64,000 nucleotides of DNA from positions 62,001 through 126,000 of the forward strand of contig NZ_KB908296.1 in the NCBI RefSeq assembly GCF_000382425.1, in the 5' to 3' direction. How positions within the stretch are numbered: the stretch's first letter is position 1; each line of letters starts with the position of its first letter. Both the position numbers and the translations under genes were made by a program. The notes beneath the pieces were generated by a model, which saw nothing but the letters and a program-made list of their open reading frames with translations, ran no database searches and was not told the origin of the DNA. Positions 1-64,000 of this stretch are shown here, in pieces. The stretch comes from Empedobacter brevis NBRC 14943 = ATCC 43319 (GTDB lineage: Bacteria; Bacteroidota; Bacteroidia; Flavobacteriales; Weeksellaceae).

Positions 1-517
1 CTAAAATGTAATTTCCTTTTGATAAAAAAGAAACAGTTATCCGGAAGCTTGTAGTACAGTTTATTACCCTTTGATCCTTTTTATTAATATTCGCATCATA
101 AATAATGTATTTACAGATTTCTTGGTCTGAGGAGATGTTGAGATATTGGTTAGCGGGAATCGGAAAGGTTACTGTTTTATTTGATTTTGTAGATAGCCAA
201 GGAATTGTTTCCGTTCCTTTGTTACGAGAGCCAACTACTGTAGAATCTTCTTCTTCTACAAAGTTATTATTTTGGGAAATAGGTTTTAAAATGATTTTAT
301 GAGACGCTTGTGGTATAATTCTTACACTTCCCTGATTTGATGTAAAGTTAATTATTCCACTGAATTCTGTATCAGTTCCTTCTGTTGTGATGGTTACATT
401 TTCATTATAATAAGATAAAAAAGTATTGGGTCTTTTTCCGGTGATTGAACCATCTGATGATTGGGCATAGGAGTAGATTGAAAAAATGAGTAGGAGAATG
501 AGTAAAAATTGATGCAT
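1..517 (-). CDS. Secreted protein of unknown function, 3' end beyond window
   Basis: The minus-strand frame is open from an ATG at 517 to the window edge (172 codons seen, no stop), so only the N-terminal part is visible. It starts with a clear signal peptide (MHQFLLILLLIFSIYSYAQ), which predicts export to the periplasm or beyond. The mature part is rich in Thr, Ser and Asn with alternating hydrophobic residues, as in an all-beta surface protein; I recognise no family and see no catalytic motif. It is divergent from the TPR sensor kinase at 583, with 65 bases between the start codons, so the two may share regulatory DNA. The signal peptide and unbroken frame make it a real gene; its function is unknown. 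Confidence 0.72.
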   Translation of the reverse strand, partial: MHQFLLILLLIFSIYSYAQSSDGSITGKRPNTFLSYYNENVTITTEGTDTEFSGIINFTSNQGSVRIIPQASHKIILKPISQNNNFVEEEDSTVVGSRNKGTETIPWLSTKSNKTVTFPIPANQYLNISSDQEICKYIIYDANINKKDQRVINCTTSFRITVSFLSKGNYIL

Positions 518-523
518 TTTTTT

Positions 524-553
524 TTTGATAAAACTATATACTATATTGTTTTG
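524..553 (+). promoter_or_regulatory. Candidate promoter of the TPR kinase operon
   Basis: TTTG at 524-527 is followed after 18 bases by TTGTTTTG at 546-553. This matches the Bacteroidota promoter TTTG-N19-TAnnTTTG except for one base in the -7 box and one base of spacing. Transcription would start near 558-562, inside the palindrome that follows. It is assigned by pattern only. Confidence 0.45.
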
Positions 554-556
554 ATG

Positions 557-578
557 AAATACCATAAATATGGTATTT
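557..578. repeat. 22-bp inverted repeat, candidate operator
   Basis: Perfect 10-base arms (AAATACCATA at 557-566, TATGGTATTT at 569-578) are separated by AA. It lies four bases upstream of the kinase ATG at 583 and overlaps the predicted transcription start of the promoter at 524-553. Its symmetry and position fit a dimeric repressor site or an autoregulatory site for the LuxR-type regulator. An mRNA hairpin limiting translation is the alternative. Confidence 0.55.
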
Positions 579-582
579 TTAC

Positions 583-2460
583 ATGGCTACTATGACACGT
601 TATATTTATATTTTTTTTATATTTTCATCAATTGTTTTAGGTCAAAAAAACAAAGGAGAAGATGCTATCCGACATTATTATACTATTTACAAAGACAACG
701 CAGATTCAGATTTAGACAAGGCATATATAGGTGCAAGGAAGGCATATGATTTGAGTAAGAACATAAACAATGAAAATTGGAGAGCAAAAGCAGCATATGC
801 TAGAGGTTATTGTTATTATTTGTATGAAAAAGATTCTGTAAGTGAAGTCTATCTTGACGAGGCAATTAATTATGCGAAAAAAATAAATGACAAAGCAATT
901 TTAGCGAAAGCACTTAATGTGAAAGGAAGTATTTATTCATATAAAAATAAGAATAAGAAAGCGCTTGAATATTTCCATGAATCCATAAAATATTCAGAAA
1001 AATCTGCAAAGTTATCCAATAATACGGCCAATGTTTTGAATAATATTGCTGATATTTATGTCACACAACAGGATACCATCAATGCTAAAAAATATTATCA
1101 CGAAGCTGTAAAAATTCAGCGAAAAAACAAGTTAGATAAGTCATTGAGTAATACGTACAACAGTTTAGGGGTTTTGTTTATGGATACAAACAAAGACAGT
1201 GCGTTGTATTATATCAATCAATCATTAACCTTAGCATTAAACAATAAACTAGAATATGACTTGGTAAACAGATACCTTAATATAGGTGTGATATATCTTA
1301 ATTTTAATGATGCTGATAATTATGACAAGGCTAAATATAATCTCATAAAAGCATTAGAATTTGCCGAGAAAAATAAGATGACTCGGTATAAATTTCAGGG
1401 AAATTTATATTTGGGCATTTATTATAAAAAAGCGAAACAGAATTTTATAAAATCTAAACATTATTTTGAAAAAGCACTATCATTTATTGACCAAAATAAA
1501 GACCAAGAATATAATTTGGCTCTCTATAAGGAATTAGCAGAAGTTTATCATTCGTTATCAGATTTTGAAAAAGCATTTGTTTTTAAGGATTTAGAAAATA
1601 ATTTAAAAGATCGTATTTCGAATCTGGAAAAAAGTAAACAAATTCATGAAATTCAAACAAAATTTGATGTAGAAAGAAAAGATTTTCAGATCAACTTGCT
1701 ACATCTTCAGCGGAAGAATCAAAAAATAGAAAATAGTTGGACGATTATTGTTTCGCTTATAAGCATTAGTGGTTTATTAGGCTTTGGAATAATTTACAGA
1801 AGTAGAGAAAAAAAGAGACATTTAGTAGAACAACAACAGAATGATATAAAACGAATGCAAGATGTCGTAAAAACTCAAGATAACGAACGTAATAGGATTG
1901 CAAAAGAGTTGCATGATGGAGTAGGAAATAAGCTATCTGTGATTAAAAATATTCTTCATCAAAAAACATTTTCTGAGAAAGATGTTGATGATTTAAAAAG
2001 CGGAACAAAAGATTTAATGAAAGAAATTCGAGAGATTTCACATAACCTGAGTATTTCTATCATTGTTCAAAAAGGACCGATGGAACTAATCACAGAATTG
2101 GTTGAAACCTTTAAGCAAAAAACATCTATTAAGACCGAGTTTGTATTTTACCCGCAAGAAGCCTTTGATTTTTTGAATGAAGAACAAAAGATGCATCTGT
2201 ATAGAGTTTTTCAGGAAGCTCTTCATAATATTGAAAAGCATGCTAATGCGTATAACGTTAGCATCACTGTGACAAAACGTGAAAAGAGGCTAATCATAGT
2301 ATTAGAAGATGATGGAAATGGATTTGATGTAACTCAAAAGAGTCCGGGTGTAGGTATCTTAAATATGAAGGAAAGAATGCAACTTATAAAAGGAAGTTTA
2401 ATCATAGATTCAGCCATAGGGAATGGAACAACAATAATAATAGAGCTCGATGAAAAATAA
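583..2460 (+). CDS. TPR-repeat sensor histidine kinase (HisKA_3 type)
   Basis: A membrane sensor kinase that should phosphorylate the LuxR-type regulator encoded next. The N-terminus is a signal peptide or membrane anchor. Residues about 25-350 form a series of tetratricopeptide repeats (YARGYCYY, LNVKGSIYS, LNNIADIYV and similar), followed by a coiled-coil stretch and one membrane helix at about 386-405. The kinase part begins with the HisKA_3 phospho-acceptor motif (AKELHDGVGNKLS, His444). It ends with a HATPase_c domain showing an N-box-like FQEALHNIEKHA, a G1 box DDGNGFD and GVGILNMKER. TPR kinases of this build are common in Bacteroidota; the signal sensed is unknown. ATG at 583 is used; ATG at 592 is also possible. 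It overlaps the next gene by 11 bases. Confidence 0.93.
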   Translation: MATMTRYIYIFFIFSSIVLGQKNKGEDAIRHYYTIYKDNADSDLDKAYIGARKAYDLSKNINNENWRAKAAYARGYCYYLYEKDSVSEVYLDEAINYAKKINDKAILAKALNVKGSIYSYKNKNKKALEYFHESIKYSEKSAKLSNNTANVLNNIADIYVTQQDTINAKKYYHEAVKIQRKNKLDKSLSNTYNSLGVLFMDTNKDSALYYINQSLTLALNNKLEYDLVNRYLNIGVIYLNFNDADNYDKAKYNLIKALEFAEKNKMTRYKFQGNLYLGIYYKKAKQNFIKSKHYFEKALSFIDQNKDQEYNLALYKELAEVYHSLSDFEKAFVFKDLENNLKDRISNLEKSKQIHEIQTKFDVERKDFQINLLHLQRKNQKIENSWTIIVSLISISGLLGFGIIYRSREKKRHLVEQQQNDIKRMQDVVKTQDNERNRIAKELHDGVGNKLSVIKNILHQKTFSEKDVDDLKSGTKDLMKEIREISHNLSISIIVQKGPMELITELVETFKQKTSIKTEFVFYPQEAFDFLNEEQKMHLYRVFQEALHNIEKHANAYNVSITVTKREKRLIIVLEDDGNGFDVTQKSPGVGILNMKERMQLIKGSLIIDSAIGNGTTIIIELDEK

Positions 2461-3052
2461 GATAAGAATAGCATTAATTGATGATCATCAACTTTTTTTA
2501 GATGGTTTAACAACATTACTTCAACAAGAAAAAGATTTTGAAATCATTTATACATCCACCAAAGCGACGGATTTTGTTGTTCAGTTAAAAGATCTTGCGG
2601 TTGATATTTTGATTGTTGATATTTCGATGCCGGAGATGAACGGGTTGGAATTGATAAATGAAATCAAACAACAAGAATTCTTACTAAAAATAATTGTTCT
2701 AAGTTCTTATGCTAATAGTATAGACAGCTCTTTTGTTGACGCAGCACTATTAAAGGAAATATCCGAAAAAGAATTATTTACAACGATTCGAACTGTTTAT
2801 AATGATACATATAAACAAAAAGTTAACATGCAGAATTTTAACGTTATTCATTCTTCTTTCCTGAGTAAAAGAGAGAAACAAATCATTAATTTGATCGGAG
2901 AAGGGTTGACGGTAAATGAAATTGCGAACAAAATAGTTTTGAGCAAACATACCATAGAAACGCACAAGAAAAATATCTTTTTTAAGCTTGGAGTAATAAA
3001 TAATGCCCAACTGATCAAAAAATCAATGGTATTGGGAATTATTGATGTATAA
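2450..3052 (+). CDS. LuxR/NarL-family response regulator
   Basis: A cytoplasmic DNA-binding regulator, the probable partner of the kinase whose 3' end it overlaps by 11 bases. The receiver domain (residues about 5-118) has the acidic pair DD at 11-12, phospho-acceptor Asp57 (LIVDISMPEMNG) and a Lys near 102. The C-terminal GerE/LuxR helix-turn-helix (about 138-200) is complete: LSKREKQIINLIGEGLT, then NEIANKIVLSKHTIETHKKN. The stretch between the conserved Ser-Ser of beta4 and the Lys is about five residues shorter than usual and lacks the typical AGAxGYLLK pattern, so the alpha4-beta5 signalling face may be altered. The targets cannot be told from sequence; the palindrome at 557-578 is a candidate. 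Confidence 0.93.
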   Translation: MKNKIRIALIDDHQLFLDGLTTLLQQEKDFEIIYTSTKATDFVVQLKDLAVDILIVDISMPEMNGLELINEIKQQEFLLKIIVLSSYANSIDSSFVDAALLKEISEKELFTTIRTVYNDTYKQKVNMQNFNVIHSSFLSKREKQIINLIGEGLTVNEIANKIVLSKHTIETHKKNIFFKLGVINNAQLIKKSMVLGIIDV

Positions 3053-3104
3053 TTTTGAATGGTTATAAAACGAGTTAATCATAAAAGAATTATAAGAAAA
3101 GTAA

Positions 3105-3112
3105 TACTTTTG
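3105..3112 (+). promoter_or_regulatory. Candidate -7 box (TACTTTTG) of lipoprotein gene
   Basis: TACTTTTG matches TAnnTTTG and lies 37 bases upstream of the ATG at 3150. It is also the right half of a short inverted repeat (AAAAGTA/TACTTTT). No good TTTG is seen at the -33 spacing. Confidence 0.35.
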
Positions 3113-3149
3113 CGTTGTAAAGAAAAAATGATCCAATAGACATACAATT

Positions 3150-3716
3150 ATGAAAAAAATTTTATTAAGTATCTTATTAATTTCATCATTTTTAACCTTA
3201 TCATCTTGTGGAGATAAAAAAGGAGGAAGAAATGATTTGTCTGAAAAAGATGAAATTGAAAATAGCAATTCAGAAGGGGTAGTTGTAATATTAGAGGGAA
3301 CTTTTTTGAAGAATGATATTTTTCAGTTATTTTATAGTAATGATACAACTTTTAGTGAACAAAAGTCCATAAAAACAATTGTATATGGTCAATCTATTTT
3401 ACAAAAGGTTTTGTTTCAATTACCAAAAGAGGTAAAACCTCAAAGTTTGCGGTTAGATTTGGGTAGTAATCCTAATCAGACATCAGTGACTATAAAGAAG
3501 ATGGAAATTAATTATAAAGATCAAATATTAATTATGGAAGGAGATACTTTCAGAGATTATTTTCAACCAACACCTAGTGTAGAATTTGATCAGGTTTCAT
3601 TAGAGTACAATTTGAAACCAAATGAAGATGGGACATTTGATCCTGTATTGTTTGGAAATGATAAAGTGAAGAAAGGATTGAACAAAATATATAATGAGTT
3701 AAAAGAAGATAAATAA
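3150..3716 (+). CDS. Lipoprotein of unknown family (paralogue of 6187-6735)
   Basis: A 188-residue lipoprotein with a lipobox (LSSCG, lipidated Cys20), so anchored in the inner or outer membrane. The mature domain shares a clear pattern with the protein at 6187-6735: FLKNDIFQLFY, FSEQKSIK, QLPKEVKPQSLRLDLG, and FDPxxFGN near the C-terminus. I do not recognise a named family. The pattern (a QLFY strand, a serine-rich turn, then LRxDxG) resembles small beta-sandwich modules that I recall being attached to surface-glycan glycosyltransferases, so a glycan-binding or assembly role is an inference only. It stands at the left border of glycan locus 1 and is convergent with the Wzy-like gene at 3754. 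Confidence 0.8.
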   Translation: MKKILLSILLISSFLTLSSCGDKKGGRNDLSEKDEIENSNSEGVVVILEGTFLKNDIFQLFYSNDTTFSEQKSIKTIVYGQSILQKVLFQLPKEVKPQSLRLDLGSNPNQTSVTIKKMEINYKDQILIMEGDTFRDYFQPTPSVEFDQVSLEYNLKPNEDGTFDPVLFGNDKVKKGLNKIYNELKEDK

Positions 3717-3744
3717 TTAACTCGAGAAAATCTATATTTTACGG

Positions 3745-3787
3745 TACAAAAAATCACTCTTTATTGAATTTAGGGTGATTTTTTGTA
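3745..3787. terminator. Bidirectional hairpin terminator
   Basis: A 13-base perfect stem (3745-3757 with 3775-3787) closes a 17-base loop; the arms contain A6/T6 runs. It sits between the convergent genes 3150-3716 and 3754-4989 and overlaps the last codons of the latter. Confidence 0.55.
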
Positions 3788-4989
3788 TATGTCAAAATAG
3801 ACAGTAAACATATTATAGATGTAAATACAATAAGCCCTTTTTGTCTATTCAGATAAGATTCTGTAAAGAAGGCAAGAATTAAAATAATTGCAACAGTGAA
3901 TAAAAAAATATTATTTGTTTTAATTGATTTGTAAATAGAGAAAACAAAAATGAATAATAAAATGAATAAACCTACTACGCCTAATTCTCCAAATGTTTGA
4001 AGGTATTGATTATGAAAATTCATAGCAAAGTATCCTTTGTATAAATTATAATAATGAAAGTATTGTTCTGTAAGATAATCTATATTCCCAAGACCTGTTC
4101 CTAAGAAACCTAATTGATTGTTATTAATCATTTCAAACACTATTCTCCAATGAAAAATTCTTAGATTGGAGCCATTAAATTCAAAATCAGAAAAATCTTG
4201 ACCATAAAGGATTTGATCTAAATTGAGAATAGTTTCATCTAAGAATCGTTGTTTTATAGGATTATCTACAAATAAAATTACACCACATAAAATGATAAAT
4301 AGAAATGCGAATTTCTTGTTTAAGTATAAATTTTTCTTCTTATATAGAGAGGAAATTATCAATAAACATGCAGTAGTTACTATTAAGTTTTTTGATGATA
4401 GTAGAATCAAAAAAATCAATAGCAAGATTACAATACAATAATCTAATTTTGTTTTATTTGGAAGGTTAAATTTTATTAAAAGGCAAATACTACTAAATAA
4501 GGCTATATAAATAGCATTGTTATTAAATATTGAAACGAGGTCATGATAAAAAAAAACATTTATCGATCTATGCAGAATGAATAGATAAGTAGAATGGATT
4601 AATGATATAAAAAAATATGCTATTAATGAATAACTAAAAATTGAAATGGTTATATTTAATTCTTTTATTGAGAATTTTTTATATTGGCTAATAGCTAAAG
4701 GTATAATTAATAAACCAATTGTTTTTCCAAAAGAAGATAATGTTTGAGGAGGATAGGTGGACCAAAAATAAGATAATATTCCCCACATAAACAAAACTAT
4801 AAATGGCAATATACATAAATATAGGTTGATTTTTTTCTTAAGAAAAATTGTGATAAAAAATATTGTAGAAACAATTATTAAGAGAATACTATTAATGGCA
4901 TGACCTGGGATTAATGAACTTAAGAACAAACCCCAAATTAGGGTTTTATTTTGTTCGATTAATTTTAATATTTGGCTTTTTGTTGGCAT
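3754..4989 (-). CDS. O-antigen ligase/polymerase family membrane protein (Wzy-like)
   Basis: A 411-residue multi-spanning inner-membrane protein with about ten hydrophobic helices. A long periplasmic loop (about residues 245-320) carries the pattern FLGTGLGNIDYL followed by FHNQYLQTFGELGVVGL, with the His-Asn and Gly-rich signature of the O-antigen ligase (Wzy_C / WaaL) superfamily. Members polymerise undecaprenyl-linked repeat units or ligate finished glycan to a lipid acceptor; sequence alone does not decide between these. It overlaps the end of the upstream glycosyltransferase by 25 bases, so the two are cotranscribed. A second Wzy-like gene lies at 8918-10054, so one of them may be the ligase. 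The start is ATG at 4989. Confidence 0.87.
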   Translation of the reverse strand: MPTKSQILKLIEQNKTLIWGLFLSSLIPGHAINSILLIIVSTIFFITIFLKKKINLYLCILPFIVLFMWGILSYFWSTYPPQTLSSFGKTIGLLIIPLAISQYKKFSIKELNITISIFSYSLIAYFFISLIHSTYLFILHRSINVFFYHDLVSIFNNNAIYIALFSSICLLIKFNLPNKTKLDYCIVILLLIFLILLSSKNLIVTTACLLIISSLYKKKNLYLNKKFAFLFIILCGVILFVDNPIKQRFLDETILNLDQILYGQDFSDFEFNGSNLRIFHWRIVFEMINNNQLGFLGTGLGNIDYLTEQYFHYYNLYKGYFAMNFHNQYLQTFGELGVVGLFILLFIFVFSIYKSIKTNNIFLFTVAIILILAFFTESYLNRQKGLIVFTSIICLLSILTYTKNHPKFNKE

Positions 4990-6065
4990 TCTATAATAAA
5001 ATCTAAATAGTTTTGGTTAATCTTTTTCCAAGAATATAAATCATGTATTTTTTGTATGTTATTCAAAATAAAACTTTTATGTTCTTTTTTGGAGGAATTA
5101 GAAAGATTAATAATATCTGAATCATTATCAAAGTATAGTGCATCCTGACCTAATATAGATTGATTAAAAATATTTCGGTTTGCAATAATCAAACAATTAG
5201 AAGCCATAGCTTCTAACAAAGATGGGTTTGTACCTCCTACTGAATGGCCATGAAAATAGATATTTGAAAAAAATCTAAGATTATTTAATTTATTTAAATC
5301 ATAAATACCTCCGTGAAATATAACGTTATCGTAAGATGAATAATTTTTGTAGAGATAATTTCCGAATTTTGTCCCTTTATGATTTCCGATGATAAATAGT
5401 CTCCGATGCGTATTGCTTTTAATGTAACCTTTTATAATAACTTCTATATTATTTTCAGGTTCCATTCGTGCGATGATAAGATCATAATTGTATGCTTTTA
5501 GCTGAAATTCAGTTAAAATATTCTCGTTAGGGGCATTAAAAACTTCAGCTCCATATGCAATGTATTTTGATTTTTTATTATATTTTTTTTGAATATATTC
5601 TTGTATACCAATTGAATCAGCTACTAAGAAATCACTATTGATTGCAGCTAATTTTTCAGCATATTTTAAAAAAAATTTAACTTTTGATGAATATTTAGAT
5701 CTTTTCCATTCTAATCCATCCATATTTGTAATAATAGTTGAACTTTTAGGTAACAAAAAATGCCATATACTACTACTTGTATAACCTAATTGAAGAATTA
5801 GGTCAAATTTCCGTTTTCTCGAATCTAAAATACAATTTAGATCATAAATAAATTGTCCAGCAGTACCGATTTTATCCTCAGGATCTTTACAATGAATTAA
5901 ATTTACCTTTCCAAACATCTTTTTTTGATAAGGATGAAGAGATGAGCAATACACATAAACTTCATGATTATTTTCAGCTAAGAAAGTAGAGAAAAACTCT
6001 GCAAACTGTTCAAAACCACCATGAAAATTAGGAATACCTCTAGTTCCTAAAATAGCTATTTTCAT
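4965..6065 (-). CDS. GT4 glycosyltransferase with DUF1972 N-terminus (rhamnosyltransferase-like)
   Basis: A 366-residue GT-B glycosyltransferase. The N-terminal half begins KIAILGTRGIPNFHGGFE, the hallmark of DUF1972, and continues with NMDGLEWKRSKYS and ADSIGIQEY. The C-terminal half is a glycosyl_transf_1 domain with the nucleotide-sugar motif SLLEAMASN. Family members such as pneumococcal WchF transfer rhamnose from dTDP-rhamnose; donor specificity here is inferred from that similarity. Cytoplasmic, acting on lipid-linked precursor. It is the first gene of a two-gene minus-strand unit with the Wzy-like gene, and a TACTTTTG box lies just upstream. Confidence 0.9.
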   Translation of the reverse strand: MKIAILGTRGIPNFHGGFEQFAEFFSTFLAENNHEVYVYCSSLHPYQKKMFGKVNLIHCKDPEDKIGTAGQFIYDLNCILDSRKRKFDLILQLGYTSSSIWHFLLPKSSTIITNMDGLEWKRSKYSSKVKFFLKYAEKLAAINSDFLVADSIGIQEYIQKKYNKKSKYIAYGAEVFNAPNENILTEFQLKAYNYDLIIARMEPENNIEVIIKGYIKSNTHRRLFIIGNHKGTKFGNYLYKNYSSYDNVIFHGGIYDLNKLNNLRFFSNIYFHGHSVGGTNPSLLEAMASNCLIIANRNIFNQSILGQDALYFDNDSDIINLSNSSKKEHKSFILNNIQKIHDLYSWKKINQNYLDFIIECQQKAKY

Positions 6066-6088
6066 TCAGATTTTTTTCAATATTCGTA

Positions 6089-6096
6089 CAAAAGTA
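6089..6096 (-). promoter_or_regulatory. Candidate -7 box (TACTTTTG) of the 6065-3754 operon
   Basis: The minus strand reads TACTTTTG, 23 bases before the ATG at 6065. It is embedded in a 12-base near-palindrome with GTAC at both ends. The -33 element is weak. Confidence 0.4.
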
Positions 6097-6159
6097 CATT
6101 TTTTATAATTATAAAAGTTATTATATTCTTAAATAGAGCAATCAGTAATAAGTTTTATT

Positions 6160-6167
6160 TAACTTTG
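6160..6167 (+). promoter_or_regulatory. Candidate -7 box (TAACTTTG) of the 6187-8910 operon
   Basis: TAACTTTG is a full match to TAnnTTTG, 19 bases before the ATG at 6187. No convincing -33 TTTG is seen. It is divergent from the box at 6089-6096. Confidence 0.4.
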
Positions 6168-6186
6168 AACCTTTAATCTATTTTGT

Positions 6187-6735
6187 ATGAATTTAGGAAT
6201 ATTGCAAATCTTCTTGTTTGGATTTTGCATGTCTTTGATTATTCTAGGATGTGAACAAAAGAAACCTATAGTTGAAGAAAGTTTGATTGTGAGGCTAAAA
6301 ATGTCAGTTTATAAAGACGATTCATTACAACTTTTTTATTTATTAAATGCTGATGATTCCTATTCAGAAGAGTTAAGTATTAAAAAATTTGTAAAAGGAC
6401 TTAATTCTATTCAAAATATTGAATTCATATTACCCCCTAGAGTGAAACCTAAAAATTTAAGAATTGATTTTGGAGATAAGAAGAATTATCATGATTCAAT
6501 TGGTCTATATAATATAAGCTTGATTTATAGAAATCATAAATTATCTGCTAAAGATGGAGAATATAAACAATGGTTTGTAACTAATGAAGATATTTATTTT
6601 GATAGCGATAGTTTATTATATCGTTTTAAGTCTAAGCAGCATAGTTTTGATCCTCAAATAAGAGGAAATGAATTGTTTAATAAAAAAATAGTAAAGTTAT
6701 TTACTCCTGATATCTATGAAAGAAGAACTCATTAA
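6187..6735 (+). CDS. Lipoprotein of unknown family (paralogue of 3150-3716)
   Basis: A 182-residue lipoprotein with signal sequence and lipobox (LIILGC, Cys22). It aligns along its length with the lipoprotein at 3150-3716: YKDDSLQLFYLL, YSEELSIKKFVKG, LPPRVKPKNLRIDFG, then FDPQIRGN. Both end with a charged helix. It begins a plus-strand unit and overlaps the exported GH99-like gene by 20 bases, which ties it to glycan assembly or processing. The family is not recognised; a glycan-binding beta-sandwich is the best guess. Two copies bordering separate blocks of one locus suggest that each serves a different module, or that one arose by duplication with the module. Confidence 0.8.
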   Translation: MNLGILQIFLFGFCMSLIILGCEQKKPIVEESLIVRLKMSVYKDDSLQLFYLLNADDSYSEELSIKKFVKGLNSIQNIEFILPPRVKPKNLRIDFGDKKNYHDSIGLYNISLIYRNHKLSAKDGEYKQWFVTNEDIYFDSDSLLYRFKSKQHSFDPQIRGNELFNKKIVKLFTPDIYERRTH

Positions 6736-7837
6736 CTATTTTAAGCATATAAAATGTATTATATATTTATTTTTTATTATTCCAATTTTTGTGAAATCTC
6801 AGCCTCAAATAGGTGCTTTTTATTTTGACGCCTGGACTGAATTTCAATGGGATAATTACATAAATAAGGGATTTCAAAAAGGTGCGTACAATGATGTACT
6901 AGTTAACGACTTTTTTATTAGAGAACCTGCTTACGGGTGGGTAACATCAAGTCAAAAAAAAATTGAACAACAGATAAATGATGCGAGTGAAGCAAATTTA
7001 GATTTCTTTATTTTTAACTGGTATTATTGCGAAGGGGTTGGGTATTCAAATTGTTTTATGAATAATGCTTTACAATATTATATGAAAGCAAAGAATAGAC
7101 ATAAAGTTTTATTTTGTTCTATGATAACAAATGATACTTTTGATATTGGACCAGATCAGTGGATTGAAACGAAAAATAATTTATTTATTCAATTTTCAAA
7201 TACGACATACTATAAAATAGAAGGAAGACCTTTACTATTAATTTACCAAGGAAATAGAATGATAAACTCTTTTAGTAATCTTAAATTATTTGATAGAGCT
7301 TTAAAGGAATTGAAGGAAGAGTCTATAGCGAAAGGTTTAGGAAAACCCATAATAGGAATAATGAATATTGATCAACAGTATTTTAAAAAGATGAGGAATG
7401 TAGATTTCTTTAGTACCTATAATGATCCTAATGCAGCTAAAAGAATATGTAATAAATGTGATCAAAAGGAATATTTGTATGAAGATTTACAAAAAGGAGA
7501 GCAAATTAGTTGGTATGAATCTTTAGTTTATTTGAATAAAAGGAAATTTTTTATACCAACAGTAACATCTGGTTGGGATGTTCGACCTTGGAAAGGAAAG
7601 AATGAACTAGGAGAGTGGAATACTGATATATGGTATAAGAGAGCGACTAAAGAAGAGTTGAAGACTTCTATTTTAAATGCTTATATGTTTAACAAGGATT
7701 ATCATACAAGAAACAAGCATGAAATAATATTCATTAATGCATGGAATGAATATGGAGAAGGTGGTTATATATCGAAAATGAAGTCGGGTGAATTTTTAGG
7801 AAGAGCAATTTCAGAAGCTAAAAATGAAATTAAATGA
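6716..7837 (+). CDS. WbsX-like / GH99-like protein with signal peptide
   Basis: A 373-residue protein of the WbsX family (PF14307), related in fold to GH99 endo-mannosidases. Seen directly: an N-terminal hydrophobic segment (about residues 14-27) that looks like an export signal, then IGAFYFDAWTEFQW, FFIFNWYYCEG and, near the end, FINAWNEYGEGGYI, the motif carrying the family's acidic residues. WbsX proteins in O-antigen clusters are usually called glycosyltransferases, but the fold belongs to glycoside hydrolases. The apparent signal peptide argues for action in the periplasm or on the surface. It overlaps the preceding lipoprotein by 20 bases and the following GT4 gene by 4, so all three are translationally coupled. 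Whether it cuts, trims or transfers glycan is not known. Confidence 0.85.
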   Translation: MKEELINYFKHIKCIIYLFFIIPIFVKSQPQIGAFYFDAWTEFQWDNYINKGFQKGAYNDVLVNDFFIREPAYGWVTSSQKKIEQQINDASEANLDFFIFNWYYCEGVGYSNCFMNNALQYYMKAKNRHKVLFCSMITNDTFDIGPDQWIETKNNLFIQFSNTTYYKIEGRPLLLIYQGNRMINSFSNLKLFDRALKELKEESIAKGLGKPIIGIMNIDQQYFKKMRNVDFFSTYNDPNAAKRICNKCDQKEYLYEDLQKGEQISWYESLVYLNKRKFFIPTVTSGWDVRPWKGKNELGEWNTDIWYKRATKEELKTSILNAYMFNKDYHTRNKHEIIFINAWNEYGEGGYISKMKSGEFLGRAISEAKNEIK

Positions 7838-8910
7838 ATGTATTATTTATAGCTAGAGCAACACTGTATGAATCTCCAGGAGGTGATACTGTTCAAATTT
7901 TAAAAACAGCTGAAGAATTAAGAAAATTAGAAGTTAATGTAGATATTTATTTGGCTAATAATAAAGAAATTAACTATGACTTATATGATATTGTTCATTT
8001 CTTTAATATAATACGACCAGCTGATATTTTATATCATTTTAAATTCTCAAAAAAAAGTGTTATTTCTACAATTTTTGTTGATTATGAAGAGGCTGAAATA
8101 AAATCAGGAAATTTTATACGATCTAATCTAACAAAATATTTAGGAGGAGATTTTATTGAATATTTAAAAGTTGTAGCAAGACATGTTCTTGGTAAAGAAC
8201 AAATCATAAGTAAAAAGTATTGGTATTGGGGAAATTATCGCTCCATTAAATATTTATACAACAATGCTTCAGCTTTGTTGCCAAATTCTGAAAGTGAAAA
8301 GAAGAGATTAATATCAAAATATGGTCAGACATCTGCTTTTTTTGAAAAAATAGTGAATGCAATTGAACCTATCGAATACATTGAATCGAATTATAAATAT
8401 AGAGATGCAATTATATGCGTCGGAAGAATTGAAAGAAGAAAAAATCAGTTAAAATTAATTAAAGCTGTAAAAAATCTTAATATTCCGTGTTATATAATAG
8501 GTAAACCTGCTATTAATGATTTAAAATATTATGAATTATGTAAAGAGGAGGCAGGGGAAAATACATTTTTTATTGATGGTATGCCACAACGAGAAATCTA
8601 TCAAATTATGAAAGCAGCTAAAGTTCATGTTCTACCTAGTTGGTTTGAAACAACAGGGTTAGTTTCTTTAGAAGCTTATTACTACCGATGTAATATAGTA
8701 ATAACAAAAAAGGGAGATCAAACAGAATACTTTAAAGACTATGCCTTTTATTGTGAACCGGACGATATAAATTCTATACGTAAAGCGATATTAGAAGCTT
8801 ATTCTAAGACTTTCAATGAAGAATTTAGAGAATACATCATAGCGCATTATACTTGGTCAGAAACAGCGAAGCAAACCAAAAAAAGTTATGAGAGATTATT
8901 ACAGAAGTAA
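7834..8910 (+). CDS. GT4 family glycosyltransferase
   Basis: A 358-residue GT-B glycosyltransferase, the last gene of the 6187-8910 unit (ATGA overlap with the gene before). The N-terminal acceptor domain starts MNVLFIARATLYESPGGDT, with the Gly-Gly-Asp loop usual for GT4. The C-terminal domain has the donor-binding region VGRIERRKNQLKLI and the EX7E-like motif WFETTGLVSLEAYYY. It should add one sugar to the lipid-linked repeat unit on the cytoplasmic face; donor and linkage cannot be told. Base composition is very AT-rich, like neighbouring glycan genes and unlike the core genes after 16 kb. Convergent with the next gene, seven bases away. Confidence 0.9.
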   Translation: MNVLFIARATLYESPGGDTVQILKTAEELRKLEVNVDIYLANNKEINYDLYDIVHFFNIIRPADILYHFKFSKKSVISTIFVDYEEAEIKSGNFIRSNLTKYLGGDFIEYLKVVARHVLGKEQIISKKYWYWGNYRSIKYLYNNASALLPNSESEKKRLISKYGQTSAFFEKIVNAIEPIEYIESNYKYRDAIICVGRIERRKNQLKLIKAVKNLNIPCYIIGKPAINDLKYYELCKEEAGENTFFIDGMPQREIYQIMKAAKVHVLPSWFETTGLVSLEAYYYRCNIVITKKGDQTEYFKDYAFYCEPDDINSIRKAILEAYSKTFNEEFREYIIAHYTWSETAKQTKKSYERLLQK

Positions 8911-8917
8911 AAATAGC

Positions 8918-10054
8918 TTAAAGTGCCATTTTACCATTTTTATAATAAAAGTAGAGTAATACCCACAAAATATTTGTACCAATTAGCATACTATATAGTA
9001 AATTGGTCTCCATTAAACCATACGATAAAAAGCTGATAACAACACAGATTGGAATTAAAGCCTTTTTAGTTGTCATATTAATAGAGGCTAGAATGTAAAA
9101 TAAACAAAAACCAATAAAAAATAAAATACCTCCTTCAAATAATAAATGTACATAGCTACTGTCGATAATTAAATCATCATAAGAACTACTACCAAAAAAG
9201 AAATCTTTAATGGTAATTTTATCAAAAAAACGATCATAATAAGTCAAACGTTTGCTGAATACACGATCAAGAAATAAGTACTTGTCTCTATTGAGAGAAA
9301 AATAGACTGTAATTGAAGTTAGAATAAGTACTAATAAAATAAAAGGAAATTTAGATATTTTTAAAATATTTTTTTTGTTTATTAATCCTCCTATATAATA
9401 ATAAGAAAATGAAGAATAGAGCATTATTAAAGACAAAAGAAAACTTCTTGAAGTTGTTTTTATATATATGTATACCCATAAAGGAGTAATTAATAGTAAA
9501 TACCAAGGAATATATTTTTTATAATCAGAATAATAAACCAATAGTAGACCATTTATAATCAAACAGTAATAATATAAAGTGGCTGCATTAGGATGCATAA
9601 ACCCAAATGACATTCGTGTTGTTCTATCAATCATGTAAGAGTATCCTCCAATATTATCCCCTTCCCCATAAAAAATAAACATTAAAACAAGGGTAATAGC
9701 TGTAATAATAAAACTAAAAAGTAAAAATTTCTTAAATCTTACAGCTGAAGCGGATTGTATAATTAATAATGGCATTAATACATTTAGTTTATACGGAGAA
9801 AAGTTAATTAAAGTATAAATGCCTAATATAATTGATATTGTGAGTAAAGATTTATATGTCCAATTTGAATAATTAAATGTTACAATTAATAAAAAATAAA
9901 CAAATAGATCAACAATTAACGAACGATCTTGTAAGACAGTGATAGAAATAAATTTTAAATTTAAAAAAAATAACAACAAAAAAACACCTAATTCTCTATA
10001 GGTTATTTTAATTTTTAAGCTTTTTTTATTATTGAATGAATGTGTTTGTTCCAA
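8918..10054 (-). CDS. O-antigen polymerase-like membrane protein (Wzy candidate)
   Basis: A 378-residue protein of mostly hydrophobic helices (about ten) with a periplasmic loop around residues 260-300. It has no enzymatic motif beyond a Wzy-like layout: SFGFMHPNAATLYYYC before the loop and SSYVHLLFEGGILFFIGF after it. Wzy proteins diverge strongly, so identification rests on topology, the HPN motif and the glycan locus. It probably starts with TTG at 10054, since no in-frame ATG occurs for about 90 codons; this makes a 40-base overlap with the glycosyltransferase upstream. Together with the gene at 3754 it gives locus 1 two polymerase/ligase candidates. Confidence 0.8.
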   Translation of the reverse strand: MEQTHSFNNKKSLKIKITYRELGVFLLLFFLNLKFISITVLQDRSLIVDLFVYFLLIVTFNYSNWTYKSLLTISIILGIYTLINFSPYKLNVLMPLLIIQSASAVRFKKFLLFSFIITAITLVLMFIFYGEGDNIGGYSYMIDRTTRMSFGFMHPNAATLYYYCLIINGLLLVYYSDYKKYIPWYLLLITPLWVYIYIKTTSRSFLLSLIMLYSSFSYYYIGGLINKKNILKISKFPFILLVLILTSITVYFSLNRDKYLFLDRVFSKRLTYYDRFFDKITIKDFFFGSSSYDDLIIDSSYVHLLFEGGILFFIGFCLFYILASINMTTKKALIPICVVISFLSYGLMETNLLYSMLIGTNILWVLLYFYYKNGKMAL

Positions 10055-11106
10055 AGTGGGATAATATTAATTTCTTTATAAATAGATGTGCTTTCTATTG
10101 CTTGGTTAGCTAGTTCAAATCTAAAATTTTTACTTTCAATCAATTGTATGAGTTTCTTTTCATAGTCATCTTTATCAAATAATGTAACTAAAAGCCCATT
10201 AATGTTAGGCTTAATTAATTTTTTTGCTCCTTCATTTTCATACGAGATAACTGCTAAACCATGGTTCATAGCTTCTAAAAGAGCTAAACCAAAACTTTCT
10301 GTATAAGAGGTTTGAGCAAATATGCTACTTTTTTGATAAAAATCTGAAATATTTTGAACATTTTTATGTATTTTAATAACCTTCGTTAGGTTCTTGTTTT
10401 CAATAATGGATAAAAGATGGTTGTATTCTTCTCCTTCACCAAAAATAATTAATTGCCAATCACGAAAAACTGAATGAATTTTTTCGAAAATATGTATTAA
10501 GTCTGAAAAACCTTTTTGATGGGTTAATCTTCCTACTGCAATTATGGTTTTATTATTTTGGTTTGACTTTATTTTCGAATCAAAAGGAAGGCTATTTGGA
10601 ATAACAAAAGTATTTGATAATTTATTGAAAAATTTTTGTTCTTCTTCACTTAAAACGACAAGACTATCTAGTCTTTTGTAAACATAATTTCTGATTTTTT
10701 GTATTAACTTGGAAGGATAGTGGTAAGTCACATGCTCACAACCAATCATTTTAGTAGAAGTTTTTTTACAAATAATGGGTAATAAAATATTATGCACATA
10801 GGTTGTACCCATTAATACATCAAATAAATATTCGTTATTAATACTTTTTATATTCTTAATAAATGAGTTATACCAGAAAATTTTATTATAAAGTTTAAAG
10901 CCTTCTTTTTTATTTAAATGAATAATTTTAATAGATGAATTAAGTTCATAAAAAGAGGTTTCAGTTGGATTTGTAAATATACTTATTATAGTTATATCGT
11001 ATGCCTTTGGATAAAAGCTTATTAAGCCATTAGTAAGATTTGAAACAGCTCTTTCAGTTCCAGCTTTGTTAGAAATATTATCAATTATAATAGCAATTTT
11101 TTTCAT
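10015..11106 (-). CDS. GT4 family glycosyltransferase
   Basis: A glycosyltransferase of about 363 residues. The N-terminus MKKIAIIIDNISNKAGTERA is the usual start of this family. The C-terminal domain shows VGRLTHQKGFSDLI, IFGEGEEYNHLL and the EX7E motif ESFGLALLEAMNHG. It transfers a sugar to the lipid-linked intermediate on the cytoplasmic side. The frame stays open to an ATG at 11142, but a perfect TTTG-N19-TATATTTG promoter covers 11124-11154, so that longer start would be untranscribed; ATG at 11106 is chosen. It is followed by the Wzy-like gene with a 40-base overlap. Confidence 0.9.
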   Translation of the reverse strand: MKKIAIIIDNISNKAGTERAVSNLTNGLISFYPKAYDITIISIFTNPTETSFYELNSSIKIIHLNKKEGFKLYNKIFWYNSFIKNIKSINNEYLFDVLMGTTYVHNILLPIICKKTSTKMIGCEHVTYHYPSKLIQKIRNYVYKRLDSLVVLSEEEQKFFNKLSNTFVIPNSLPFDSKIKSNQNNKTIIAVGRLTHQKGFSDLIHIFEKIHSVFRDWQLIIFGEGEEYNHLLSIIENKNLTKVIKIHKNVQNISDFYQKSSIFAQTSYTESFGLALLEAMNHGLAVISYENEGAKKLIKPNINGLLVTLFDKDDYEKKLIQLIESKNFRFELANQAIESTSIYKEINIIPLWNKHIHSIIKKA

Positions 11107-11123
11107 GAAATGACCATATTGAA

Positions 11124-11154
11124 CAAATATAGCATTGTCCATTAGTATTACAAA
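11124..11154 (-). promoter_or_regulatory. Bacteroidota promoter of the 11106-8918 operon
   Basis: Reading the minus strand, TTTG (11151-11154) is followed after exactly 19 bases by TATATTTG (11124-11131), a complete match to TTTG-N19-TAnnTTTG. The predicted transcript would start around 11116-11119, about ten bases before the ATG at 11106, giving a very short leader. It is the best promoter match in the window and decides the start codon of the gene below it. Confidence 0.72.
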
Positions 11155-11191
11155 ATAAAAAAACGGCTAAATAACTTTATTAGATAAGTGC

Positions 11192-11199
11192 TATCTTTG
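11192..11199 (+). promoter_or_regulatory. Candidate -7 box (TATCTTTG) of GT2 gene
   Basis: TATCTTTG is a full match to TAnnTTTG, 20 bases before the ATG at 11220. No TTTG is found at the -33 position. It is divergent from the promoter at 11124-11154. Confidence 0.4.
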
Positions 11200-11219
11200 A
11201 TTCATAAACTATTTTTTGA

Positions 11220-12176
11220 ATGGATAATTGTGAAATTTCTGTAATTGTTGCTATTTATAATGCGGAAGAATTTCTTGAAAAATGTCTTGATTCGATTAAA
11301 GAACAAACATTTAAAAATTTTGAAGTAATCTTAATAAATGATGGTTCTTTAGATTCTTCTGCTGAGATATGTAATTCATATGTAAAAGATGATAATAGAT
11401 TTAAAGTTTTTCATATAGCCAATGAAGGAGTTGGTAATGCTAGAAATTTAGGCATAAAATCTGCTCTTGGTAAGTACATAATACATGTGGATGCAGACGA
11501 TTATGTTGAATCGGAATATTTAGAAATTCTTTACAATGAGATAGAAGCTAAACAATTTGACATGGTTTTTTGTAATTTTAATAGATTATATGATGATAAT
11601 AAATTAGTTATTGAAAATATTGAAGGATGCTATAGTCCAATAGACCTTATTAAAGAAATTTTATTAGGTAATCAATTAGGTGTATTATGGAATAAATTAA
11701 TGCGAACTGATATACTTAAAAAATATGGACTTAATGTTCAAAATCAAATTAACATGTGTGAGGATTTACATCTTACAATTCGTTATTTACTTAAATCCAG
11801 TAATATACATTTTGTAAATAAACCCTTATATAATTATCGTTATAATATCCATTCTTATAGTTATAATAGAAATTCTAATTCTTTTGTAAGTATGTTTTGG
11901 GTTGTATCTAGCTTAGAAACTGAATTATCTGAATATAAATCATTCTTAACTGAATATAAATTACAATTACGTAGGGATTTAGTTCTATTTGGTGATAGGA
12001 AAGAGTTTAAAAATATATATCCTGAAACTTATGATTACGTCATACGATCTAAAGTTTTAACTAATTTTCAAAAAGTATTATTATTACTTGAGCAAAAACA
12101 AATCTATTTTTTTGTAACATTCCTTTTGTATGTAAGAAAACTTATGAAGAAATTTAATTATTTTTTTTCAAAATAG
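11220..12176 (+). CDS. GT2 family glycosyltransferase
   Basis: A 318-residue GT-A transferase. It opens with the GT2 nucleotide-binding pattern ISVIVAIYNAEEFLEKCLDS, then INDGSLDSS, ARNLGIKSALGKYIIHVDADD (the DxD metal site) and a later ED motif (MCEDLHLTIRYLLK). It adds a sugar from a nucleotide donor on the cytoplasmic face of the membrane. It is a single-gene plus-strand unit between two minus-strand blocks; its last 23 bases overlap the 3' end of the convergent flippase gene. Acceptor and donor are unknown. Confidence 0.92.
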   Translation: MDNCEISVIVAIYNAEEFLEKCLDSIKEQTFKNFEVILINDGSLDSSAEICNSYVKDDNRFKVFHIANEGVGNARNLGIKSALGKYIIHVDADDYVESEYLEILYNEIEAKQFDMVFCNFNRLYDDNKLVIENIEGCYSPIDLIKEILLGNQLGVLWNKLMRTDILKKYGLNVQNQINMCEDLHLTIRYLLKSSNIHFVNKPLYNYRYNIHSYSYNRNSNSFVSMFWVVSSLETELSEYKSFLTEYKLQLRRDLVLFGDRKEFKNIYPETYDYVIRSKVLTNFQKVLLLLEQKQIYFFVTFLLYVRKLMKKFNYFFSK

Positions 12177-13437
12177 GTAGAGCATAATATAACATCCCTA
12201 TAGCTATGAATACTTGTATAAAACTATTAGCAATTGCTGCTCCTATATAATTAAATTTATAAATTAAAAGTAAACTGGTAGCCAATCCTATTATAAAACT
12301 TAATGAAAAAACTTTAAAAAAATCTTTTTCTCTTCTATTAGTCAGTAACACTAATCTTCCAAAAACTAAGTCTATGAAAGAGAATAAGGGAAATGTTATC
12401 ATAATTTTAAATACAAGGATACTTTTCTCTATATTTAGTTTGTTTGAATTTTTGTAAACAATATCAAAGATTAATTCACTTGAATAAAATAATATAATGA
12501 TTGAAATTATTAGAACTAAAGAACCATATTTTACAATTTTTACTAGTTCATTTTTTGCTTTATTATAATTAACTTTAAATAGGTTTGATATATATGGAAA
12601 TAAAGTGTTAATTATAGGCAGAACTAAACCTCCTATTGCTCTAATCAGCTTCTCTGCAGCTGAATAAATTCCGACAGCATAATCGCCGGAGAGCGTTCCT
12701 AAAATTAAAATATTAGTATATGCGGTTAATGTAACATATAATTCTGAAGAAAAAAGAGGGAATGCACTTTTTAATTGTTCTTTTATATTATTGAAAGGAC
12801 TGAAGGTAAATCTCAAATCAAAAATTTTATACGCCAATATGATAGACGTTATACCAGAGGCTATTAATCCTAGAGAATTAAAAAGGGGAACAACCCAAAG
12901 GGTATCTTTCGATTTTAGAAAAATAAAAATACAAATAGTAAATATTGTTTTATAAAAAACATTTATATAAGTTACAAATTTCATCTTTTGAGTACCATGA
13001 AATAACCATAAAGGAAAAATAACGTAACCTATTGTACTTAAATAACTATAAAAGTATATTAGGGAATTCTCTCTAAATTTAGGAATCAGGATTAATAAAA
13101 GAAAAAAAATGATAGAACAAGCTCCAAAAATCATTAGTTTAGTAGAAATAACATCATTAAATATTTTCTGAATCTTAGTGGAATTATGAATATTCACTGA
13201 GATTTCTCTAGTTGCAATTGTATTGAATCCAAATTCAATCAACATAATAAAGAAAATAACAATAGTAGATGCATAGGTTATAGTACCAAAACCATCAATA
13301 CCTGCTTTTTTAATGATAAAAGGAAAAGTAAGGAAAGGGAGAATTATATTTAAACCTTGTAGAATACTAAGAGATACTAAATTAGAAATTAAAACCTTAT
13401 AGTCCTTTTTAGTAATCAATTCAATTATTTTATACAC
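12154..13437 (-). CDS. Wzx-type oligosaccharide flippase
   Basis: A 427-residue inner-membrane protein with about 12 hydrophobic helices, of the polysaccharide biosynthesis (MATE-like MOP) superfamily that flips undecaprenyl-linked repeat units to the periplasm. The N-terminus has the usual layout: LSILQGLNIILPFLTFPFII, then GIDGFGTITYASTIVIFF. The central helices carry SSELYVTLTAYTNILILG and YSAAEKLIRAIGGLVLP, typical of Wzx. The start is GTG at 13437, twelve bases after the stop of the Wzz-like gene, so the two form an operon. It pairs logically with the Wzy candidates of this locus. Confidence 0.9.
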   Translation of the reverse strand: MYKIIELITKKDYKVLISNLVSLSILQGLNIILPFLTFPFIIKKAGIDGFGTITYASTIVIFFIMLIEFGFNTIATREISVNIHNSTKIQKIFNDVISTKLMIFGACSIIFFLLLILIPKFRENSLIYFYSYLSTIGYVIFPLWLFHGTQKMKFVTYINVFYKTIFTICIFIFLKSKDTLWVVPLFNSLGLIASGITSIILAYKIFDLRFTFSPFNNIKEQLKSAFPLFSSELYVTLTAYTNILILGTLSGDYAVGIYSAAEKLIRAIGGLVLPIINTLFPYISNLFKVNYNKAKNELVKIVKYGSLVLIISIIILFYSSELIFDIVYKNSNKLNIEKSILVFKIMITFPLFSFIDLVFGRLVLLTNRREKDFFKVFSLSFIIGLATSLLLIYKFNYIGAAIANSFIQVFIAIGMLYYALPILKKNN

Positions 13438-13449
13438 AAGAGTTAAGAG

Positions 13450-14352
13450 TTAATTTTGTAAAAAAATCTTCTTTTTATTTGAATAAATTACAATTATTGT
13501 AAAAAAGAAAAGAAATAATAGTGGGAAAATAATTTTATATGGTATAGATTTAACTTCTATATCTGATAGTATAGAAATATCATAAAAAGTTTTAGTTTGC
13601 TCAATTTGGTTTAATTTTAATCTACCAATTTGATCTACCAACCCTTGTTTACTTAATAATAAACCATTAATATCAGGATACATCTCAATATTTAGATCAC
13701 TTTTTCCTTGAGCAAGTTGAAGACCGCTTAATTTTTCAAAAACACCATTAGTATTTTTGATAGAAGCCAAAGTTTCTACAATTTTAAGTTCTGTATTTCT
13801 CTTTGAAATTTGTTGTGCTTTTAAAAAATGGGGTTGACTATTTAATTTAGATAAGAAAGATTTTATAATTCTTTCGCCTTTATCTTTACCTATTGTTGTT
13901 ATAGTAAGTAAGTGGTATTTGTAAATCTTTTCACTTTGGCCACCCTTATTATGATTAATAATATTTACATTATTTTCACTAAGGTATTCAGCTATTTTTA
14001 AATTGCCATCTGTAGAAACAAATTGATATACATCTATTATAGGTTCAATGTCAACTTTAACTATAGGTGAATCTTTTGATAATTTATAATTTGAAATATA
14101 CTCATATAAATAGGTTGAACTCTCAAAATTTGGAATCAAAATAATTTGATGTTCAAACTTTTTACTTTTATTTAGATCTAAAAAATATCCCACTACAAAA
14201 CCTAAAACAATTAAAGTAGTAACAATATAAATATGTTTAATGAAGAATTTAATGACTCTAAAAAATAAAGAAAATAAATTATTAACCACTGATAAAAAAT
14301 ATTGCCATAAAACATATAAATCTATTTCCTGATTAGTTTTTTCTTTATCCAT
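13450..14352 (-). CDS. Wzz-like chain-length determinant protein
   Basis: A 300-residue membrane protein with the two-helix layout of Wzz: a helix at about residues 39-57 (KHIYIVTTLIVLGFVVGYFL), a roughly 200-residue periplasmic part, and a C-terminal helix (SIPYKIIFPLLFLFFFTIIV) with a Pro just before it. It sets the length of the glycan polymer together with Wzy. It lacks the cytoplasmic tyrosine-kinase domain of Wzc proteins, as in Wzz regulators of O-antigen. It is the first gene of the minus-strand operon with the Wzx flippase; a TATATTTG box lies upstream. Confidence 0.8.
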   Translation of the reverse strand: MDKEKTNQEIDLYVLWQYFLSVVNNLFSLFFRVIKFFIKHIYIVTTLIVLGFVVGYFLDLNKSKKFEHQIILIPNFESSTYLYEYISNYKLSKDSPIVKVDIEPIIDVYQFVSTDGNLKIAEYLSENNVNIINHNKGGQSEKIYKYHLLTITTIGKDKGERIIKSFLSKLNSQPHFLKAQQISKRNTELKIVETLASIKNTNGVFEKLSGLQLAQGKSDLNIEMYPDINGLLLSKQGLVDQIGRLKLNQIEQTKTFYDISILSDIEVKSIPYKIIFPLLFLFFFTIIVIYSNKKKIFLQN

Positions 14353-14384
14353 ACTTTTTTATTATAAGAAATGTTAATTTTAGC

Positions 14385-14392
14385 CAAATATA
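14385..14392 (-). promoter_or_regulatory. Candidate -7 box (TATATTTG) of the Wzz-Wzx operon
   Basis: The minus strand reads TATATTTG, 32 bases before the ATG at 14352; it matches TAnnTTTG fully. The -33 element is not convincing. Confidence 0.4.
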
Positions 14393-14429
14393 CTTAAAAT
14401 ATGTATATAGAGGAATAATATTTATAATG

Positions 14430-14437
14430 TAAATTTG
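14430..14437 (+). promoter_or_regulatory. Candidate -7 box (TAAATTTG) of the WcaJ-like gene
   Basis: TAAATTTG is a full match, 66 bases before the ATG at 14504 and divergent from the box at 14385-14392. The leader would be about 60 bases. Confidence 0.38.
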
Positions 14438-14503
14438 TTATAAATTAAATTTTAATCAAATAAATACCATCAATCTTATTCAAAAAGATTGGTTCTAATC
14501 AAA

Positions 14504-15886
14504 ATGCAGTTAAAAAGAAGATTTACTCTAATTGAAGCAATTTTACATAGTATTATTCTAACATCAGTGCTTTTAGTCTTATTAAAGATACAGTATAAAT
14601 TACATATAAAATATATTGTTCCAACTTATAATGAACTGCTAGGGTTGCATTATAAAGCATTTATTTTAATTTTAATAAGTTGGTTTCTGTTGTCTTATAA
14701 TTTTAAATTTTATAATCTAAGATTTTGGAAATTTTATAGAATATTAACAAGTTTATTCAAAGTTTTTTTACCTTTTTCATTTATAGTTTTTACTATTTCA
14801 GGATTAAAAAATGAAGATTTATTATCAAAAGAGTTAATATTTGTTTACTTAGTCAGTACATTTTTATTAATTTTTTTAGTGAAACTAATTTCATTTTTAT
14901 TGCAAAAGAAAATTTTTCAAAAAGGTAATTATATCACGAATGTGATGATTTTTGGTTATAATAGTAATGTTTTAAAATTTAAAAAAATAACGGAAGAACG
15001 AAAAGATTTTGGGGTAAATATATTAATGCATATAGAATTTTTACATTTAAATGAAGGAATTGAAAAATATGAAGATTTAATTCTTCAAAATAACATAAAA
15101 TCAATTTATATTGCACAAAACCCGAACAATAATCAAGATGTGTATGTATTCGCAAAAGAGCTTAGTGAAAAGTATCATTTAGAGTTATTCTTTATACCTT
15201 TTTCATTTGAAGAAAAATTATTGAGTTTGAAAATTGATTATTTTGACACTATGCCAATTTATAGTATAAGAAGACATCCTTTAGATCATTACTCAAGTCA
15301 AATAATAAAAACCTTATTTGACATAATTTTTTCTTCGTTTGTGTGTGTGTTTATTTTAAGTTGGTTATTTCCAATTATCGCTTTATTAATCAAATTAGAT
15401 TCAAAAGGGCCAATAATCTTTATACAAAAAAGAAGAGGGCTCAATGGAAAAGAATTTGATTGTTTTAAGTTCAGAACGATGCGTAATGATGGAACGAACT
15501 CTATAAAGGCGACGGTCGTTAATGATAATAGAATAACTAGAATTGGAAATTTTCTTCGAAAAACAAGTATGGATGAATTGCCGCAGTTCTTTAACGTTTT
15601 AAATGGAGATATGTCTATTGTAGGACCAAGACCTCATATGATATCGCAAGATATGTACTATAGCGAAATCATAAGAAAGTATAATCTTAGAAATTATGTC
15701 AAACCAGGAATAACGGGCTTAGCACAAGTAAAAGGTTATAGAGGTGCAATAGATTGTGATAAAGATATGGAAGATCGTATACGTACCGATATTTTCTATG
15801 TACGAAACTGGTCAATTCTTTTAGATATACAAATTATTTATCAGACGGTTGTATTGGTTTTCAAAGGAGATGAAAATGCGATATGA
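14504..15886 (+). CDS. WcaJ-type undecaprenyl-phosphate sugar phosphotransferase
   Basis: A 460-residue polyprenyl glycosylphosphotransferase that starts repeat-unit synthesis by moving a sugar-1-phosphate from UDP-sugar to undecaprenyl phosphate. The N-terminal half has four to five membrane helices and a cytoplasmic nucleotide-binding-like region (VMIFGYNSNVLKFKK). The C-terminal catalytic bacterial sugar transferase domain shows KRRGLNGKEFDCFKFRTM, the catalytic Asp-Glu in TSMDELPQFFNVL, GPRPHM and PGITGLAQVKGYRG. The full-length architecture separates it from the short PglC-type enzyme at 56719. ATG at 14504 is used; a TTG five codons upstream is less likely. It ends locus 1, followed by a strong terminator. 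Confidence 0.93.
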   Translation: MQLKRRFTLIEAILHSIILTSVLLVLLKIQYKLHIKYIVPTYNELLGLHYKAFILILISWFLLSYNFKFYNLRFWKFYRILTSLFKVFLPFSFIVFTISGLKNEDLLSKELIFVYLVSTFLLIFLVKLISFLLQKKIFQKGNYITNVMIFGYNSNVLKFKKITEERKDFGVNILMHIEFLHLNEGIEKYEDLILQNNIKSIYIAQNPNNNQDVYVFAKELSEKYHLELFFIPFSFEEKLLSLKIDYFDTMPIYSIRRHPLDHYSSQIIKTLFDIIFSSFVCVFILSWLFPIIALLIKLDSKGPIIFIQKRRGLNGKEFDCFKFRTMRNDGTNSIKATVVNDNRITRIGNFLRKTSMDELPQFFNVLNGDMSIVGPRPHMISQDMYYSEIIRKYNLRNYVKPGITGLAQVKGYRGAIDCDKDMEDRIRTDIFYVRNWSILLDIQIIYQTVVLVFKGDENAI

Positions 15887-15901
15887 TCTAACCGAATAAA
15901 A

Positions 15902-15930
15902 AAACCTCTTATAAATTTTATAAGAGGTTT
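15902..15930. terminator. Bidirectional Rho-independent terminator
   Basis: A 14-base perfect stem (15902-15915 with 15917-15930) is flanked by A-rich and T-rich ends. It lies between the convergent genes 14504-15886 and 15975-16163 and closes glycan locus 1. Confidence 0.75.
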
Positions 15931-15974
15931 CTCGAAAAAATTCGAAAATATATTTTTATACGAACAATGATAAA

Positions 15975-16163
15975 TTATCTGTTGTATTTCTTTTCATTTT
16001 CGGTTCCAAAGCTAGCGATTTTTACTAACCACCAAGCCATTAATGCTGTACCAATGATTGTAAATAACCATGCGAAAATAACTCCTATAGGAGATAATAA
16101 ATTTTCGAAAGTCCATTTAAAAAAATCACCAATCGCAAAAAATAAATCAGTTATAATTCCCAT
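15975..16163 (-). CDS. DUF6341 small membrane protein
   Basis: A 62-residue protein with one or two hydrophobic segments (LFFAIGDFFKWTFENLL, then IGVIFAWLFTIIGTALMAWW). It matches my recollection of the flavobacterial family DUF6341, found next to DUF6427 as it is here. It sits in the inner membrane; the role is unknown. The start is ATG at 16163, only 39 bases from the divergent DUF6427 gene. An opposite-strand frame over the same bases is not considered real because it lacks family features. Confidence 0.8.
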   Translation of the reverse strand: MGIITDLFFAIGDFFKWTFENLLSPIGVIFAWLFTIIGTALMAWWLVKIASFGTENEKKYNR

Positions 16164-16202
16164 ATCCTAGTTTATTGCTTAATTTGCATCAAAGTTAATA
16201 AA

Positions 16203-17147
16203 ATGTTGGTTAATCTACTTGGCAAAAGGAATTTTTTTATACAGATTTTTATCATCATACTGTTTACGCTGTTTGGAGCAGCGAATTTTAACAGTATTGA
16301 CCTGAGTAATTTAGAAAAATTAGGAGCAATTCTTACACTTTTAACGATTGCTTTTGTGGGATACACAGATTATCGAAACGATTTAATCAGTACTTCTTCC
16401 TATTCGACATTTGTGTATATTTTATGGATCATGCCATTCATAGCCGGATTATCGGATTATCGGATTTCAGGAAGCTTACTGCTTATAACTTATGTTACAG
16501 CACAATTACTCTACTTTGAGTCAGAAAAAAACGATACATATAATGCCTTTGATATAGGTGTTTTTATGAGTTTTGCCATTTTACTGAATCCGCCGCTTAT
16601 TTTGTTAGGAGCTGTAGTGTTTACTTACTTTTTGACGCTAAGAGTTGTAGAGCCTAAAATTCCAATACTTGGAATCTTAGGATTTATTCTTCCAATATTA
16701 ATTGTTGCGCAGGTAAGTTTTCTACTTGACTACTATTTTATGTTAAACTTTTACAAAGAGCAATTGATGTTGAGAATGATACATTTCGAGTTAAAACAAT
16801 TGTTTTTAATTCCTGTAATTATCATTTTAATCTATTCGATTGTCAACCATTTCAAGAATATCAATAAACTGACTGCACAAAAGAAAAGAATCTTTTTATT
16901 GATGCATCTTATGTTCCTTGCAATTCTGATTACATATCTATTATATGGAGGTAATAATGACACTTACCTTGCTTTTTTAGGGTTTAGTATCATGATTATG
17001 CTAACAAGATTTTTTAGCGAAAGCAAACCAAAAATAGAATGGCTAAAAGAAGCACTTCTTTGGATTTTTATGATTTGCTTGCTAATCTATAATTTTTATG
17101 ATCGAATCCCTAGATTCTTCTCCTTGATTACTGAAGTAAGTTTTTAA
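16203..17147 (+). CDS. DUF6427 multi-spanning membrane protein
   Basis: A 314-residue inner-membrane protein with about nine predicted helices and no soluble domain. The start MLVNLLGKRNFFIQIF and the adjacent DUF6341 gene identify it as the flavobacterial DUF6427 family; the function is unknown. The helical pattern with short loops (LLNPPLILLGAVVFTYFLTL, HFKNINKLTAQKKR) faintly recalls polymerase-like membrane enzymes, but no motif supports this. Its last 66 bases are antisense to the end of the LpxH-like gene, so both C-termini are coded by the same DNA. Confidence 0.82.
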   Translation: MLVNLLGKRNFFIQIFIIILFTLFGAANFNSIDLSNLEKLGAILTLLTIAFVGYTDYRNDLISTSSYSTFVYILWIMPFIAGLSDYRISGSLLLITYVTAQLLYFESEKNDTYNAFDIGVFMSFAILLNPPLILLGAVVFTYFLTLRVVEPKIPILGILGFILPILIVAQVSFLLDYYFMLNFYKEQLMLRMIHFELKQLFLIPVIIILIYSIVNHFKNINKLTAQKKRIFLLMHLMFLAILITYLLYGGNNDTYLAFLGFSIMIMLTRFFSESKPKIEWLKEALLWIFMICLLIYNFYDRIPRFFSLITEVSF

Positions 17148-17909
17148 TTCGAATTTATTTCCATCAAAAGCACCATAGGTAAAATAGTTGATCCAATCAC
17201 CAAGGTTAATGTGCCGCGCTTTGCCTATGGCAATTTCCATTGGTAAATGACGGTGACCATAAACAAGGTAATCGTAATATTTTCGTTTCAATTGCTTGCG
17301 GCTGTACATGATAAGCCATTCGTTATCAATCCCAAGAAAATGAACATCTTCATCCCCCGAAATCATCTTATTTTTTCGGGAAACCGTAATGCCTAACCAC
17401 ATCGCTAAATCCGGATGCAACAGGTAAAAAAGAAATTGACAAATTTTGTTTGTAAAGACTTTTTTCATGCGTTTGTAACCATTGTCACCAGGTCCTTTTC
17501 CATCTCCATGAACAATAAAGAATTCTTTCCCATTGATGATAAAGTCTTGCTTATCCCGGAAAACAATAGCGTTAATCTGTTCTTCCAAATAATCTTTCAT
17601 CCATAAGTCATGATTTCCGACGAAGAAATAAATGGGAATACCACGATCCGAAATTTCAGCTAACTTTCCTAAAACACGAACAAAGCCTTTTGGAACGACA
17701 TGTTTATACTCAAACCAAAAATCGAATAAATCTCCAATCAGAAATAAAACACCACAATCGTCCTTTATTTCGTCAAGCCATTTTACAAACAGTTTTTCGC
17801 GTACTAAACTCTCTTTTTCATTCGGAGCGCCAAAATGATGATCCGATGAAAAATAGACTTTTTTATTCGCTTCTAACTGAATTGTTATTGGTTGTCCTCC
17901 GCTAACCAT
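17082..17909 (-). CDS. lpxH: UDP-2,3-diacylglucosamine diphosphatase (LpxH-like)
   Basis: A calcineurin-like metallophosphoesterase of 275 residues. It hydrolyses UDP-2,3-diacylglucosamine to lipid X and UMP in lipid A synthesis at the cytoplasmic face of the inner membrane. All metal-binding motifs are visible: SSDHHFG, IGDLFDFWFEY, VGNHDLWM, VHGDG and VYGHRHLP. It is slightly longer than the E. coli enzyme (about 240). The start at ATG 17909 overlaps queD by 25 bases, so the two are cotranscribed. The 3' end overlaps the convergent DUF6427 gene by 66 bases. A Bacteroidota LpxH/LpxI-type role is inferred from the motifs. Confidence 0.88.
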   Translation of the reverse strand: MVSGGQPITIQLEANKKVYFSSDHHFGAPNEKESLVREKLFVKWLDEIKDDCGVLFLIGDLFDFWFEYKHVVPKGFVRVLGKLAEISDRGIPIYFFVGNHDLWMKDYLEEQINAIVFRDKQDFIINGKEFFIVHGDGKGPGDNGYKRMKKVFTNKICQFLFYLLHPDLAMWLGITVSRKNKMISGDEDVHFLGIDNEWLIMYSRKQLKRKYYDYLVYGHRHLPMEIAIGKARHINLGDWINYFTYGAFDGNKFELKTYFSNQGEESRDSIIKIID

Positions 17910-18337
17910 TCTGCGTAAGAGTTTTCAGTTTCATGTAATTTCAAAGCGACCAAATCGATATTCTTTGGTAAAAGCGGCTTTATTTTCTCCACAATCCACA
18001 AAATCATATTTTCAGCAGATGGTTGATAATCAGTAAAGACAACATTGTGTCCTTCTGCTAATAACTTTTCTCCTAAACTTTTGTGCGGAGAGTTCTCGTT
18101 CAATAAAATGGCATGATCAAAAAGATGAACAATTTCCTTGTTCACAATTTTCTTTAAATCTCCAAAATCCATCACCATTCCAAGTTTAACATCGTTTGGA
18201 TCTTCTGATGGAACACCTTTTACTGTTACAAATAATTTGTACGAATGCCCATGTATATTTTTACACTTCCCGTCATAACCATGCAAAGCATGTGCAGTTT
18301 CAAACGTAAAAGCTTTTGTAAGTCGAATGATTTTCAT
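17885..18337 (-). CDS. queD: 6-carboxytetrahydropterin synthase
   Basis: A 150-residue enzyme of the PTPS/QueD family that converts dihydroneopterin triphosphate to 6-carboxy-tetrahydropterin, the first committed step to queuosine and 7-deazaguanines. Zinc ligands His16, His29 and His31 (AHALHGYDGKCKNIHGHSY) and catalytic Cys25 are present, as are the Asp-His pair in HLFDHAILL and the C-terminal Glu of LHETENSYAEW. Length is typical. It leads an operon with the LpxH-like gene. A TACCTTTG box lies upstream, abutting the divergent comF start. Confidence 0.93.
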   Translation of the reverse strand: MKIIRLTKAFTFETAHALHGYDGKCKNIHGHSYKLFVTVKGVPSEDPNDVKLGMVMDFGDLKKIVNKEIVHLFDHAILLNENSPHKSLGEKLLAEGHNVVFTDYQPSAENMILWIVEKIKPLLPKNIDLVALKLHETENSYAEWLAEDNQ

Positions 18338-18363
18338 TAAATTTAATACTAAACTTTAATTTG

Positions 18364-18371
18364 CAAAGGTA
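18364..18371 (-). promoter_or_regulatory. Candidate -7 box (TACCTTTG) of the queD operon
   Basis: The minus strand reads TACCTTTG, a full match to TAnnTTTG, 26 bases before the queD ATG. Its last base touches the comF ATG at 18372, so the -33 region of this promoter would lie inside comF. Confidence 0.45.
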
Positions 18372-19037
18372 ATGGAAATCAAAACAATCGTAAATTCTTT
18401 GATTGATTTATTTTTTCCGATGCGGTGTTTGAATTGTCAAAACATTATTCAACCTTCGCAGTTTCTGTGTGTTTCATGTTCAACCAAACTCGTTTTGACT
18501 CATTGGGAATTTGATCAAAACAATATGGCTTACACCAAATTGAGAAATCATTGCCGGGTAGAACAAGTTTTTTCTTTGTTAGAATTTAAACATTACAATA
18601 CAACGCCAGCCATTTTACATGAGATGAAATACAGAAATCGTCCTGAGATTGGAATTGATTTAGCACAACTCATCACGTTTGATTTGAGAGAATACGATGG
18701 CATCATTCCTATTCCCCTTCATCCTAAACGCTTGAAAACAAGAGGGTACAATCAAGTAGAAGGTTTTGCACGTCAATTGGCAGAAATCAATCAAATCAAT
18801 TATTTTTCAGATGGATTAATCCGGACAAAATACCATTCTTCACAGGTAAACGAAGATAAAACTCACCGGTTAAATAACTTGAAAAACGCATTTGAAATCA
18901 ATTCCAATTTGCAGCCTGGACATTATATTTTGGTAGATGACGTTTTGACGACTGGGGCAACAATTGCTTCTGCTGTTAAAAAGTTTAATCTTTCTGATAA
19001 TTTTAAGATAAGTGTAATTACCATTACTTGTGCTTAA
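18372..19037 (+). CDS. comF: ComF family phosphoribosyltransferase-like protein
   Basis: A 221-residue ComF-family protein, linked to DNA uptake in competent bacteria and widespread elsewhere with an uncertain role. The N-terminal zinc-ribbon-like part has two Cys pairs (CLNCQ and CVSC). The C-terminal type I phosphoribosyltransferase domain has PLHPKRLKTRGYNQ and the PRPP-binding loop ILVDDVLTTGATIAS. Divergent from queD with 34 bases between starts; the lipoprotein gene follows after 27 bases, likely in one transcript. Confidence 0.92.
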   Translation: MEIKTIVNSLIDLFFPMRCLNCQNIIQPSQFLCVSCSTKLVLTHWEFDQNNMAYTKLRNHCRVEQVFSLLEFKHYNTTPAILHEMKYRNRPEIGIDLAQLITFDLREYDGIIPIPLHPKRLKTRGYNQVEGFARQLAEINQINYFSDGLIRTKYHSSQVNEDKTHRLNNLKNAFEINSNLQPGHYILVDDVLTTGATIASAVKKFNLSDNFKISVITITCA

Positions 19038-19064
19038 TAACAAGCTTTTTCTTAACTTGCGCCC

Positions 19065-20822
19065 ATGAATAAGACGACACGTTTTTCGCTTTTGATGTTA
19101 ACCATTTTACTGGTTATTTCTTGTGCAAGACAGGGTTCACCTACAGGCGGACCTAAAGATGAAACTCCTCCGGTTTTTATAAAAGCTAATCCGGACACCT
19201 TGGCAACAAATGTGGATGTCAATCTGCAAGAGGTGACAATAACTTTTGACGAGTATATTCTTTTGAAAGAGTATAGCAAAAATGTGGTTGTTTCACCATC
19301 ATTTCAAATACCGCCAATTGTAACTCCGCAAGCATTGGCAAAGAAAAATATTTCGATAAAATTTCAAGAACCTTTGTTACCAAATACAACTTACAGTTTC
19401 AATTTTGGTGATGCGATTCAAGATTTTAATGAAAATAATAAACTTTCGAATTTTCAGTATGTTTTTTCTACAGGGAGTTTTATTGATTCTTTGAAGGTTA
19501 CGGGGCGTGTAAATTCGTCTTATGATTTCAAGTTACCTGAAAAAATATTGGTCGGGCTATATAAAGTAGATAGTACTTATAAAGACAGTGTTATTCTACA
19601 AAAAAAACCTTATTACATTGCGCGTGTTAATGATAAAGGCGAGTACCAGTTAAATTATCTGGCAGCAGGAAAATATAAGTTAATTGCATTTGAAGACAAA
19701 GTAGAAAATGTGATGTATGATTATGGGAAAGAACGCTTGGCTTTTCATAATGAACCGATTGAAGTGAAAAAAAATCAGGAAATTAACCTTAATTTATTTA
19801 ATCAAAAACCAGCTTATCGTAAACCGGAAGCTAGTTTTAAACAACAAGGTCTGATTGTTTTCAAAATTGCAGGAGCGACTGATGATGTATCGATAACATC
19901 CGTAACAAAAGAATTTAAAACAGCTTATATACAAAAGTTTCCAAAACAAGATTCGATTAATTTTTGGTTCAATCCAAAGGTTGACACAATTTCAGGAAGA
20001 AGTGCCAAGCTGAATTTTAACGTTCAACATAAAGATCAAGTCGATGAAGTAAGTGCCTTGTATACGAAATCAAATACAGAGCGTAAATTGGAGTTTAAAC
20101 CGTTGAATGATCAAAAATTAGCACCGAATAAAGATTTTCAAATTCAAGCAAATGCTCCAATTCAAGCCGTTGATGTTTCTAAAATTCATGTATTTAAGGA
20201 TTCTGTTTCAATTCCTTTCAAAGTTTCAATCGATTCGATAACAGCTCAACGCTTAAGCTTTGTATTTGATAAAAATCTGGATGAAAAATTTGAAGTGAAT
20301 ATGTACCCAAATGCAGTAACAGATGTTTTAGGGGAAAAAAATGATACGCTTGCCTATCCGATAAAAATGGGAACTCGCGGAGATTTTGGACATTTGAAAT
20401 TAACGGTTCAAAATGCACCGAATAAACCCTTCATTTTACAATTTTTGAAAACGGATAAAGATTATACTGTAATTGAAGAATTATATAATCCTGCCAACAA
20501 AAATTATTTCGAATTCAATTTTATTGAGCCGGGAGAATATTTATTTAGGCTACTGGTTGATGAAAATGAGAATGGTAAATGGGATACGGGTGATTATTTA
20601 TCAGGGAAACAACCGGAACCAATTTATCTGTATCCGGAACCAATTAAGATACGCGCGATGTGGAGTGCAGAGGAAACATGGGTATTAGGAGAAGCAAACC
20701 AACCTGTTTCGCTGCCAAATGACGCTGCCGATTCGGATAAAAACAGAATTAAGAAAGGACAACTGAAAGAAGGAGAAGAGTCTAGTCGTTCAAAAACAGA
20801 AAATAAGAAATCAGAGGAATAA
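19065..20822 (+). CDS. Ig-like (Big_5) domain lipoprotein
   Basis: A 585-residue surface or periplasmic lipoprotein. The lipobox is LVISC (Cys20) followed by ARQGSPTGGPKDETPP, the typical start of Bacteroidota proteins with a bacterial Ig-like domain (Big_5). Residues about 35-140 form this domain (TITFDEYILLKEYSKNVVVS). Later parts have beta-rich repeats and a segment DENENGKWDTGDYL, a Ca-binding-like loop. The C-terminus is charged and Lys/Glu-rich. Function is not known. It probably shares a transcript with comF and ends at a terminator overlapping its stop. Confidence 0.87.
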   Translation: MNKTTRFSLLMLTILLVISCARQGSPTGGPKDETPPVFIKANPDTLATNVDVNLQEVTITFDEYILLKEYSKNVVVSPSFQIPPIVTPQALAKKNISIKFQEPLLPNTTYSFNFGDAIQDFNENNKLSNFQYVFSTGSFIDSLKVTGRVNSSYDFKLPEKILVGLYKVDSTYKDSVILQKKPYYIARVNDKGEYQLNYLAAGKYKLIAFEDKVENVMYDYGKERLAFHNEPIEVKKNQEINLNLFNQKPAYRKPEASFKQQGLIVFKIAGATDDVSITSVTKEFKTAYIQKFPKQDSINFWFNPKVDTISGRSAKLNFNVQHKDQVDEVSALYTKSNTERKLEFKPLNDQKLAPNKDFQIQANAPIQAVDVSKIHVFKDSVSIPFKVSIDSITAQRLSFVFDKNLDEKFEVNMYPNAVTDVLGEKNDTLAYPIKMGTRGDFGHLKLTVQNAPNKPFILQFLKTDKDYTVIEELYNPANKNYFEFNFIEPGEYLFRLLVDENENGKWDTGDYLSGKQPEPIYLYPEPIKIRAMWSAEETWVLGEANQPVSLPNDAADSDKNRIKKGQLKEGEESSRSKTENKKSEE

Positions 20823-20839
20823 GTTGCTCTGATTTTTTT
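20808..20839 (+). terminator. Rho-independent terminator
   Basis: A nine-base stem AAATCAGAG/CTCTGATTT (20808-20816 with 20827-20835) is followed by a T run. The stop codon of the lipoprotein gene (20820-20822) lies in the loop. Confidence 0.7.
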
Positions 20840-20902
20840 GTTTTATCAACTCGCAAATCTTTATATCAGGCTGAAATTAATTATGCTATTAGTACATAAA
20901 AA

Positions 20903-21310
20903 TTAAACTTCTGGAGCCAAATAGATAAAAGGAGAAATCGGAATATTTCTTAAAATAGAATAAACCAAAAGGAAGATCAGAAAATTGCGCGCAAAATTTG
21001 CAGGAAGATGTAGTTTACCTGTCATTGTATTTCCTAAAAAGATATTTCCAATGATCGAATAATAGAGTTGTGCACAAATGTAAAGTGCAAAAGGAAGCAA
21101 AAGATTGTACCGTAATGATTGCAGAATATGCCCGTGTACAAGTAAAGAAAATGCCCGTTGTCCTCCGCAACCGGGGCACCACAAGCCCGTTAATTCATGA
21201 AACATACATTTGATAGAAAACGGACTTTGGTTGCTGTAATAACTGTAAAAATATACAATAACCAAAAGAGGTGCTAATGTGGCTAAACCATAAACCAAAA
21301 TCCGTTTCAT
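20903..21310 (-). CDS. DUF2752 membrane protein
   Basis: A 135-residue membrane protein of the DUF2752 family. The diagnostic segment FHELTGLWCPGCGGQRAFSL (CPGCGGxRA) is intact, followed by two or three helices. The function is unknown; the paired cysteines suggest a metal or redox site. It follows the CCC-motif/dispanin-like gene after nine bases, and this pair is recurrent in Flavobacteriia, so the two probably work together in the inner membrane. The start is ATG at 21310. Confidence 0.88.
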   Translation of the reverse strand: MKRILVYGLATLAPLLVIVYFYSYYSNQSPFSIKCMFHELTGLWCPGCGGQRAFSLLVHGHILQSLRYNLLLPFALYICAQLYYSIIGNIFLGNTMTGKLHLPANFARNFLIFLLVYSILRNIPISPFIYLAPEV

Positions 21311-21319
21311 CTTTTTATT

Positions 21320-21709
21320 TTAGTCATCAATACTTCCTCCGCCAGAACTTTCTAAAATACTTTTATATTGTTCCATGTAGGCATCCATTCCTCCTGTAAC
21401 TAACATCACAACATTAATAATAACACCTAATACTCCTAAACCAACAGCAATATAAGCTAGAATTTTAGAGTTTTTTGCGGCTTGTTCCGCACCTGTGTAA
21501 TCACCAATAGTATGCTTTGTATTGACCTGATTTGCAAAAACAATAGCAACAATCCCAACAATGGTTCCTACACAACAAGGAGAGCAAAGACCTAAAACAG
21601 TTCCTATAATGGCCAAAACAAGGTTGTTTTCCGGTTTTGGTTTTATTTCTTCGAAAGAAGATTGTGGGGGTTGGTTATAATCTAAATTTGATTGGTTTGA
21701 ATAATCCAT
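21320..21709 (-). CDS. CCC-motif membrane protein (CD225/dispanin-like)
   Basis: A 129-residue protein with a Pro/Gln-rich N-terminal tail and two hydrophobic helices. The first helix holds LGLCSPCCVGTIVGIVAIVF; then comes a loop NQVNTKHTIGDYTGAEQAA and a second helix. This is the layout of CD225/dispanin proteins, annotated in flavobacteria as CCC-motif membrane proteins. The role is unknown. First gene of a two-gene unit with the DUF2752 protein. Confidence 0.85.
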   Translation of the reverse strand: MDYSNQSNLDYNQPPQSSFEEIKPKPENNLVLAIIGTVLGLCSPCCVGTIVGIVAIVFANQVNTKHTIGDYTGAEQAAKNSKILAYIAVGLGVLGVIINVVMLVTGGMDAYMEQYKSILESSGGGSIDD

Positions 21710-21787
21710 AATAATGTTTTTTAGTTTTCAAATAAAAGTATAAAAAAATACGTATTAATTGATCTGTTGAACAAATATTTAATACTC

Positions 21788-23152
21788 TTATTGAAATAAC
21801 ATTCGATACAAATCTTCCACCTTTGAAATACGAACAATTCTAATTCCGTAATCCGTATCCTTTATTTTGTTGTATTTTGAAATGAAAATAGCATCAAAAC
21901 CTAATTTTTCGGCTTCTGTAATTCGCTGCTCAACACGGTTAACAGCCCTGATCTCTCCACTCAAACCTACTTCACCGGCAAAACAGCAATTATCGGGAAC
22001 AGCAGAATCTTCACTCGAAGAAAGAATTGCAGCGATTACAGCTAAATCAATTGCAGGATCATCTACACGGATTCCTCCGGTAATATTCAGGAAAACATCT
22101 TTCATGTTTAACCGAAAACCTGCCCGCTTCTCCAAAACAGCCAGTAGCATATTCAGCCGTTTTGCATCAAATCCTGTTGCGGTACGTTGTGGAGTTCCGT
22201 AAACAGCTGTAGAAACCAATGCCTGAATTTCAATTAACATTGGACGAACACCTTCGAGAGTTGCTGCAATTGCATTTCCGCTTAGCAATTCATCTTTTTT
22301 AGTGATTAATACTTCGGACGGATTGGTAACTTCTCTCAATCCTGCACCTTGCATTTCATAAATTCCAATTTCTGCAGTCGAACCAAATCGGTTTTTGTTC
22401 GCTCTCAAAATACGGTAAATATGATTGCGATCTCCTTCAAATTGCAACACAACATCCACCATATGTTCCAAAATTTTTGGTCCTGCAATGACACCTTCCT
22501 TCGTAATATGACCAATTAGAATAATCGGCGTATTGGTTTCTTTTGCATATTGAATTAATTCAAAAGTTGTTTCACGGATCTGAGAAATACTTCCTGGAGA
22601 CGATTCAACATAAGAAGTTTGAAGCGTTTGTACCGAGTCGACAACAATGAGCTGAGGTTGAATTTCTTTGGCGTGAGCAAAAATTTTCTGTGTATTGGTT
22701 TCAGGTAAAATAAAACATTGATCTGATTCTATTCCAATTCGCTCCGCACGAAGCTTTACTTGAGAAACAGATTCTTCCCCGGAAACATATAAGATTTTAA
22801 TCGTATCTAATTTTAAGGCAACTTGCAACATTAACGTCGATTTTCCAACACCTGGTTCACCACCAACCAAAATCACCGATCCAGGAACAATTCCGCCGCC
22901 TAAAACTCTGTCTAATTCTTGGTTTTTTGTCGAAATTCTAATTTCTCCCAACGGATTTATTTCGCGAATATTCAGTGCAAAAGTTTTCTCTTTTTTGTCC
23001 GATTTTTCTTTCCACGATTTTTTTTCGTCGCCTTTGTCCACAATTTCTTCCACAATGGTATTCCATTCGCCACAACTTTTGCATTGTCCCATCCATTGAG
23101 AGGTTTGCGTGCCACAGTTTTGGCAGAAATAGGTCGTTTTTGTTTTAGCCAT
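21788..23152 (-). CDS. radA: DNA repair protein RadA
   Basis: A 454-residue RecA-like ATPase that drives branch migration during recombination repair. The N-terminal zinc finger is complete (Cys10, Cys13, Cys24, Cys27). The ATPase core has Walker A GGEPGVGKST, Walker B LIVVDSVQ and the RadA-specific KNRFG motif (RANKNRFGSTAEIG). The C-terminal Lon-protease-like domain contains GGIRVDDPAIDLAVIAA and GEVGLSGEIRAV. The frame extends to a TTG at 23170, but ATG at 23152 gives the standard N-terminus and is chosen. A TAAATTTG box lies directly upstream on the minus strand. Confidence 0.96.
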   Translation of the reverse strand: MAKTKTTYFCQNCGTQTSQWMGQCKSCGEWNTIVEEIVDKGDEKKSWKEKSDKKEKTFALNIREINPLGEIRISTKNQELDRVLGGGIVPGSVILVGGEPGVGKSTLMLQVALKLDTIKILYVSGEESVSQVKLRAERIGIESDQCFILPETNTQKIFAHAKEIQPQLIVVDSVQTLQTSYVESSPGSISQIRETTFELIQYAKETNTPIILIGHITKEGVIAGPKILEHMVDVVLQFEGDRNHIYRILRANKNRFGSTAEIGIYEMQGAGLREVTNPSEVLITKKDELLSGNAIAATLEGVRPMLIEIQALVSTAVYGTPQRTATGFDAKRLNMLLAVLEKRAGFRLNMKDVFLNITGGIRVDDPAIDLAVIAAILSSSEDSAVPDNCCFAGEVGLSGEIRAVNRVEQRITEAEKLGFDAIFISKYNKIKDTDYGIRIVRISKVEDLYRMLFQ

Positions 23153-23349
23153 AGTTTCAAATTTAGACAAAAATAATGTTTTATCGCGACAAGATATGGA
23201 GCTATAAGTGTGAAAAATTTTAATACAACAACTAAAAAACGTTAATTATAAAATGGTTTTTTAACAAATAATAAACTTTAGATAAAGTTGAGTTAAATAT
23301 TGATTTTTAATTCATTTCTCTATTATTTTTAAATCAGATTAGAAGGCTG

Positions 23350-24141
23350 ATGAAAAGAATTTTACTTTTTAGTTTATTTTTTATTTTAACGATTTCGATA
23401 CATGCACAATCAATCCTAATTTCGGGTAAGATTATAGTGGATGATGCGGAAGAAATCATAGATTTGAATGGAGCAACGATAGAAAATTTAAACACTCATG
23501 CGAAGACAGTAGCAACTACTAGCGGACTTTTCTCGATAAAAGTTCATCTAAATGATGAGTTGTTGGTAAAGCATAGCGGGATTCAAGAAAGAAGATTGAA
23601 TGTTTCTGAAACGATGCTTCGTAAAGGTTTTATAACGATTCATGTGAATGAGGAGATAATAGAGTTGGCCGAAGCGAATATTCAGAAGCTAAATAGAGAT
23701 CTGCTCAAAAATTTAGGAAAAAACAAATCGTTTCAAGAAAGAATAAATGATGAAATGGGTATAAGTTCTTCGGAGTTTAAAGCACAATTAAATCTGAAGC
23801 GAGAAGAAGAGAAAGTGAATCGAACGATCAAACAAGTAGGAGGTGTTAGTGTAATAGGCTTGATTGGGTTGCTTACAAAATCGCATAAAAAAATAAAGAA
23901 TACTATTCCGGAAAAGAAAATAAAAGAAGAACAACTAGCTGCTCTTCATCAATTTTATACAACATATTATTTTGTACATGATTTAAAAATTCCGGAAGGA
24001 AAGATCACTGAATTTTTAGATTATTGTTATTCGAATTTTAATTTTTCTAAGTTGTTAGAAGAAAACAATTATGATGAAATTCTTTTTATACTAGAAGAAC
24101 AAGCGCCAGGATATCGTTCAAAAATAAAAGAAAATGAATAG
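23350..24141 (+). CDS. Secreted protein with carboxypeptidase-regulatory-like domain, tandem copy 1
   Basis: A 263-residue exported protein with a signal peptide ending near IHAQ. Residues about 25-100 form a CarboxypepD_reg-like beta sandwich (ILISGKIIVDDAEEIIDLNG, then TVATTSGLFSIKVHLNDEL), as in many Bacteroidota envelope proteins. The rest is helical and charged, ending IPEGKITEFLDYCYSNFNFS and ILEEQAPGYRSK. It overlaps the next gene by 8 bases and is its paralogue, so this is a tandem duplication. It probably sits in the periplasm or outer membrane; the function is unknown. The 197 bases before it hold no other gene that I can see. Confidence 0.82.
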   Translation: MKRILLFSLFFILTISIHAQSILISGKIIVDDAEEIIDLNGATIENLNTHAKTVATTSGLFSIKVHLNDELLVKHSGIQERRLNVSETMLRKGFITIHVNEEIIELAEANIQKLNRDLLKNLGKNKSFQERINDEMGISSSEFKAQLNLKREEEKVNRTIKQVGGVSVIGLIGLLTKSHKKIKNTIPEKKIKEEQLAALHQFYTTYYFVHDLKIPEGKITEFLDYCYSNFNFSKLLEENNYDEILFILEEQAPGYRSKIKENE

Positions 24142-24904
24142 AACTCTTTACACAATAATAATTGCTTTGATCAGTGTTTTTACATTTGCTCAAACGACTT
24201 TGATTACAGGAAAGGTTGTAATTGATGACGGAGTGATTGGACAAGATGCTGTTGACCGTATTATGATTACCAATGAGATGACAAATGCCAAAACATTTAC
24301 CAATGACAGAGGGATGTTTTCGATTAAAGCCTCTGTAGGAGATGAATTGGTTTTTACACATGATTTTTACAAAGAAAGGTCATTGAAAATAACAGCTGAT
24401 ATCTTAACAAAAGGGATGATTACCGTTCATTTGAATATTGAAACAATTGAATTAACTGAAGCGAGAATAAATACGTTAAACAAAGATTGGAAAAAGAATG
24501 TAAAAGTTGAAAAGACCTCAGTTACAAAATTGTACGAAGGGTTGGGGCTTAATCCAAATATGCAATATCATAAGGTTAATCCTAATGCATCATCCATGCT
24601 AAATAGTAATGGATTGATGGATCCGACACAATGGATCTCTATCATTACAGGACAAAAGAAAAAAGCAAAACAACAAGATCTGTATTTTAAAAGGGTAGAT
24701 AAAATAAAAAGTTTAGAAAATTATTTTACCCGCAATTATTTTATCGACAACCTTGAAATTCCGGAAGGGAAAGTTACAGACTTTGTGACATATTGTTATA
24801 GTAATTTCGAATTGGAGAAACTTGTAAAGGAAAATAGATACGACAAAATAACAGAAATATTAGAAGAACAAGCGCCTAAATATTTAGGAATGATAACGAA
24901 ATAG
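24134..24904 (+). CDS. Secreted protein with carboxypeptidase-regulatory-like domain, tandem copy 2
   Basis: A 256-residue exported paralogue of the gene before. Signal peptide MNRTLYTIIIALISVFTFAQ, then a beta domain TLITGKVVIDDGVIGQDAVD followed by NDRGMFSIKASVGDELVF. The helical C-terminal part has IPEGKVTDFVTYCYSNFELE and ILEEQAPKYL, aligning with copy 1. The middle region (residues about 125-180) differs between the copies. The ATG overlaps the stop region of copy 1 by 8 bases, so translation is coupled. Function not known. Confidence 0.82.
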   Translation: MNRTLYTIIIALISVFTFAQTTLITGKVVIDDGVIGQDAVDRIMITNEMTNAKTFTNDRGMFSIKASVGDELVFTHDFYKERSLKITADILTKGMITVHLNIETIELTEARINTLNKDWKKNVKVEKTSVTKLYEGLGLNPNMQYHKVNPNASSMLNSNGLMDPTQWISIITGQKKKAKQQDLYFKRVDKIKSLENYFTRNYFIDNLEIPEGKVTDFVTYCYSNFELEKLVKENRYDKITEILEEQAPKYLGMITK

Positions 24905-24986
24905 GTTTCTTATAAAATAAATCTTTGCAGATCAATAAAATGATGTAACAGAAAATTTACGGATGAATGAATTCGAATAAATGGAG

Positions 24987-26006
24987 TTATACTGTTGAAT
25001 CTCTCCGGATTCGAGCTATTTTATAAATTGCAATTAATCCAAAGCTTATCATCGAAATAACTTGAGCTATATAAAGAATCAATCCAAAATAATCACCAAT
25101 TGCTCTTCCTTCATGTTGATCACCACCTTTGGCAAGATAAACGGCTGAAAAAGCGATGGACATGATATAAGGGTAAGCTAAGCCTCCTGAAACAGGTAAA
25201 ATCATTCCTAAGGAACCGGCAATTAATAAAAATAATCCTTCAGGAATTCCAAATTCTTTGGTATCAGGAAAAGCAAAAAAGACAAGATAAGTCATCAAGA
25301 AATAACAAATCCAAAGCGCAAAAGAATAAAAAAGAAATAATCCTTTTTTTTCTAATTTTGAAATCGATTTTATTCCTTCCCATAGTCCTAAGAAAAAAGT
25401 TTTAATCTTATCAAAAAATGCGAGTTGAGTCATTTTTTTCCGAAAGAAGATAATTAAAATGATTCCTAAAATAATGATTCCTAAGGTGATATAATAGTTT
25501 AGGAAAGAAGGTTCTGTATTCGTGTGATGTGCTTTTTCGCTATGACCCAATTCAACAAAACGGATAAAAGTTTCATAATTAAAGAGAAGAGTTAATCCAA
25601 AAACAAATCCCAAAAATAAGACGTCTATTACTCGTTCTAGTACAACTGTTCCAAAAGATTTTTCGAATGGAACGTTTTCCATTTTATAAAAACTTGTCGC
25701 GCGAGCTACTTCACCGCTTCTAGGAATGGTCAAATTCATAAAATAAGCAAAAGCAATTGCCCAAAAACCTGATGAGGTTTGGGTGTGGTAGCCCATAGGT
25801 TTTAAAAGAAGATTCCAACGAGCGGCACGTATCCAGTACGTTAAAATACTGATTGCCATAGATGCAAAAATCCAAAAATAATTGGTTTGTTTTAAAACTT
25901 CTGCAACTCGTTCGAAATCAATTTGCTTCACTGTTATCACAATAAAAAAAACAGCTAACAATGAAGCAATGATTAAGAAGAGCGATTGTTTAATCTTACT
26001 CTTCAT
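24987..26006 (-). CDS. Flippase-like membrane protein (UPF0104 / LPG synthase TM family)
   Basis: A 339-residue inner-membrane protein with about eight helices, of the lysylphosphatidylglycerol-synthase transmembrane family (YbhN/AglD-like). Family motifs are seen: FWAIAFAYFMNLTIPRSGEVARA near residue 90 and VVLERVIDVLFLGFVFGLTL near 125, then IPEGLFLLIAGSLGMILPVSGG. Members move lipids or lipid-linked sugars across the membrane; there is no catalytic domain for lysyl transfer. It follows panD after 23 bases and is likely cotranscribed with it. The substrate is unknown. Confidence 0.88.
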   Translation of the reverse strand: MKSKIKQSLFLIIASLLAVFFIVITVKQIDFERVAEVLKQTNYFWIFASMAISILTYWIRAARWNLLLKPMGYHTQTSSGFWAIAFAYFMNLTIPRSGEVARATSFYKMENVPFEKSFGTVVLERVIDVLFLGFVFGLTLLFNYETFIRFVELGHSEKAHHTNTEPSFLNYYITLGIIILGIILIIFFRKKMTQLAFFDKIKTFFLGLWEGIKSISKLEKKGLFLFYSFALWICYFLMTYLVFFAFPDTKEFGIPEGLFLLIAGSLGMILPVSGGLAYPYIMSIAFSAVYLAKGGDQHEGRAIGDYFGLILYIAQVISMISFGLIAIYKIARIRRDSTV

Positions 26007-26029
26007 TCTATGTTTTAAAAATTAATTTC

Positions 26030-26377
26030 TTAATTTAATAGGTTGCTCTCGTTAGGGAAAACAATTGTAGGCTCGTATGTTTTAGCTTCTTCAAACTCCA
26101 TCATCGCATACGTAATAATAATTATCGTATCACCTACTTGTACTTTGCGTGCCGCTGGTCCATTCAAACAAATTTCACCACTTCCACGTTTTCCTTTAAT
26201 AATATAGGTTTCAAAACGTTCCCCGTTCTCCTGAACAACGATTTGTACTTTTTGTCCTACTACCATATTTGCCGCATCAATCAAGTCTTCATCGATTGTA
26301 ATGCTTCCAATGTAGTTTAATTTTGCGTCTGTTACCTTAACTCTGTGTATCTTAGAGTGAAAAACTTCTACCATCAT
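26030..26377 (-). CDS. panD: Aspartate 1-decarboxylase
   Basis: A 115-residue proenzyme that makes beta-alanine for pantothenate by decarboxylating aspartate. The self-cleavage site Gly24-Ser25 is present in [13 protein letters not shown]; Ser25 becomes the pyruvoyl group. [11 protein letters not shown] and [12 protein letters not shown] are conserved parts. Two ATG codons stand in tandem at 26377 and 26374; either may be used. A good promoter (TTTG-N18-TAACTTTG) lies eight bases upstream. panC is next, on the same strand. Confidence 0.96.
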
Positions 26378-26384
26378 AATTTTG

Positions 26385-26414
26385 CAAAGTTACGCTGAAC
26401 TTATGAATTTCAAA
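26385..26414 (-). promoter_or_regulatory. Promoter of panD
   Basis: On the minus strand TTTG (26411-26414) is followed after 18 bases by TAACTTTG (26385-26392), which is eight bases from the panD ATG. The close spacing predicts a leaderless or nearly leaderless transcript. Confidence 0.6.
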
Positions 26415-26464
26415 ACCTATTCCAATAATTTTCAAATCATTTCAAGGTTGTGTTAAATTTTATT

Positions 26465-27307
26465 TTAGAATTGTATATTGTCGATTAAACGAACATCGCC
26501 GGCATAAGCAACGACAAATCCTCGAATATGGTTCGCTTCAGAAAAATGTTGAATAGACAATAATGTCTCCTCATCTGTGATTTCAAAATATTCTAATTCG
26601 AATGGAGAATTTTTGAATTCGTTCTCTACAAATACTTTAATTTCGGCAACATCTTTTCCTCCTTTTTTTAGCTCAACAGCTTTAGATAAAATCTCATAAA
26701 TTTGTGGAGCGTCAGTTGTTTGTTGGTGTGATAATCGAGCATTCCTAGAACTAAAAGCTAAACCGGAATCAGCACGATAAATTGGCATCGGAACAATATC
26801 TACATCTAAATTCTCTTGTTTGACCATTTCCTGAATGATTCGAATTTGTTGAAAATCTTTTTCCCCGAAATAGGCTTTTGTTGGCTGTACTGCTTTGAAT
26901 AATTTGCATACAATTGTTGCAACTCCATCAAAATGTCCCGGACGAGATGAGCCTTCCATTACTTTGTCAATTGTACCAAAATCATAATGTTTTGCGCCTT
27001 CGTTTGCAGCATATAAATCATGAACAGTCGGCATATAGACAAAATCGCACCCATTTTTCATTAACAATTCTTTATCATTTTCCTCAGTTCGAGGGTATTT
27101 TGCTAAATCTTCCGGATTATTAAATTGAGTAGGATTGACAAAAATGCTAACGATTGTGTAGTCATTTTGAGCTTTAGATGCTTTTACCAAAGACATATGT
27201 CCTTCGTGCAGAGCGCCCATTGTAGGGATAAATCCAATGGTTTTGTTTTGGTTTTTTAACTCGACGATTGCGGGAGTTAATTTTTCCTTTTCGTTAAATA
27301 TAACCAT
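26465..27307 (-). CDS. panC: Pantothenate synthetase
   Basis: A 280-residue cytoplasmic ligase that joins pantoate and beta-alanine using ATP. The nucleotide-binding motif is intact (FIPTMGALHEGHMSLV, with HEGH as the HIGH-type signature), as is IFVNPTQFNNPEDLAKYPRT. Further conserved parts are GHFDGVATIV, YFGEKDFQQI and the KMSKS-equivalent SSRNARLS. Length is standard. panD lies downstream but has its own promoter, 50 bases after the panC stop. It is divergent from the GT5-like gene at 27424, the usual order in Bacteroidota. Confidence 0.97.
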   Translation of the reverse strand: MVIFNEKEKLTPAIVELKNQNKTIGFIPTMGALHEGHMSLVKASKAQNDYTIVSIFVNPTQFNNPEDLAKYPRTEENDKELLMKNGCDFVYMPTVHDLYAANEGAKHYDFGTIDKVMEGSSRPGHFDGVATIVCKLFKAVQPTKAYFGEKDFQQIRIIQEMVKQENLDVDIVPMPIYRADSGLAFSSRNARLSHQQTTDAPQIYEILSKAVELKKGGKDVAEIKVFVENEFKNSPFELEYFEITDEETLLSIQHFSEANHIRGFVVAYAGDVRLIDNIQF

Positions 27308-27339
27308 AACATTGATGTTAAAAAAAAACTAATATCTGG

Positions 27340-27370
27340 CAAAGCTACTATAAGCAAATAATATATCAAC
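27340..27370 (-). promoter_or_regulatory. Candidate promoter of panC
   Basis: On the minus strand GTTG (27367-27370) is followed after 19 bases by TAGCTTTG (27340-27347), 32 bases before the panC ATG. It matches TTTG-N19-TAnnTTTG except for one base. Confidence 0.52.
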
Positions 27371-27379
27371 ATTTTTTTG

Positions 27380-27387
27380 TAAATTTG
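27380..27387 (+). promoter_or_regulatory. Candidate -7 box (TAAATTTG) of the GT5-like gene
   Basis: TAAATTTG is a full match, 36 bases before the ATG at 27424 and divergent from the panC promoter. No TTTG is found at -33. Confidence 0.4.
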
Positions 27388-27423
27388 TACCTTATTATTC
27401 ATTAGGAAAAGAGAGTAGAAATT

Positions 27424-28236
27424 ATGGAAGGAAAGCGCATATTGTATGTAACAACAGAAATGGTACCTTACTTTCCTGAAAATCCGATGTCTTCACAAGC
27501 ATTAGATTTGCCAAAAATCATGCAAAGTAGTGGTGCAGATGTAAGAATCTTTATGCCAAGATTTGGAGCAATTAACGAAAGAAGACACCAATTACATGAA
27601 GTAATACGACTTTCAGGTATGAACATGATTATTAATGATTTGGATCAACCTTTAATCATTAAAGTAGCATCAGTGCCAGGGGAAAGACTACAAGTGTATT
27701 TTATAGATAACGAAGAGTATTTTAAACGCAAAGAGATTTATGGAGAAGATAATGGTTTATTTTCTGATAATGACGAACGTTCAATCTTTTTTGCAAAAGG
27801 AGTTTTAGAGACCGTAAAAAAATTAAACTGGAAACCAGATGTTGTTCATGTAATGGGGTGGATGTCTAGTTTGGTTCCGTTGTATCTGAAAAAATACTAT
27901 TCTGATGATCCGTTTTTTCAAGACGCCAAAGTTGTGGTCTCATTATTTGACAACGAGTTTGAAGGTGAATTGGACAATGAATTGGTGAAAAAATTGGCTT
28001 TCGATAATGTAGAAGCTGATGTAAAACAATACTTAGAAAAACCTACACATTTAGGAATGATCCAGGCTTCTTTGTACTATGCTGATGCAGTAGCAAAAGG
28101 AGAAGAAATAATTCCTGAAAATGTTAAAAACTATATCAACCAACAAAATATTCCTTTATTAGATTATTGCTCAAAAGAGCAAGCAAAAGAAGTGTATAAC
28201 AACTTCTATAGCGAGGAAGTAATGAACTCTAATTAA
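27424..28236 (+). CDS. Glycogen/starch synthase N-terminal (GT5) domain protein
   Basis: A 270-residue protein matching only the N-terminal catalytic domain of GT5 starch/glycogen synthases: KRILYVTTEMVPYFPE, DVRIFMPRFGAINERR, PDVVHVMGWMSSLVPLYL. The C-terminal GT1 domain that binds ADP-glucose in real synthases is absent, and the KxGGL loop is replaced by MSSQALDLPKI. Short versions at this position, divergent from panC and followed by DUF4270 and glmS, are general in Bacteroidota, so this is not a truncation. Glycogen synthase activity is doubtful; the true role is unknown. The DUF4270 gene follows after 15 bases. Confidence 0.88.
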   Translation: MEGKRILYVTTEMVPYFPENPMSSQALDLPKIMQSSGADVRIFMPRFGAINERRHQLHEVIRLSGMNMIINDLDQPLIIKVASVPGERLQVYFIDNEEYFKRKEIYGEDNGLFSDNDERSIFFAKGVLETVKKLNWKPDVVHVMGWMSSLVPLYLKKYYSDDPFFQDAKVVVSLFDNEFEGELDNELVKKLAFDNVEADVKQYLEKPTHLGMIQASLYYADAVAKGEEIIPENVKNYINQQNIPLLDYCSKEQAKEVYNNFYSEEVMNSN

Positions 28237-28251
28237 AATCCGTTGAGGTTA

Positions 28252-29862
28252 ATGAAAAAATTTTTGAATGTCCTTTCTGTATCTGTTGCAATGATGATTG
28301 GAATGGGAGCAGTTGTTTCGTGTGAAAACGAAACATTAGGATTAGATAACAATGTAATTGGTGGTGAGGCAGACGGAAATGTAAAATCATTGGACGTTAT
28401 TGCATTTAATGCTGAATTTGATACACTTCGTACAGATAGGTTTGTATTACAAAATGGTGCTTTTGGCGTGTATAGTGAACCTATTTTTGGATCGACATCT
28501 TCTAAGTTCTATACACAGCTTAGGCCGTCATCTATAGGAGATCAGGATTTTGGTACAGAAACAAAAGTAGATTCTGTTAACTTGATTATTCCGGTTTATT
28601 ACAATACAACAAAAGATCCTATTTCTAAAGACACAATCAATTTATCTAAACCGGGTGAAAAACCGGGTGAAACAGATACAATTCAGATTACAACAAAATA
28701 TGCTGTAGATTCTTTATATGGAAATAAAGATCTGAAAATGACGTTGAAAATTAAGGATATTAATACTATTTTATACCGAGATTCTAAATATTTTTCAACA
28801 TTAAACGGTAAAGAATCTCCAATCTCAACGAATGAGAGAGTTATTGGTACTGCAACAATTGGAAATACTGTTATTGGTAAAGTTGTCAAACAAAGAAACG
28901 GTTCTAGTAATATTTCTGAACAGATAGCAGGATATAAAGTTTCCTTAGATAAAGACTATTTTGATGAAAAGATAATTAAAAATGCTAAAACAGGCTTATT
29001 GTCTGATTATGCAACCTTTATTCGTGAAAATATAAAAGGATTAGAGTTTTCTGTAGAAGAATCGAATGGATTTATTGTCAATTTTAACCCGAATAAAATT
29101 GACTTGAAGATGTATTATTCGTATAAAAATCCTACACCTAAAAAAGATTCGGACAAAGATTATAAAGAGCGTTTGAATGTAACATATGGATTTGATTTTA
29201 CCAATCAATGGAATTCAGGCACAGCAAATAATGCCAATATAATTGCCTCTCAGATTGTAAATAACACAACAGGATCTGTTTATTCTACGGTAGAACCAGA
29301 TACTACTGCAGGTGATGCAAGACTGTATTTAAGTGGAATGAGTGGAAATTATGCCCAGTTAAAAATAGATTCACAACAATTGAATGATTTAAAAACTGAG
29401 ATGACTGAAAGTAACATTACCATTCTTGGGGCAAAATTAAAATTCTATATTGATGATTCATATGGCTTTCCTAAACCTCCATATTTAGTTGCTTGGAATA
29501 ACTATACGAAAGATGATAAAAAAATCAGTGAATTGTATGCTGATGTTTTAGAGTTCTACAATTCATATCCTAATTCTGTACATTTTAATCCTAAAGTAAC
29601 AGGAAAAACGGATTTTTATACGATTGACATTACGAAACATTTGAAAAGTATGTTAGAAAAAGGAAATGAATTTAAAGATCAAGTGATGTACATTACAATG
29701 GGTAATTTTATAACATCAGTTTCTGATGCAACAACAATCAATAGTACAAATCCATATCAAAATAATAGAGCATACAATCCTTATAGAGTTGTGTTGCATG
29801 GAAATAAAACGGAGGATGATGCTAAAAAATTAAAATTGTTAGTATATTATTCAAAAAAATAA
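28252..29862 (+). CDS. DUF4270 lipoprotein
   Basis: A 536-residue lipoprotein with lipobox VVSCE (Cys24), of the Bacteroidota family DUF4270. The mature protein is beta-rich; conserved-looking parts are VLQNGAFGVYSEPIFGSTSS near the start and FKDQVMYITMGNF near the end. Members are predicted outer-membrane or surface proteins of unknown role. ATG at 28252 gives the typical signal peptide; a TTG three codons earlier is rejected. It lies in a probable operon with the GT5-like gene and glmS (30 bases downstream). Confidence 0.92.
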   Translation: MKKFLNVLSVSVAMMIGMGAVVSCENETLGLDNNVIGGEADGNVKSLDVIAFNAEFDTLRTDRFVLQNGAFGVYSEPIFGSTSSKFYTQLRPSSIGDQDFGTETKVDSVNLIIPVYYNTTKDPISKDTINLSKPGEKPGETDTIQITTKYAVDSLYGNKDLKMTLKIKDINTILYRDSKYFSTLNGKESPISTNERVIGTATIGNTVIGKVVKQRNGSSNISEQIAGYKVSLDKDYFDEKIIKNAKTGLLSDYATFIRENIKGLEFSVEESNGFIVNFNPNKIDLKMYYSYKNPTPKKDSDKDYKERLNVTYGFDFTNQWNSGTANNANIIASQIVNNTTGSVYSTVEPDTTAGDARLYLSGMSGNYAQLKIDSQQLNDLKTEMTESNITILGAKLKFYIDDSYGFPKPPYLVAWNNYTKDDKKISELYADVLEFYNSYPNSVHFNPKVTGKTDFYTIDITKHLKSMLEKGNEFKDQVMYITMGNFITSVSDATTINSTNPYQNNRAYNPYRVVLHGNKTEDDAKKLKLLVYYSKK

Positions 29863-29892
29863 GGATTTAACTTAAAAATACTATATAACGTT

Positions 29893-31740
29893 ATGTGTGG
29901 AATTGTAGGATATATTGGTCATCGCGAAGCGTACCCAATTATTATAAATGGACTAAAAAGACTGGAATACAGAGGGTATGATAGTGCAGGTTTGGTCCTT
30001 TCTACCGGGACAGATTTTGAATTGGTAAAAACAAAAGGAAAAGTATCTGATTTAGAAGAAAAGTCAGTAAGCTTAGATAAAACACCTCATTTGGGAATCG
30101 GACATACACGTTGGGCTACACATGGTGTGCCAAATGATGTAAATTCGCATCCGCATATGTCGAACAATGGACGCTTGGTTTTAGTTCATAATGGAATTAT
30201 TGAAAATTATGAAGCAATCAAACAATTGCTGGCAGAGAAAGGATATATTTTTCACAGCGATACCGATACGGAAGTTTTGGTAAACTTTATTCAATTATTT
30301 CAAGATGAGCAGAACTTAAACTTAACAGATGCAGTTCGTTTAGCTTTGAATGAAGTGGTAGGAGCTTATGCAATTGCTGTTTTAGATAAAGAACAACCAA
30401 ATACAATTGTAGTAGGACGTTTAGGGTCTCCATTGGCAATCGGTATTGGTGAAAATGAATTCTTTGTAGCATCTGATGCTTCTCCATTTATTGAATTTAC
30501 TAAAGATGCTGTGTATTTAGAAGATGGCGATATGGCAACAATTACTTTAAACAAAGAAGTTGATGTACGTACGATTAAAAATAACGAAGCAGTTTCTTTA
30601 GATGTTCAGGAGTTACAATTGAATATAGAGGCAATTGAAAAAGGAGGGTATGAGCATTTCATGTTAAAAGAAATCAATGAACAACCTCGTTCAATTCGTG
30701 ATACAATGCGTGGTCGTTTACTCGTAGACGAAGGAGTAATCAAAATGGCCGGTATTTGGGATCATCAAGAAAAATTCTTGAATGCTAAACGTATTATCAT
30801 TGTAGCGTGTGGAACTTCTTATCATGCAGGTTTAGTAGCAGAATATATGATTGAAGATTTTGCCCGTATTCCAGTGGAAGTTGAGTATGCTTCTGAGTTC
30901 CGTTACCGTAATCCGATTATCAATAAACATGATGTGGTGATTGCTATATCTCAATCAGGAGAAACAGCAGATACCTTAGCTGCGCTTAAATTAGCAAAAG
31001 AAGCAGGAGCATTTATTTTCGGAATTAATAATGTTGTTGGCTCTTCGATTGCTCGTATTACAGATGCAGGTGCTTATACACATGCCGGACCGGAGATTGG
31101 AGTAGCGTCAACAAAGGCTTTTACGGCTCAATTAACAATTTTGGCTTTAATTGCTTTAAAATTAGGAAAACACAATGGAGAATTATCGACAGAGAAATTC
31201 AACTTATTAACTCGCGAGTTAGAACGTATTCCTGAATTGGTTCAACAAATATTAGATAACTGTGAGGGAGTTATCGATCAAATTGCAGATAAATACAAAG
31301 ACAATAGAAATGCGATCTATTTGGGAAGAGGATACAATTATCCATCTGCATTAGAAGGAGCATTAAAATTAAAAGAAATTTCGTATATCCATGCAGAAGG
31401 ATATCCGGCAGCAGAAATGAAGCATGGACCTATTGCGTTATTGGATGAAAATATGCCGGTAATTGTTATTGCGACGAAAAAAGGATATTACGAAAAAGTA
31501 GTTTCTAATATTCAGGAAATTAAATCTCGTAGCGCTAAAGTAATTGCAATTGTAAATGAAGGTGATGAGCAGGTAACAGGAATGGCAGATGATTTTGTCG
31601 TAATTCCTGAAACAGCAGAAGAGTTCTCTCCGATTTTAACTGCGATTCCTTTACAATTATTGTCATATTGGATTGCTGTTAAGTTAGGAAAGAATGTAGA
31701 TCAGCCTCGTAACTTAGCAAAATCAGTTACTGTTGAGTAA
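29893..31740 (+). CDS. glmS: Glutamine-fructose-6-phosphate aminotransferase (isomerizing)
   Basis: A 615-residue enzyme that makes glucosamine-6-phosphate, the entry to UDP-GlcNAc for peptidoglycan, lipid A and both glycan loci here. The N-terminal class II glutamine amidotransferase domain has the nucleophile Cys2 (MCGIVGYIG) and GHTRWATHG. Two SIS sugar-isomerase domains follow (IIIVACGTSYHAGLVAEYMI, then AIYLGRGYNYPSALEGALKL), and the C-terminus is the conserved NLAKSVTVE. Length is standard. No glmS ribozyme fits in the 30-base upstream gap. It ends at a strong terminator. Confidence 0.98.
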   Translation: MCGIVGYIGHREAYPIIINGLKRLEYRGYDSAGLVLSTGTDFELVKTKGKVSDLEEKSVSLDKTPHLGIGHTRWATHGVPNDVNSHPHMSNNGRLVLVHNGIIENYEAIKQLLAEKGYIFHSDTDTEVLVNFIQLFQDEQNLNLTDAVRLALNEVVGAYAIAVLDKEQPNTIVVGRLGSPLAIGIGENEFFVASDASPFIEFTKDAVYLEDGDMATITLNKEVDVRTIKNNEAVSLDVQELQLNIEAIEKGGYEHFMLKEINEQPRSIRDTMRGRLLVDEGVIKMAGIWDHQEKFLNAKRIIIVACGTSYHAGLVAEYMIEDFARIPVEVEYASEFRYRNPIINKHDVVIAISQSGETADTLAALKLAKEAGAFIFGINNVVGSSIARITDAGAYTHAGPEIGVASTKAFTAQLTILALIALKLGKHNGELSTEKFNLLTRELERIPELVQQILDNCEGVIDQIADKYKDNRNAIYLGRGYNYPSALEGALKLKEISYIHAEGYPAAEMKHGPIALLDENMPVIVIATKKGYYEKVVSNIQEIKSRSAKVIAIVNEGDEQVTGMADDFVVIPETAEEFSPILTAIPLQLLSYWIAVKLGKNVDQPRNLAKSVTVE

Positions 31741-31766
31741 AAAAATAGTAGAAAAATAAATTTGAG

Positions 31767-31795
31767 GGGATGATGTTTTAAAATCATCCCTTTTT
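31767..31795 (+). terminator. Rho-independent terminator after glmS
   Basis: An eight-base stem GGGATGAT/ATCATCCC (31767-31774 with 31783-31790) is followed by five T. Confidence 0.8.
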
Positions 31796-31842
31796 CATTT
31801 TATAAGTTTAAATTAATTATTATTTTCACAAAAAATATCATC

Positions 31843-32430
31843 ATGTTTACCGGAATCGTTGAAGGAGTTGGAAAGCTTATTAAAACAGAGAAAGATCAGT
31901 CAAATTTACACTTATGGATTGAGGCTGATTTTTGTGATGAATTAAAAATTGATCAAAGCGTTGCTCATAATGGAGTCTGTTTAACTGTTGTTGATTTTAA
32001 AGATAATCTTTATAAAGTCACTGCTATAGAGGAAACACTTCAAAAAACAAACTTTAACACATTAAAAGATGGCGATTTGATTAATTTAGAACGATGTTTG
32101 CAATTCAATGGACGTATCGATGGTCATATTGTTCAAGGACATGTTGATCAGACAGGAAAAATTGTTTCAATTGAAAACCAAAACGGAAGTTTTTTTCTTA
32201 CTGTAGAATATGATGAGGCTTCATCAGGGAATGTTACAGTAGAAAAAGGATCGATCTGTCTTAATGGAATTAGTTTGACTGTTGTAGACAGTAAAGTAGG
32301 TCAGTTTTCTGTCGCGATTATTCCATATACTTGGGAATTTACAAATTTGAATCACCTGCAAGTTGGTGATACGTTGAATTTAGAATTTGATATATTAGGA
32401 AAATACGTCAAAAGATTATTCCAAAAATAA
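31843..32430 (+). CDS. ribE: Riboflavin synthase, alpha subunit
   Basis: A 195-residue enzyme that dismutates two molecules of 6,7-dimethyl-8-ribityllumazine to riboflavin. It has two lumazine-binding repeats: MFTGIVEGVGKL with NGVCLTVV, and GRIDGHIVQGHVDQTG with LNGISLTVV. The N-terminal MFTGIVE is the family signature. No FMN riboswitch is seen in the 100-base upstream region. The sensor kinase gene follows after two bases, so they share a transcript. Confidence 0.97.
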   Translation: MFTGIVEGVGKLIKTEKDQSNLHLWIEADFCDELKIDQSVAHNGVCLTVVDFKDNLYKVTAIEETLQKTNFNTLKDGDLINLERCLQFNGRIDGHIVQGHVDQTGKIVSIENQNGSFFLTVEYDEASSGNVTVEKGSICLNGISLTVVDSKVGQFSVAIIPYTWEFTNLNHLQVGDTLNLEFDILGKYVKRLFQK

Positions 32431-32432
32431 AA

Positions 32433-33881
32433 ATGATTAGAAAAAAAAATAACCTATCGCTGCCTGTTCGTATTATCATTTATATGGTAACGATTTTGTT
32501 ATTTACGGCTGGAGCAATCCTGTTAATTACAGCCAATCATTTTAATGAACAAACAAAACAATATCATGAAGATATTCTAAAAAGAAAAGTAAGAGCGGTA
32601 GAATCTGCAATAGATTACGAAATGGATAATTATCCTGGAGTCGCAACCAAGAATAATATTCATACTATTTTGGAAGATGGATTTCTTCGAATAGGGGATA
32701 TCAACAAAACAGATATTGTGATTTATGATCTGAGGGGAAATAAAATATTAACGACACAACCCGTTTCTACAACTTATGATGTTTTACCTCAAAAAATACT
32801 CGATAAACTCAAAGACTCAAATGATTTTATCGTAACGAATAAAGATACGAACAATGAAAATGACATTTATTCGTCTTATAGTAATATCAAAAACTATTAC
32901 AACGAAAACATAGCTATTCTATGCTTGCCGTATCAGTCAAATCAAGACTTTTTGCAGCAGGATATGTTTACATTGATAGGAAGTTATGGTTTAGCATTTG
33001 GCGTGATTTTGTTGTTTGGAACATTAGCGGTATATTTTGTTACAAAACGTACACTGAATAAACTTTGGTCATTTGCAGATCGCATTCGGGAGACAGAAGT
33101 TATTGTAAACAATATGCCTATTCGCTATGACGGAAATGACGAAATCAAAGTTTTGGTCGATTCTTACAATGATATGTTGTATCGTTTAAAAGATCAATCC
33201 GATTTAATAGCCAAACAAGAAAGAGAAGAGGCTTGGCGAGATTTTGCGAGACAAGTTGCACATGAAGTTAAGAATCCATTAACTCCAATGCGATTGATGA
33301 TTCAGAATTACATGCGAAGATTTGACCCAAATGATCCTGATATTGAAGAAAAAACAATGCGTACAGGAAATATTTTATTGCAACAAATTGATACCATTTC
33401 AGCAATAGCAGAAGCTTTTTCTGACTTTGCAAAAATGCCTTCTCGTAATGATGAAAAAATTGATGTGATTGATGTGATAAAAAATACACTGTATGTGTTT
33501 CCAATGGAATATATTGAATTCAATTATTCTCCCGAAATCATTATGATGCATTTTGATAAACAATATTTAAACAGGGTTATCACCAATATTACGAAAAATG
33601 CATTTCAATCTATTCCCAAATCACGTAAGGCAAAAGTAAAAGTTGATGTTCTACTGATAGATGGTTTTCTGCATATCAGTATAAAAGATAATGGGGATGG
33701 AATTCCGGTAGAATCTCAAGACTCTATTTTTGTTCCAAAATTTACAACGAAGAATAGTGGGATGGGGATTGGTTTACCAATGGTCAAAAAAATTATAGAT
33801 GATTACGATGGAACAATTCGTTTTGAAACAGAGGTTTCAGTTGGGACAACGTTTTATATTTTGATTCCTTACAATGAATAG
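32433..33881 (+). CDS. Sensor histidine kinase (NtrY-like)
   Basis: A 482-residue membrane sensor kinase. Two helices (about residues 13-32 and 183-206) frame a periplasmic domain of about 150 residues, followed by a HAMP region. The catalytic part has the H-box RQVAHEVKNPLTPMRLMIQN with His277, a degenerate N-box NRVITNITKNAFQSI, G1 DNGDGIP and MGIGLPMVKKIIDDYDG. The HEVKNPLTP form is typical of NtrY-like kinases. No response regulator lies next to it, so the partner is elsewhere. It overlaps the methyltransferase gene by 8 bases. Confidence 0.93.
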   Translation: MIRKKNNLSLPVRIIIYMVTILLFTAGAILLITANHFNEQTKQYHEDILKRKVRAVESAIDYEMDNYPGVATKNNIHTILEDGFLRIGDINKTDIVIYDLRGNKILTTQPVSTTYDVLPQKILDKLKDSNDFIVTNKDTNNENDIYSSYSNIKNYYNENIAILCLPYQSNQDFLQQDMFTLIGSYGLAFGVILLFGTLAVYFVTKRTLNKLWSFADRIRETEVIVNNMPIRYDGNDEIKVLVDSYNDMLYRLKDQSDLIAKQEREEAWRDFARQVAHEVKNPLTPMRLMIQNYMRRFDPNDPDIEEKTMRTGNILLQQIDTISAIAEAFSDFAKMPSRNDEKIDVIDVIKNTLYVFPMEYIEFNYSPEIIMMHFDKQYLNRVITNITKNAFQSIPKSRKAKVKVDVLLIDGFLHISIKDNGDGIPVESQDSIFVPKFTTKNSGMGIGLPMVKKIIDDYDGTIRFETEVSVGTTFYILIPYNE

Positions 33882-34581
33882 AAAACCTTTTCGATTCAAA
33901 CAATTCGAAATTTTTCAAGATAAAACCGCAATGAAAGTAGGAACAGATGGAGTTCTACTTGGGGCATGGTCAAATCTCGAAACAGGAGATAATATTTTGG
34001 ATATCGGGGCTGGCACCGGTTTAATTTCTTTGATGCTGGCACAACGTTTTCCAAACTCAAGAGTAGACGCAATAGAAATTGATTATGATGCCTTTTTGCA
34101 AGCGAAAGAAAACTTCGAGCATTCTATTTTTTCTGAACGATTAAAGATAAAGAATACATCACTTCAAGTTTATTCAAATGATAAAAAATATGATCTAATT
34201 GTTAGTAATCCTCCATTTTTTACCGTTAATAATTCGGTTGATTTTGATGCACGCAAGCAGGCTCGTCAACAAGAAACGTTAACTTTTGCGGAGTTAATAG
34301 AAAAATCCGCGAAATTACTTCATAAAGAAGGTGTAGCAAACTTTATTATTCCATACGACCAAATGGATATTTTTTGTGAGAAAACCGCTCAGAATGATTT
34401 AAAACTATCTAGAATAGTTTATGTAAAGGGAAATTCTAGTTCACCAATTAAACGTGTCTTATTGGAATTTAGTTTTCAAGAGCGAATAGTTAGAAAAGAA
34501 GAGTTGGTAATAGAACGAGAACGTCATCAATACACCAACGAATACATCAGCCTTACAAAAGATTTTTATTTAAAAATGTAA
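33874..34581 (+). CDS. trmN6: tRNA1(Val) (adenine-N6)-methyltransferase
   Basis: A 235-residue SAM-dependent methyltransferase of the YfiC/TrmN6 family, which methylates A37 of tRNA-Val. It starts with RFKQFEIFQDKTAMKVGTDG, typical of the family, followed by SAM motif I DIGAGTGLISLML, an acidic strand VDAIEID and the N6-adenine catalytic motif VSNPPFF. Length is standard. Translationally coupled to the kinase before it; ends at a bidirectional terminator facing pckA. Confidence 0.93.
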   Translation: MNRKPFRFKQFEIFQDKTAMKVGTDGVLLGAWSNLETGDNILDIGAGTGLISLMLAQRFPNSRVDAIEIDYDAFLQAKENFEHSIFSERLKIKNTSLQVYSNDKKYDLIVSNPPFFTVNNSVDFDARKQARQQETLTFAELIEKSAKLLHKEGVANFIIPYDQMDIFCEKTAQNDLKLSRIVYVKGNSSSPIKRVLLEFSFQERIVRKEELVIERERHQYTNEYISLTKDFYLKM

Positions 34582-34610
34582 TCTATATCTAGAATAGATT
34601 AGAAATAAAA

Positions 34611-34637
34611 AAACCGAGCAAATTGCTCGGTTTTTTT
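34611..34637. terminator. Bidirectional terminator between trmN6 and pckA
   Basis: A ten-base stem AAACCGAGCA/TGCTCGGTTT (34611-34620 with 34624-34633) with loop AAT is preceded by an A run and followed by a T run. It serves both convergent genes. Confidence 0.85.
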
Positions 34638-34658
34638 ATTTTATTTGAAAGTCAATTT

Positions 34659-36230
34659 TTAAATTGTCGGTCCACCGGCTAATAAATCAGCAGTTGCAAA
34701 TTCCTCAAACTTTTTGAAGTTTTCTTTAAATTTAGCAGCTAATATTTGAGCATTTTCTTTATAAGCTTCTTCAGTTGTAAACGATGTAGCAGGATTTAAT
34801 TTTTCTTGTGCAACACCTTCAATAGCAACCGGAACTTCGAATCCGAAATATGGATCTTTTCTGAACTCGACATTATTTAGGTCTCCATTCAGTGCAGCAT
34901 TAATAACGGCACGTGTATCTTTTAAAGACATACGTTGTTTTTGACCATTCCATCCAGTGTTGATCAACCAAACATTAACACCTGTTTTCTCTACTTTATC
35001 ACTTAACATTTCTGCATATTTAGTTGGATGTAATGGCATAAATGGTGCGCCAAAACATGTAGAGAAAGTTGTTTGAGGTTCTGTAACACCAGCTTCTGTA
35101 CCCGCGACCTTAGATGTGTATCCTGAAATAAACAAATAAGCAGCTTGATCCGGATTTAACCTTGCGATTGGAGGGAAAACACCATAAGCATCAAAAGATA
35201 AGAAGAAAATATTTTTAGGATTTTTCCCAACAGATGGAACGGCAATATTTTCGATATAATCAATCGGGTAAGAAACACGCGTATTTTCAGTAATAGAAGT
35301 GTCTGTGAAATCTACTTCGTTTGTTCCTTGAACCAATTTACAGTTTTCTAATAAAGCTCCGTCTTTAATCGCTGCAAAAATTTCAGGTTCACCTTCCGGA
35401 GATAAGTTGATTACTTTTGCATAACAGCCACCTTCAAAATTGAATACAGTATTGTCTTCAGTCCAACCGTGTTCGTCATCACCAATTAAACGTCTGTTTT
35501 TATCAGCGGATAAGGTTGTTTTACCTGTTCCGGATAAACCAAAAAACATGGCTGTATCTCCGTTTTCACCAGAGTTAGCAGAACAGTGCATTGGCAAAGT
35601 TTTTCTAAATACTGGCATAATAAAGTTTAATGCAGAAAAAATTCCTTTTTTCATTTCTCCTGTATAGCCTGTTCCACCATTCAAAACGATTTTGCGTTTG
35701 AAGTTTAGAATCGAGAAATTGTGTTGTCTTGTCCCGTCTTCTTCTGCATTTGCAACAAAAGTTGGCGCATTAATAATCGTCCATTCAGAATCTCCGAAGT
35801 TTTTTAACTCTTCTTCTGTTGGACGGATAAACATATTGTAAATAAACAAATTAGCTGCAGGAGTTTCAGTAATCGCTCTGATTTTTGTTTTGTATGAGTC
35901 ATCTGCACAAGCAAAAGCATCGCGTACATAAACTTCACGGTTACTTAAGTGAGCAACAACTTTGTCATACAGCGCATCAAATTTTTCAGAATCGAAAGGA
36001 ATATTAATATTTCCATCCCACCATACGTTATCTTCTGTAATTTCGTCTTTTACAATAAAACGATCTTTAGGCGATCGTCCTGTAAATTCTCCTGTAAGCA
36101 TATTCACTGCTCCAGAAGAAGTAATTTCTCCTTGTCCTAACTCTACCATCTTCTTGGTAAGTTCTTCAGGAGATAATTGATAGTTGATTTTGGAATTTTT
36201 TATTCCGTAAGATGCCAATTCTATGCTCAT
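34659..36230 (-). CDS. pckA: Phosphoenolpyruvate carboxykinase (ATP)
   Basis: A 523-residue enzyme that converts oxaloacetate and ATP to phosphoenolpyruvate and CO2 in gluconeogenesis. Conserved parts: TGEFTGRSPKDRF, HCSANSGENGDTAMFFGLSG leading into the P-loop GLSGTGKTTLS, the metal site IGDDEHGWTEDN, and WLINTGWNGQKQRM near the C-terminus. Length is standard for the ATP type. A TAACTTTG box lies 49 bases upstream. Single-gene unit, convergent with trmN6. Confidence 0.98.
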   Translation of the reverse strand: MSIELASYGIKNSKINYQLSPEELTKKMVELGQGEITSSGAVNMLTGEFTGRSPKDRFIVKDEITEDNVWWDGNINIPFDSEKFDALYDKVVAHLSNREVYVRDAFACADDSYKTKIRAITETPAANLFIYNMFIRPTEEELKNFGDSEWTIINAPTFVANAEEDGTRQHNFSILNFKRKIVLNGGTGYTGEMKKGIFSALNFIMPVFRKTLPMHCSANSGENGDTAMFFGLSGTGKTTLSADKNRRLIGDDEHGWTEDNTVFNFEGGCYAKVINLSPEGEPEIFAAIKDGALLENCKLVQGTNEVDFTDTSITENTRVSYPIDYIENIAVPSVGKNPKNIFFLSFDAYGVFPPIARLNPDQAAYLFISGYTSKVAGTEAGVTEPQTTFSTCFGAPFMPLHPTKYAEMLSDKVEKTGVNVWLINTGWNGQKQRMSLKDTRAVINAALNGDLNNVEFRKDPYFGFEVPVAIEGVAQEKLNPATSFTTEEAYKENAQILAAKFKENFKKFEEFATADLLAGGPTI

Positions 36231-36279
36231 TTTTGTGATTTTATAGTATCTTTATAAGATTAAAGGTAAAAACTTTGTG

Positions 36280-36287
36280 CAAAGTTA
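36280..36287 (-). promoter_or_regulatory. Candidate -7 box (TAACTTTG) of pckA
   Basis: The minus strand reads TAACTTTG, a full match, 49 bases before the pckA ATG. The 228 bases between pckA and acpP hold this box, the divergent acpP promoter and no gene that I can see. Confidence 0.45.
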
Positions 36288-36396
36288 CAATAAAAAAAAG
36301 CGTGAAAAATTTGACTTATGTCATTCACTTAAACGTTTTCGTAAAAATTTATTCACGTTATATTTGTAAGTTCTTATGCGTGCATATAAAAAAAAG

Positions 36397-36426
36397 CTTG
36401 TATTTAATATAAGTTTTATATTTTTG
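36397..36426 (+). promoter_or_regulatory. Promoter of the acpP-fabF-rnc operon
   Basis: CTTG (36397-36400) is followed after 18 bases by TATTTTTG (36419-36426), 32 bases before the acpP ATG. It matches the Bacteroidota consensus with one change in the -33 element and one base shorter spacing. Confidence 0.55.
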
Positions 36427-36458
36427 CACTAGTTTACAACAATTAAAATTAGAAAATT

Positions 36459-36695
36459 ATGTCTGACATTACATCAAGAGTGAAAGCAATTATCGTAGAT
36501 AAATTAGGAGTTGACGAAAGCGAAGTTACTCTAGAAGCAAGTTTCACTAACGATTTAGGAGCTGATTCATTAGACACTGTAGAATTAATCATGGAGTTCG
36601 AAAAAGAATTTGACATCCAAATTCCAGACGATCAAGCAGAAAAAATTTCTACAGTAGGTCAAGCTGTTAAATACATCGAAGACTTAAACAAGTAA
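36459..36695 (+). CDS. acpP: Acyl carrier protein
   Basis: A 78-residue acidic carrier protein of fatty acid synthesis. The phosphopantetheine attachment site is Ser37 in [14 protein letters not shown]. Length and the C-terminus ([13 protein letters not shown]) are typical. First gene of the acpP-fabF-rnc operon, with 15 bases to fabF; this order is conserved across Bacteroidota. Confidence 0.98.
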
Positions 36696-36710
36696 TAGTT
36701 CCTAATTTTT

Positions 36711-37964
36711 ATGGAATTAAAAAGAGTAGTAGTAACAGGTTTAGGCGCGCTGACACCAATCGGAAATACATACCAAGAGTATTGGGATGGATTAGTGAAT
36801 GGTGTAAGTGGCGCTGCGCCTATTACGCTTTTTGACGCAACTCTTTTTAAGACACAATTTGCTTGTGAGGTCAAAAACTTCAATATTGAAGACCATTTTG
36901 ACCGAAAAGAAGCGCGCAAGATTGATCGTTGTGCCCAATTGGGAATTGTGGCTGCAAGAGAAGCTATCAAACATAGTGGTATTTTAGATGCTGCTAATGC
37001 AAACAAAGAGCGTATAGGTGTTATATGGGGATCTGGTATTGGTGGAATTAAAACTTTTGAAGAAGAAGTTTCTAATTATGCTACAGGAAATGGAACACCT
37101 CGTTTCAATCCTTTCTTTATCCCTAAGATGATTGCAGATATCACACCTGGTCATATTTCAATGGAATTTGGTCTTATGGGACCTAATTATACAACTGTTT
37201 CGGCTTGTGCCTCTTCAACAAATGCAATTATTGATGCTTACATGTTATTAAGACTTGGAAAAGCTGAAGCAATAGTTACAGGAGGTTCGGAAGCTGCAAT
37301 TACAGCATCTAGTATTGGAGGATTCAATGCTTTGCATGCGTTATCAACTAGAAATGACGATCCGCAAACAGCTTCTAGACCATTTGACAAAGACCGAGAT
37401 GGTTTTGTAATGGGAGAAGGTGCAGGATGTATTGTTTTAGAAGAGTATGAGCATGCAATTGCACGTGGGGCTACAATTTATGCTGAATTAGTAGGAACAG
37501 GAATGACAGCAGATGCTCATCATATTACAGCACCACATCCGGAAGGAATTGGGGCATTGAATGTGATGAAAGAAGCTTTATTAGATGCAAATATCAACGT
37601 AGAAGATATCGATCATATTAATATGCACGGAACTTCTACTCCATTAGGGGATATAGCTGAATCTAAAGCTATTCAAAAATTATTTGGAGAACACGCATAC
37701 AATATTCAGATCAATTCGACTAAATCAATGACAGGTCACTTATTGGGTGGTGCTGGAATTATCGAAGCGATTTCGACTATTGGAGCAATCAATAACAGTG
37801 TTGTTCCACCAACGATTAATCATTTTACGGATGATGAAAATCTTGATCCAAAAATTGATTATACATTTAACAAAGCCAAAGAGAAAAATGTAGAATACGC
37901 ATTGAGTAACACGTTTGGTTTTGGTGGTCACAATGCTTGTGTGATATTTAAGAAGTATAAGTAA
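36711..37964 (+). CDS. fabF: Beta-ketoacyl-ACP synthase II
   Basis: A 417-residue condensing enzyme that extends acyl-ACP with malonyl-ACP. It starts RRVVVTGLGALTPIG-like (KRVVVTGLGALTPIGNT). The catalytic Cys lies in VSACASSTNAI; the two His residues lie in NMHGTSTPLGD and KSMTGHLLGGAGI. The C-terminal NTFGFGGHNACVIF is conserved. It overlaps rnc by one base (TAATG), giving coupled translation. Confidence 0.98.
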   Translation: MELKRVVVTGLGALTPIGNTYQEYWDGLVNGVSGAAPITLFDATLFKTQFACEVKNFNIEDHFDRKEARKIDRCAQLGIVAAREAIKHSGILDAANANKERIGVIWGSGIGGIKTFEEEVSNYATGNGTPRFNPFFIPKMIADITPGHISMEFGLMGPNYTTVSACASSTNAIIDAYMLLRLGKAEAIVTGGSEAAITASSIGGFNALHALSTRNDDPQTASRPFDKDRDGFVMGEGAGCIVLEEYEHAIARGATIYAELVGTGMTADAHHITAPHPEGIGALNVMKEALLDANINVEDIDHINMHGTSTPLGDIAESKAIQKLFGEHAYNIQINSTKSMTGHLLGGAGIIEAISTIGAINNSVVPPTINHFTDDENLDPKIDYTFNKAKEKNVEYALSNTFGFGGHNACVIFKKYK

Positions 37965-38716
37965 TGTCTTTCTTAAAAAAATTATTTTCTTTTAAAAATC
38001 ATCGTGGTGATTCAAATTCATCTGATCCTTTTTTGAGATTTTTGAAGTCGGTTTTGGGTTATACTCCTCAGAATGTTGAGGTTTTTAAAGAAGCATTTAC
38101 GCACAGATCGGCTCAGAAAAAAGATGAAAACGGAAACAGTATAAATTTTGAAAGATTAGAGTTTTTAGGAGATGCATTACTTGGTGCTTCTGCAGCAATG
38201 CACTTATACTATAAAGCACCAGGTCAGCAAGAAGGCTATTTAACAAAAATGCGCTCAAAAATAGTTTCTCGTAAACAATTGAATGCTGTTTCGAAACAGC
38301 TTGGTCTATTGGATTATTTAGATCCAATGAATAACCACAATAACTTAGGAGAAGATGTGAATGGAGACATGTTAGAAGCTTTGGTTGGGGCGATTTACGT
38401 AGATGGAGGAATAGATGCAGTGCAGAAGTTTATTCAAGTCAAAATTATTGACCCTTATGCGGATTTAGACCGTTTGGAACATACCATTACAAGTCATAAA
38501 TCATTGATTTTGGAATGGAGTCAGAAAACGAGAAATACGATAAGATTCAATACGTTTGAGGAGCAAAATGCTGAAGATCTTCAGGTTTTTGTGTCTGTCA
38601 TTCGTCTCAATGATAAAGTCATCTCAAAAGGGAGGGGAACTTCAAAAAAGAAAGCGGAAGAAAGCGCAGCAAAACGTGCTTATTATTCGCTACAAAAGAA
38701 AATAGAAAAAGTATAG
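37964..38716 (+). CDS. rnc: Ribonuclease III
   Basis: A 250-residue double-stranded-RNA endonuclease for rRNA and mRNA processing. The catalytic domain has the signature NFERLEFLGDALLGA and the later acidic site GDMLEALVGAIYVDGG. The C-terminal double-stranded RNA-binding domain runs from about residue 170 (KSLILEWSQKTRNTIRF to KKKAEESAAKRAYYSL). There is a short N-terminal extension relative to the E. coli enzyme. It starts within the fabF stop codon. Confidence 0.97.
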   Translation: MSFLKKLFSFKNHRGDSNSSDPFLRFLKSVLGYTPQNVEVFKEAFTHRSAQKKDENGNSINFERLEFLGDALLGASAAMHLYYKAPGQQEGYLTKMRSKIVSRKQLNAVSKQLGLLDYLDPMNNHNNLGEDVNGDMLEALVGAIYVDGGIDAVQKFIQVKIIDPYADLDRLEHTITSHKSLILEWSQKTRNTIRFNTFEEQNAEDLQVFVSVIRLNDKVISKGRGTSKKKAEESAAKRAYYSLQKKIEKV

Positions 38717-38720
38717 TAGA

Positions 38721-39179
38721 ATGGCAGAATTACTCTTATATGATGATTGGATAGATTTTCATCTGATAGGCGTAAATTCTAGTTTTAATACTTCAACACA
38801 ATTTATTTTCCATCTTAATTCTACTTTTGATACGCGATTTCAGCGTATCAATGATTTGGATATCTGGTTAGATGATCATACCTACTATTTCGAGACTTAT
38901 GAATGGTTGGATGAAGCAAATAAAATAGATTATCATATCATTAAAAATACACCAAATCAATCTGATTCTCAAAAAAATGAAGTAGATTTATCAAATCTTT
39001 TCAAAGAGAGTATTATACTTGTGCCTAATTATAAGGACTGTAACTATATTGTGAAAGTATCAGGATGGGAAGATGGTATTCAGAATCTTCCACTTCCATT
39101 TGTAGAAAAAGATTTTATAAAAAAGATAAAAAAAATAGAGATTGATCTTATTGGTGTTGCTGATAGATTGGTTTTCTAA
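38721..39179 (+). CDS. IPExxxVDY family protein
   Basis: A 152-residue cytoplasmic protein without signal or membrane segment. Its place between rnc and pyk and its sequence (YDDWIDFHLIGVNSS at the start, DEANKIDYHIIKN in the middle) identify the IPExxxVDY family of Bacteroidota, named for a motif that is only loosely kept here. The function is unknown. It follows rnc after four bases and pyk follows after 33. Confidence 0.83.
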   Translation: MAELLLYDDWIDFHLIGVNSSFNTSTQFIFHLNSTFDTRFQRINDLDIWLDDHTYYFETYEWLDEANKIDYHIIKNTPNQSDSQKNEVDLSNLFKESIILVPNYKDCNYIVKVSGWEDGIQNLPLPFVEKDFIKKIKKIEIDLIGVADRLVF

Positions 39180-39212
39180 CAAAATATTGTGCATAAAAAA
39201 AGGGAAAAAATT

Positions 39213-40655
39213 ATGATTTACGATAGACAATTTCTTAAAAAGACAAAAATTGTCGCGACTTTGGGTCCGGCAACAGAAAGTCCAGAGATTTTATTAGAAA
39301 TGATGAGAAAAGGAACAGATGTGTTCCGTATCAATTTTTCACACGCAGATTATGCAGATGTGAAACGTAAAATTGAGACTATTCATCAACTAAATAACGA
39401 TCATGGATACAATACAGCAATTTTAGCGGATTTGCAAGGGCCTAAATTGCGTATTGGAAAAATGGAGCACGAAGATTTCGTGATCAATCCGGGAGATATT
39501 TTAACATTTACGAACGAGGATGTTGTAGGAACCAAAGAAAAAGTTTTTATGACGTACAAAAGATTTGCTCAAGATGTGAAAGTTGGAGAGAATATCTTGA
39601 TTGATGACGGAAAATTAATTTTCAAAGTAATTGAAACAAATGGAACAGATACTGTAAAGGCAGAAACTATTCAAGGTGGTCCATTACGTTCAAAAAAAGG
39701 AGTTAACTTACCAAATACAAATATATCATTACCGGCTTTAACGGAAAAAGACAAAGAAGATGCAAAATTTGCGATTGAAAACCGTGTCGATTGGTTTGCA
39801 TTATCGTTTGTTCGTTCAGGGCAAGATGTAAAAGACTTATCAGATTTTATCAAAGAAAATGGAACATTAAAAATTCCAATCATTTCTAAAATCGAAAAAC
39901 CGGAAGCATTAGAAAATATTGATGATATCTTAGAATTTTCAGATGGTTTAATGGTTGCTCGCGGCGATTTAGGAGTTGAAGTTCCGTTTGAAATCGTACC
40001 AAAAGCCCAAAAACAATTAATTGATAAAGCAAAATTAGCGCGTAAACCAGTGATTGTTGCAACACAAATGATGGAAACAATGATTTCGAGTTTAACACCA
40101 ACGCGTGCAGAAGTTTCAGATGTTGCAAATGCAGTTTTTGATGGAGCTGATGCAGTGATGCTGTCTGGAGAAACGTCTGTTGGTCAATATCCTGTGCAAG
40201 TGATAGAGAAAATGACGAAGATTCTTCAAACTGTTGAGGACGACGAACATGTTCATGTGCCTGAGCATAAACCGAAAATTAAGAATGAACGCTTTGTAAC
40301 TGACATGGTTTGTTATAATGCAGCTAAAATGGCTGAGGATACAGGAGCAAAAGCAATCGCAACCTTAACATATTCTGGTTATACGGCTTTCCAGATTTCA
40401 TCACATCGTCCAAATTCATTTATTTTGGTGTTTAATCCAAGTAAACGAATCAATCGTATGTTGAACTTGTTGTGGGGTGTAAAAGCTATTAATTATGACC
40501 CGAGAGATACCTCTACCGATCAAACGGTAACAGAAGTGAACATCTTAGCTAAGAATGCAGGTTATGTTGATTATGGTGATTATATTATCAACTTAAATGC
40601 AATGCCGGCATTTGAAAAAGGAATTACAAATACATTGCGTATTTCGATGATTTAA
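39213..40655 (+). CDS. pyk: Pyruvate kinase
   Basis: A 480-residue glycolytic enzyme that makes ATP and pyruvate from phosphoenolpyruvate. Conserved segments: KKTKIVATLGPATESPE, DVFRINFSHADY, ILADLQGPKLRIG, the catalytic Lys loop IPIISKIEKPEALEN, MVARGDLGVEVPFE and QMMETMI. The frame extends to a GTG at 39189, but ATG at 39213 gives the family N-terminus and is chosen. Last gene of the core operon before locus 2; a terminator follows. Confidence 0.97.
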   Translation: MIYDRQFLKKTKIVATLGPATESPEILLEMMRKGTDVFRINFSHADYADVKRKIETIHQLNNDHGYNTAILADLQGPKLRIGKMEHEDFVINPGDILTFTNEDVVGTKEKVFMTYKRFAQDVKVGENILIDDGKLIFKVIETNGTDTVKAETIQGGPLRSKKGVNLPNTNISLPALTEKDKEDAKFAIENRVDWFALSFVRSGQDVKDLSDFIKENGTLKIPIISKIEKPEALENIDDILEFSDGLMVARGDLGVEVPFEIVPKAQKQLIDKAKLARKPVIVATQMMETMISSLTPTRAEVSDVANAVFDGADAVMLSGETSVGQYPVQVIEKMTKILQTVEDDEHVHVPEHKPKIKNERFVTDMVCYNAAKMAEDTGAKAIATLTYSGYTAFQISSHRPNSFILVFNPSKRINRMLNLLWGVKAINYDPRDTSTDQTVTEVNILAKNAGYVDYGDYIINLNAMPAFEKGITNTLRISMI

Positions 40656-40679
40656 AAAATTAGATATATAGAATAAAGA

Positions 40680-40710
40680 AAGCGTTCAATTTTGAACGCT
40701 TTTTATTTTT
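40680..40710 (+). terminator. Rho-independent terminator after pyk
   Basis: A ten-base stem AAGCGTTCAA/TTGAACGCTT (40680-40689 with 40692-40701) is followed by a T-rich tail. It separates the core operon from glycan locus 2. Confidence 0.8.
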
Positions 40711-40784
40711 ATAATTTGACCTTTTTGAGGTTTAAATAATTGTTGACAGGTTTTTGTAATTTTTATTAAAGAAATAGTGTATTT

Positions 40785-40901
40785 TTCTAATTCAGAAAGA
40801 ATAATTAATAGAGATTTATTGATTCAAATAAACAAAATAAATTATTCTAATTCAGGTTTAAACTGAAATTGATTTCATATCTTTGTTAGTTCGAATTAGA
40901 A
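40785..40901. repeat. Three copies of TTCTAATTC upstream of manC, candidate operator
   Basis: TTCTAATTCAG occurs at 40785-40795 and at 40845-40855, exactly 60 bases apart. An inverted copy (TTCTAATTCG on the minus strand) lies at 40892-40901. The second copy runs into a 17-base near-palindrome (40851-40867, TTCAG/CTGAA ends, one mismatch) just upstream of the -7 box at 40878. The arrangement brackets the promoter of the first gene of locus 2. Regulator unknown. Confidence 0.5.
40878..40885 (+). promoter_or_regulatory. Candidate -7 box (TATCTTTG) of manC
   Basis: TATCTTTG is a full match to TAnnTTTG, 22 bases before the manC ATG; the -33 element is only TTTA with 17-base spacing. A weak -33 would suit an activated promoter. 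Confidence 0.45.
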
Positions 40902-40907
40902 GAATCT

Positions 40908-41900
40908 ATGTGTATTTATAATGTGATATTGTCTGGAGGTGTAGGGAGTAGACTTTGGCCACTTTCAAGAAAAAGTCATCCGAAACAATATTTACCGTTG
41001 TTTAATGAGCAGTCATTGTTTGAATTAACGATTCAACGCAATCGTTCCATAGCAGATAAATTAATTGTTATCGGAAATAAAGATAATGATCATTTAAGTC
41101 AAGAAGTTTTAAATAATCTTGATGTAGAATATACCAAAATTGTAGAAGCAGTTCCCCGGAATACAGCTGCTGCAATTGCATTTGCTGCATTAGCAGTTGA
41201 TGATGATGATATCTTAATTGTTACACCTTCAGATCATCTGATAGAAGATTTAAAGGCTTATGAAAATGCCATGAAAAAAGCGATTGATTTAGCTCAAAAA
41301 GATTACATTGTGACATTTGGTGTACATCCAACCCGCCCGGAGACAGGATACGGATATATTGAGCATAAAGGAGATAATGTACTTTCTTTTCGGGAAAAAC
41401 CAAACCATATTACAGCACAAGATTTTATAGAGCAAGGTAACTTTTTATGGAACAGTGGAATGTTTTGTTTTAAGGCAAAAGTTTTACTGAAGGAGCTGAA
41501 GAAATTTGAAAAAGAGATTTACGAGAATTCAAAAATAGCTTGGAAAGAAAATACAAATGGAGAGTTGAACGAAGAGCTTTCAATGAATATTCCCTCTAAC
41601 AGTATAGATTATGCTGTGATGGAGCGAAGCAAGAAAATAAAAGTAGTTCCGGCTAAATTTATTTGGAATGATTTGGGTTCTTTTGAGTCTTTGTATGATT
41701 ATTTTGTGTTAAATGGTCATTACGTGGATAGAAATGGAAATATGGTGATAGGAACAGGTGTATACACTTCTTTTGTGGGGTTACAAAATACCATTTTTGT
41801 ACACACACCAACAGCAAATTTAATTCTGCAAAAAGAATATTCTCAGGAAGTTAAAAATGTGTACACGCATTTAGAAAAAAGAAATTCAGAATTAATATAA
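40908..41900 (+). CDS. manC: Mannose-1-phosphate guanylyltransferase
   Basis: A 330-residue nucleotidyltransferase making GDP-mannose for glycan synthesis. It has the N-terminal signature VILSGGVGSRLWPLSRKSHP with KQYLPLF, then PRNTAAAIAFAALA, LIVTPSDHLI, GYGYIEHKG, FREKP and NSGMFCFKAKVLL. The C-terminal isomerase domain of bifunctional ManC/AlgA proteins is absent, as usual for the short type. First gene of locus 2, with its own promoter and followed by a terminator, so it may be transcribed separately from the rest. Confidence 0.94.
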   Translation: MCIYNVILSGGVGSRLWPLSRKSHPKQYLPLFNEQSLFELTIQRNRSIADKLIVIGNKDNDHLSQEVLNNLDVEYTKIVEAVPRNTAAAIAFAALAVDDDDILIVTPSDHLIEDLKAYENAMKKAIDLAQKDYIVTFGVHPTRPETGYGYIEHKGDNVLSFREKPNHITAQDFIEQGNFLWNSGMFCFKAKVLLKELKKFEKEIYENSKIAWKENTNGELNEELSMNIPSNSIDYAVMERSKKIKVVPAKFIWNDLGSFESLYDYFVLNGHYVDRNGNMVIGTGVYTSFVGLQNTIFVHTPTANLILQKEYSQEVKNVYTHLEKRNSELI

Positions 41901-41903
41901 TAT

Positions 41904-41931
41904 AAAAAGCGCTGTTAGTTAGCGCTTTTTT
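41904..41931 (+). terminator. Rho-independent terminator after manC
   Basis: A ten-base stem AAAAAGCGCT/AGCGCTTTTT (41904-41913 with 41921-41930) has a seven-base loop and a T tail. Confidence 0.78.
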
Positions 41932-41969
41932 AATGTCCAATTCCTTAAAATTTATCCAATTTTATTCCT

Positions 41970-41977
41970 TAAATTTG
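41970..41977 (+). promoter_or_regulatory. Candidate -7 box (TAAATTTG) of the main locus 2 operon
   Basis: TAAATTTG is a full match, 23 bases before the ATG at 42001. It lies in the second of two near-identical copies of ATTCCTTAAA(A)TTT (41940-41953 and 41964-41976). Confidence 0.42.
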
Positions 41978-42000
41978 TGGTTCCAACAATATTAGTATAA

Positions 42001-42420
42001 ATGACGACTGGAATTACTTTCGGAATATTTGATTTACTTCATGCAGGCCACGTAATGATGCTTGAAGAATCCAAAAGACAATGCGATTATTTGATTGTAG
42101 GACTTAATACCGACCCTACATCTGTTGATCCTTCTAAAAACAGCCCCACCCAATCAATTGTAGAACGATACATTCAATTAGAAGGCTGTCGTTATGTTGA
42201 TGAAATTATTCCTTACGAGACAGAGCAAGATTTGTTTGATATGTTAAGTGCTTTGCCAATAAATGTTAGAATTATTGGAGAAGAATATAGACATATAGAT
42301 TTCACAGGGAAACAATATTGTTTGGATAACAATATCCAAATTTACTACAACAAACGTACTCATCGCTTTTCTAGTTCAGGATTGAGAAAGGTTGTGGCAA
42401 CTTCTGAAAAGGAGAAATAA
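42001..42420 (+). CDS. TagD-like glycerol-3-phosphate cytidylyltransferase family protein
   Basis: A 139-residue nucleotidyltransferase of the cytidylyltransferase family. The HxGH motif is seen in FGIFDLLHAGHVMMLEESK and the second motif in NKRTHRFSSSGLRK, in the place of the RTxGISTT signature. TagD makes CDP-glycerol; other members activate different alcohols, so the substrate is not certain. It is cytoplasmic and may supply a CDP-linked group to decorate the glycan. Its stop overlaps the next start by one base. Confidence 0.85.
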   Translation: MTTGITFGIFDLLHAGHVMMLEESKRQCDYLIVGLNTDPTSVDPSKNSPTQSIVERYIQLEGCRYVDEIIPYETEQDLFDMLSALPINVRIIGEEYRHIDFTGKQYCLDNNIQIYYNKRTHRFSSSGLRKVVATSEKEK

Positions 42421-43436
42421 TGAAGACAATACTCATAACCGGTGTAGCAGGTTTCATAGGTTATCATTTAGCAGAAAAATTAGTCAAGAAAGATATTCAG
42501 GTTGTTGGAATTGATAATATCAACGATTATTATGATGTTCAGTTAAAATATGATCGATTAAAAGAACTAGGAATTGAACAACAATTGGCTACTAATTTTA
42601 ATCAGGAAGTAATCTCTTCAATACATGAAGAAAAACTGGTTTTTTATCGAATGAATTTGGAAGCTCGCCAAGCTTTATCAAATTTATTCAAACAATATTC
42701 CTTTGATGTTGTGATTAACTTGGCTGCTCAAGCAGGAGTAAGGTATAGTATTGAAAATCCTGATGCTTACGGTCAAAGTAATTTAATTGGTTTTCTGAAT
42801 GTTCTAGAATGTTGCCGTCATCATCAGGTCAAAAAGTTACTGTATGCAAGTAGTTCAAGTATATATGGTAATTCTTCTGATGTTCCGTTTTCTACAATGC
42901 AGAATGTTGATAACCCGATCAGTTTATATGCAGCAACGAAGAAAGCAAATGAATTAATGGCACATGCTTATAGTCATTTATATCATTTTCAAACCATAGG
43001 ATTACGTTTTTTTACAGTTTATGGACCATGGGGGCGTCCAGATATGGCCATGTTTTTATTTGTTGATGCAATTTTAAATCATCAACCACTGAAAGTATTC
43101 AATCATGGTGATTTGTCACGTGATTTCACTTATATTGATGATGTCATTCAAGGAATTGATGCAATTTTAGAAGATAATACAATCATAGAAAGATATCAAC
43201 TTTATAATATTGGTAATAGTAAACCTGTGCAATTGATGGATTTCATTAAAGAAATAGAAAATTCAACAGGAAAAAAAGCAATTTTAGAAATGTATCCTAT
43301 GCAAGCTGGAGATGTCAATCAAACGTGGGCAGATGTTCAAGATTTAAAAGATAAATTTGGTTACAATCCAAAATTTCCAGTCAATAAAGGAGTTTCTAAT
43401 TTTGTGGATTGGTATAAGAAATATTACAAGAAATAA
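42420..43436 (+). CDS. NAD-dependent epimerase (UDP-glucuronate 4-epimerase-like)
   Basis: A 338-residue extended short-chain dehydrogenase. The NAD-binding motif is GVAGFIGYHLAEKL, followed by the CapI/GlcA-4-epimerase pattern GIDNINDYYDVQLKYDRL. The catalytic region has ASSSSIYG and YAATKKANELMAHAYSHLY (YxxxK), then RFFTVYGPWGRPDMA, typical of UDP-GlcA 4-epimerases. It would interconvert UDP-glucuronate and UDP-galacturonate; the exact sugar is inferred. Coupled to both neighbours by one-base overlaps. Confidence 0.88.
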   Translation: MKTILITGVAGFIGYHLAEKLVKKDIQVVGIDNINDYYDVQLKYDRLKELGIEQQLATNFNQEVISSIHEEKLVFYRMNLEARQALSNLFKQYSFDVVINLAAQAGVRYSIENPDAYGQSNLIGFLNVLECCRHHQVKKLLYASSSSIYGNSSDVPFSTMQNVDNPISLYAATKKANELMAHAYSHLYHFQTIGLRFFTVYGPWGRPDMAMFLFVDAILNHQPLKVFNHGDLSRDFTYIDDVIQGIDAILEDNTIIERYQLYNIGNSKPVQLMDFIKEIENSTGKKAILEMYPMQAGDVNQTWADVQDLKDKFGYNPKFPVNKGVSNFVDWYKKYYKK

Positions 43437-43990
43437 TGAAGGCTACAGAAACGAAATTGAAGGGATGTTTTATTTTAGAACCAACTGTTTTCGAAGATTC
43501 AAGAGGTTATTTTTTTGAATCTTACAATGAGAATAAGTTAGAAAATGTTTTAGGTTATAAACCAACTTTCGTACAGGATAATCAATCCCGTTCATCCTAT
43601 GGTGTTGTTCGAGGATTGCATATACAGGCAGGAGAACATGCGCAAGCAAAATTAGTCCGTGTTATAGAAGGAACTGTCATAGATGTGGCAGTAGACGTTC
43701 GTCTAGGTTCCGATACATATGGACAGTATGTGGCAGTAGAGTTATCGGCAGAGAATAAAAAGCAATTATTTATTCCGAGAGGTTTTTTACATGGTTTTTC
43801 AGTTGTATCTGAACATGCAACTTTTTTTTATAAATGCGATAACGGATACAATAAAGAATCAGAGGATGGAGTACATCCATTAGATAATGACTTAGGAATA
43901 GACTGGCAAGTGCCAATGAATCAAATGATTATTTCGGACAAAGATCAAGAAGCTCAATCATTTAAAATATTTAAAAATAAGAACAACTAA
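43436..43990 (+). CDS. rfbC: dTDP-4-dehydrorhamnose 3,5-epimerase
   Basis: A 184-residue cupin-fold epimerase acting on dTDP-4-keto-6-deoxyglucose in dTDP-rhamnose synthesis. Conserved parts: DSRGYFFESYN, VQDNQSRSSYGVVRGLHIQ with catalytic His62, AKLVRVIEGTVIDVAVDVR, and IPRGFLHGFSV with FYKCDNGY. The usual reductase RfbD is not found in the window. Its start overlaps the epimerase stop by one base; 53 bases with a hairpin separate it from rfbA. Confidence 0.95.
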   Translation: MKATETKLKGCFILEPTVFEDSRGYFFESYNENKLENVLGYKPTFVQDNQSRSSYGVVRGLHIQAGEHAQAKLVRVIEGTVIDVAVDVRLGSDTYGQYVAVELSAENKKQLFIPRGFLHGFSVVSEHATFFYKCDNGYNKESEDGVHPLDNDLGIDWQVPMNQMIISDKDQEAQSFKIFKNKNN

Positions 43991-44014
43991 AACTCTAATA
44001 AATCTCGTTGAGCG

Positions 44015-44040
44015 TTTAACGTTTAACGTAAAACGTTAAA
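44015..44040 (+). repeat. Inverted repeat / hairpin directly before rfbA
   Basis: Perfect ten-base arms TTTAACGTTT (44015-44024) and AAACGTTAAA (44031-44040) enclose AACGTA; the right arm ends three bases before the rfbA ATG. The motif TTTAACG occurs twice in tandem. As RNA it would fold over the ribosome-landing region of rfbA; as DNA it is a candidate protein site. No T run follows, so it is not a standard terminator. Confidence 0.6.
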
Positions 44041-44043
44041 AAT

Positions 44044-44904
44044 ATGAAAGGAATAATATTAGCAGGAGGTTCCGGGACTCGTTTACATCCGTTAACCTTA
44101 GCCGTAAGTAAACAGCTAATGCCGGTGTATGATAAACCAATGATCTATTACCCGCTTTCAACATTAATGCTGGCTGGTATTCATGAAATTTTAATTATTT
44201 CCACTCCTCATGATTTACCCCATTTTGAAAAATTATTAGGTGATGGATCACAAATTGGCTGTAAATTTTCTTATAAAGAACAACCTACCCCGGATGGTTT
44301 AGCACAAGCGTTTATTTTGGGTGAAGACTTTATTGGAAATGATAAAGTTGCCTTGATTTTAGGGGACAATATATTTTATGCTTCAGGGATGTCTAAATTA
44401 CTACAAGATTCAGCAGATCCAAATGGTGGCGTAGTTTTTGCTTATCAAGTGAGCGATCCCGAAAGATATGGTGTAGTTGAGTTTAATCAGAACAATGAAG
44501 TGGTTTCGATTGAAGAAAAACCAAAAGAACCAAAATCTAATTATGCCGTACCGGGATTGTATTTCTATGACAACGATGTTGTGGAGATTGCGAAAAATAT
44601 ACGACCGTCTTTTCGTGGAGAATTAGAAATTACGGATATCAATGCTGAATACCTGAAAAGGGGAAAATTGAAAGTAGGTGTATTTAACAGAGGAACAGCT
44701 TGGTTGGATACGGGAACTATTAACTCTTTGATGCAGGCAGGTCAATTTGTACAAGTGATTGAAGAGCGTCAAGGAATGAAAATTGGAGCAATTGAAGAAG
44801 TTGCATATCGCATGGGATACATTGATAAAGAACAATTAATCAAAATAGCGGAGCCCTTAAAAAAAAGTGGGTATGGCGAATATTTGATGAAAATTATAAA
44901 ATAA
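44044..44904 (+). CDS. rfbA: Glucose-1-phosphate thymidylyltransferase
   Basis: A 286-residue enzyme making dTDP-glucose from glucose-1-phosphate and dTTP. It has the signature [17 protein letters not shown], then [48 protein letters not shown] and [10 protein letters not shown]. Length is standard. It provides the substrate of RfbB (47217) and, through it, RfbC. The start lies three bases after a strong inverted repeat. Confidence 0.97.
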
Positions 44905-44920
44905 TAGAAACTAAATCAGA

Positions 44921-45889
44921 ATGAAGCACATATTAATTACCGGAGGTGCAGGGTTTATCGGGTCAAATTTAACAGAATATTTTTTAAGCAAAAACTATCA
45001 AGTAACTTGTTTAGACAATTTTGCAACAGGACATCGTCATAATATCGAGCCTTTTTTTGAAAATTCGAATTATACGTTGATAGAAGGTGATATTCGAGAT
45101 TTAGAAACGTGCCATAAAGCAGTTACAGGAGTAGATTATGTGTTACATCAGGCGGCTTTAGGATCGGTTCCCCGATCAATTAATGATCCGATAACGTCGA
45201 ATGAAGTGAATGTTTCAGGTTTTTTAAATATGCTGGTTGCAGCTCGTGATGCCGGAGTTAAGCGATTTGTTTATGCTGCTTCTTCTTCTACCTATGGCGA
45301 CTCAGAAAATTTGCCTAAAGTAGAGGAAATCATCGGAAAGCCATTATCGCCTTATGCCATTACAAAATATGTAAATGAGTTGTATGCAGACATCTTCAGT
45401 AAAACCTATGGCTTATCGTGTATAGGATTACGTTATTTTAATGTATTTGGACGCCGCCAGGATCCGAATGGAGCATATGCTGCAGTTATTCCATTATTTG
45501 TCAAACAGTTTATGAACCATGAATCGCCTAAAATTAATGGAACGGGAGATTTCTCTCGTGATTTTACCTATATTGATAACGTTATTCAAATGAATGAACG
45601 TGCAATGTTAACCGAAAATGAAGAAGCAACAAATACAGTATACAATACTGCGGTAGGAGATCGTACTACATTGAATGATTTAGTCAAATACTTAAGAGCA
45701 TATTTAAGTGAATTTGACGCTGAAATTTCCAAGGTAGAAGTTATACATGGTCCTAACCGAGTGGGAGATATCCCACATTCATTGGCATCCATTGAAAAAG
45801 CAAAAACATTATTAGGGTATGAACCGACTCATACAATAGATAAAGGCTTAAAAGAAGCGGTAAAATGGTATTGGGAAAATTTGAAATAA
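44921..45889 (+). CDS. UDP-N-acetylglucosamine 4-epimerase-like (WbpP/TviC type)
   Basis: A 322-residue extended short-chain dehydrogenase with GGAGFIGSNLTEYFL for NAD binding, then the WbpP-type pattern VLHQAALGSVPRSINDP. Catalytic parts are AASSSTYGD and SPYAITKYVNELYADIF (YxxxK), and substrate-loop RYFNVFGRRQDPNGAYAAVI. WbpP-type enzymes convert UDP-GlcNAc(A) to UDP-GalNAc(A). The UDP-HexNAc dehydrogenase directly after it makes a UDP-GalNAcA route, as for Vi antigen and P. aeruginosa O6, the likely pathway. Confidence 0.9.
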   Translation: MKHILITGGAGFIGSNLTEYFLSKNYQVTCLDNFATGHRHNIEPFFENSNYTLIEGDIRDLETCHKAVTGVDYVLHQAALGSVPRSINDPITSNEVNVSGFLNMLVAARDAGVKRFVYAASSSTYGDSENLPKVEEIIGKPLSPYAITKYVNELYADIFSKTYGLSCIGLRYFNVFGRRQDPNGAYAAVIPLFVKQFMNHESPKINGTGDFSRDFTYIDNVIQMNERAMLTENEEATNTVYNTAVGDRTTLNDLVKYLRAYLSEFDAEISKVEVIHGPNRVGDIPHSLASIEKAKTLLGYEPTHTIDKGLKEAVKWYWENLK

Positions 45890-45920
45890 TCCAAAAAAAT
45901 AAACGAACAAAAAAAAATCA

Positions 45921-47210
45921 ATGAGTACATCACATAAAATAGCAATTATAGGTTTAGGGTACGTAGGCTTACCTTTAGCACGTTTATTTGCAACGAAATA
46001 TCCTGTAGTAGGATTTGATATCAACCAACAACGAATCGAAGAATTAAACCAAGGAACGGACCATACATTAGAGGTTGATAATGAGGTTTTACAAGCTGTT
46101 TTAGTAAAAGAAAACCCTTTTACCAGCGATTCAAATGGATTGTATTGTTCCAATAACCTGGATGACATTAAAGAGGCAAATATTTATGTTGTAACGGTAC
46201 CAACACCTGTTGATAAACACAATCGTCCGGATTTAACACCCTTGTATAAATCTTCAGAAACGGTAGGAAAAGTATTGTCGAAAGGAGATATTGTAATTTA
46301 TGAATCAACTGTTTATCCGGGAGTTACGGAAGAAGAATGCATTCCTGTTTTGGAAAAAGTATCCGGCTTAAAATTCAATGAAGATTTCTTTGCTGGGTAT
46401 TCGCCGGAGCGTATCAATCCGGGAGATAAAGAACATACTGTTGAGAAAATCTTAAAAGTAACATCAGGTTCTACACCGGAAATAGGTGAGGTCGTAAACA
46501 ATATTTACAAGTCGGTGATTGTTGCCGGAACCCATTTAGCACCAACGATTAAAGTTGCTGAAGCGGCTAAGGTGATCGAAAATTCACAACGCGATATCAA
46601 TATTGCATTTGTAAACGAATTGGCTAAAATTTTTAATTTATTGGACATCGATACCCATGCGGTTTTAGAAGCTGCGGGAACAAAATGGAATTTCTTGCCA
46701 TTTAAACCGGGATTAGTAGGTGGACATTGCATTGGAGTCGATCCGTATTATTTGGCACAGAAAGCACAAGAAAAAGGGTATCACCCGGAAATTATCTTAG
46801 CAGGTCGTCGTCTGAATGATTCGATGGGACAATATGTTGCCTCACAAGTGGTGAAAACGATGATTAAGAAAAATATCAAAGTAAATGGTGCCAAAGTGTT
46901 GAACCTAGGAATTACATTCAAAGAAAACTGTCCTGATGTCCGCAATACAAAAGCCGTAGATGTAATCGAGGCCTTACAAGATTATTCATTAGACGTCACA
47001 ACGTTTGACCCGTGGGCAAATCCTACTGAGGTTCAACATGAATATGGGATGAATATCATCAATGAATTATCAGATGAAAAGTTTGATGCGATCATTTTGA
47101 CCGTTGCTCATAAAGAATTTACAAATTTAGATTTGAACCAATATTTAAAAGAAAATGGAATAATCTATGATGTAAAAGGAATTTTAACAGCGAGCGATAA
47201 TAGGTTGTAA
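45921..47210 (+). CDS. UDP-HexNAc 6-dehydrogenase (WbpO/TviB-like)
   Basis: A 429-residue nucleotide-sugar dehydrogenase that oxidises C6 of a UDP-N-acetylhexosamine to the uronic acid using two NAD. The N-terminal Rossmann part is [18 protein letters not shown]; the middle has [18 protein letters not shown] and [15 protein letters not shown]. The catalytic Cys is in [17 protein letters not shown], and the C-terminal domain has [20 protein letters not shown]. The sequence around the active site is like WbpO/TviB rather than UDP-glucose dehydrogenase. The adjacent WbpP-like epimerase supports a UDP-GalNAcA product. Confidence 0.9.
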
Positions 47211-47216
47211 TTAACT

Positions 47217-48263
47217 ATGAAAACTATTTTAATAACAGGAGGTGCTGGTTTTATCGGATCGCATGTCGTACGAGAATTTGTCTTAAACTATCCTGAAACA
47301 AAAATCATCAATTTAGATGCTTTAACGTATGCAGGTAATTTGGAAAATCTGAAAGATATTGAAGATCGCCCAAATTATGAATTTGTAAAAGCAGATATTG
47401 TGGATGCACAACATATATTAGAGGTTTTTGAACAGTATCAACCGGATGGTGTTATTCATTTGGCAGCGGAATCACATGTAGATCGTTCGATTACTAATCC
47501 GTTAGAGTTTGTGATGACAAACGTTATCGGAACAGTAAACTTGTTAAACGCAGCTAAAACAATTTGGAATGGTAATTTTGAGGGAAAACGTTTTCATCAT
47601 GTCTCAACCGATGAGGTTTTTGGAGCATTGGGAGATGAAGGATTCTTTACGGAAGAAACGTCTTATGATCCGCATTCTCCTTATTCTGCTTCTAAAGCAT
47701 CTTCAGATCATTTTGTAAGAGCTTACCACGATACGTATGGTTTACCCGTTGTGATGACAAACTGTTCAAATAATTACGGTCCGAATCATTTTCCTGAGAA
47801 GCTAATCCCATTGTGTATTCACAATATTCTGAACAATAATCCACTTCCAATATACGGAGACGGTAAATATACACGCGATTGGTTGTTTGTAATTGATCAT
47901 GCCAAAGCGATTGATTTAGTTTTCCATGAGGCAGAAAATGGAGCGTCTTATAATGTAGGAGGTTTTAACGAATGGAAAAATATCGATTTAGTGAAAGAAT
48001 TGTGTAAACAAATGGATGAAAAATTAGGACGTGAAGTAGGTACTTCAGAACAATTAATCACGTTTGTAAAAGATCGTCCTGGACACGATCTACGTTATGC
48101 TATTGATGCTACTAAAATTAATGAAGAATTGGGATGGAAACCATCCGTCACTTTTGAAGAGGGTTTATCCAAAACAATTGATTGGTTTTTAGAAAATCAA
48201 GAATGGTTGGATAATGTAACTTCCGGCGATTATAAAAATTACTATAAGAAACAGTATAATTGA
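47217..48263 (+). CDS. rfbB: dTDP-glucose 4,6-dehydratase
   Basis: A 348-residue enzyme making dTDP-4-keto-6-deoxyglucose. NAD site GGAGFIGSHVVREF, then LDALTYAGNLENL, AAESHVDRSI, the catalytic Asp-Glu in HVSTDEVFGALG and YSASKASSDHFVRAYHDTYG, and NCSNNYGPNHFPEKLIPL. All are typical of RmlB. Together with rfbA and rfbC it covers three of the four dTDP-rhamnose steps. It is the last conserved nucleotide-sugar gene before the AT-richer cassette, with the flippase ATG one base after its stop. Confidence 0.97.
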   Translation: MKTILITGGAGFIGSHVVREFVLNYPETKIINLDALTYAGNLENLKDIEDRPNYEFVKADIVDAQHILEVFEQYQPDGVIHLAAESHVDRSITNPLEFVMTNVIGTVNLLNAAKTIWNGNFEGKRFHHVSTDEVFGALGDEGFFTEETSYDPHSPYSASKASSDHFVRAYHDTYGLPVVMTNCSNNYGPNHFPEKLIPLCIHNILNNNPLPIYGDGKYTRDWLFVIDHAKAIDLVFHEAENGASYNVGGFNEWKNIDLVKELCKQMDEKLGREVGTSEQLITFVKDRPGHDLRYAIDATKINEELGWKPSVTFEEGLSKTIDWFLENQEWLDNVTSGDYKNYYKKQYN

Positions 48264-48264
48264 T

Positions 48265-49740
48265 ATGGCGCTTATGTCCATCAAAAATAAAATTTTTAAT
48301 TCTTCTTTTGCTAGAAAATTACTTTTTGGAACTTTTTGGATGACCTTCGGTACTTTAATGTCAAGAGGGTTATTGGCTTTAGCTTCAATAGTACTTGCAA
48401 GAATACTAACTTTAAAAGAATATGGTGAATTTGGAATGGTAAAATCCACAATCGATAATTTTTTAATTTTTGCTTCAATGGGGATAGGACTCACGACGAC
48501 AAAATATATGTCAGAATTAAAAGACGTTGACAAAGATAAAGCCTCTTCTATGTTGGGAGCATCGCTAAGTCTTGTTACAATTTTGGGTGTATCAGTAGCA
48601 TTGTTAGTTTGTTTATTTTCAAATAATATTGCTATTGTTTTTTTGAATAATCAAGAATTAGCAATTCCTTTATCAATAGGAGGTTTAACATTAATATTTA
48701 TTGCAATAAATGGAACTCAAATGGGAGCTTTACTTGGCTTTCAAGCTTTTCAAAAAAACTCTTTATCTAATATCTTACAGGGAGTTTTTTTATTTATAGG
48801 GCTTATTGTTGGTGGATATTTGTTTGGAGTTGAAGGTGCTTTACTAGGCAATTTGATTGCGATTTTTTTTGTATCAATTGTTCTACAAATCTTATTAAAA
48901 AAGGAAAGTAAAAAATTTAATATACAAATTAATTTAAATGACTGGAAGACAAATATTAAGACAATTTATAAGTTTGCGATTCCTGCATCTTTAAGTACAA
49001 TAGTTGTAGCACCAACGATATGGATATTAAACACTATATTAGTTAATCAAAAAGATGGATATTCAGAGCTAGGTTTGTATAGTGCAGTAATCATATTTTC
49101 TACAGCTATACAGATGTTTAATGGAGCAATAAGTAATGTATTATTACCAATTTTTTTGTCAAAATCAGAAGAAAAATCCCCTAAAAAAGAGTTTTTCAAT
49201 TATTTCGGTTCTTGGATTATATCAATAATTATTGCTCTTCCATTGATTGTTTTTCCTGAACTAGTTTCTTTGGTTTTGGGAAGTAAATATGAAACGGACA
49301 AAATTGTTCCAATATTAGGTATGTCAATAGTAGCTACTTTAATAATTACTAATAGAGCTGGTGTTTCAAGAGACCTTATAATAAAAAACAAAATGTGGCT
49401 AAGCGTTTTTAGCATGGGTCAATGGGCGATTACTAATCTATTAATTTTTTATTTTTTGAAAGAATATGGAGCATTAGGGTTTGCTTTTTCTTACATGGCC
49501 TCTTATTTAATGAACTACCTTATTTTTTTACCATATTTTATTCATCAAAAAATATCACCGTCAATTATCTTTTATAACAAATGGAATTTTATATTATGGG
49601 CTTTAATACTAATTTTGGTAGGTTGTAATGTTTTTATGTATAATCAATTGATTATTAGAGTTATTGTGACAATCATAACTGTTGGTTTTATTATTGTATC
49701 TATATCTAAATTATATAAACAATGTTTGAAAAAATTATAA
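48265..49740 (+). CDS. Wzx-type polysaccharide flippase
   Basis: A 491-residue inner-membrane protein with about 14 hydrophobic helices, of the polysaccharide biosynthesis/MOP family. The N-terminal part ARKLLFGTFWMTFGTLMSRG with VLARILTLKEYGEFGMVKS is typical of Wzx. It flips the lipid-linked repeat unit of locus 2; it is longer than and clearly different from the flippase at 12154. First gene of the variable cassette; its last 19 bases overlap the acyltransferase gene. Confidence 0.92.
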   Translation: MALMSIKNKIFNSSFARKLLFGTFWMTFGTLMSRGLLALASIVLARILTLKEYGEFGMVKSTIDNFLIFASMGIGLTTTKYMSELKDVDKDKASSMLGASLSLVTILGVSVALLVCLFSNNIAIVFLNNQELAIPLSIGGLTLIFIAINGTQMGALLGFQAFQKNSLSNILQGVFLFIGLIVGGYLFGVEGALLGNLIAIFFVSIVLQILLKKESKKFNIQINLNDWKTNIKTIYKFAIPASLSTIVVAPTIWILNTILVNQKDGYSELGLYSAVIIFSTAIQMFNGAISNVLLPIFLSKSEEKSPKKEFFNYFGSWIISIIIALPLIVFPELVSLVLGSKYETDKIVPILGMSIVATLIITNRAGVSRDLIIKNKMWLSVFSMGQWAITNLLIFYFLKEYGALGFAFSYMASYLMNYLIFLPYFIHQKISPSIIFYNKWNFILWALILILVGCNVFMYNQLIIRVIVTIITVGFIIVSISKLYKQCLKKL

Positions 49741-50288
49741 AATTATATTGGTTGTTAACAACAAAAAATACTTTAAAAAGAATCAGCAAAATAGGAAAAG
49801 GTGTACAGCTATCTTTGCCAATAACAATTAGCAAACCAGAAAACCTGGAAATAGGTAATTATGTGTATATTGGCCCAGGAGCTTGGATTTCTACTTATGG
49901 GAAAGTGAAGATAGGCTCAGGAACTATTTTTGGACCTAGGTTAAAGATATATACAGGAAACCATAATTATGATAGTGATAAATTAATACCATATGATGAA
50001 ATTACTATTTCTAAAGAAGTTACAATAGAAGAAAATGTTTGGATAGGAGGAGATGTAACAATACTTCCTGGAGTTATAATTGGTGAAGGTGCAATTATTG
50101 GAGCAAGTGCAGTAGTTACTAAAGATGTACCTAAGGGAGCTATAGTAGGAGGGAATCCAGGAAAAGTTATAAAATACAGAGACTTAGATAAGTACGATAA
50201 ATTAAAACATGAAGGTAAATTTTATCTAAAAACAAAACAAGAAGGTAAAATTAAAATGAAAATAGTAGAATATGAAAGCAATATTTAG
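49722..50288 (+). CDS. Hexapeptide-repeat O-acetyltransferase
   Basis: A 188-residue left-handed beta-helix acyltransferase. Hexapeptide repeats run from about residue 30 (ISKPENLEIGNYVYIGPGAW) to 160, with the acceptor loop GNHNYDSDKLIPYDE carrying the catalytic His, and VWIGGDVTILPGVIIGEGAI with GASAVVTKDVPKGAIVGG in the last coils. Members such as WcaF/CatB types acetylate sugars using acetyl-CoA, so it probably O-acetylates a glycan residue. Overlaps of 19 and 17 bases couple it to both neighbours. Confidence 0.9.
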   Translation: MFEKIIKLYWLLTTKNTLKRISKIGKGVQLSLPITISKPENLEIGNYVYIGPGAWISTYGKVKIGSGTIFGPRLKIYTGNHNYDSDKLIPYDEITISKEVTIEENVWIGGDVTILPGVIIGEGAIIGASAVVTKDVPKGAIVGGNPGKVIKYRDLDKYDKLKHEGKFYLKTKQEGKIKMKIVEYESNI

Positions 50289-51378
50289 TGGTTATTATGG
50301 TGCAATGAATTCTGGAGATGATGCCTTTGTAGAAGTATCAGCTTGGGGTAGTAAAAAATATTGGAATTCTGATGAGCAATTATTTTTTGCCAATCAGTTA
50401 CCTGAAACTAGAACAGATACATCACATTATTTTGCGCATAAAAACTATATAAATTTTGCGAGAGCAGTAAAAGATATTTTTTTAAGTGATATTTTTGTTT
50501 CTGCAGGAGGTTCTACTTTTCATTCTGCTTTAACAAAAACAGATCTTAGAAGCTATGCTAAGTTAAAAAGGACCTTAAAATTTGGAGGAAAAACAGGTGC
50601 AATTGGGATTTCTCTTGGTCCTTTTAAAAATACTAATGCTGAAAATAATACATTAGATTACTTAAAAACACTTGATTTTTTAGCCTTAAGAGATAAAAAA
50701 TCATATGATTTAGCTAAAAGTTATAATCTACCTTATCAACCCATAAAAGCATTTGATTTAGCTGCATTATTACCAGAAATATACAATTTCGATATAAATA
50801 AAGAAAAGATAAAAACGAGTAAAGAGTCTATCGTGGGAATTAGTGTTTGTAATTACGAATCTTATACTAATGGTAATTTAGCAAACGAAGAACGTAGAAA
50901 TAAATTTATTATAGATCTAGTTAACGAATTAAAGAAAAATGAAAGTATAAAATTTAGATTTTTCATTTTTAATGGAAACTTAACAATGGGTGATGAAAAG
51001 TTAACAAAAGAAATAATAACGAAACTTAATACCGATGACAAATTAAATTTTGAAATCATACCTTATTTATCAAAAGTTGAAGAAACATATCATTTAATTG
51101 CTTCTTGTGATGTTGTGGTTTCTACTAGATTACATGCAAGCATTTTTGCTTGTTATAGTAATACACCATTTTTCTTATTAGAATATCATCGTAAGTGTAC
51201 AGATTTTTTAAATGATGTTGGACAATTAGAAGATTATCGAATTATGGATGCTGAAGTAGAGGTTGGGAAAGTAGTATCAGAAATTGAAAAAATATTGTTT
51301 CACAAAAAATTTGAAGTACCAATCAATTTAATTGATACAATAGAAAGATCACGTCTTAATTTTACCGCAACAAAATAA
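50272..51378 (+). CDS. Polysaccharide pyruvyl transferase family protein
   Basis: A 368-residue GT-B-like protein of the polysaccharide pyruvyl transferase family (PF04230), related to WcaK, CsaB and EpsI. Family parts: AIFSGYYGAMNSGDDAFVEV at the N-terminus, SAGGSTFHSAL, GKTGAIGISLGPFK, LALRDKKSYDLAK, VGISVCNYES and the late CDVVVSTRLHASIFACYSNT. It should add a pyruvyl ketal from phosphoenolpyruvate, giving negative charge, though some members transfer sugars. Cytoplasmic. Confidence 0.88.
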   Translation: MKAIFSGYYGAMNSGDDAFVEVSAWGSKKYWNSDEQLFFANQLPETRTDTSHYFAHKNYINFARAVKDIFLSDIFVSAGGSTFHSALTKTDLRSYAKLKRTLKFGGKTGAIGISLGPFKNTNAENNTLDYLKTLDFLALRDKKSYDLAKSYNLPYQPIKAFDLAALLPEIYNFDINKEKIKTSKESIVGISVCNYESYTNGNLANEERRNKFIIDLVNELKKNESIKFRFFIFNGNLTMGDEKLTKEIITKLNTDDKLNFEIIPYLSKVEETYHLIASCDVVVSTRLHASIFACYSNTPFFLLEYHRKCTDFLNDVGQLEDYRIMDAEVEVGKVVSEIEKILFHKKFEVPINLIDTIERSRLNFTATK

Positions 51379-51385
51379 TAATTAA

Positions 51386-52243
51386 ATGGTTTCTGTCGTA
51401 ATACCTTTATATAATAAGGAAAATAGTATTTTGGACACAATACATTCTGTATTGAATCAAAGTTATGATGATTTTGAATTATTAATCATTAATGATGGAT
51501 CAACAGATAACAGTCTATCAGTTGTTAGTAATATTCAAGATCCGAGAATTAAAATTATAGATAAACCGAATGGAGGAGTTTCTTCCGCAAGAAATGTTGG
51601 AATACTGAATTCACAAAATGAGTATATAGCTTTTCTTGATGGTGATGATTTATGGTTTGAAACGCATTTAGAAACCTTAGTAAATTCTATTGAATTATTA
51701 GATAAAAATGATATAGGAGGAATAGGTACTACTTTTTATAAATCAGAAAACAAAATATTTGATGAAAAAAAGTTTATAAAAAATAAGCCTCTAATTATTG
51801 ATGATTATTTTGAATTTATGTCTTCTCCAATACCAAGATTTAACTCATCTACTTTAATGGTAAAGAAATCAAAAATAATGGAAACGGGGTTATTTGATGA
51901 AAGTCTTAAATATGGTGAAGATGTTGAATTCTGGTATAAACTATTTTCAAAATATACATTGATTTATTTGAATACTATTACTACAATTTATTTTGTTGCT
52001 GCAGAAAACAGGAGTGCTCATTATGTAATGCCATTAGATAAAAGATTCTTAAAATACAATTATCTAAATAAATCGAAATCGGAAAAAAAATATTTAGATA
52101 AACTTGTTGCATTAGTCTTAATAGATTACTTTAATCAAAAAGCGTATAAAGAAGTAATAATTGTTTTGAAAATGTATTGTGGTAGGCTATTTGGTGTTTC
52201 AGATTACATATTAAAGTTAACTAAGAACAAATTGAAAAAATAA
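51386..52243 (+). CDS. GT2 family glycosyltransferase
   Basis: A 285-residue GT-A transferase: VSVVIPLYNKENSILDTIHS, INDGSTDNS, VSSARNVGILNSQNEYIAFL with metal site LDGDDLW, and a later acidic site GEDVEFWYKLF. It adds one sugar of the locus 2 repeat unit on the cytoplasmic face. Donor and linkage are unknown. Seven bases separate it from the pyruvyl transferase gene and five from the beta-helix gene. Confidence 0.93.
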   Translation: MVSVVIPLYNKENSILDTIHSVLNQSYDDFELLIINDGSTDNSLSVVSNIQDPRIKIIDKPNGGVSSARNVGILNSQNEYIAFLDGDDLWFETHLETLVNSIELLDKNDIGGIGTTFYKSENKIFDEKKFIKNKPLIIDDYFEFMSSPIPRFNSSTLMVKKSKIMETGLFDESLKYGEDVEFWYKLFSKYTLIYLNTITTIYFVAAENRSAHYVMPLDKRFLKYNYLNKSKSEKKYLDKLVALVLIDYFNQKAYKEVIIVLKMYCGRLFGVSDYILKLTKNKLKK

Positions 52244-52248
52244 TTAAG

Positions 52249-53304
52249 ATGAAAAAAGTATTTTTATTATTCCTATTAACTCTACCATATTTTATTTTTT
52301 CTCAAACAAAATATTTAGATTTAACGAGTTCATTGCCTAAAAATTATGTAAAAGATGGTAGTGTAGATTACACTTCTTATCTTCAGAAAATGATAGATAC
52401 TCATAATAATATTTTATTTCCAAATTTTCCGATTCGAATTAATTATAATGGTTTAAAATTAAAAAGTAATTCAGTTTACAAATTTCAAAGTAAATCCAAA
52501 TTAATAATGGATCCAAATGATAAATCTGGTTACAATATGCTAGATAGCAATGGAAAGGAAAATATAAAAATAATAAATGCAGTTTTAGTTGGAGATAAGG
52601 ATCAGCACAAAGGAACTAATGGAGAATGGGGATTTGGAATAAGTATTAGAGGATCAAAAAATATCACGATTGAAAATGCAAAAATATATAATTGTTTTGG
52701 AGACGGCATTTATATTGGAAGGCTAAATAAAAAAATATCTGAAAATATAGTCGTATCAAATAGTTATGTAACTAACAGTAGAAGGAATGGTCTTTCTATA
52801 ACATCTGGAATTAATATAAAGGTTTGCGATAGTAAATTTGTTAGTTCAAAAGGAAAAGGACCTTCAAGTGGGATAGATATAGAACCAAATAATTCTAGTG
52901 ATGAAATTAGTGGAATTGTGTTAGATAATATTACCACAGAACGAAATGAAAATTGGGGATTACTTATAAACTTAGTTAACTTAAGAAAAGATAACAATAG
53001 TAATAAAAAAGTTTCGATTACAATCTCTAATTTTACAGATAATGAATCTAAATATGGATTATCTTTTTGGTTGAATCGAAAAAATAAATTCACTAGAAAT
53101 GTTACAGGAAGTATCATTTTTAATAAAGTTAAACTCAATAATAATAAAGAAGAACCTATAAAGTATTATGATACTAATAGTAACGAAATTAATCTAGTAA
53201 TTAATGATTTATTTGTAGACTCAAATTCTGTAAATAAATTAAATAATGTAATAAAGAATTATAAAGAGAGTGATAATAAAATTAAGTTTAAAACTATTAA
53301 ATAA
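52249..53304 (+). CDS. Secreted right-handed parallel beta-helix protein
   Basis: A 351-residue exported protein with a signal peptide (VFLLFLLTLPYFIFSQ) followed by a pectate-lyase/GH28-like parallel beta-helix. The repeated coils are visible: NITIENAKIYNCFGDGIYIG, ENIVVSNSYVTNSRRNGLSI, NIKVCDSKFVSS and GIVLDNITTERNENWGLLI. A candidate acidic site is SSGIDIEPNNSSDE. Such proteins cleave, epimerise or bind polysaccharides. An exported member inside a Wzx/Wzy cassette suggests it acts on the finished glycan in the periplasm or outside. The exact activity is unknown. Confidence 0.87.
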   Translation: MKKVFLLFLLTLPYFIFSQTKYLDLTSSLPKNYVKDGSVDYTSYLQKMIDTHNNILFPNFPIRINYNGLKLKSNSVYKFQSKSKLIMDPNDKSGYNMLDSNGKENIKIINAVLVGDKDQHKGTNGEWGFGISIRGSKNITIENAKIYNCFGDGIYIGRLNKKISENIVVSNSYVTNSRRNGLSITSGINIKVCDSKFVSSKGKGPSSGIDIEPNNSSDEISGIVLDNITTERNENWGLLINLVNLRKDNNSNKKVSITISNFTDNESKYGLSFWLNRKNKFTRNVTGSIIFNKVKLNNNKEEPIKYYDTNSNEINLVINDLFVDSNSVNKLNNVIKNYKESDNKIKFKTIK

Positions 53305-53312
53305 TAGAATTT

Positions 53313-54506
53313 GTGATTAAAATTAATAATCAAAATAAACAAATTTCACTATTAGGAATTATATTTTTTGTTAGTGCATTTCTGTTATTTGTATTTCCAA
53401 ACTCATTTCGAGGAATTAAGTTACCATTATTCATTTTTTTAATGATGATAGGTGTCACTAAAATTCTAAAGCTTAACAAAGTTGTAATATTTTCATTATT
53501 TCTAAGTATAATAGTTACAACAATATATTTAATAGTAGGTATAGACAAATCCAAGAACCCTGATGAAGCATTTAGTCAAGTCTTGATTGTTTATGTATTT
53601 ACACCAATTTTATGGTCCGTCATATTAAATTATTGTTTAGAAAAATATCAAATTAATAAAATTGTAAATTATTTAAACATTTTTATGACTTTTGGATGTA
53701 TTTCTGTTTTTATTGCCATATGGTTATTTCAAACGGGACAAAAAAAAATATTAGAGCTTTTGATTGAAGATCCGAATATGACTTTTTCTAGTAAAGGAAT
53801 TGTAGAAATGAAATTATTTGTATATGGATCATTAATTTTTTTCATCCCTGCTTTTATTCAATTAGAAAAAATATTTAATAATAAATTATACTATTATTTA
53901 GGAATATTATTGATATTTATTACTGCAGTAGTATCAGGAAGATCTGCTTTACTATTAAGTATATTTATAGGAGTTATTTTTTATGCAATGGCTAATTTTA
54001 ATTCTAAAGTAATTAAATATATTTTTTTAGGTATTGTTTTATTTTTGTTAGCAAATACGATATTAAATTATTTTGGTGTAAACTTATTTAATATTTTATT
54101 AGAGTTTAATTCAAAAGTTTTAAAAGGAGGAGATAAAGAAAGACCTCTTCAAACAAAAGCTTTAATAGAAGGTATAAATAATAATATATTTGGAGCAGGA
54201 CATGGAGTTGGAGTGGATTATATTAGAAGTGTGAAATTTCCTTGGAGGTATGAAAATGTACCTTTTGCACTTATTTATAGAGTTAGTTTTTTTGGTTTTA
54301 TTATCTATTCAATACCATTTATCTATTCATTGAAAAAGTATTTTAGTTTAACAAAAAAACATCCATATGATAATTACATGATAATTGGTTATATCTCTAT
54401 GTTGATTGCTACATTTACTAATCCGTATTTAGAATCATTTGAGTTTAATATTTTTTATGTATTACCATTTATTTATTTTATAAAAAGAGATAAATTTTTT
54501 GTATGA
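53313..54506 (+). CDS. O-antigen polymerase-like membrane protein (Wzy candidate)
   Basis: A 397-residue multi-spanning membrane protein with about ten helices and a long loop around residues 255-310. The loop contains VLKGGDKERPLQTKALIEGI and NNIFGAGHGVGVDYI, and VVSGRSALLLSIFIGVIFY precedes it; the GxGxGxG-like and arginine-rich loop fits Wzy/O-antigen ligase proteins. It should polymerise the locus 2 repeat unit at the periplasmic face. The start is GTG at 53313, as no ATG occurs for about 40 codons. It overlaps the next gene by 4 bases. Confidence 0.83.
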   Translation: MIKINNQNKQISLLGIIFFVSAFLLFVFPNSFRGIKLPLFIFLMMIGVTKILKLNKVVIFSLFLSIIVTTIYLIVGIDKSKNPDEAFSQVLIVYVFTPILWSVILNYCLEKYQINKIVNYLNIFMTFGCISVFIAIWLFQTGQKKILELLIEDPNMTFSSKGIVEMKLFVYGSLIFFIPAFIQLEKIFNNKLYYYLGILLIFITAVVSGRSALLLSIFIGVIFYAMANFNSKVIKYIFLGIVLFLLANTILNYFGVNLFNILLEFNSKVLKGGDKERPLQTKALIEGINNNIFGAGHGVGVDYIRSVKFPWRYENVPFALIYRVSFFGFIIYSIPFIYSLKKYFSLTKKHPYDNYMIIGYISMLIATFTNPYLESFEFNIFYVLPFIYFIKRDKFFV

Positions 54507-55564
54507 AAAAAGTACTTTATCTTACCAAATACACATCATTAGGAGCAAGTAGTCGATTACGAAGTTTACAATTCATACCGTTTCTTAAAGAAGAAGGATA
54601 TGAAGTTAATTTTTCCCCATTATTTAATGATAAATACTTAAAAGCACTTTATAATAAAAAATTAACAAAAAATATTTACTTAATATCAGGGTATTTAAAA
54701 AGATTTTTTTTATTATTTACTATAAATAAATTTGATATTATCGTAATTGAAAAAGAACTTTTTCCTTATTTGCCTAGTTGGTTTGAGCAAGTATTTAATA
54801 AATTAAATATCAAATATATTGTTGATTATGATGATGCAATTTTTCATAATTATGATTTAAGTAAGAATAAAATTATAAAAAAACTATTATCAAATAAGAT
54901 TGATAAAGTAATGAAATATAGCAACTGTGTTTTTGCAGGTAATTCATATTTAGCATCAAGAGCAAAAGTTTCAGGAGCTAAGGAAGTAATAATATTACCA
55001 ACAGTTATTAATACAGAAAATTATTATAGAGTTGAAAAGGAGAATCAGGATGATAAGTTTATTTTAGGATGGATAGGCTCTCCTTCCACTTATAAATATA
55101 TAGAAAAACTAATTCCTGTATTTAACGAATTGAAACAAAAGTACCCTAATTTCTATGTAAATATAATAGGGGCAAAACAATATGAAGAAACAATAAATAA
55201 TTTTATTTATTATATACCATGGAGTGAGGATACAGAAATAATTGAAATAAATAAGTTTAGTTTGGGTATAATGCCTTTAGATGAAACTCCATGGGAGTTA
55301 GGTAAATGTTCATATAAATTAATTCAATATATGGGATGTAGTATTGCAGTGCTTGCTTCACCAGTTGGAATGAATAATGATGTTGTAATTGCTGATTTTA
55401 ATGGAAGCTTTGTAAATTCTAATGACTGGTTTATTGCTATAGAAAAATATATATGCAATATTGAAATGACAATTGAACAAGGTAAAAATGGAAGAAAACT
55501 AATAGATTCTACATATAATTTAACACATAATTTGAAATTAATAATTGAAAGTTTTGAAAACTAA
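54503..55564 (+). CDS. GT4 family glycosyltransferase
   Basis: A 353-residue GT-B transferase. The N-terminal part has LYLTKYTSLGASSRLRSLQF, and YDDAIFHNYD marks the acceptor region; the C-terminal half has LGWIGSPSTYKYIEKLIPVF and GIMPLDETPWELGKCSYKLI, where the Glu and Lys-Ile pair take the place of the classical EX7E motif. This variant is common in flavobacterial glycan clusters. It adds a sugar to the repeat unit. Last gene of the AT-richer cassette; its 3' end overlaps the next gene by about 11 bases. Confidence 0.87.
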   Translation: MKKVLYLTKYTSLGASSRLRSLQFIPFLKEEGYEVNFSPLFNDKYLKALYNKKLTKNIYLISGYLKRFFLLFTINKFDIIVIEKELFPYLPSWFEQVFNKLNIKYIVDYDDAIFHNYDLSKNKIIKKLLSNKIDKVMKYSNCVFAGNSYLASRAKVSGAKEVIILPTVINTENYYRVEKENQDDKFILGWIGSPSTYKYIEKLIPVFNELKQKYPNFYVNIIGAKQYEETINNFIYYIPWSEDTEIIEINKFSLGIMPLDETPWELGKCSYKLIQYMGCSIAVLASPVGMNNDVVIADFNGSFVNSNDWFIAIEKYICNIEMTIEQGKNGRKLIDSTYNLTHNLKLIIESFEN

Positions 55565-56711
55565 ACTCATCCGCATTACAACCATCCCTCTTTCACTTAA
55601 AGTGTTATTAAGAGGACAGTTAAGATATATGTCTAATTATTTTGAAGTAATTGGAGTTTCTTCCAATGACAAAGAGTTGGAAGAAGTGAAAAATGAGGAA
55701 GGAATAGCAGTGGTTCCGATTGAGATGTCTCGTAAAATCACACCAATTCAAGATATCAAATCCTTACTAAAAACGTATAATTATTTAAAAAAAGTTCAAC
55801 CGAAAATTGTACACACGCATACCCCAAAAGCCGGAATTGTAGGCATGTTAGCGGCAAAATTAGCAGGAGTGCCTATTCGATTACATACCGTTGCCGGTCT
55901 TCCCCTAATGGAAGCTACAGGGAATAAACGTAAGATTTTAGATTTTGTTGAGAAATTAACTTATTCATCGGCAACAAAAGTTTATCCAAATTCACAAGGA
56001 TTATATAATTTTATCTTACAAAATAAGTATACCTCAGTAGACAAATTAAAAGTAATAGGACAAGGTTCTTCAAATGGAATCGATACGACGTTTTTTTCTC
56101 GTTTACAAATTCCGGAAGAAAAACAATCCCAATTAAAAAAGGAACTCAATATACACCCAGATGATTTTGTTTTTGTTTTTGTAGGTCGATTAGTAGGAGA
56201 TAAAGGGATCAACGAATTAATTGAAGCTTTTTCAAAACTTAAAACTCAACACTTAAAACTTTTGTTGGTAGGACCTTTAGAAAGTGAACTCGATCCTTTA
56301 CAAGGCGAAACATTGAATGAAATTGAAACCAATTCAAATATCATCAGTGTAGGTTTCCAAAAAGATGTTCGTTCTTATTTTGCAATAGCCAATGCATTAG
56401 TGTTCCCAAGCTATAGAGAAGGGTTTCCAAATGTTGTGATGCAAGCCGGAGCAATGGAATTGCCGAGTATCGTTTCTGATATTAATGGATGCAATGAAAT
56501 TATTGTTGAAGGAAAAAACGGCACAATTATTCCGGTAAAAAATACTGAAGTATTAAAGATAGCTATGCAGAAAATGATTGAAGATAAAAACCTTTATCAT
56601 CAATTAAAGAAAAATGCTCGACCAATGATACAATCTCGTTATGAACAATCAGTAGTTTGGGATGCTCTTTTGGAAGAATATAATTTATTGCTTCGCCAAC
56701 TACCAAATTAA
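55554..56711 (+). CDS. GT4 family glycosyltransferase, second-sugar type
   Basis: A transferase of about 385 residues with [20 protein letters not shown] near the start and the GT4 acceptor pattern [20 protein letters not shown], then [14 protein letters not shown]. The donor domain has [20 protein letters not shown] and the EX7E-type region [20 protein letters not shown]. This type sits beside PglC-like starters in Bacteroidota, comparable to PglA/CapM, and probably adds the second sugar. There is no ATG near the start; TTG at 55554 fits the family best and TTG at 55545 is the alternative. Base composition is visibly less AT-rich than in the gene before. Confidence 0.9.
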
Positions 56712-56718
56712 CAAAACC

Positions 56719-57324
56719 ATGTACAAAAACTATATCAAACGACTTCTTGATTTTTTCATTGCATTAGTCGGCTTAATCATATTATCACCCATATTTATCA
56801 TCATTACAATTGGTCTGTATTTTGCCAATCAAGGAAAACCATTTTTCTTTCAAGCTCGTCCAGGATTGAAAGAAAAGATTTTTAAAATCATCAAGTTCAA
56901 AACCATGAATGATAAAAAGGATAAAAATGGAAATCTTTTGCCTGATGCTGATCGATTGACAGCTATTGGAGCCTTTGTTCGTAAAACATCGTTGGATGAG
57001 ATTCCTCAATTGATCAATGTTCTAAAAGGAGATATGGCCATTATAGGACCGCGACCTTTATTACCACAATATTTGCCTTTATACAATGAAACTCAAAAAA
57101 GAAGACATCATGTACGTCCTGGGATAACAGGATGGGCACAAGTGAATGGACGAAATGCCATTTCTTGGACAAAGAAATTTGAATTGGATGTTTGGTATGT
57201 CGATCATATTTCATTTGGAACCGATTTAAAGGTCTTTTTTACAACCTTTAAAAAAGTATTTAAATCAGAAGGAATAGCAGCAGACGGACATGTAACAATA
57301 GAACCTTTTAACGGAAATAATTAA
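56719..57324 (+). CDS. PglC-type undecaprenyl-phosphate sugar transferase
   Basis: A 201-residue monotopic phosphoglycosyltransferase that starts the locus 2 repeat unit on undecaprenyl phosphate. One re-entrant membrane helix ([18 protein letters not shown]), then [20 protein letters not shown], the catalytic Asp-Glu in [26 protein letters not shown] and [14 protein letters not shown]. It lacks the N-terminal helices of WcaJ types. PglC uses UDP-diNAc-bacillosamine, and the PglD-like gene three bases downstream supports a similar substrate. ATG at 56719 is chosen over an earlier in-frame ATG inside the gene before. Confidence 0.93.
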
Positions 57325-57327
57325 CCT

Positions 57328-57927
57328 ATGTATCTTTACGGAGCAAGTGGACATGGAAAAGTAATTGCAGAAATTGCCGAAGAAAATAACATCAAAATAG
57401 AAGCATTTATAGATGAAGATCTTTCTAAAGATGAACTTCTAGATTATCCAATTTTACATCAGGTACCGGACGAACAAATTGAAACGGTTATTTCGATAGG
57501 GAGTAATCAGGTACGAAGAAAAATTGTCGAAAACAATTCCCGTTTTAAATATAAGGTTTTAATACATCCAAAATCAGCTGTTTCAAGACGTGCTACTATA
57601 GGAGAAGGGACAGTCATAATGGCAGGAGTATCAATAAATACTGAAGTGGTAATTGGAAAACATTGCATTATTAACACAAATGCTTCAATTGATCACGAAT
57701 GTATAATTGGAGATTATGCTCATATTTCACCAAGTGCTGCCTTAGCTGGAAATGTTGAAGTGGATGAAGGAACCCATATTGGAATAGGATCTTCTATTAT
57801 TCAGGGAATTAAGATTGGAAAATGGTGTACAATTGGAGCAGGAGCCGTTATTATTAATGATATACCCGATTATGCAGTAGTTGTAGGAAACCCTGGAAAG
57901 ATTTTGAAATACAATAAAAAAGGTTGA
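57328..57927 (+). CDS. PglD/NeuD-family sugar N-acetyltransferase
   Basis: A 199-residue acetyltransferase. The N-terminal Rossmann-like part MYLYGASGHGKVIAEIAEEN binds the UDP-sugar; the C-terminal left-handed beta-helix has IINTNASIDHECIIGDYAHI with the catalytic His of PglD, then GAGAVIINDIPDYAVVVGNP. PglD acetylates UDP-4-amino-4,6-dideoxy-GlcNAc to UDP-diNAc-bacillosamine; the match in length and layout makes this likely, with NeuD-type sialic acid acetylation as alternative. It closes the glycan operon before a 215-base intergenic region. Confidence 0.9.
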   Translation: MYLYGASGHGKVIAEIAEENNIKIEAFIDEDLSKDELLDYPILHQVPDEQIETVISIGSNQVRRKIVENNSRFKYKVLIHPKSAVSRRATIGEGTVIMAGVSINTEVVIGKHCIINTNASIDHECIIGDYAHISPSAALAGNVEVDEGTHIGIGSSIIQGIKIGKWCTIGAGAVIINDIPDYAVVVGNPGKILKYNKKG

Positions 57928-58115
57928 TCCTCAGATTTTAATAAATTAGTACGCAATTTAGCTTCATAAATTCAGTTCAGCTTCACAGAAAATGGAATAA
58001 AGATTTCGTTAAACTCGGAAATGAAAAATATTCAATAAGATTTTATTAACATTAAGAATAAGTTTTGTTAAATATATCTTAAATTTTATTTAACCTCTTA
58101 TCGTTTAGTGTATGA

Positions 58116-58123
58116 TAATTTTG
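58116..58123 (+). promoter_or_regulatory. Candidate -7 box (TAATTTTG) of the receptor gene
   Basis: TAATTTTG is a full match to TAnnTTTG, 19 bases before the ATG at 58143. The preceding 57928-58115 is very AT-rich and holds no gene or terminator that I can see. Confidence 0.42.
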
Positions 58124-58142
58124 GGCTTCAAAATAAACATAC

Positions 58143-61100
58143 ATGAAACTCAATTTATTTCAATTATCAGCAGTAGTCTTTACTTTAGGTGCTTCAACAG
58201 CTGTTTATGGACAAGGAGACTTGGCCGGTATTTCTGGAAAGATAACCGATAACGAGGGATTTGACTTGCCACAAGTGACTGTGATCGTTAAAAACGAATC
58301 GACAGGTTTTACAACTTCTACTAAAACAAATGAAAAAGGAGAATACAATTTAAAACAATTGCCATTAGGCTCTCCTTATACAATTACATTTATTTCTGAA
58401 GGACAGGGGGAAGAAATTTTAAGAGGGTATAGTCTTAATCAGGGAGATTTGATTTGGGTACCCTTTAAATTCTCAAACGGAACAACAACGAGTTTGAATG
58501 AGGTGACTGTAAATGGGCAGACATTAAAAAGTTCAATCAAACAGGTTGGAGCTTCAACTTCAGTTTCAGCTAAAGATTTACAAACATTACCCGTCAATGG
58601 GCGAAATTTCACATCATTAATTGATTTATCTCCATTAAGTAACGGAACAAGTATAGGAGGCCAGCTGTCATCATCTGTGGATTACACAATTGATGGAATG
58701 TCCAATCGTGGAACAATTGCAGGAGGTTCAACCTCGTCGTCTTACTCAATTTCAATGGAGGCTATTCGCGAATTTAAAGTAGTGACCAATGAATACGATG
58801 TAACAAATGGTCGTGCCGGAGGAGGAACAATAAGTACTGTAACCAAATCAGGAACCAATAAACTGGAAGGAAGTACATTTCTTTATGGACGTGCCGATTG
58901 GTTATCGAGCCCATATGATATTAGAGGAAATAAACGAGACAATGAATTTTCAACTTTCCAATACGGGTTCTCATTAGGAGGTCCGATTAAGAAAGACAAA
59001 GCGCATTTCTTTGTCGCTTGGGACAGACAAGTGGATAAACGCCCTTTGTTGATTGCCAATATTAATAACCCAAGTGATGAGGCTTTGTATAACGTTACCC
59101 AATCAACTTTAGATCAATTTCTATCAATCGCTCGTGATAAATATGGGGTATCGAATAATCCTCAATTTGGTTCATTTGATAAAAATAAAGATACAAATGC
59201 GGCTTTTTTACGTGTCGATTGGCAGTTAAATGCTCGGAATTTGCTGACTTTACGTAATAATTTTGTTCATGAAATGGATAAACTTTCTGAAGGAGACAAT
59301 ACATCGATTAATATGTACGAATCCTATATTGACAGAAAGAAAACCGATAACAGTTTAATGCTATCGTTGAGAACTGATTTTAATGATGATATTACCAATG
59401 AACTGAAAGTTCAGCATTTTGTAGAGCATCAGAACATTATCCCTTCAAGTGAATTACCAAGCCAATCTATTCCCCGTGCAATTGTAGAAAGTATTGGCTC
59501 TCAAATCGGAGAAAAAACACAGTACACAAACATACAATTAGGAGGTCAGCGATTTTCGCCTGAATGGTTCAAAGGAAATGTTCTGCAATTGGTTAACAAT
59601 GTTTATATCAACCGAAATAATATCAAATATACATTGGGAGGTGATTTTTCTTATTACCACATGAAGAATGTATATGGGAGCGAAATGAATGGTCGTTTCT
59701 ATTTTACCGGAATGGATAATTTCAAGAACATGACACCTTACCGTTATGCGCGAGAAATTCGATTAACAGACGATCCGTCAACAGTTATTAATCAATTGTC
59801 ATCAGCTGTTTACGGACAATTGGAAACAGAGATTCTTCCTGGTTTAGATTTAATGGCCGGTATCCGTTTCGAGAATATGCAGTATTTAAATGCAGCGAAT
59901 TACAATGAAGTTGCGGATAAACAATTAGGAGTAAGAACGGACAATAAAATCAATACATGGCAGATTCAACCGCGTTTTCAATTGACATGGGATATCAATC
60001 AAAATAGGAAAGATTTCATCAAATTTGGGGGAGGAATCTTTGGTTCGTCATTGAACCCGTATTCAATGATCAATAATATGTTGTTTGATGGAACAAAAGT
60101 TGCCGCTGTTGATATTGTAGGAAATTTGGTTCCGACACCGGATTTCATCGATTATAGACAAAATCCTGATCAAGCGCCGGGAAAAGATCTTTTCAATAAT
60201 CCGGCGATCGAAAAATTGATTACCATTAATGCAAACAGTAAAGAGGCGAAAGTTCCGACGGTTTACAAATTAAACGCTTCTTATAACCATTTCTTCAGTG
60301 ACCGCCTGAGAGTAGGAATTAGTGCATATGCAAACTGGGCACGAAACAACTATATGTATGTTGACCGTAATATGGTAGATGAACCTTATTTCAGAATAAA
60401 AGAAGAAGCAAACCGAGGAGTATATGTACCTGCCTCAACAATTAATCCAACCAATGGAGCAGCCAATTGGGTGAATGGAAGAAAAACGAATGAATTAGGA
60501 CGGGTGCTGGAATTAATCAGTGATGGTAAAAAAGACCAATATGCAATTGTATTGGACGGTACTTACCGTTACTTTAAAGATGGACAGATTTCTGTTTCTT
60601 ATACATGGAACGATTCAAAAGATAATACGTCTTATAATGGGAATGTCGCGAATACAGCAACTTTAAGTCTTATGGTTGCTGAAGATCCGCGAAACTTGAG
60701 TAAAATGAATTATTCGGATACACATTTCCGTCATAAATTAGTTGTTTATGGTCAATCACCTACATTTTGGGGAATGACAGCTGGTATTCGGTTCAGTGGA
60801 ATAGGAGGGACACGTTATTCGTTGGCGGTTAATGGAAATATGAATGGAGATTTTGTTAACTCAAACGATTTGGCTTATATCTACGATCCTAATTCGGCAT
60901 CGACTCCGGAATATTTGAAAAAAGGAATTCAAGCTATTTTAGATAATCCTGAGGTTGAAAAACATACGAAAGAATATATCCGCAAGAGTTTTGGAAAAAT
61001 TGCAGAACGAAATGGAGGAATTAACGGTTTTTCCGGAACATTTGATTTAAGATTAGCGAAAAAAATCAAAATTGTTGAGAAACACCGCTTTGAAGTAGCT

Positions 61101-61301
61101 GTTGATATTTTCAATGTCGCGAATTTAATGAACAAAGAATGGGGTGTTGGACCAAGAATAGGGAAACAAAACATCTATTCAATAAAGAGCTTTGATACCG
61201 CTAACGAACGATTTGTTTATAACGTGAATACCAATACAGGAAAAACAAGTTATGCGTTTAATCCTTACCAGATACAGATTGGATTCAGATACAGTTTTTA
61301 A
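58143..61301 (+). CDS. TonB-dependent receptor, Oar-like
   Basis: A 1052-residue outer-membrane protein. Signal peptide ending near VYGQ; residues about 28-110 form a carboxypeptidase-regulatory-like domain (LAGISGKITDNEGFDLPQVT). A plug domain follows (LQTLPVNGRNFTSLIDLSPL, YTIDGMSNRG, ISMEAIREFKVVTNEYD, GTISTVTKSGTNKLEG). The rest is a beta barrel ending in IQIGFRYSF with the terminal Phe of outer-membrane proteins. The NGRNF plug motif is typical of the Oar subfamily, which takes up large substrates or secretes protease. No SusD partner follows. It is probably cotranscribed with the glycerophosphodiesterase 12 bases downstream, so a phosphodiester or glycerophospho substrate is a reasonable inference. 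Confidence 0.93.
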   Translation: MKLNLFQLSAVVFTLGASTAVYGQGDLAGISGKITDNEGFDLPQVTVIVKNESTGFTTSTKTNEKGEYNLKQLPLGSPYTITFISEGQGEEILRGYSLNQGDLIWVPFKFSNGTTTSLNEVTVNGQTLKSSIKQVGASTSVSAKDLQTLPVNGRNFTSLIDLSPLSNGTSIGGQLSSSVDYTIDGMSNRGTIAGGSTSSSYSISMEAIREFKVVTNEYDVTNGRAGGGTISTVTKSGTNKLEGSTFLYGRADWLSSPYDIRGNKRDNEFSTFQYGFSLGGPIKKDKAHFFVAWDRQVDKRPLLIANINNPSDEALYNVTQSTLDQFLSIARDKYGVSNNPQFGSFDKNKDTNAAFLRVDWQLNARNLLTLRNNFVHEMDKLSEGDNTSINMYESYIDRKKTDNSLMLSLRTDFNDDITNELKVQHFVEHQNIIPSSELPSQSIPRAIVESIGSQIGEKTQYTNIQLGGQRFSPEWFKGNVLQLVNNVYINRNNIKYTLGGDFSYYHMKNVYGSEMNGRFYFTGMDNFKNMTPYRYAREIRLTDDPSTVINQLSSAVYGQLETEILPGLDLMAGIRFENMQYLNAANYNEVADKQLGVRTDNKINTWQIQPRFQLTWDINQNRKDFIKFGGGIFGSSLNPYSMINNMLFDGTKVAAVDIVGNLVPTPDFIDYRQNPDQAPGKDLFNNPAIEKLITINANSKEAKVPTVYKLNASYNHFFSDRLRVGISAYANWARNNYMYVDRNMVDEPYFRIKEEANRGVYVPASTINPTNGAANWVNGRKTNELGRVLELISDGKKDQYAIVLDGTYRYFKDGQISVSYTWNDSKDNTSYNGNVANTATLSLMVAEDPRNLSKMNYSDTHFRHKLVVYGQSPTFWGMTAGIRFSGIGGTRYSLAVNGNMNGDFVNSNDLAYIYDPNSASTPEYLKKGIQAILDNPEVEKHTKEYIRKSFGKIAERNGGINGFSGTFDLRLAKKIKIVEKHRFEVAVDIFNVANLMNKEWGVGPRIGKQNIYSIKSFDTANERFVYNVNTNTGKTSYAFNPYQIQIGFRYSF

Positions 61302-61313
61302 ATCTTTCTTTTG

Positions 61314-62171
61314 ATGAAAAAAATACATTTATGTATTGCGCTATTGGCTACACTTACTGTAGCCAAAGCGCAATTAAATACAGTTGATATTCGAAATTTT
61401 GAGGAGCTGAAATCTTACTTTAAACAAGATCAGTCAAAACCCATTATCATCTCAGGACATAGAGGGGGTATGATGCCCGGTTATCCTGAAAATAGTATCG
61501 AAGCTTTTGAAAAGACGTTATCCATTATCCCTTCTTTTTTTGAGATTGACCCTCAATTGACAAAAGATTCGGTGTTAATACTGATGCATGACGACACGCT
61601 TGATCGGACGACAACATTGAAAGGAAAGGTAAAAGAGTATACTTACGCCGAGATTAAAAAAGCCAATTTGAAAGACAGAGATGGTAAAGTGACCAACTTT
61701 AAAATTCCAACCCTAAAAGAAGCATTGGATTGGAGCCAGGGAAAAACAATTTTTCAATTGGACAATAAAGGAGTTCCATATGCGACTTATGTAAAATTTT
61801 TAAAAGAGAATCCTTATCCAAATGTTGTTTTGGGACTGAGAAAAGATGAAGAGGTTGCTTATTATGCCAAACACCTGGATGATGTTATGTTTATGAAACC
61901 TTTCCACACGATGAAGGACGTCAGGAGTTTTGAAGAATTAAACATTCCATTCAACCGTATGATTGCCTGGATAGGAGGAGAAGTGAAAGAAGAGCAAAAA
62001 GAACTGATTGCTTATTTAAGAAGTAAAGGTGTAATGATAATGATTGCGATTGCTCCGACCACTGATAAATTACCAACTGATCTTGAACGAACAAGAGGTT
62101 ATATCCGACATCTTATTAATCGTCCTGATATTATTGAAACAGATTATCCTGCTCAATTTATTAATTGGTAA
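61314..62171 (+). CDS. Secreted glycerophosphodiester phosphodiesterase
   Basis: A 285-residue exported GDPD-family phosphodiesterase, releasing glycerol-3-phosphate from glycerophosphodiesters. Signal peptide KIHLCIALLATLTVAKA. TIM-barrel active-site residues are seen: His49-Arg50 in IISGHRGG, Glu59-Asn60 in YPENSIEAFEKT, Glu77 and Asp79 in FFEIDPQL, and His92 in LMHDDTLDRTT. Lys is replaced by Asn-Lys context in FQLDNKGV, as in some family members. ATG at 61314 is used; the TTG before it is rejected. It follows the Oar-like receptor and both interrupt the glycan genes. Confidence 0.93.
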   Translation: MKKIHLCIALLATLTVAKAQLNTVDIRNFEELKSYFKQDQSKPIIISGHRGGMMPGYPENSIEAFEKTLSIIPSFFEIDPQLTKDSVLILMHDDTLDRTTTLKGKVKEYTYAEIKKANLKDRDGKVTNFKIPTLKEALDWSQGKTIFQLDNKGVPYATYVKFLKENPYPNVVLGLRKDEEVAYYAKHLDDVMFMKPFHTMKDVRSFEELNIPFNRMIAWIGGEVKEEQKELIAYLRSKGVMIMIAIAPTTDKLPTDLERTRGYIRHLINRPDIIETDYPAQFINW

Positions 62172-62303
62172 TATTATAATAGACAAAATCATGAATGGTC
62201 TGTATCTTTTCAAAAAATACGTTGGAACAGAGGTTATTTTTCATTTTAAGCGAGTAGGATAAAGTAAAAAAGTTAAATCTGATTAAAATTGATTCTTTTA
62301 CTC

Positions 62304-62311
62304 TAAATTTG
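62304..62311 (+). promoter_or_regulatory. Candidate -7 box (TAAATTTG) of the aminotransferase gene
   Basis: TAAATTTG is a full match, 22 bases before the ATG at 62334. The 162 bases from the diesterase stop to this gene hold only a 23-codon frame that I do not accept as a gene. Confidence 0.42.
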
Positions 62312-62333
62312 TACAGCAAAAACAACTATAAAA

Positions 62334-63470
62334 ATGGCTGAAAAAATATGGTTATCATCTCCCCACATGGGAGGCAATGAGTTAAAATATATTCACGAAG
62401 CATTCGATGCAAACTGGGTAGCACCTCTAGGTCCTAATGTAAATGGGTTTGAAGAAGACCTGGAAAATTATTTACATGGAGATGTTAAGGTTGCGGCACT
62501 TTCTGCAGGAACGGCAGCACTTCATTTGGCATTAATCGAATGCGGTGTATCTCACGGAGATGAGGTGATTTGTCAATCAATGACATTTTCAGCGACTGCA
62601 AATCCAATTGCCTACCAAGGAGCAACACCTATTTTTGTAGATTCGGAAAAAGAAACTTGGAACATTTGTCCGGTAGCTTTAGAAGAAGCAATTAAAGATC
62701 GTATCGCGAAAGGAAAAACACCAAAAGCGATTTTAGCAGTTCATTTGTATGGAATGCCTTATAAGGTTGAAGAAGTAACTGCCGTTGCTGAAAAATACAA
62801 TATTCCGGTTATTGAAGATGCAGCCGAAGCTTTAGGCTCTACATTCAAAGGAATAAAATGTGGAACATTCGGGCGTTTTGGTGCTTTATCTTTCAATGGA
62901 AATAAAATCATCACGACTTCCGGAGGAGGAGCATTGGTTTGTCATTCGCAAGAAGACAAAGACAAAGCTGTCTTCTTATCTACACAAGCTCGTGATAACG
63001 CCCCTCATTATCAACATTCGCATATCGGATACAATTACCGAATGAGTAATATTACGGCAGGAATTGGACGAGGACAAATGGAAGTTTTGGATAATCGTAT
63101 TGAAGCCCGCCGCGCAATGAATCAATTCTACCAGGATTTATTTGCTGATATTGATGGTATTACGGTATTTACGGAACCAAATACAGATTATTTTTCGAAC
63201 CACTGGCTATCAGCGATTCTAATTGATCCTGAAATTGTCGGGAAAACACGCGAAGATTTACGTTTAGCTTTCTTGGAAGATGAGATTGAGTCTCGACCAT
63301 TATGGAAACCAATGCATATGCAGCCTATTTTTGCAGATGCACCTTATTATGGAGGAAAAGTAGCAGAAGAATTATTTGAAAATGGATTATGTTTACCTTC
63401 CGGTTCTAATTTAACAGATACAGAACGCAATAGAATTACAGCAAAAGTAAAAGAGTTTTTTGGAAAATAA
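62334..63470 (+). CDS. DegT/DnrJ/EryC1/StrS aminotransferase (PglE-like)
   Basis: A 378-residue PLP enzyme that aminates a nucleotide-linked keto sugar. Family parts: EKIWLSSPHMGGNELKYIHE at the start, LSAGTAALHLAL, FVDSEKETWN, VIEDAAEALGS with the PLP-contacting Asp162, and the PLP Lys191 in LSFNGNKIITTSGGGALV. In the PglE/LegC subfamily it makes UDP-4-amino-4,6-dideoxy-GlcNAc, which would then be acetylated by the PglD-like enzyme and used by the PglC-like transferase encoded about 5 kb upstream. A strict palindromic terminator follows. Confidence 0.94.
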   Translation: MAEKIWLSSPHMGGNELKYIHEAFDANWVAPLGPNVNGFEEDLENYLHGDVKVAALSAGTAALHLALIECGVSHGDEVICQSMTFSATANPIAYQGATPIFVDSEKETWNICPVALEEAIKDRIAKGKTPKAILAVHLYGMPYKVEEVTAVAEKYNIPVIEDAAEALGSTFKGIKCGTFGRFGALSFNGNKIITTSGGGALVCHSQEDKDKAVFLSTQARDNAPHYQHSHIGYNYRMSNITAGIGRGQMEVLDNRIEARRAMNQFYQDLFADIDGITVFTEPNTDYFSNHWLSAILIDPEIVGKTREDLRLAFLEDEIESRPLWKPMHMQPIFADAPYYGGKVAEELFENGLCLPSGSNLTDTERNRITAKVKEFFGK

Positions 63471-63481
63471 TTTTAGAAAAT

Positions 63482-63525
63482 AAGCATAAAAAAATCCTTG
63501 CAATTGCAAGGATTTTTTTATGCTT
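63482..63525. terminator. 44-bp perfect palindrome, terminator
   Basis: Two 22-base arms (63482-63503 and 63504-63525) are exactly complementary with no spacer. The core is ATCCTTGCAA/TTGCAAGGAT flanked by A7 and T7, so it can end transcription in either direction. It lies 12 bases after the aminotransferase stop. Confidence 0.85.
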
Positions 63526-63616
63526 CGTTGTACACTTTATAGAGCAAAATGAGGTAAAAACTATAAAAAATAGAGAATTTGTATCACCTTTACATAAAAG
63601 TAAACCACATAACAGT

Positions 63617-64000
63617 ATGAAAAAACGAATCGTTGGAATGATAGCCTTATCGCTAGTGGCAGCTTGTCAGCATAAGGCGGAAGAAACGGAAAAAAAGAGA
63701 ACTTCAGTAGTAGACCTTCCGGAAGTACAGGAACTTTTCAAAAATGAAACAAACGAACTTTCTATTTATAAAAACAATACATTTGAACTGATTGAAAAAG
63801 AGAAAAATAGTTCGCATACCATCAAAGGAAACGTGAATTATGAACGAGGTTTTGAAGATGATCAGGATGCGACTGTATATGTTTTAAATTTTGATCAACC
63901 GTCAGAAGAACGCTATTTCGTACGGTTTTCGAAAAATGACAGTATTCTTTTTCCGTTAGATACAAATAAGAAAAGAAAGAATGGTTCCACACTTTATAGA
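63617..64000 (+). CDS. Lipoprotein, 3' end beyond window
   Basis: The frame is open from ATG 63617 to the right edge (128 codons, no stop). It has a signal peptide and lipobox LVAAC with Cys17, so it is a membrane-anchored lipoprotein. The mature part is charged and beta-rich: ELSIYKNNTFELIEKEKNSS, then ATVYVLNFDQPSEERYFVRF. A stress-type NlpE-like lipoprotein is possible because of similar strand patterns, but the Cys motif of NlpE is not seen. It has no relation to the lipoproteins at 3150 and 6187. The true length is unknown. Confidence 0.75.
   Translation, partial: MKKRIVGMIALSLVAACQHKAEETEKKRTSVVDLPEVQELFKNETNELSIYKNNTFELIEKEKNSSHTIKGNVNYERGFEDDQDATVYVLNFDQPSEERYFVRFSKNDSILFPLDTNKKRKNGSTLYR

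Follow-up and report, generated by a model that had tools for sequence, protein, structure and literature searches.

Lipoproteins in a glycan locus of Empedobacter brevis

A polysaccharide locus of Empedobacter brevis NBRC 14943 carries two small, related lipoprotein genes among genes for glycosyltransferases and membrane proteins, which raises the question of what such lipoproteins contribute to glycan assembly. The locus lies in a stretch of 64,000 nucleotides, here called the window, and both ORFs were found where an initial annotation of the DNA had placed them. The genes of the locus are listed below; L121 and L122 are two Flavobacterium loci with the same cassette.

3150..3716, + strand: lipoprotein 1, 188 aa (ORF, family profile, AlphaFold2 model), comprising a signal peptide with lipobox Cys20, a low-complexity linker (21-41) and a predicted beta-sandwich domain (~42-181)
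3754..4989, - strand: O-antigen ligase/Wzy_C-type membrane protein (PF04932, E 3e-18); counterparts 44% and 46% identical in L121 and L122
4965..6065, - strand: GT4 glycosyltransferase with DUF1972, rhamnosyltransferase-like (PF09314); counterparts 61-62% in L121 and L122
6187..6735, + strand: lipoprotein 2, 182 aa, a paralogue that shares the domain of lipoprotein 1 (BLASTP, model, tree clade)
6716..7837, + strand: WbsX/GH99-like protein (PF14307 WbsX, E 4e-12) with a hydrophobic N-terminal segment at 8-26
7834..8910, + strand: GT4 glycosyltransferase (PF00534; 66% in L121)
8918..10054, - strand: putative Wzy-type polymerase, membrane protein without a Pfam match
10015..11142, - strand: GT4 glycosyltransferase
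11220..12176, + strand: GT2 glycosyltransferase
12154..13437, - strand: Wzx flippase (PF01943, E 1e-43)
13450..14352, - strand: Wzz-like protein, with two TM helices (36-54, 274-292) flanking a periplasmic segment
14489..15886, + strand: initiating sugar-phosphate transferase (PF02397, E 7e-65)

Lipoproteins 1 and 2 share 46 of 143 residues (32% identity, E 3e-21, in one BLASTP comparison), and a genome-wide search with lipoprotein 1 retrieved lipoprotein 2 alone (E 4.7e-17), so that, on sequence grounds, the two are true paralogues and the only members of their family in this Empedobacter genome. The shared motifs noticed initially were all recovered: QLFY, SIKT/SIKK, LPKEVKPQSLRLDLG and LPPRVKPKNLRIDFG, and FDPVLFGN and FDPQIRGN. 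In both proteins an N-terminal signal peptide runs up to a lipobox cysteine (SSC-GDKK and LGC-EQKK), the mark of a predicted bacterial lipoprotein. TAnnTTTG, the Bacteroidota -7 promoter motif, occurs 5' of both genes, at a frequency in the window no higher than chance. The lipoprotein 2 ORF overlaps the WbsX/GH99-like gene by 20 nt, which in turn overlaps the following GT4 gene by 4 nt; the coupling of lipoprotein 2 to these two genes proposed at the outset thus agrees with the ORF overlaps in the window, but it does not extend to L121 and L122, where no WbsX gene stands beside the lipoprotein, and the gene at 6716..7837 is the sole one of its kind among the loci surveyed.

An undescribed protein family

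No significant match to either lipoprotein was obtained in Pfam, NCBIfam, PHROGs, PADLOC or PDB sequences, in keeping with the initial failure to recognise a family, and no match to an unrelated known family was seen. The best Pfam score of one window lipoprotein was 14.8 of 27 bits (PF24711) and the other had no match, no Pfam model matched more than one of 12 family members scanned, and the NCBIfam matches covered the signal peptide alone and fell under the cut-off. The Pfam scans gave no match to the OPX domain of Wza-type export lipoproteins, to a PLAT/LH2 or C2 domain among the 12 members, or to any CBM model up to E 5, CBM60 and CBM36 being the families considered. Without a PHROGs or PADLOC match, a phage or defence protein was rejected as their identity, as was BtSGBP-B as a relative, the sole match of the PDB profile search (E 0.15-0.31), which has just a short strand motif in common with the family.

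Of the matches in the family that the full-length profile A1 gave at E 1e-5 to 1e-3, most lay largely over the signal peptide, and a domain-only profile cleared them. Two further hits were judged to be chance: one in a phage tape-measure protein of a viral contig (L003, 37% over 55 aa) and a weak one in an OmpA-like lipoprotein (L011, genome G022). Profile searches located the family in 8 of 14 Empedobacter and 119 of 299 Flavobacterium genomes, rarely elsewhere in Flavobacteriales and in no other order, and a plasmid search found none. Its absence from ~60% of the sampled Flavobacterium genomes indicates that it is not generally required. Judged by sequence, the two lipoproteins are members of a real family, of which no description was found in the open-licence literature searched.

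Predicted structure

AlphaFold2 modelled both paralogues as the same confident beta-sandwich, with a mean pLDDT of 92.6 for residues 41-188 of lipoprotein 1 and a pLDDT of 87.5 for lipoprotein 2. The top VIA matches of both models were CBM60 structures (PDB 2xfd and 2xhh; Z 8.2/8.2 and 7.8/7.6), aligned over 96-110 residues at rmsd 3.1-3.6 and 6-9% identity, although unrelated beta-sandwiches can score as high as Z 7.6-8.2, and the PLAT/C2 domains of lipases, lipoxygenases and alpha-toxin followed just 1-2 units lower. Foldseek searches of the models against the PDB and viral models returned nothing at E <= 0.001, and the galectin rows in the output were meaningless (TM ~0.15). CBM60, a calcium-dependent carbohydrate-binding module, is only weakly indicated as the nearest solved fold of the predicted domain. 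CBM60 is, however, a module of secreted glycanases, whereas the present family consists of lipoproteins of assembly loci with no Pfam CBM match and no recognised carbohydrate-binding signature.

Genomic context

The neighbourhood survey proposed beforehand covered 60 loci with 74 family members, leaving out L130 and L131, where a longer ORF overlaps and masks the short gene, and L080, whose copy is broken. Family members did turn up time and again alongside Wzx/Wzy genes of Bacteroidota, the pattern named in advance as support for a role in glycan assembly: a glycan-biosynthesis gene lay within 5 kb of all 74 members, a Wzx flippase gene within 5 kb of 58, compared with ~1% expected from the 3-5 PF01943 genes per genome, and no homologue in the loci read stood away from glycan genes. 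The family is a component of Wzx/Wzy polysaccharide loci. A Wzz-like gene was directly upstream of 20 members and Wzx directly downstream of 28, the commonest order being Wzz-like, lipoprotein, Wzx; tandem or paired copies recur, as in Flavobacterium microcysteis (Wzz-like, lipoprotein, lipoprotein, Wzx). In four other Empedobacter, a homologue of the initiating transferase comes directly after lipoprotein 1. For the Wzz-like neighbour, searches of PDB and NCBIfam yielded nothing, and ten members gave a single PF02706 match (E 0.083), so it is named "Wzz-like" only, and its role in chain length is assumed from topology and position.

In this setting the family resembles Wza/OPX, AlgK and other export accessory lipoproteins, whose genes likewise lie in polysaccharide assembly loci, but those proteins bear OPX or TPR domains, while the family has a small predicted beta-sandwich with no matching Pfam domain.

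Domain fusions

In one family member (L082) the domain is fused to an AlgX-type polysaccharide O-acetyltransferase (PF16822) encoded beside an MBOAT gene. This fusion and the predicted beta-sandwich bear out the early suggestion that small beta domains which elsewhere are attached to polysaccharide transferases occur here as separate proteins. In AlgX, the SGNH acetyltransferase of alginate assembly, the carbohydrate-binding module is thought to present polysaccharide for acyl transfer. By analogy, the family domain might act as a periplasmic modification factor that offers the polysaccharide to acyltransferases, O-acetyltransferases among them, a reading consistent with the L082 fusion, with a run of MBOAT, SGNH-like and lipoprotein genes in L083 and with the C-terminal CBM of AlgX (PMC4148444). 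We consider it improbable; MBOAT was recognised in only 3 of 60 loci, so modification cannot be the general role. Compared with AlgX, the fused family domain lies at the N-terminus and has no sequence relation to known CBMs, and nearly all members are free-standing.

In two Flavobacterium species, the domain occurs at the C-terminus of an OstA/LptA-like LPS-transport protein (PF13100), which is the only OstA in their genomes; the free-standing lipoproteins differ in having no OstA repeat region.

Co-variation with Wzx and Wzy

Partial Mantel tests, in which the housekeeping gene for AMP nucleosidase served as control, related the lipoprotein to Wzx (0.425, 28 loci) and to Wzy (0.716, 18 loci), both with p 0.001 by permutation, and the relation to Wzy was 0.599 after Wzx was removed as well. 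The Wzz-like neighbour instead tracks species (rho 0.70). Between L076 and L139, AMP nucleosidase is ~100% identical, compared with 33% for the lipoprotein and 30% for Wzx. The lipoprotein 2 clade (support 100/98) includes one copy in each of L121 and L122, the only two loci read that hold homologues of the putative polymerase at 8918..10054, and thus has the same distribution as this polymerase type, of which there are three copies in all. The lipoprotein varies with Wzx and especially with Wzy and is read here as part of a variable, glycan-type-specific cassette; the pattern may, however, stem from linked genes having moved together and not from any specificity.

The co-variation would also be accounted for if the domain bound a protein, its cognate Wzy (or Wzx or the ligase), in the periplasm and set activity or chain length. 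That Wzy shows the strongest co-variation and that the commonest place of the gene is between Wzz-like and Wzx would suit such a partner; the fusions, however, are to AlgX and OstA, handlers of glycan and LPS, and none is to a polymerase, and some members adjoin quite different membrane proteins (PMT, DUF6311, MBOAT), so we regard this explanation as possible but on the unlikely side. Frequent gene exchange at these loci and the patchy occurrence of the family would also fit a passenger gene that travels with a recombination hot spot and contributes nothing to glycan assembly. Its retention in the many Flavobacterium and Empedobacter genomes counted above, always with glycan genes, its conserved residues and its fusions to glycan proteins make a mere passenger scarcely credible.

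Cellular location

A lipobox is present in essentially all free-standing members, which would suit a surface-exposed lipoprotein holding capsule or O-chain outside the cell. Surface export in Bacteroidota is associated with the motif CxK(D/E)2, QA(D/E)2 or SDD after the cysteine (PMC5080379), which in its strict form was found in 3 of 70 members and was missing from 67; the window pair (CGDKK and CEQKK) does not match it. Positions +2 to +6 are net positive or neutral, and the proteins to which the domain is fused, AlgX and OstA, are periplasmic. Surface anchoring is less likely because so few members carry the known motif, and we consider it highly improbable. Export signals and fusion topology place the domain in the periplasm. 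The initial view of the pair as periplasmic glycan-assembly or anchoring factors is supported for assembly by the Wzx/Wzy linkage, and less so for anchoring at the surface.

Proposed role and implications

We propose, with about an even chance of being right, that the family comprises glycan-type-specific periplasmic accessory lipoproteins of Wzx/Wzy polysaccharide assembly, probably of O-antigen, that bind the nascent chain. The lipid anchor would hold the domain at a membrane, where the beta-sandwich would bind the repeat unit or chain once flipped by Wzx. The cognate glycan would be kept near the polymerase or ligase, or finished LPS passed towards the Lpt bridge, so that this particular glycan would be made or exported in greater amount, or with longer chains. 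Two paralogues in a single locus might act at two different steps or on two different parts of the chain. A bolder and unlikely extension is that a serotype-matched glycan-recognition lipoprotein links Wzy polymerisation to Lpt export, reading the O-chain in the periplasm and handing finished LPS to the OstA/LptA bridge, with the OstA fusion representing a permanent contact. We know of no glycan-specific escort of this kind for Wzy-dependent O-antigen, and none is described in the literature searched.

In ~40% of the sampled Flavobacterium genomes, the family sits inside a surface-antigen-type locus, while it is unnamed in every curated database searched. The OstA fusion offers a direct way to test whether O-chain assembly is linked to LPS transport. 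The typing scheme of F. psychrophilum uses membrane genes only (PMC5601056). If the lipoproteins do recognise their cognate glycan, they would supply a periplasmic step so far missing from Wzy-dependent assembly in Bacteroidota; they would also form a new carbohydrate-binding family and serve as an antigen-type marker beside Wzy.

The lipoprotein pair and its glycan block

The initial annotation had proposed a pair of paralogous lipoproteins within a glycan locus, and both open reading frames, each beginning with a signal peptide and a lipobox, were confirmed at these coordinates of the window:

3150-3716, + strand, lipoprotein 1, 188 aa
6187-6735, + strand, lipoprotein 2, 182 aa

Their paralogy holds at 32% identity across 143 aa (E 3e-21), and every sequence motif on which it had been proposed was found in both proteins. 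No third copy of the family was found in a search of the whole Empedobacter genome, which has E. tilapiae and E. falsenii among its relatives within the genus. The surrounding block (3.1-15.9 kb) holds a Wzx flippase (PF01943), an O-antigen ligase-type protein (PF04932), an initiating sugar-phosphate transferase (PF02397), four glycosyltransferases, a putative polymerase, and a Wzz-like two-helix membrane protein.

Several neighbors deserve mention in their own right. A WbsX/GH99-like protein whose N-terminus carries a hydrophobic segment (6716-7837) overlaps lipoprotein 2 and is the sole example among the loci read. Just upstream of lipoprotein 1 lie a TPR histidine kinase and a LuxR-type response regulator (583-3052), a pair that is found in genome G002, absent in others, and apparently decayed in E. 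tilapiae, where the kinase is a fragment and the regulator is split (locus L051, 9113-9922). A second polysaccharide block at 40908-63470, with rmlA/B/C-like genes, a Wzx at 48265, several glycosyltransferases, and a sugar transferase at 56662, holds no member of the lipoprotein family.

Distribution and neighborhood of the family

The family had no significant match in Pfam, NCBIfam, PHROGs, PADLOC, or PDB sequences, and the libraries and papers searched seem to contain no description of it. Accessory carbohydrate-handling domains of polysaccharide assembly are already known from AlgX (PMC4148444). The genome samples drawn place the lipoprotein family in Flavobacteriales alone: 8 of 14 Empedobacter genomes (by single-protein search), two genomes from a further Weeksellaceae genus (where one of the copies is a pseudogene), 119 of 299 Flavobacterium genomes, 14 of 395 genomes sampled from the order, and 10 of 395 sampled from the phylum, all Flavobacteriaceae or the window's own genome. 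At L080, a locus of genome G062, a copy at ~9600-10200 is broken by an in-frame stop beside DUF1972 transferase and ligase genes.

Among 60 loci with 74 family members, picked non-randomly and partly for diversity, with every order-level match with an intact copy taken in, a glycan gene lies within 5 kb of all 74 members and a Wzx gene within 5 kb of 58. Because twelve of the genomes carrying these loci have 3-5 PF01943 genes each, the chance that a random gene lies so close to Wzx is ~1%, an estimate based on genome size and the number of such genes. In Flavobacterium the genes most often run AMP nucleosidase, Wzz-like, lipoprotein, Wzx, with polymerase and glycosyltransferases after them; four Empedobacter have the initiating transferase immediately after the lipoprotein. 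Fourteen loci, including the window, have two copies, often in tandem.

The Wzz-like family, named from topology and position, comprises the two-TM-helix protein at 13450-14352 together with 43 homologous ORFs from related loci, with a conserved position beside AMP nucleosidase in Flavobacterium. It had no firm match in Pfam, NCBIfam, or PDB and could in its own right be an undescribed protein of the chain-length type. In three loci (L012, L014, L081), DUF6311 membrane proteins (PF19830, ~830 aa), likely membrane glycosyltransferases, lie inside or directly beside the lipoprotein loci.

Co-variation and a shared cassette

Across the 28 loci that have every gene, distances between lipoproteins track those between Wzx proteins once AMP nucleosidase, a housekeeping gene, is controlled for (0.425, p 0.001); distances between the Wzz-like neighbors track AMP nucleosidase (rho 0.70) and show only a weak relation to Wzx (0.14). 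Two loci, L076 and L139, have essentially identical AMP nucleosidases, but their lipoproteins are only 33% and their Wzx only 30% identical. The lipoprotein 2 clade (support 100/98) includes one copy from each of two Flavobacterium loci. The polymerase at 8918-10054 has its only other copies there (54-60%), and both loci share the window's ligase, DUF1972 transferase, and Wzx; the window block is therefore a cassette common to two bacterial families. These patterns show that the lipoprotein is part of a variable cassette. Its correlation with Wzy reaches 0.716 in the 18 loci with a recognized polymerase, and the main rival to glycan binding is a protein-protein role with Wzy. Part of the co-variation with Wzx and Wzy could be explained by linkage alone, so that it demonstrates cassette membership rather than glycan binding.

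Fold, fusions and proposed role

AlphaFold2 confidently models both paralogues as a beta-sandwich with a helix at the C-terminus (pLDDT 92.6 and 87.5). In VIA, both models match the calcium-dependent module vCBM60 best (Z 8.2 and 7.8) and PLAT/C2 domains next; because Foldseek with both models returned nothing significant, the CBM60 likeness may serve as a lead only. The best-conserved family positions are D56, Y62, Q85, P92, R101, D103, N107, Q110, F138, and P165. The Bacteroidota surface-export motif, scored according to PMC5080379, occurs in only 3 of 70 members.

The domain is also fused to glycan proteins. In locus L082 it lies between transmembrane helices and precedes an AlgX-type acetyltransferase domain (PF16822, E 1e-17), in a gene adjoining an MBOAT gene; L083 has a co-directional series of MBOAT gene, SGNH-like gene (assigned by eye, with no Pfam hit), and lipoprotein. 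At L119 (5527-7629) and L120 (4276-6381), it is C-terminal to an OstA/LptA-like protein (PF13100, E 1e-46 and 2e-44) within a polysaccharide locus; this is the sole OstA of each genome and is ~140 aa longer than OstA elsewhere. These partners all belong to families established as acting in the periplasm.

The family, its linkage, co-variation, predicted fold, and fusions are shown by computation; lipid attachment, glycan binding, and the step served are inferred. Most likely, the lipoprotein would be anchored with its domain facing the periplasm, where its beta-sandwich would bind glycan of its own type, either as the flipped repeat unit or as the growing chain, helping polymerization, modification, or transfer towards LPS export.
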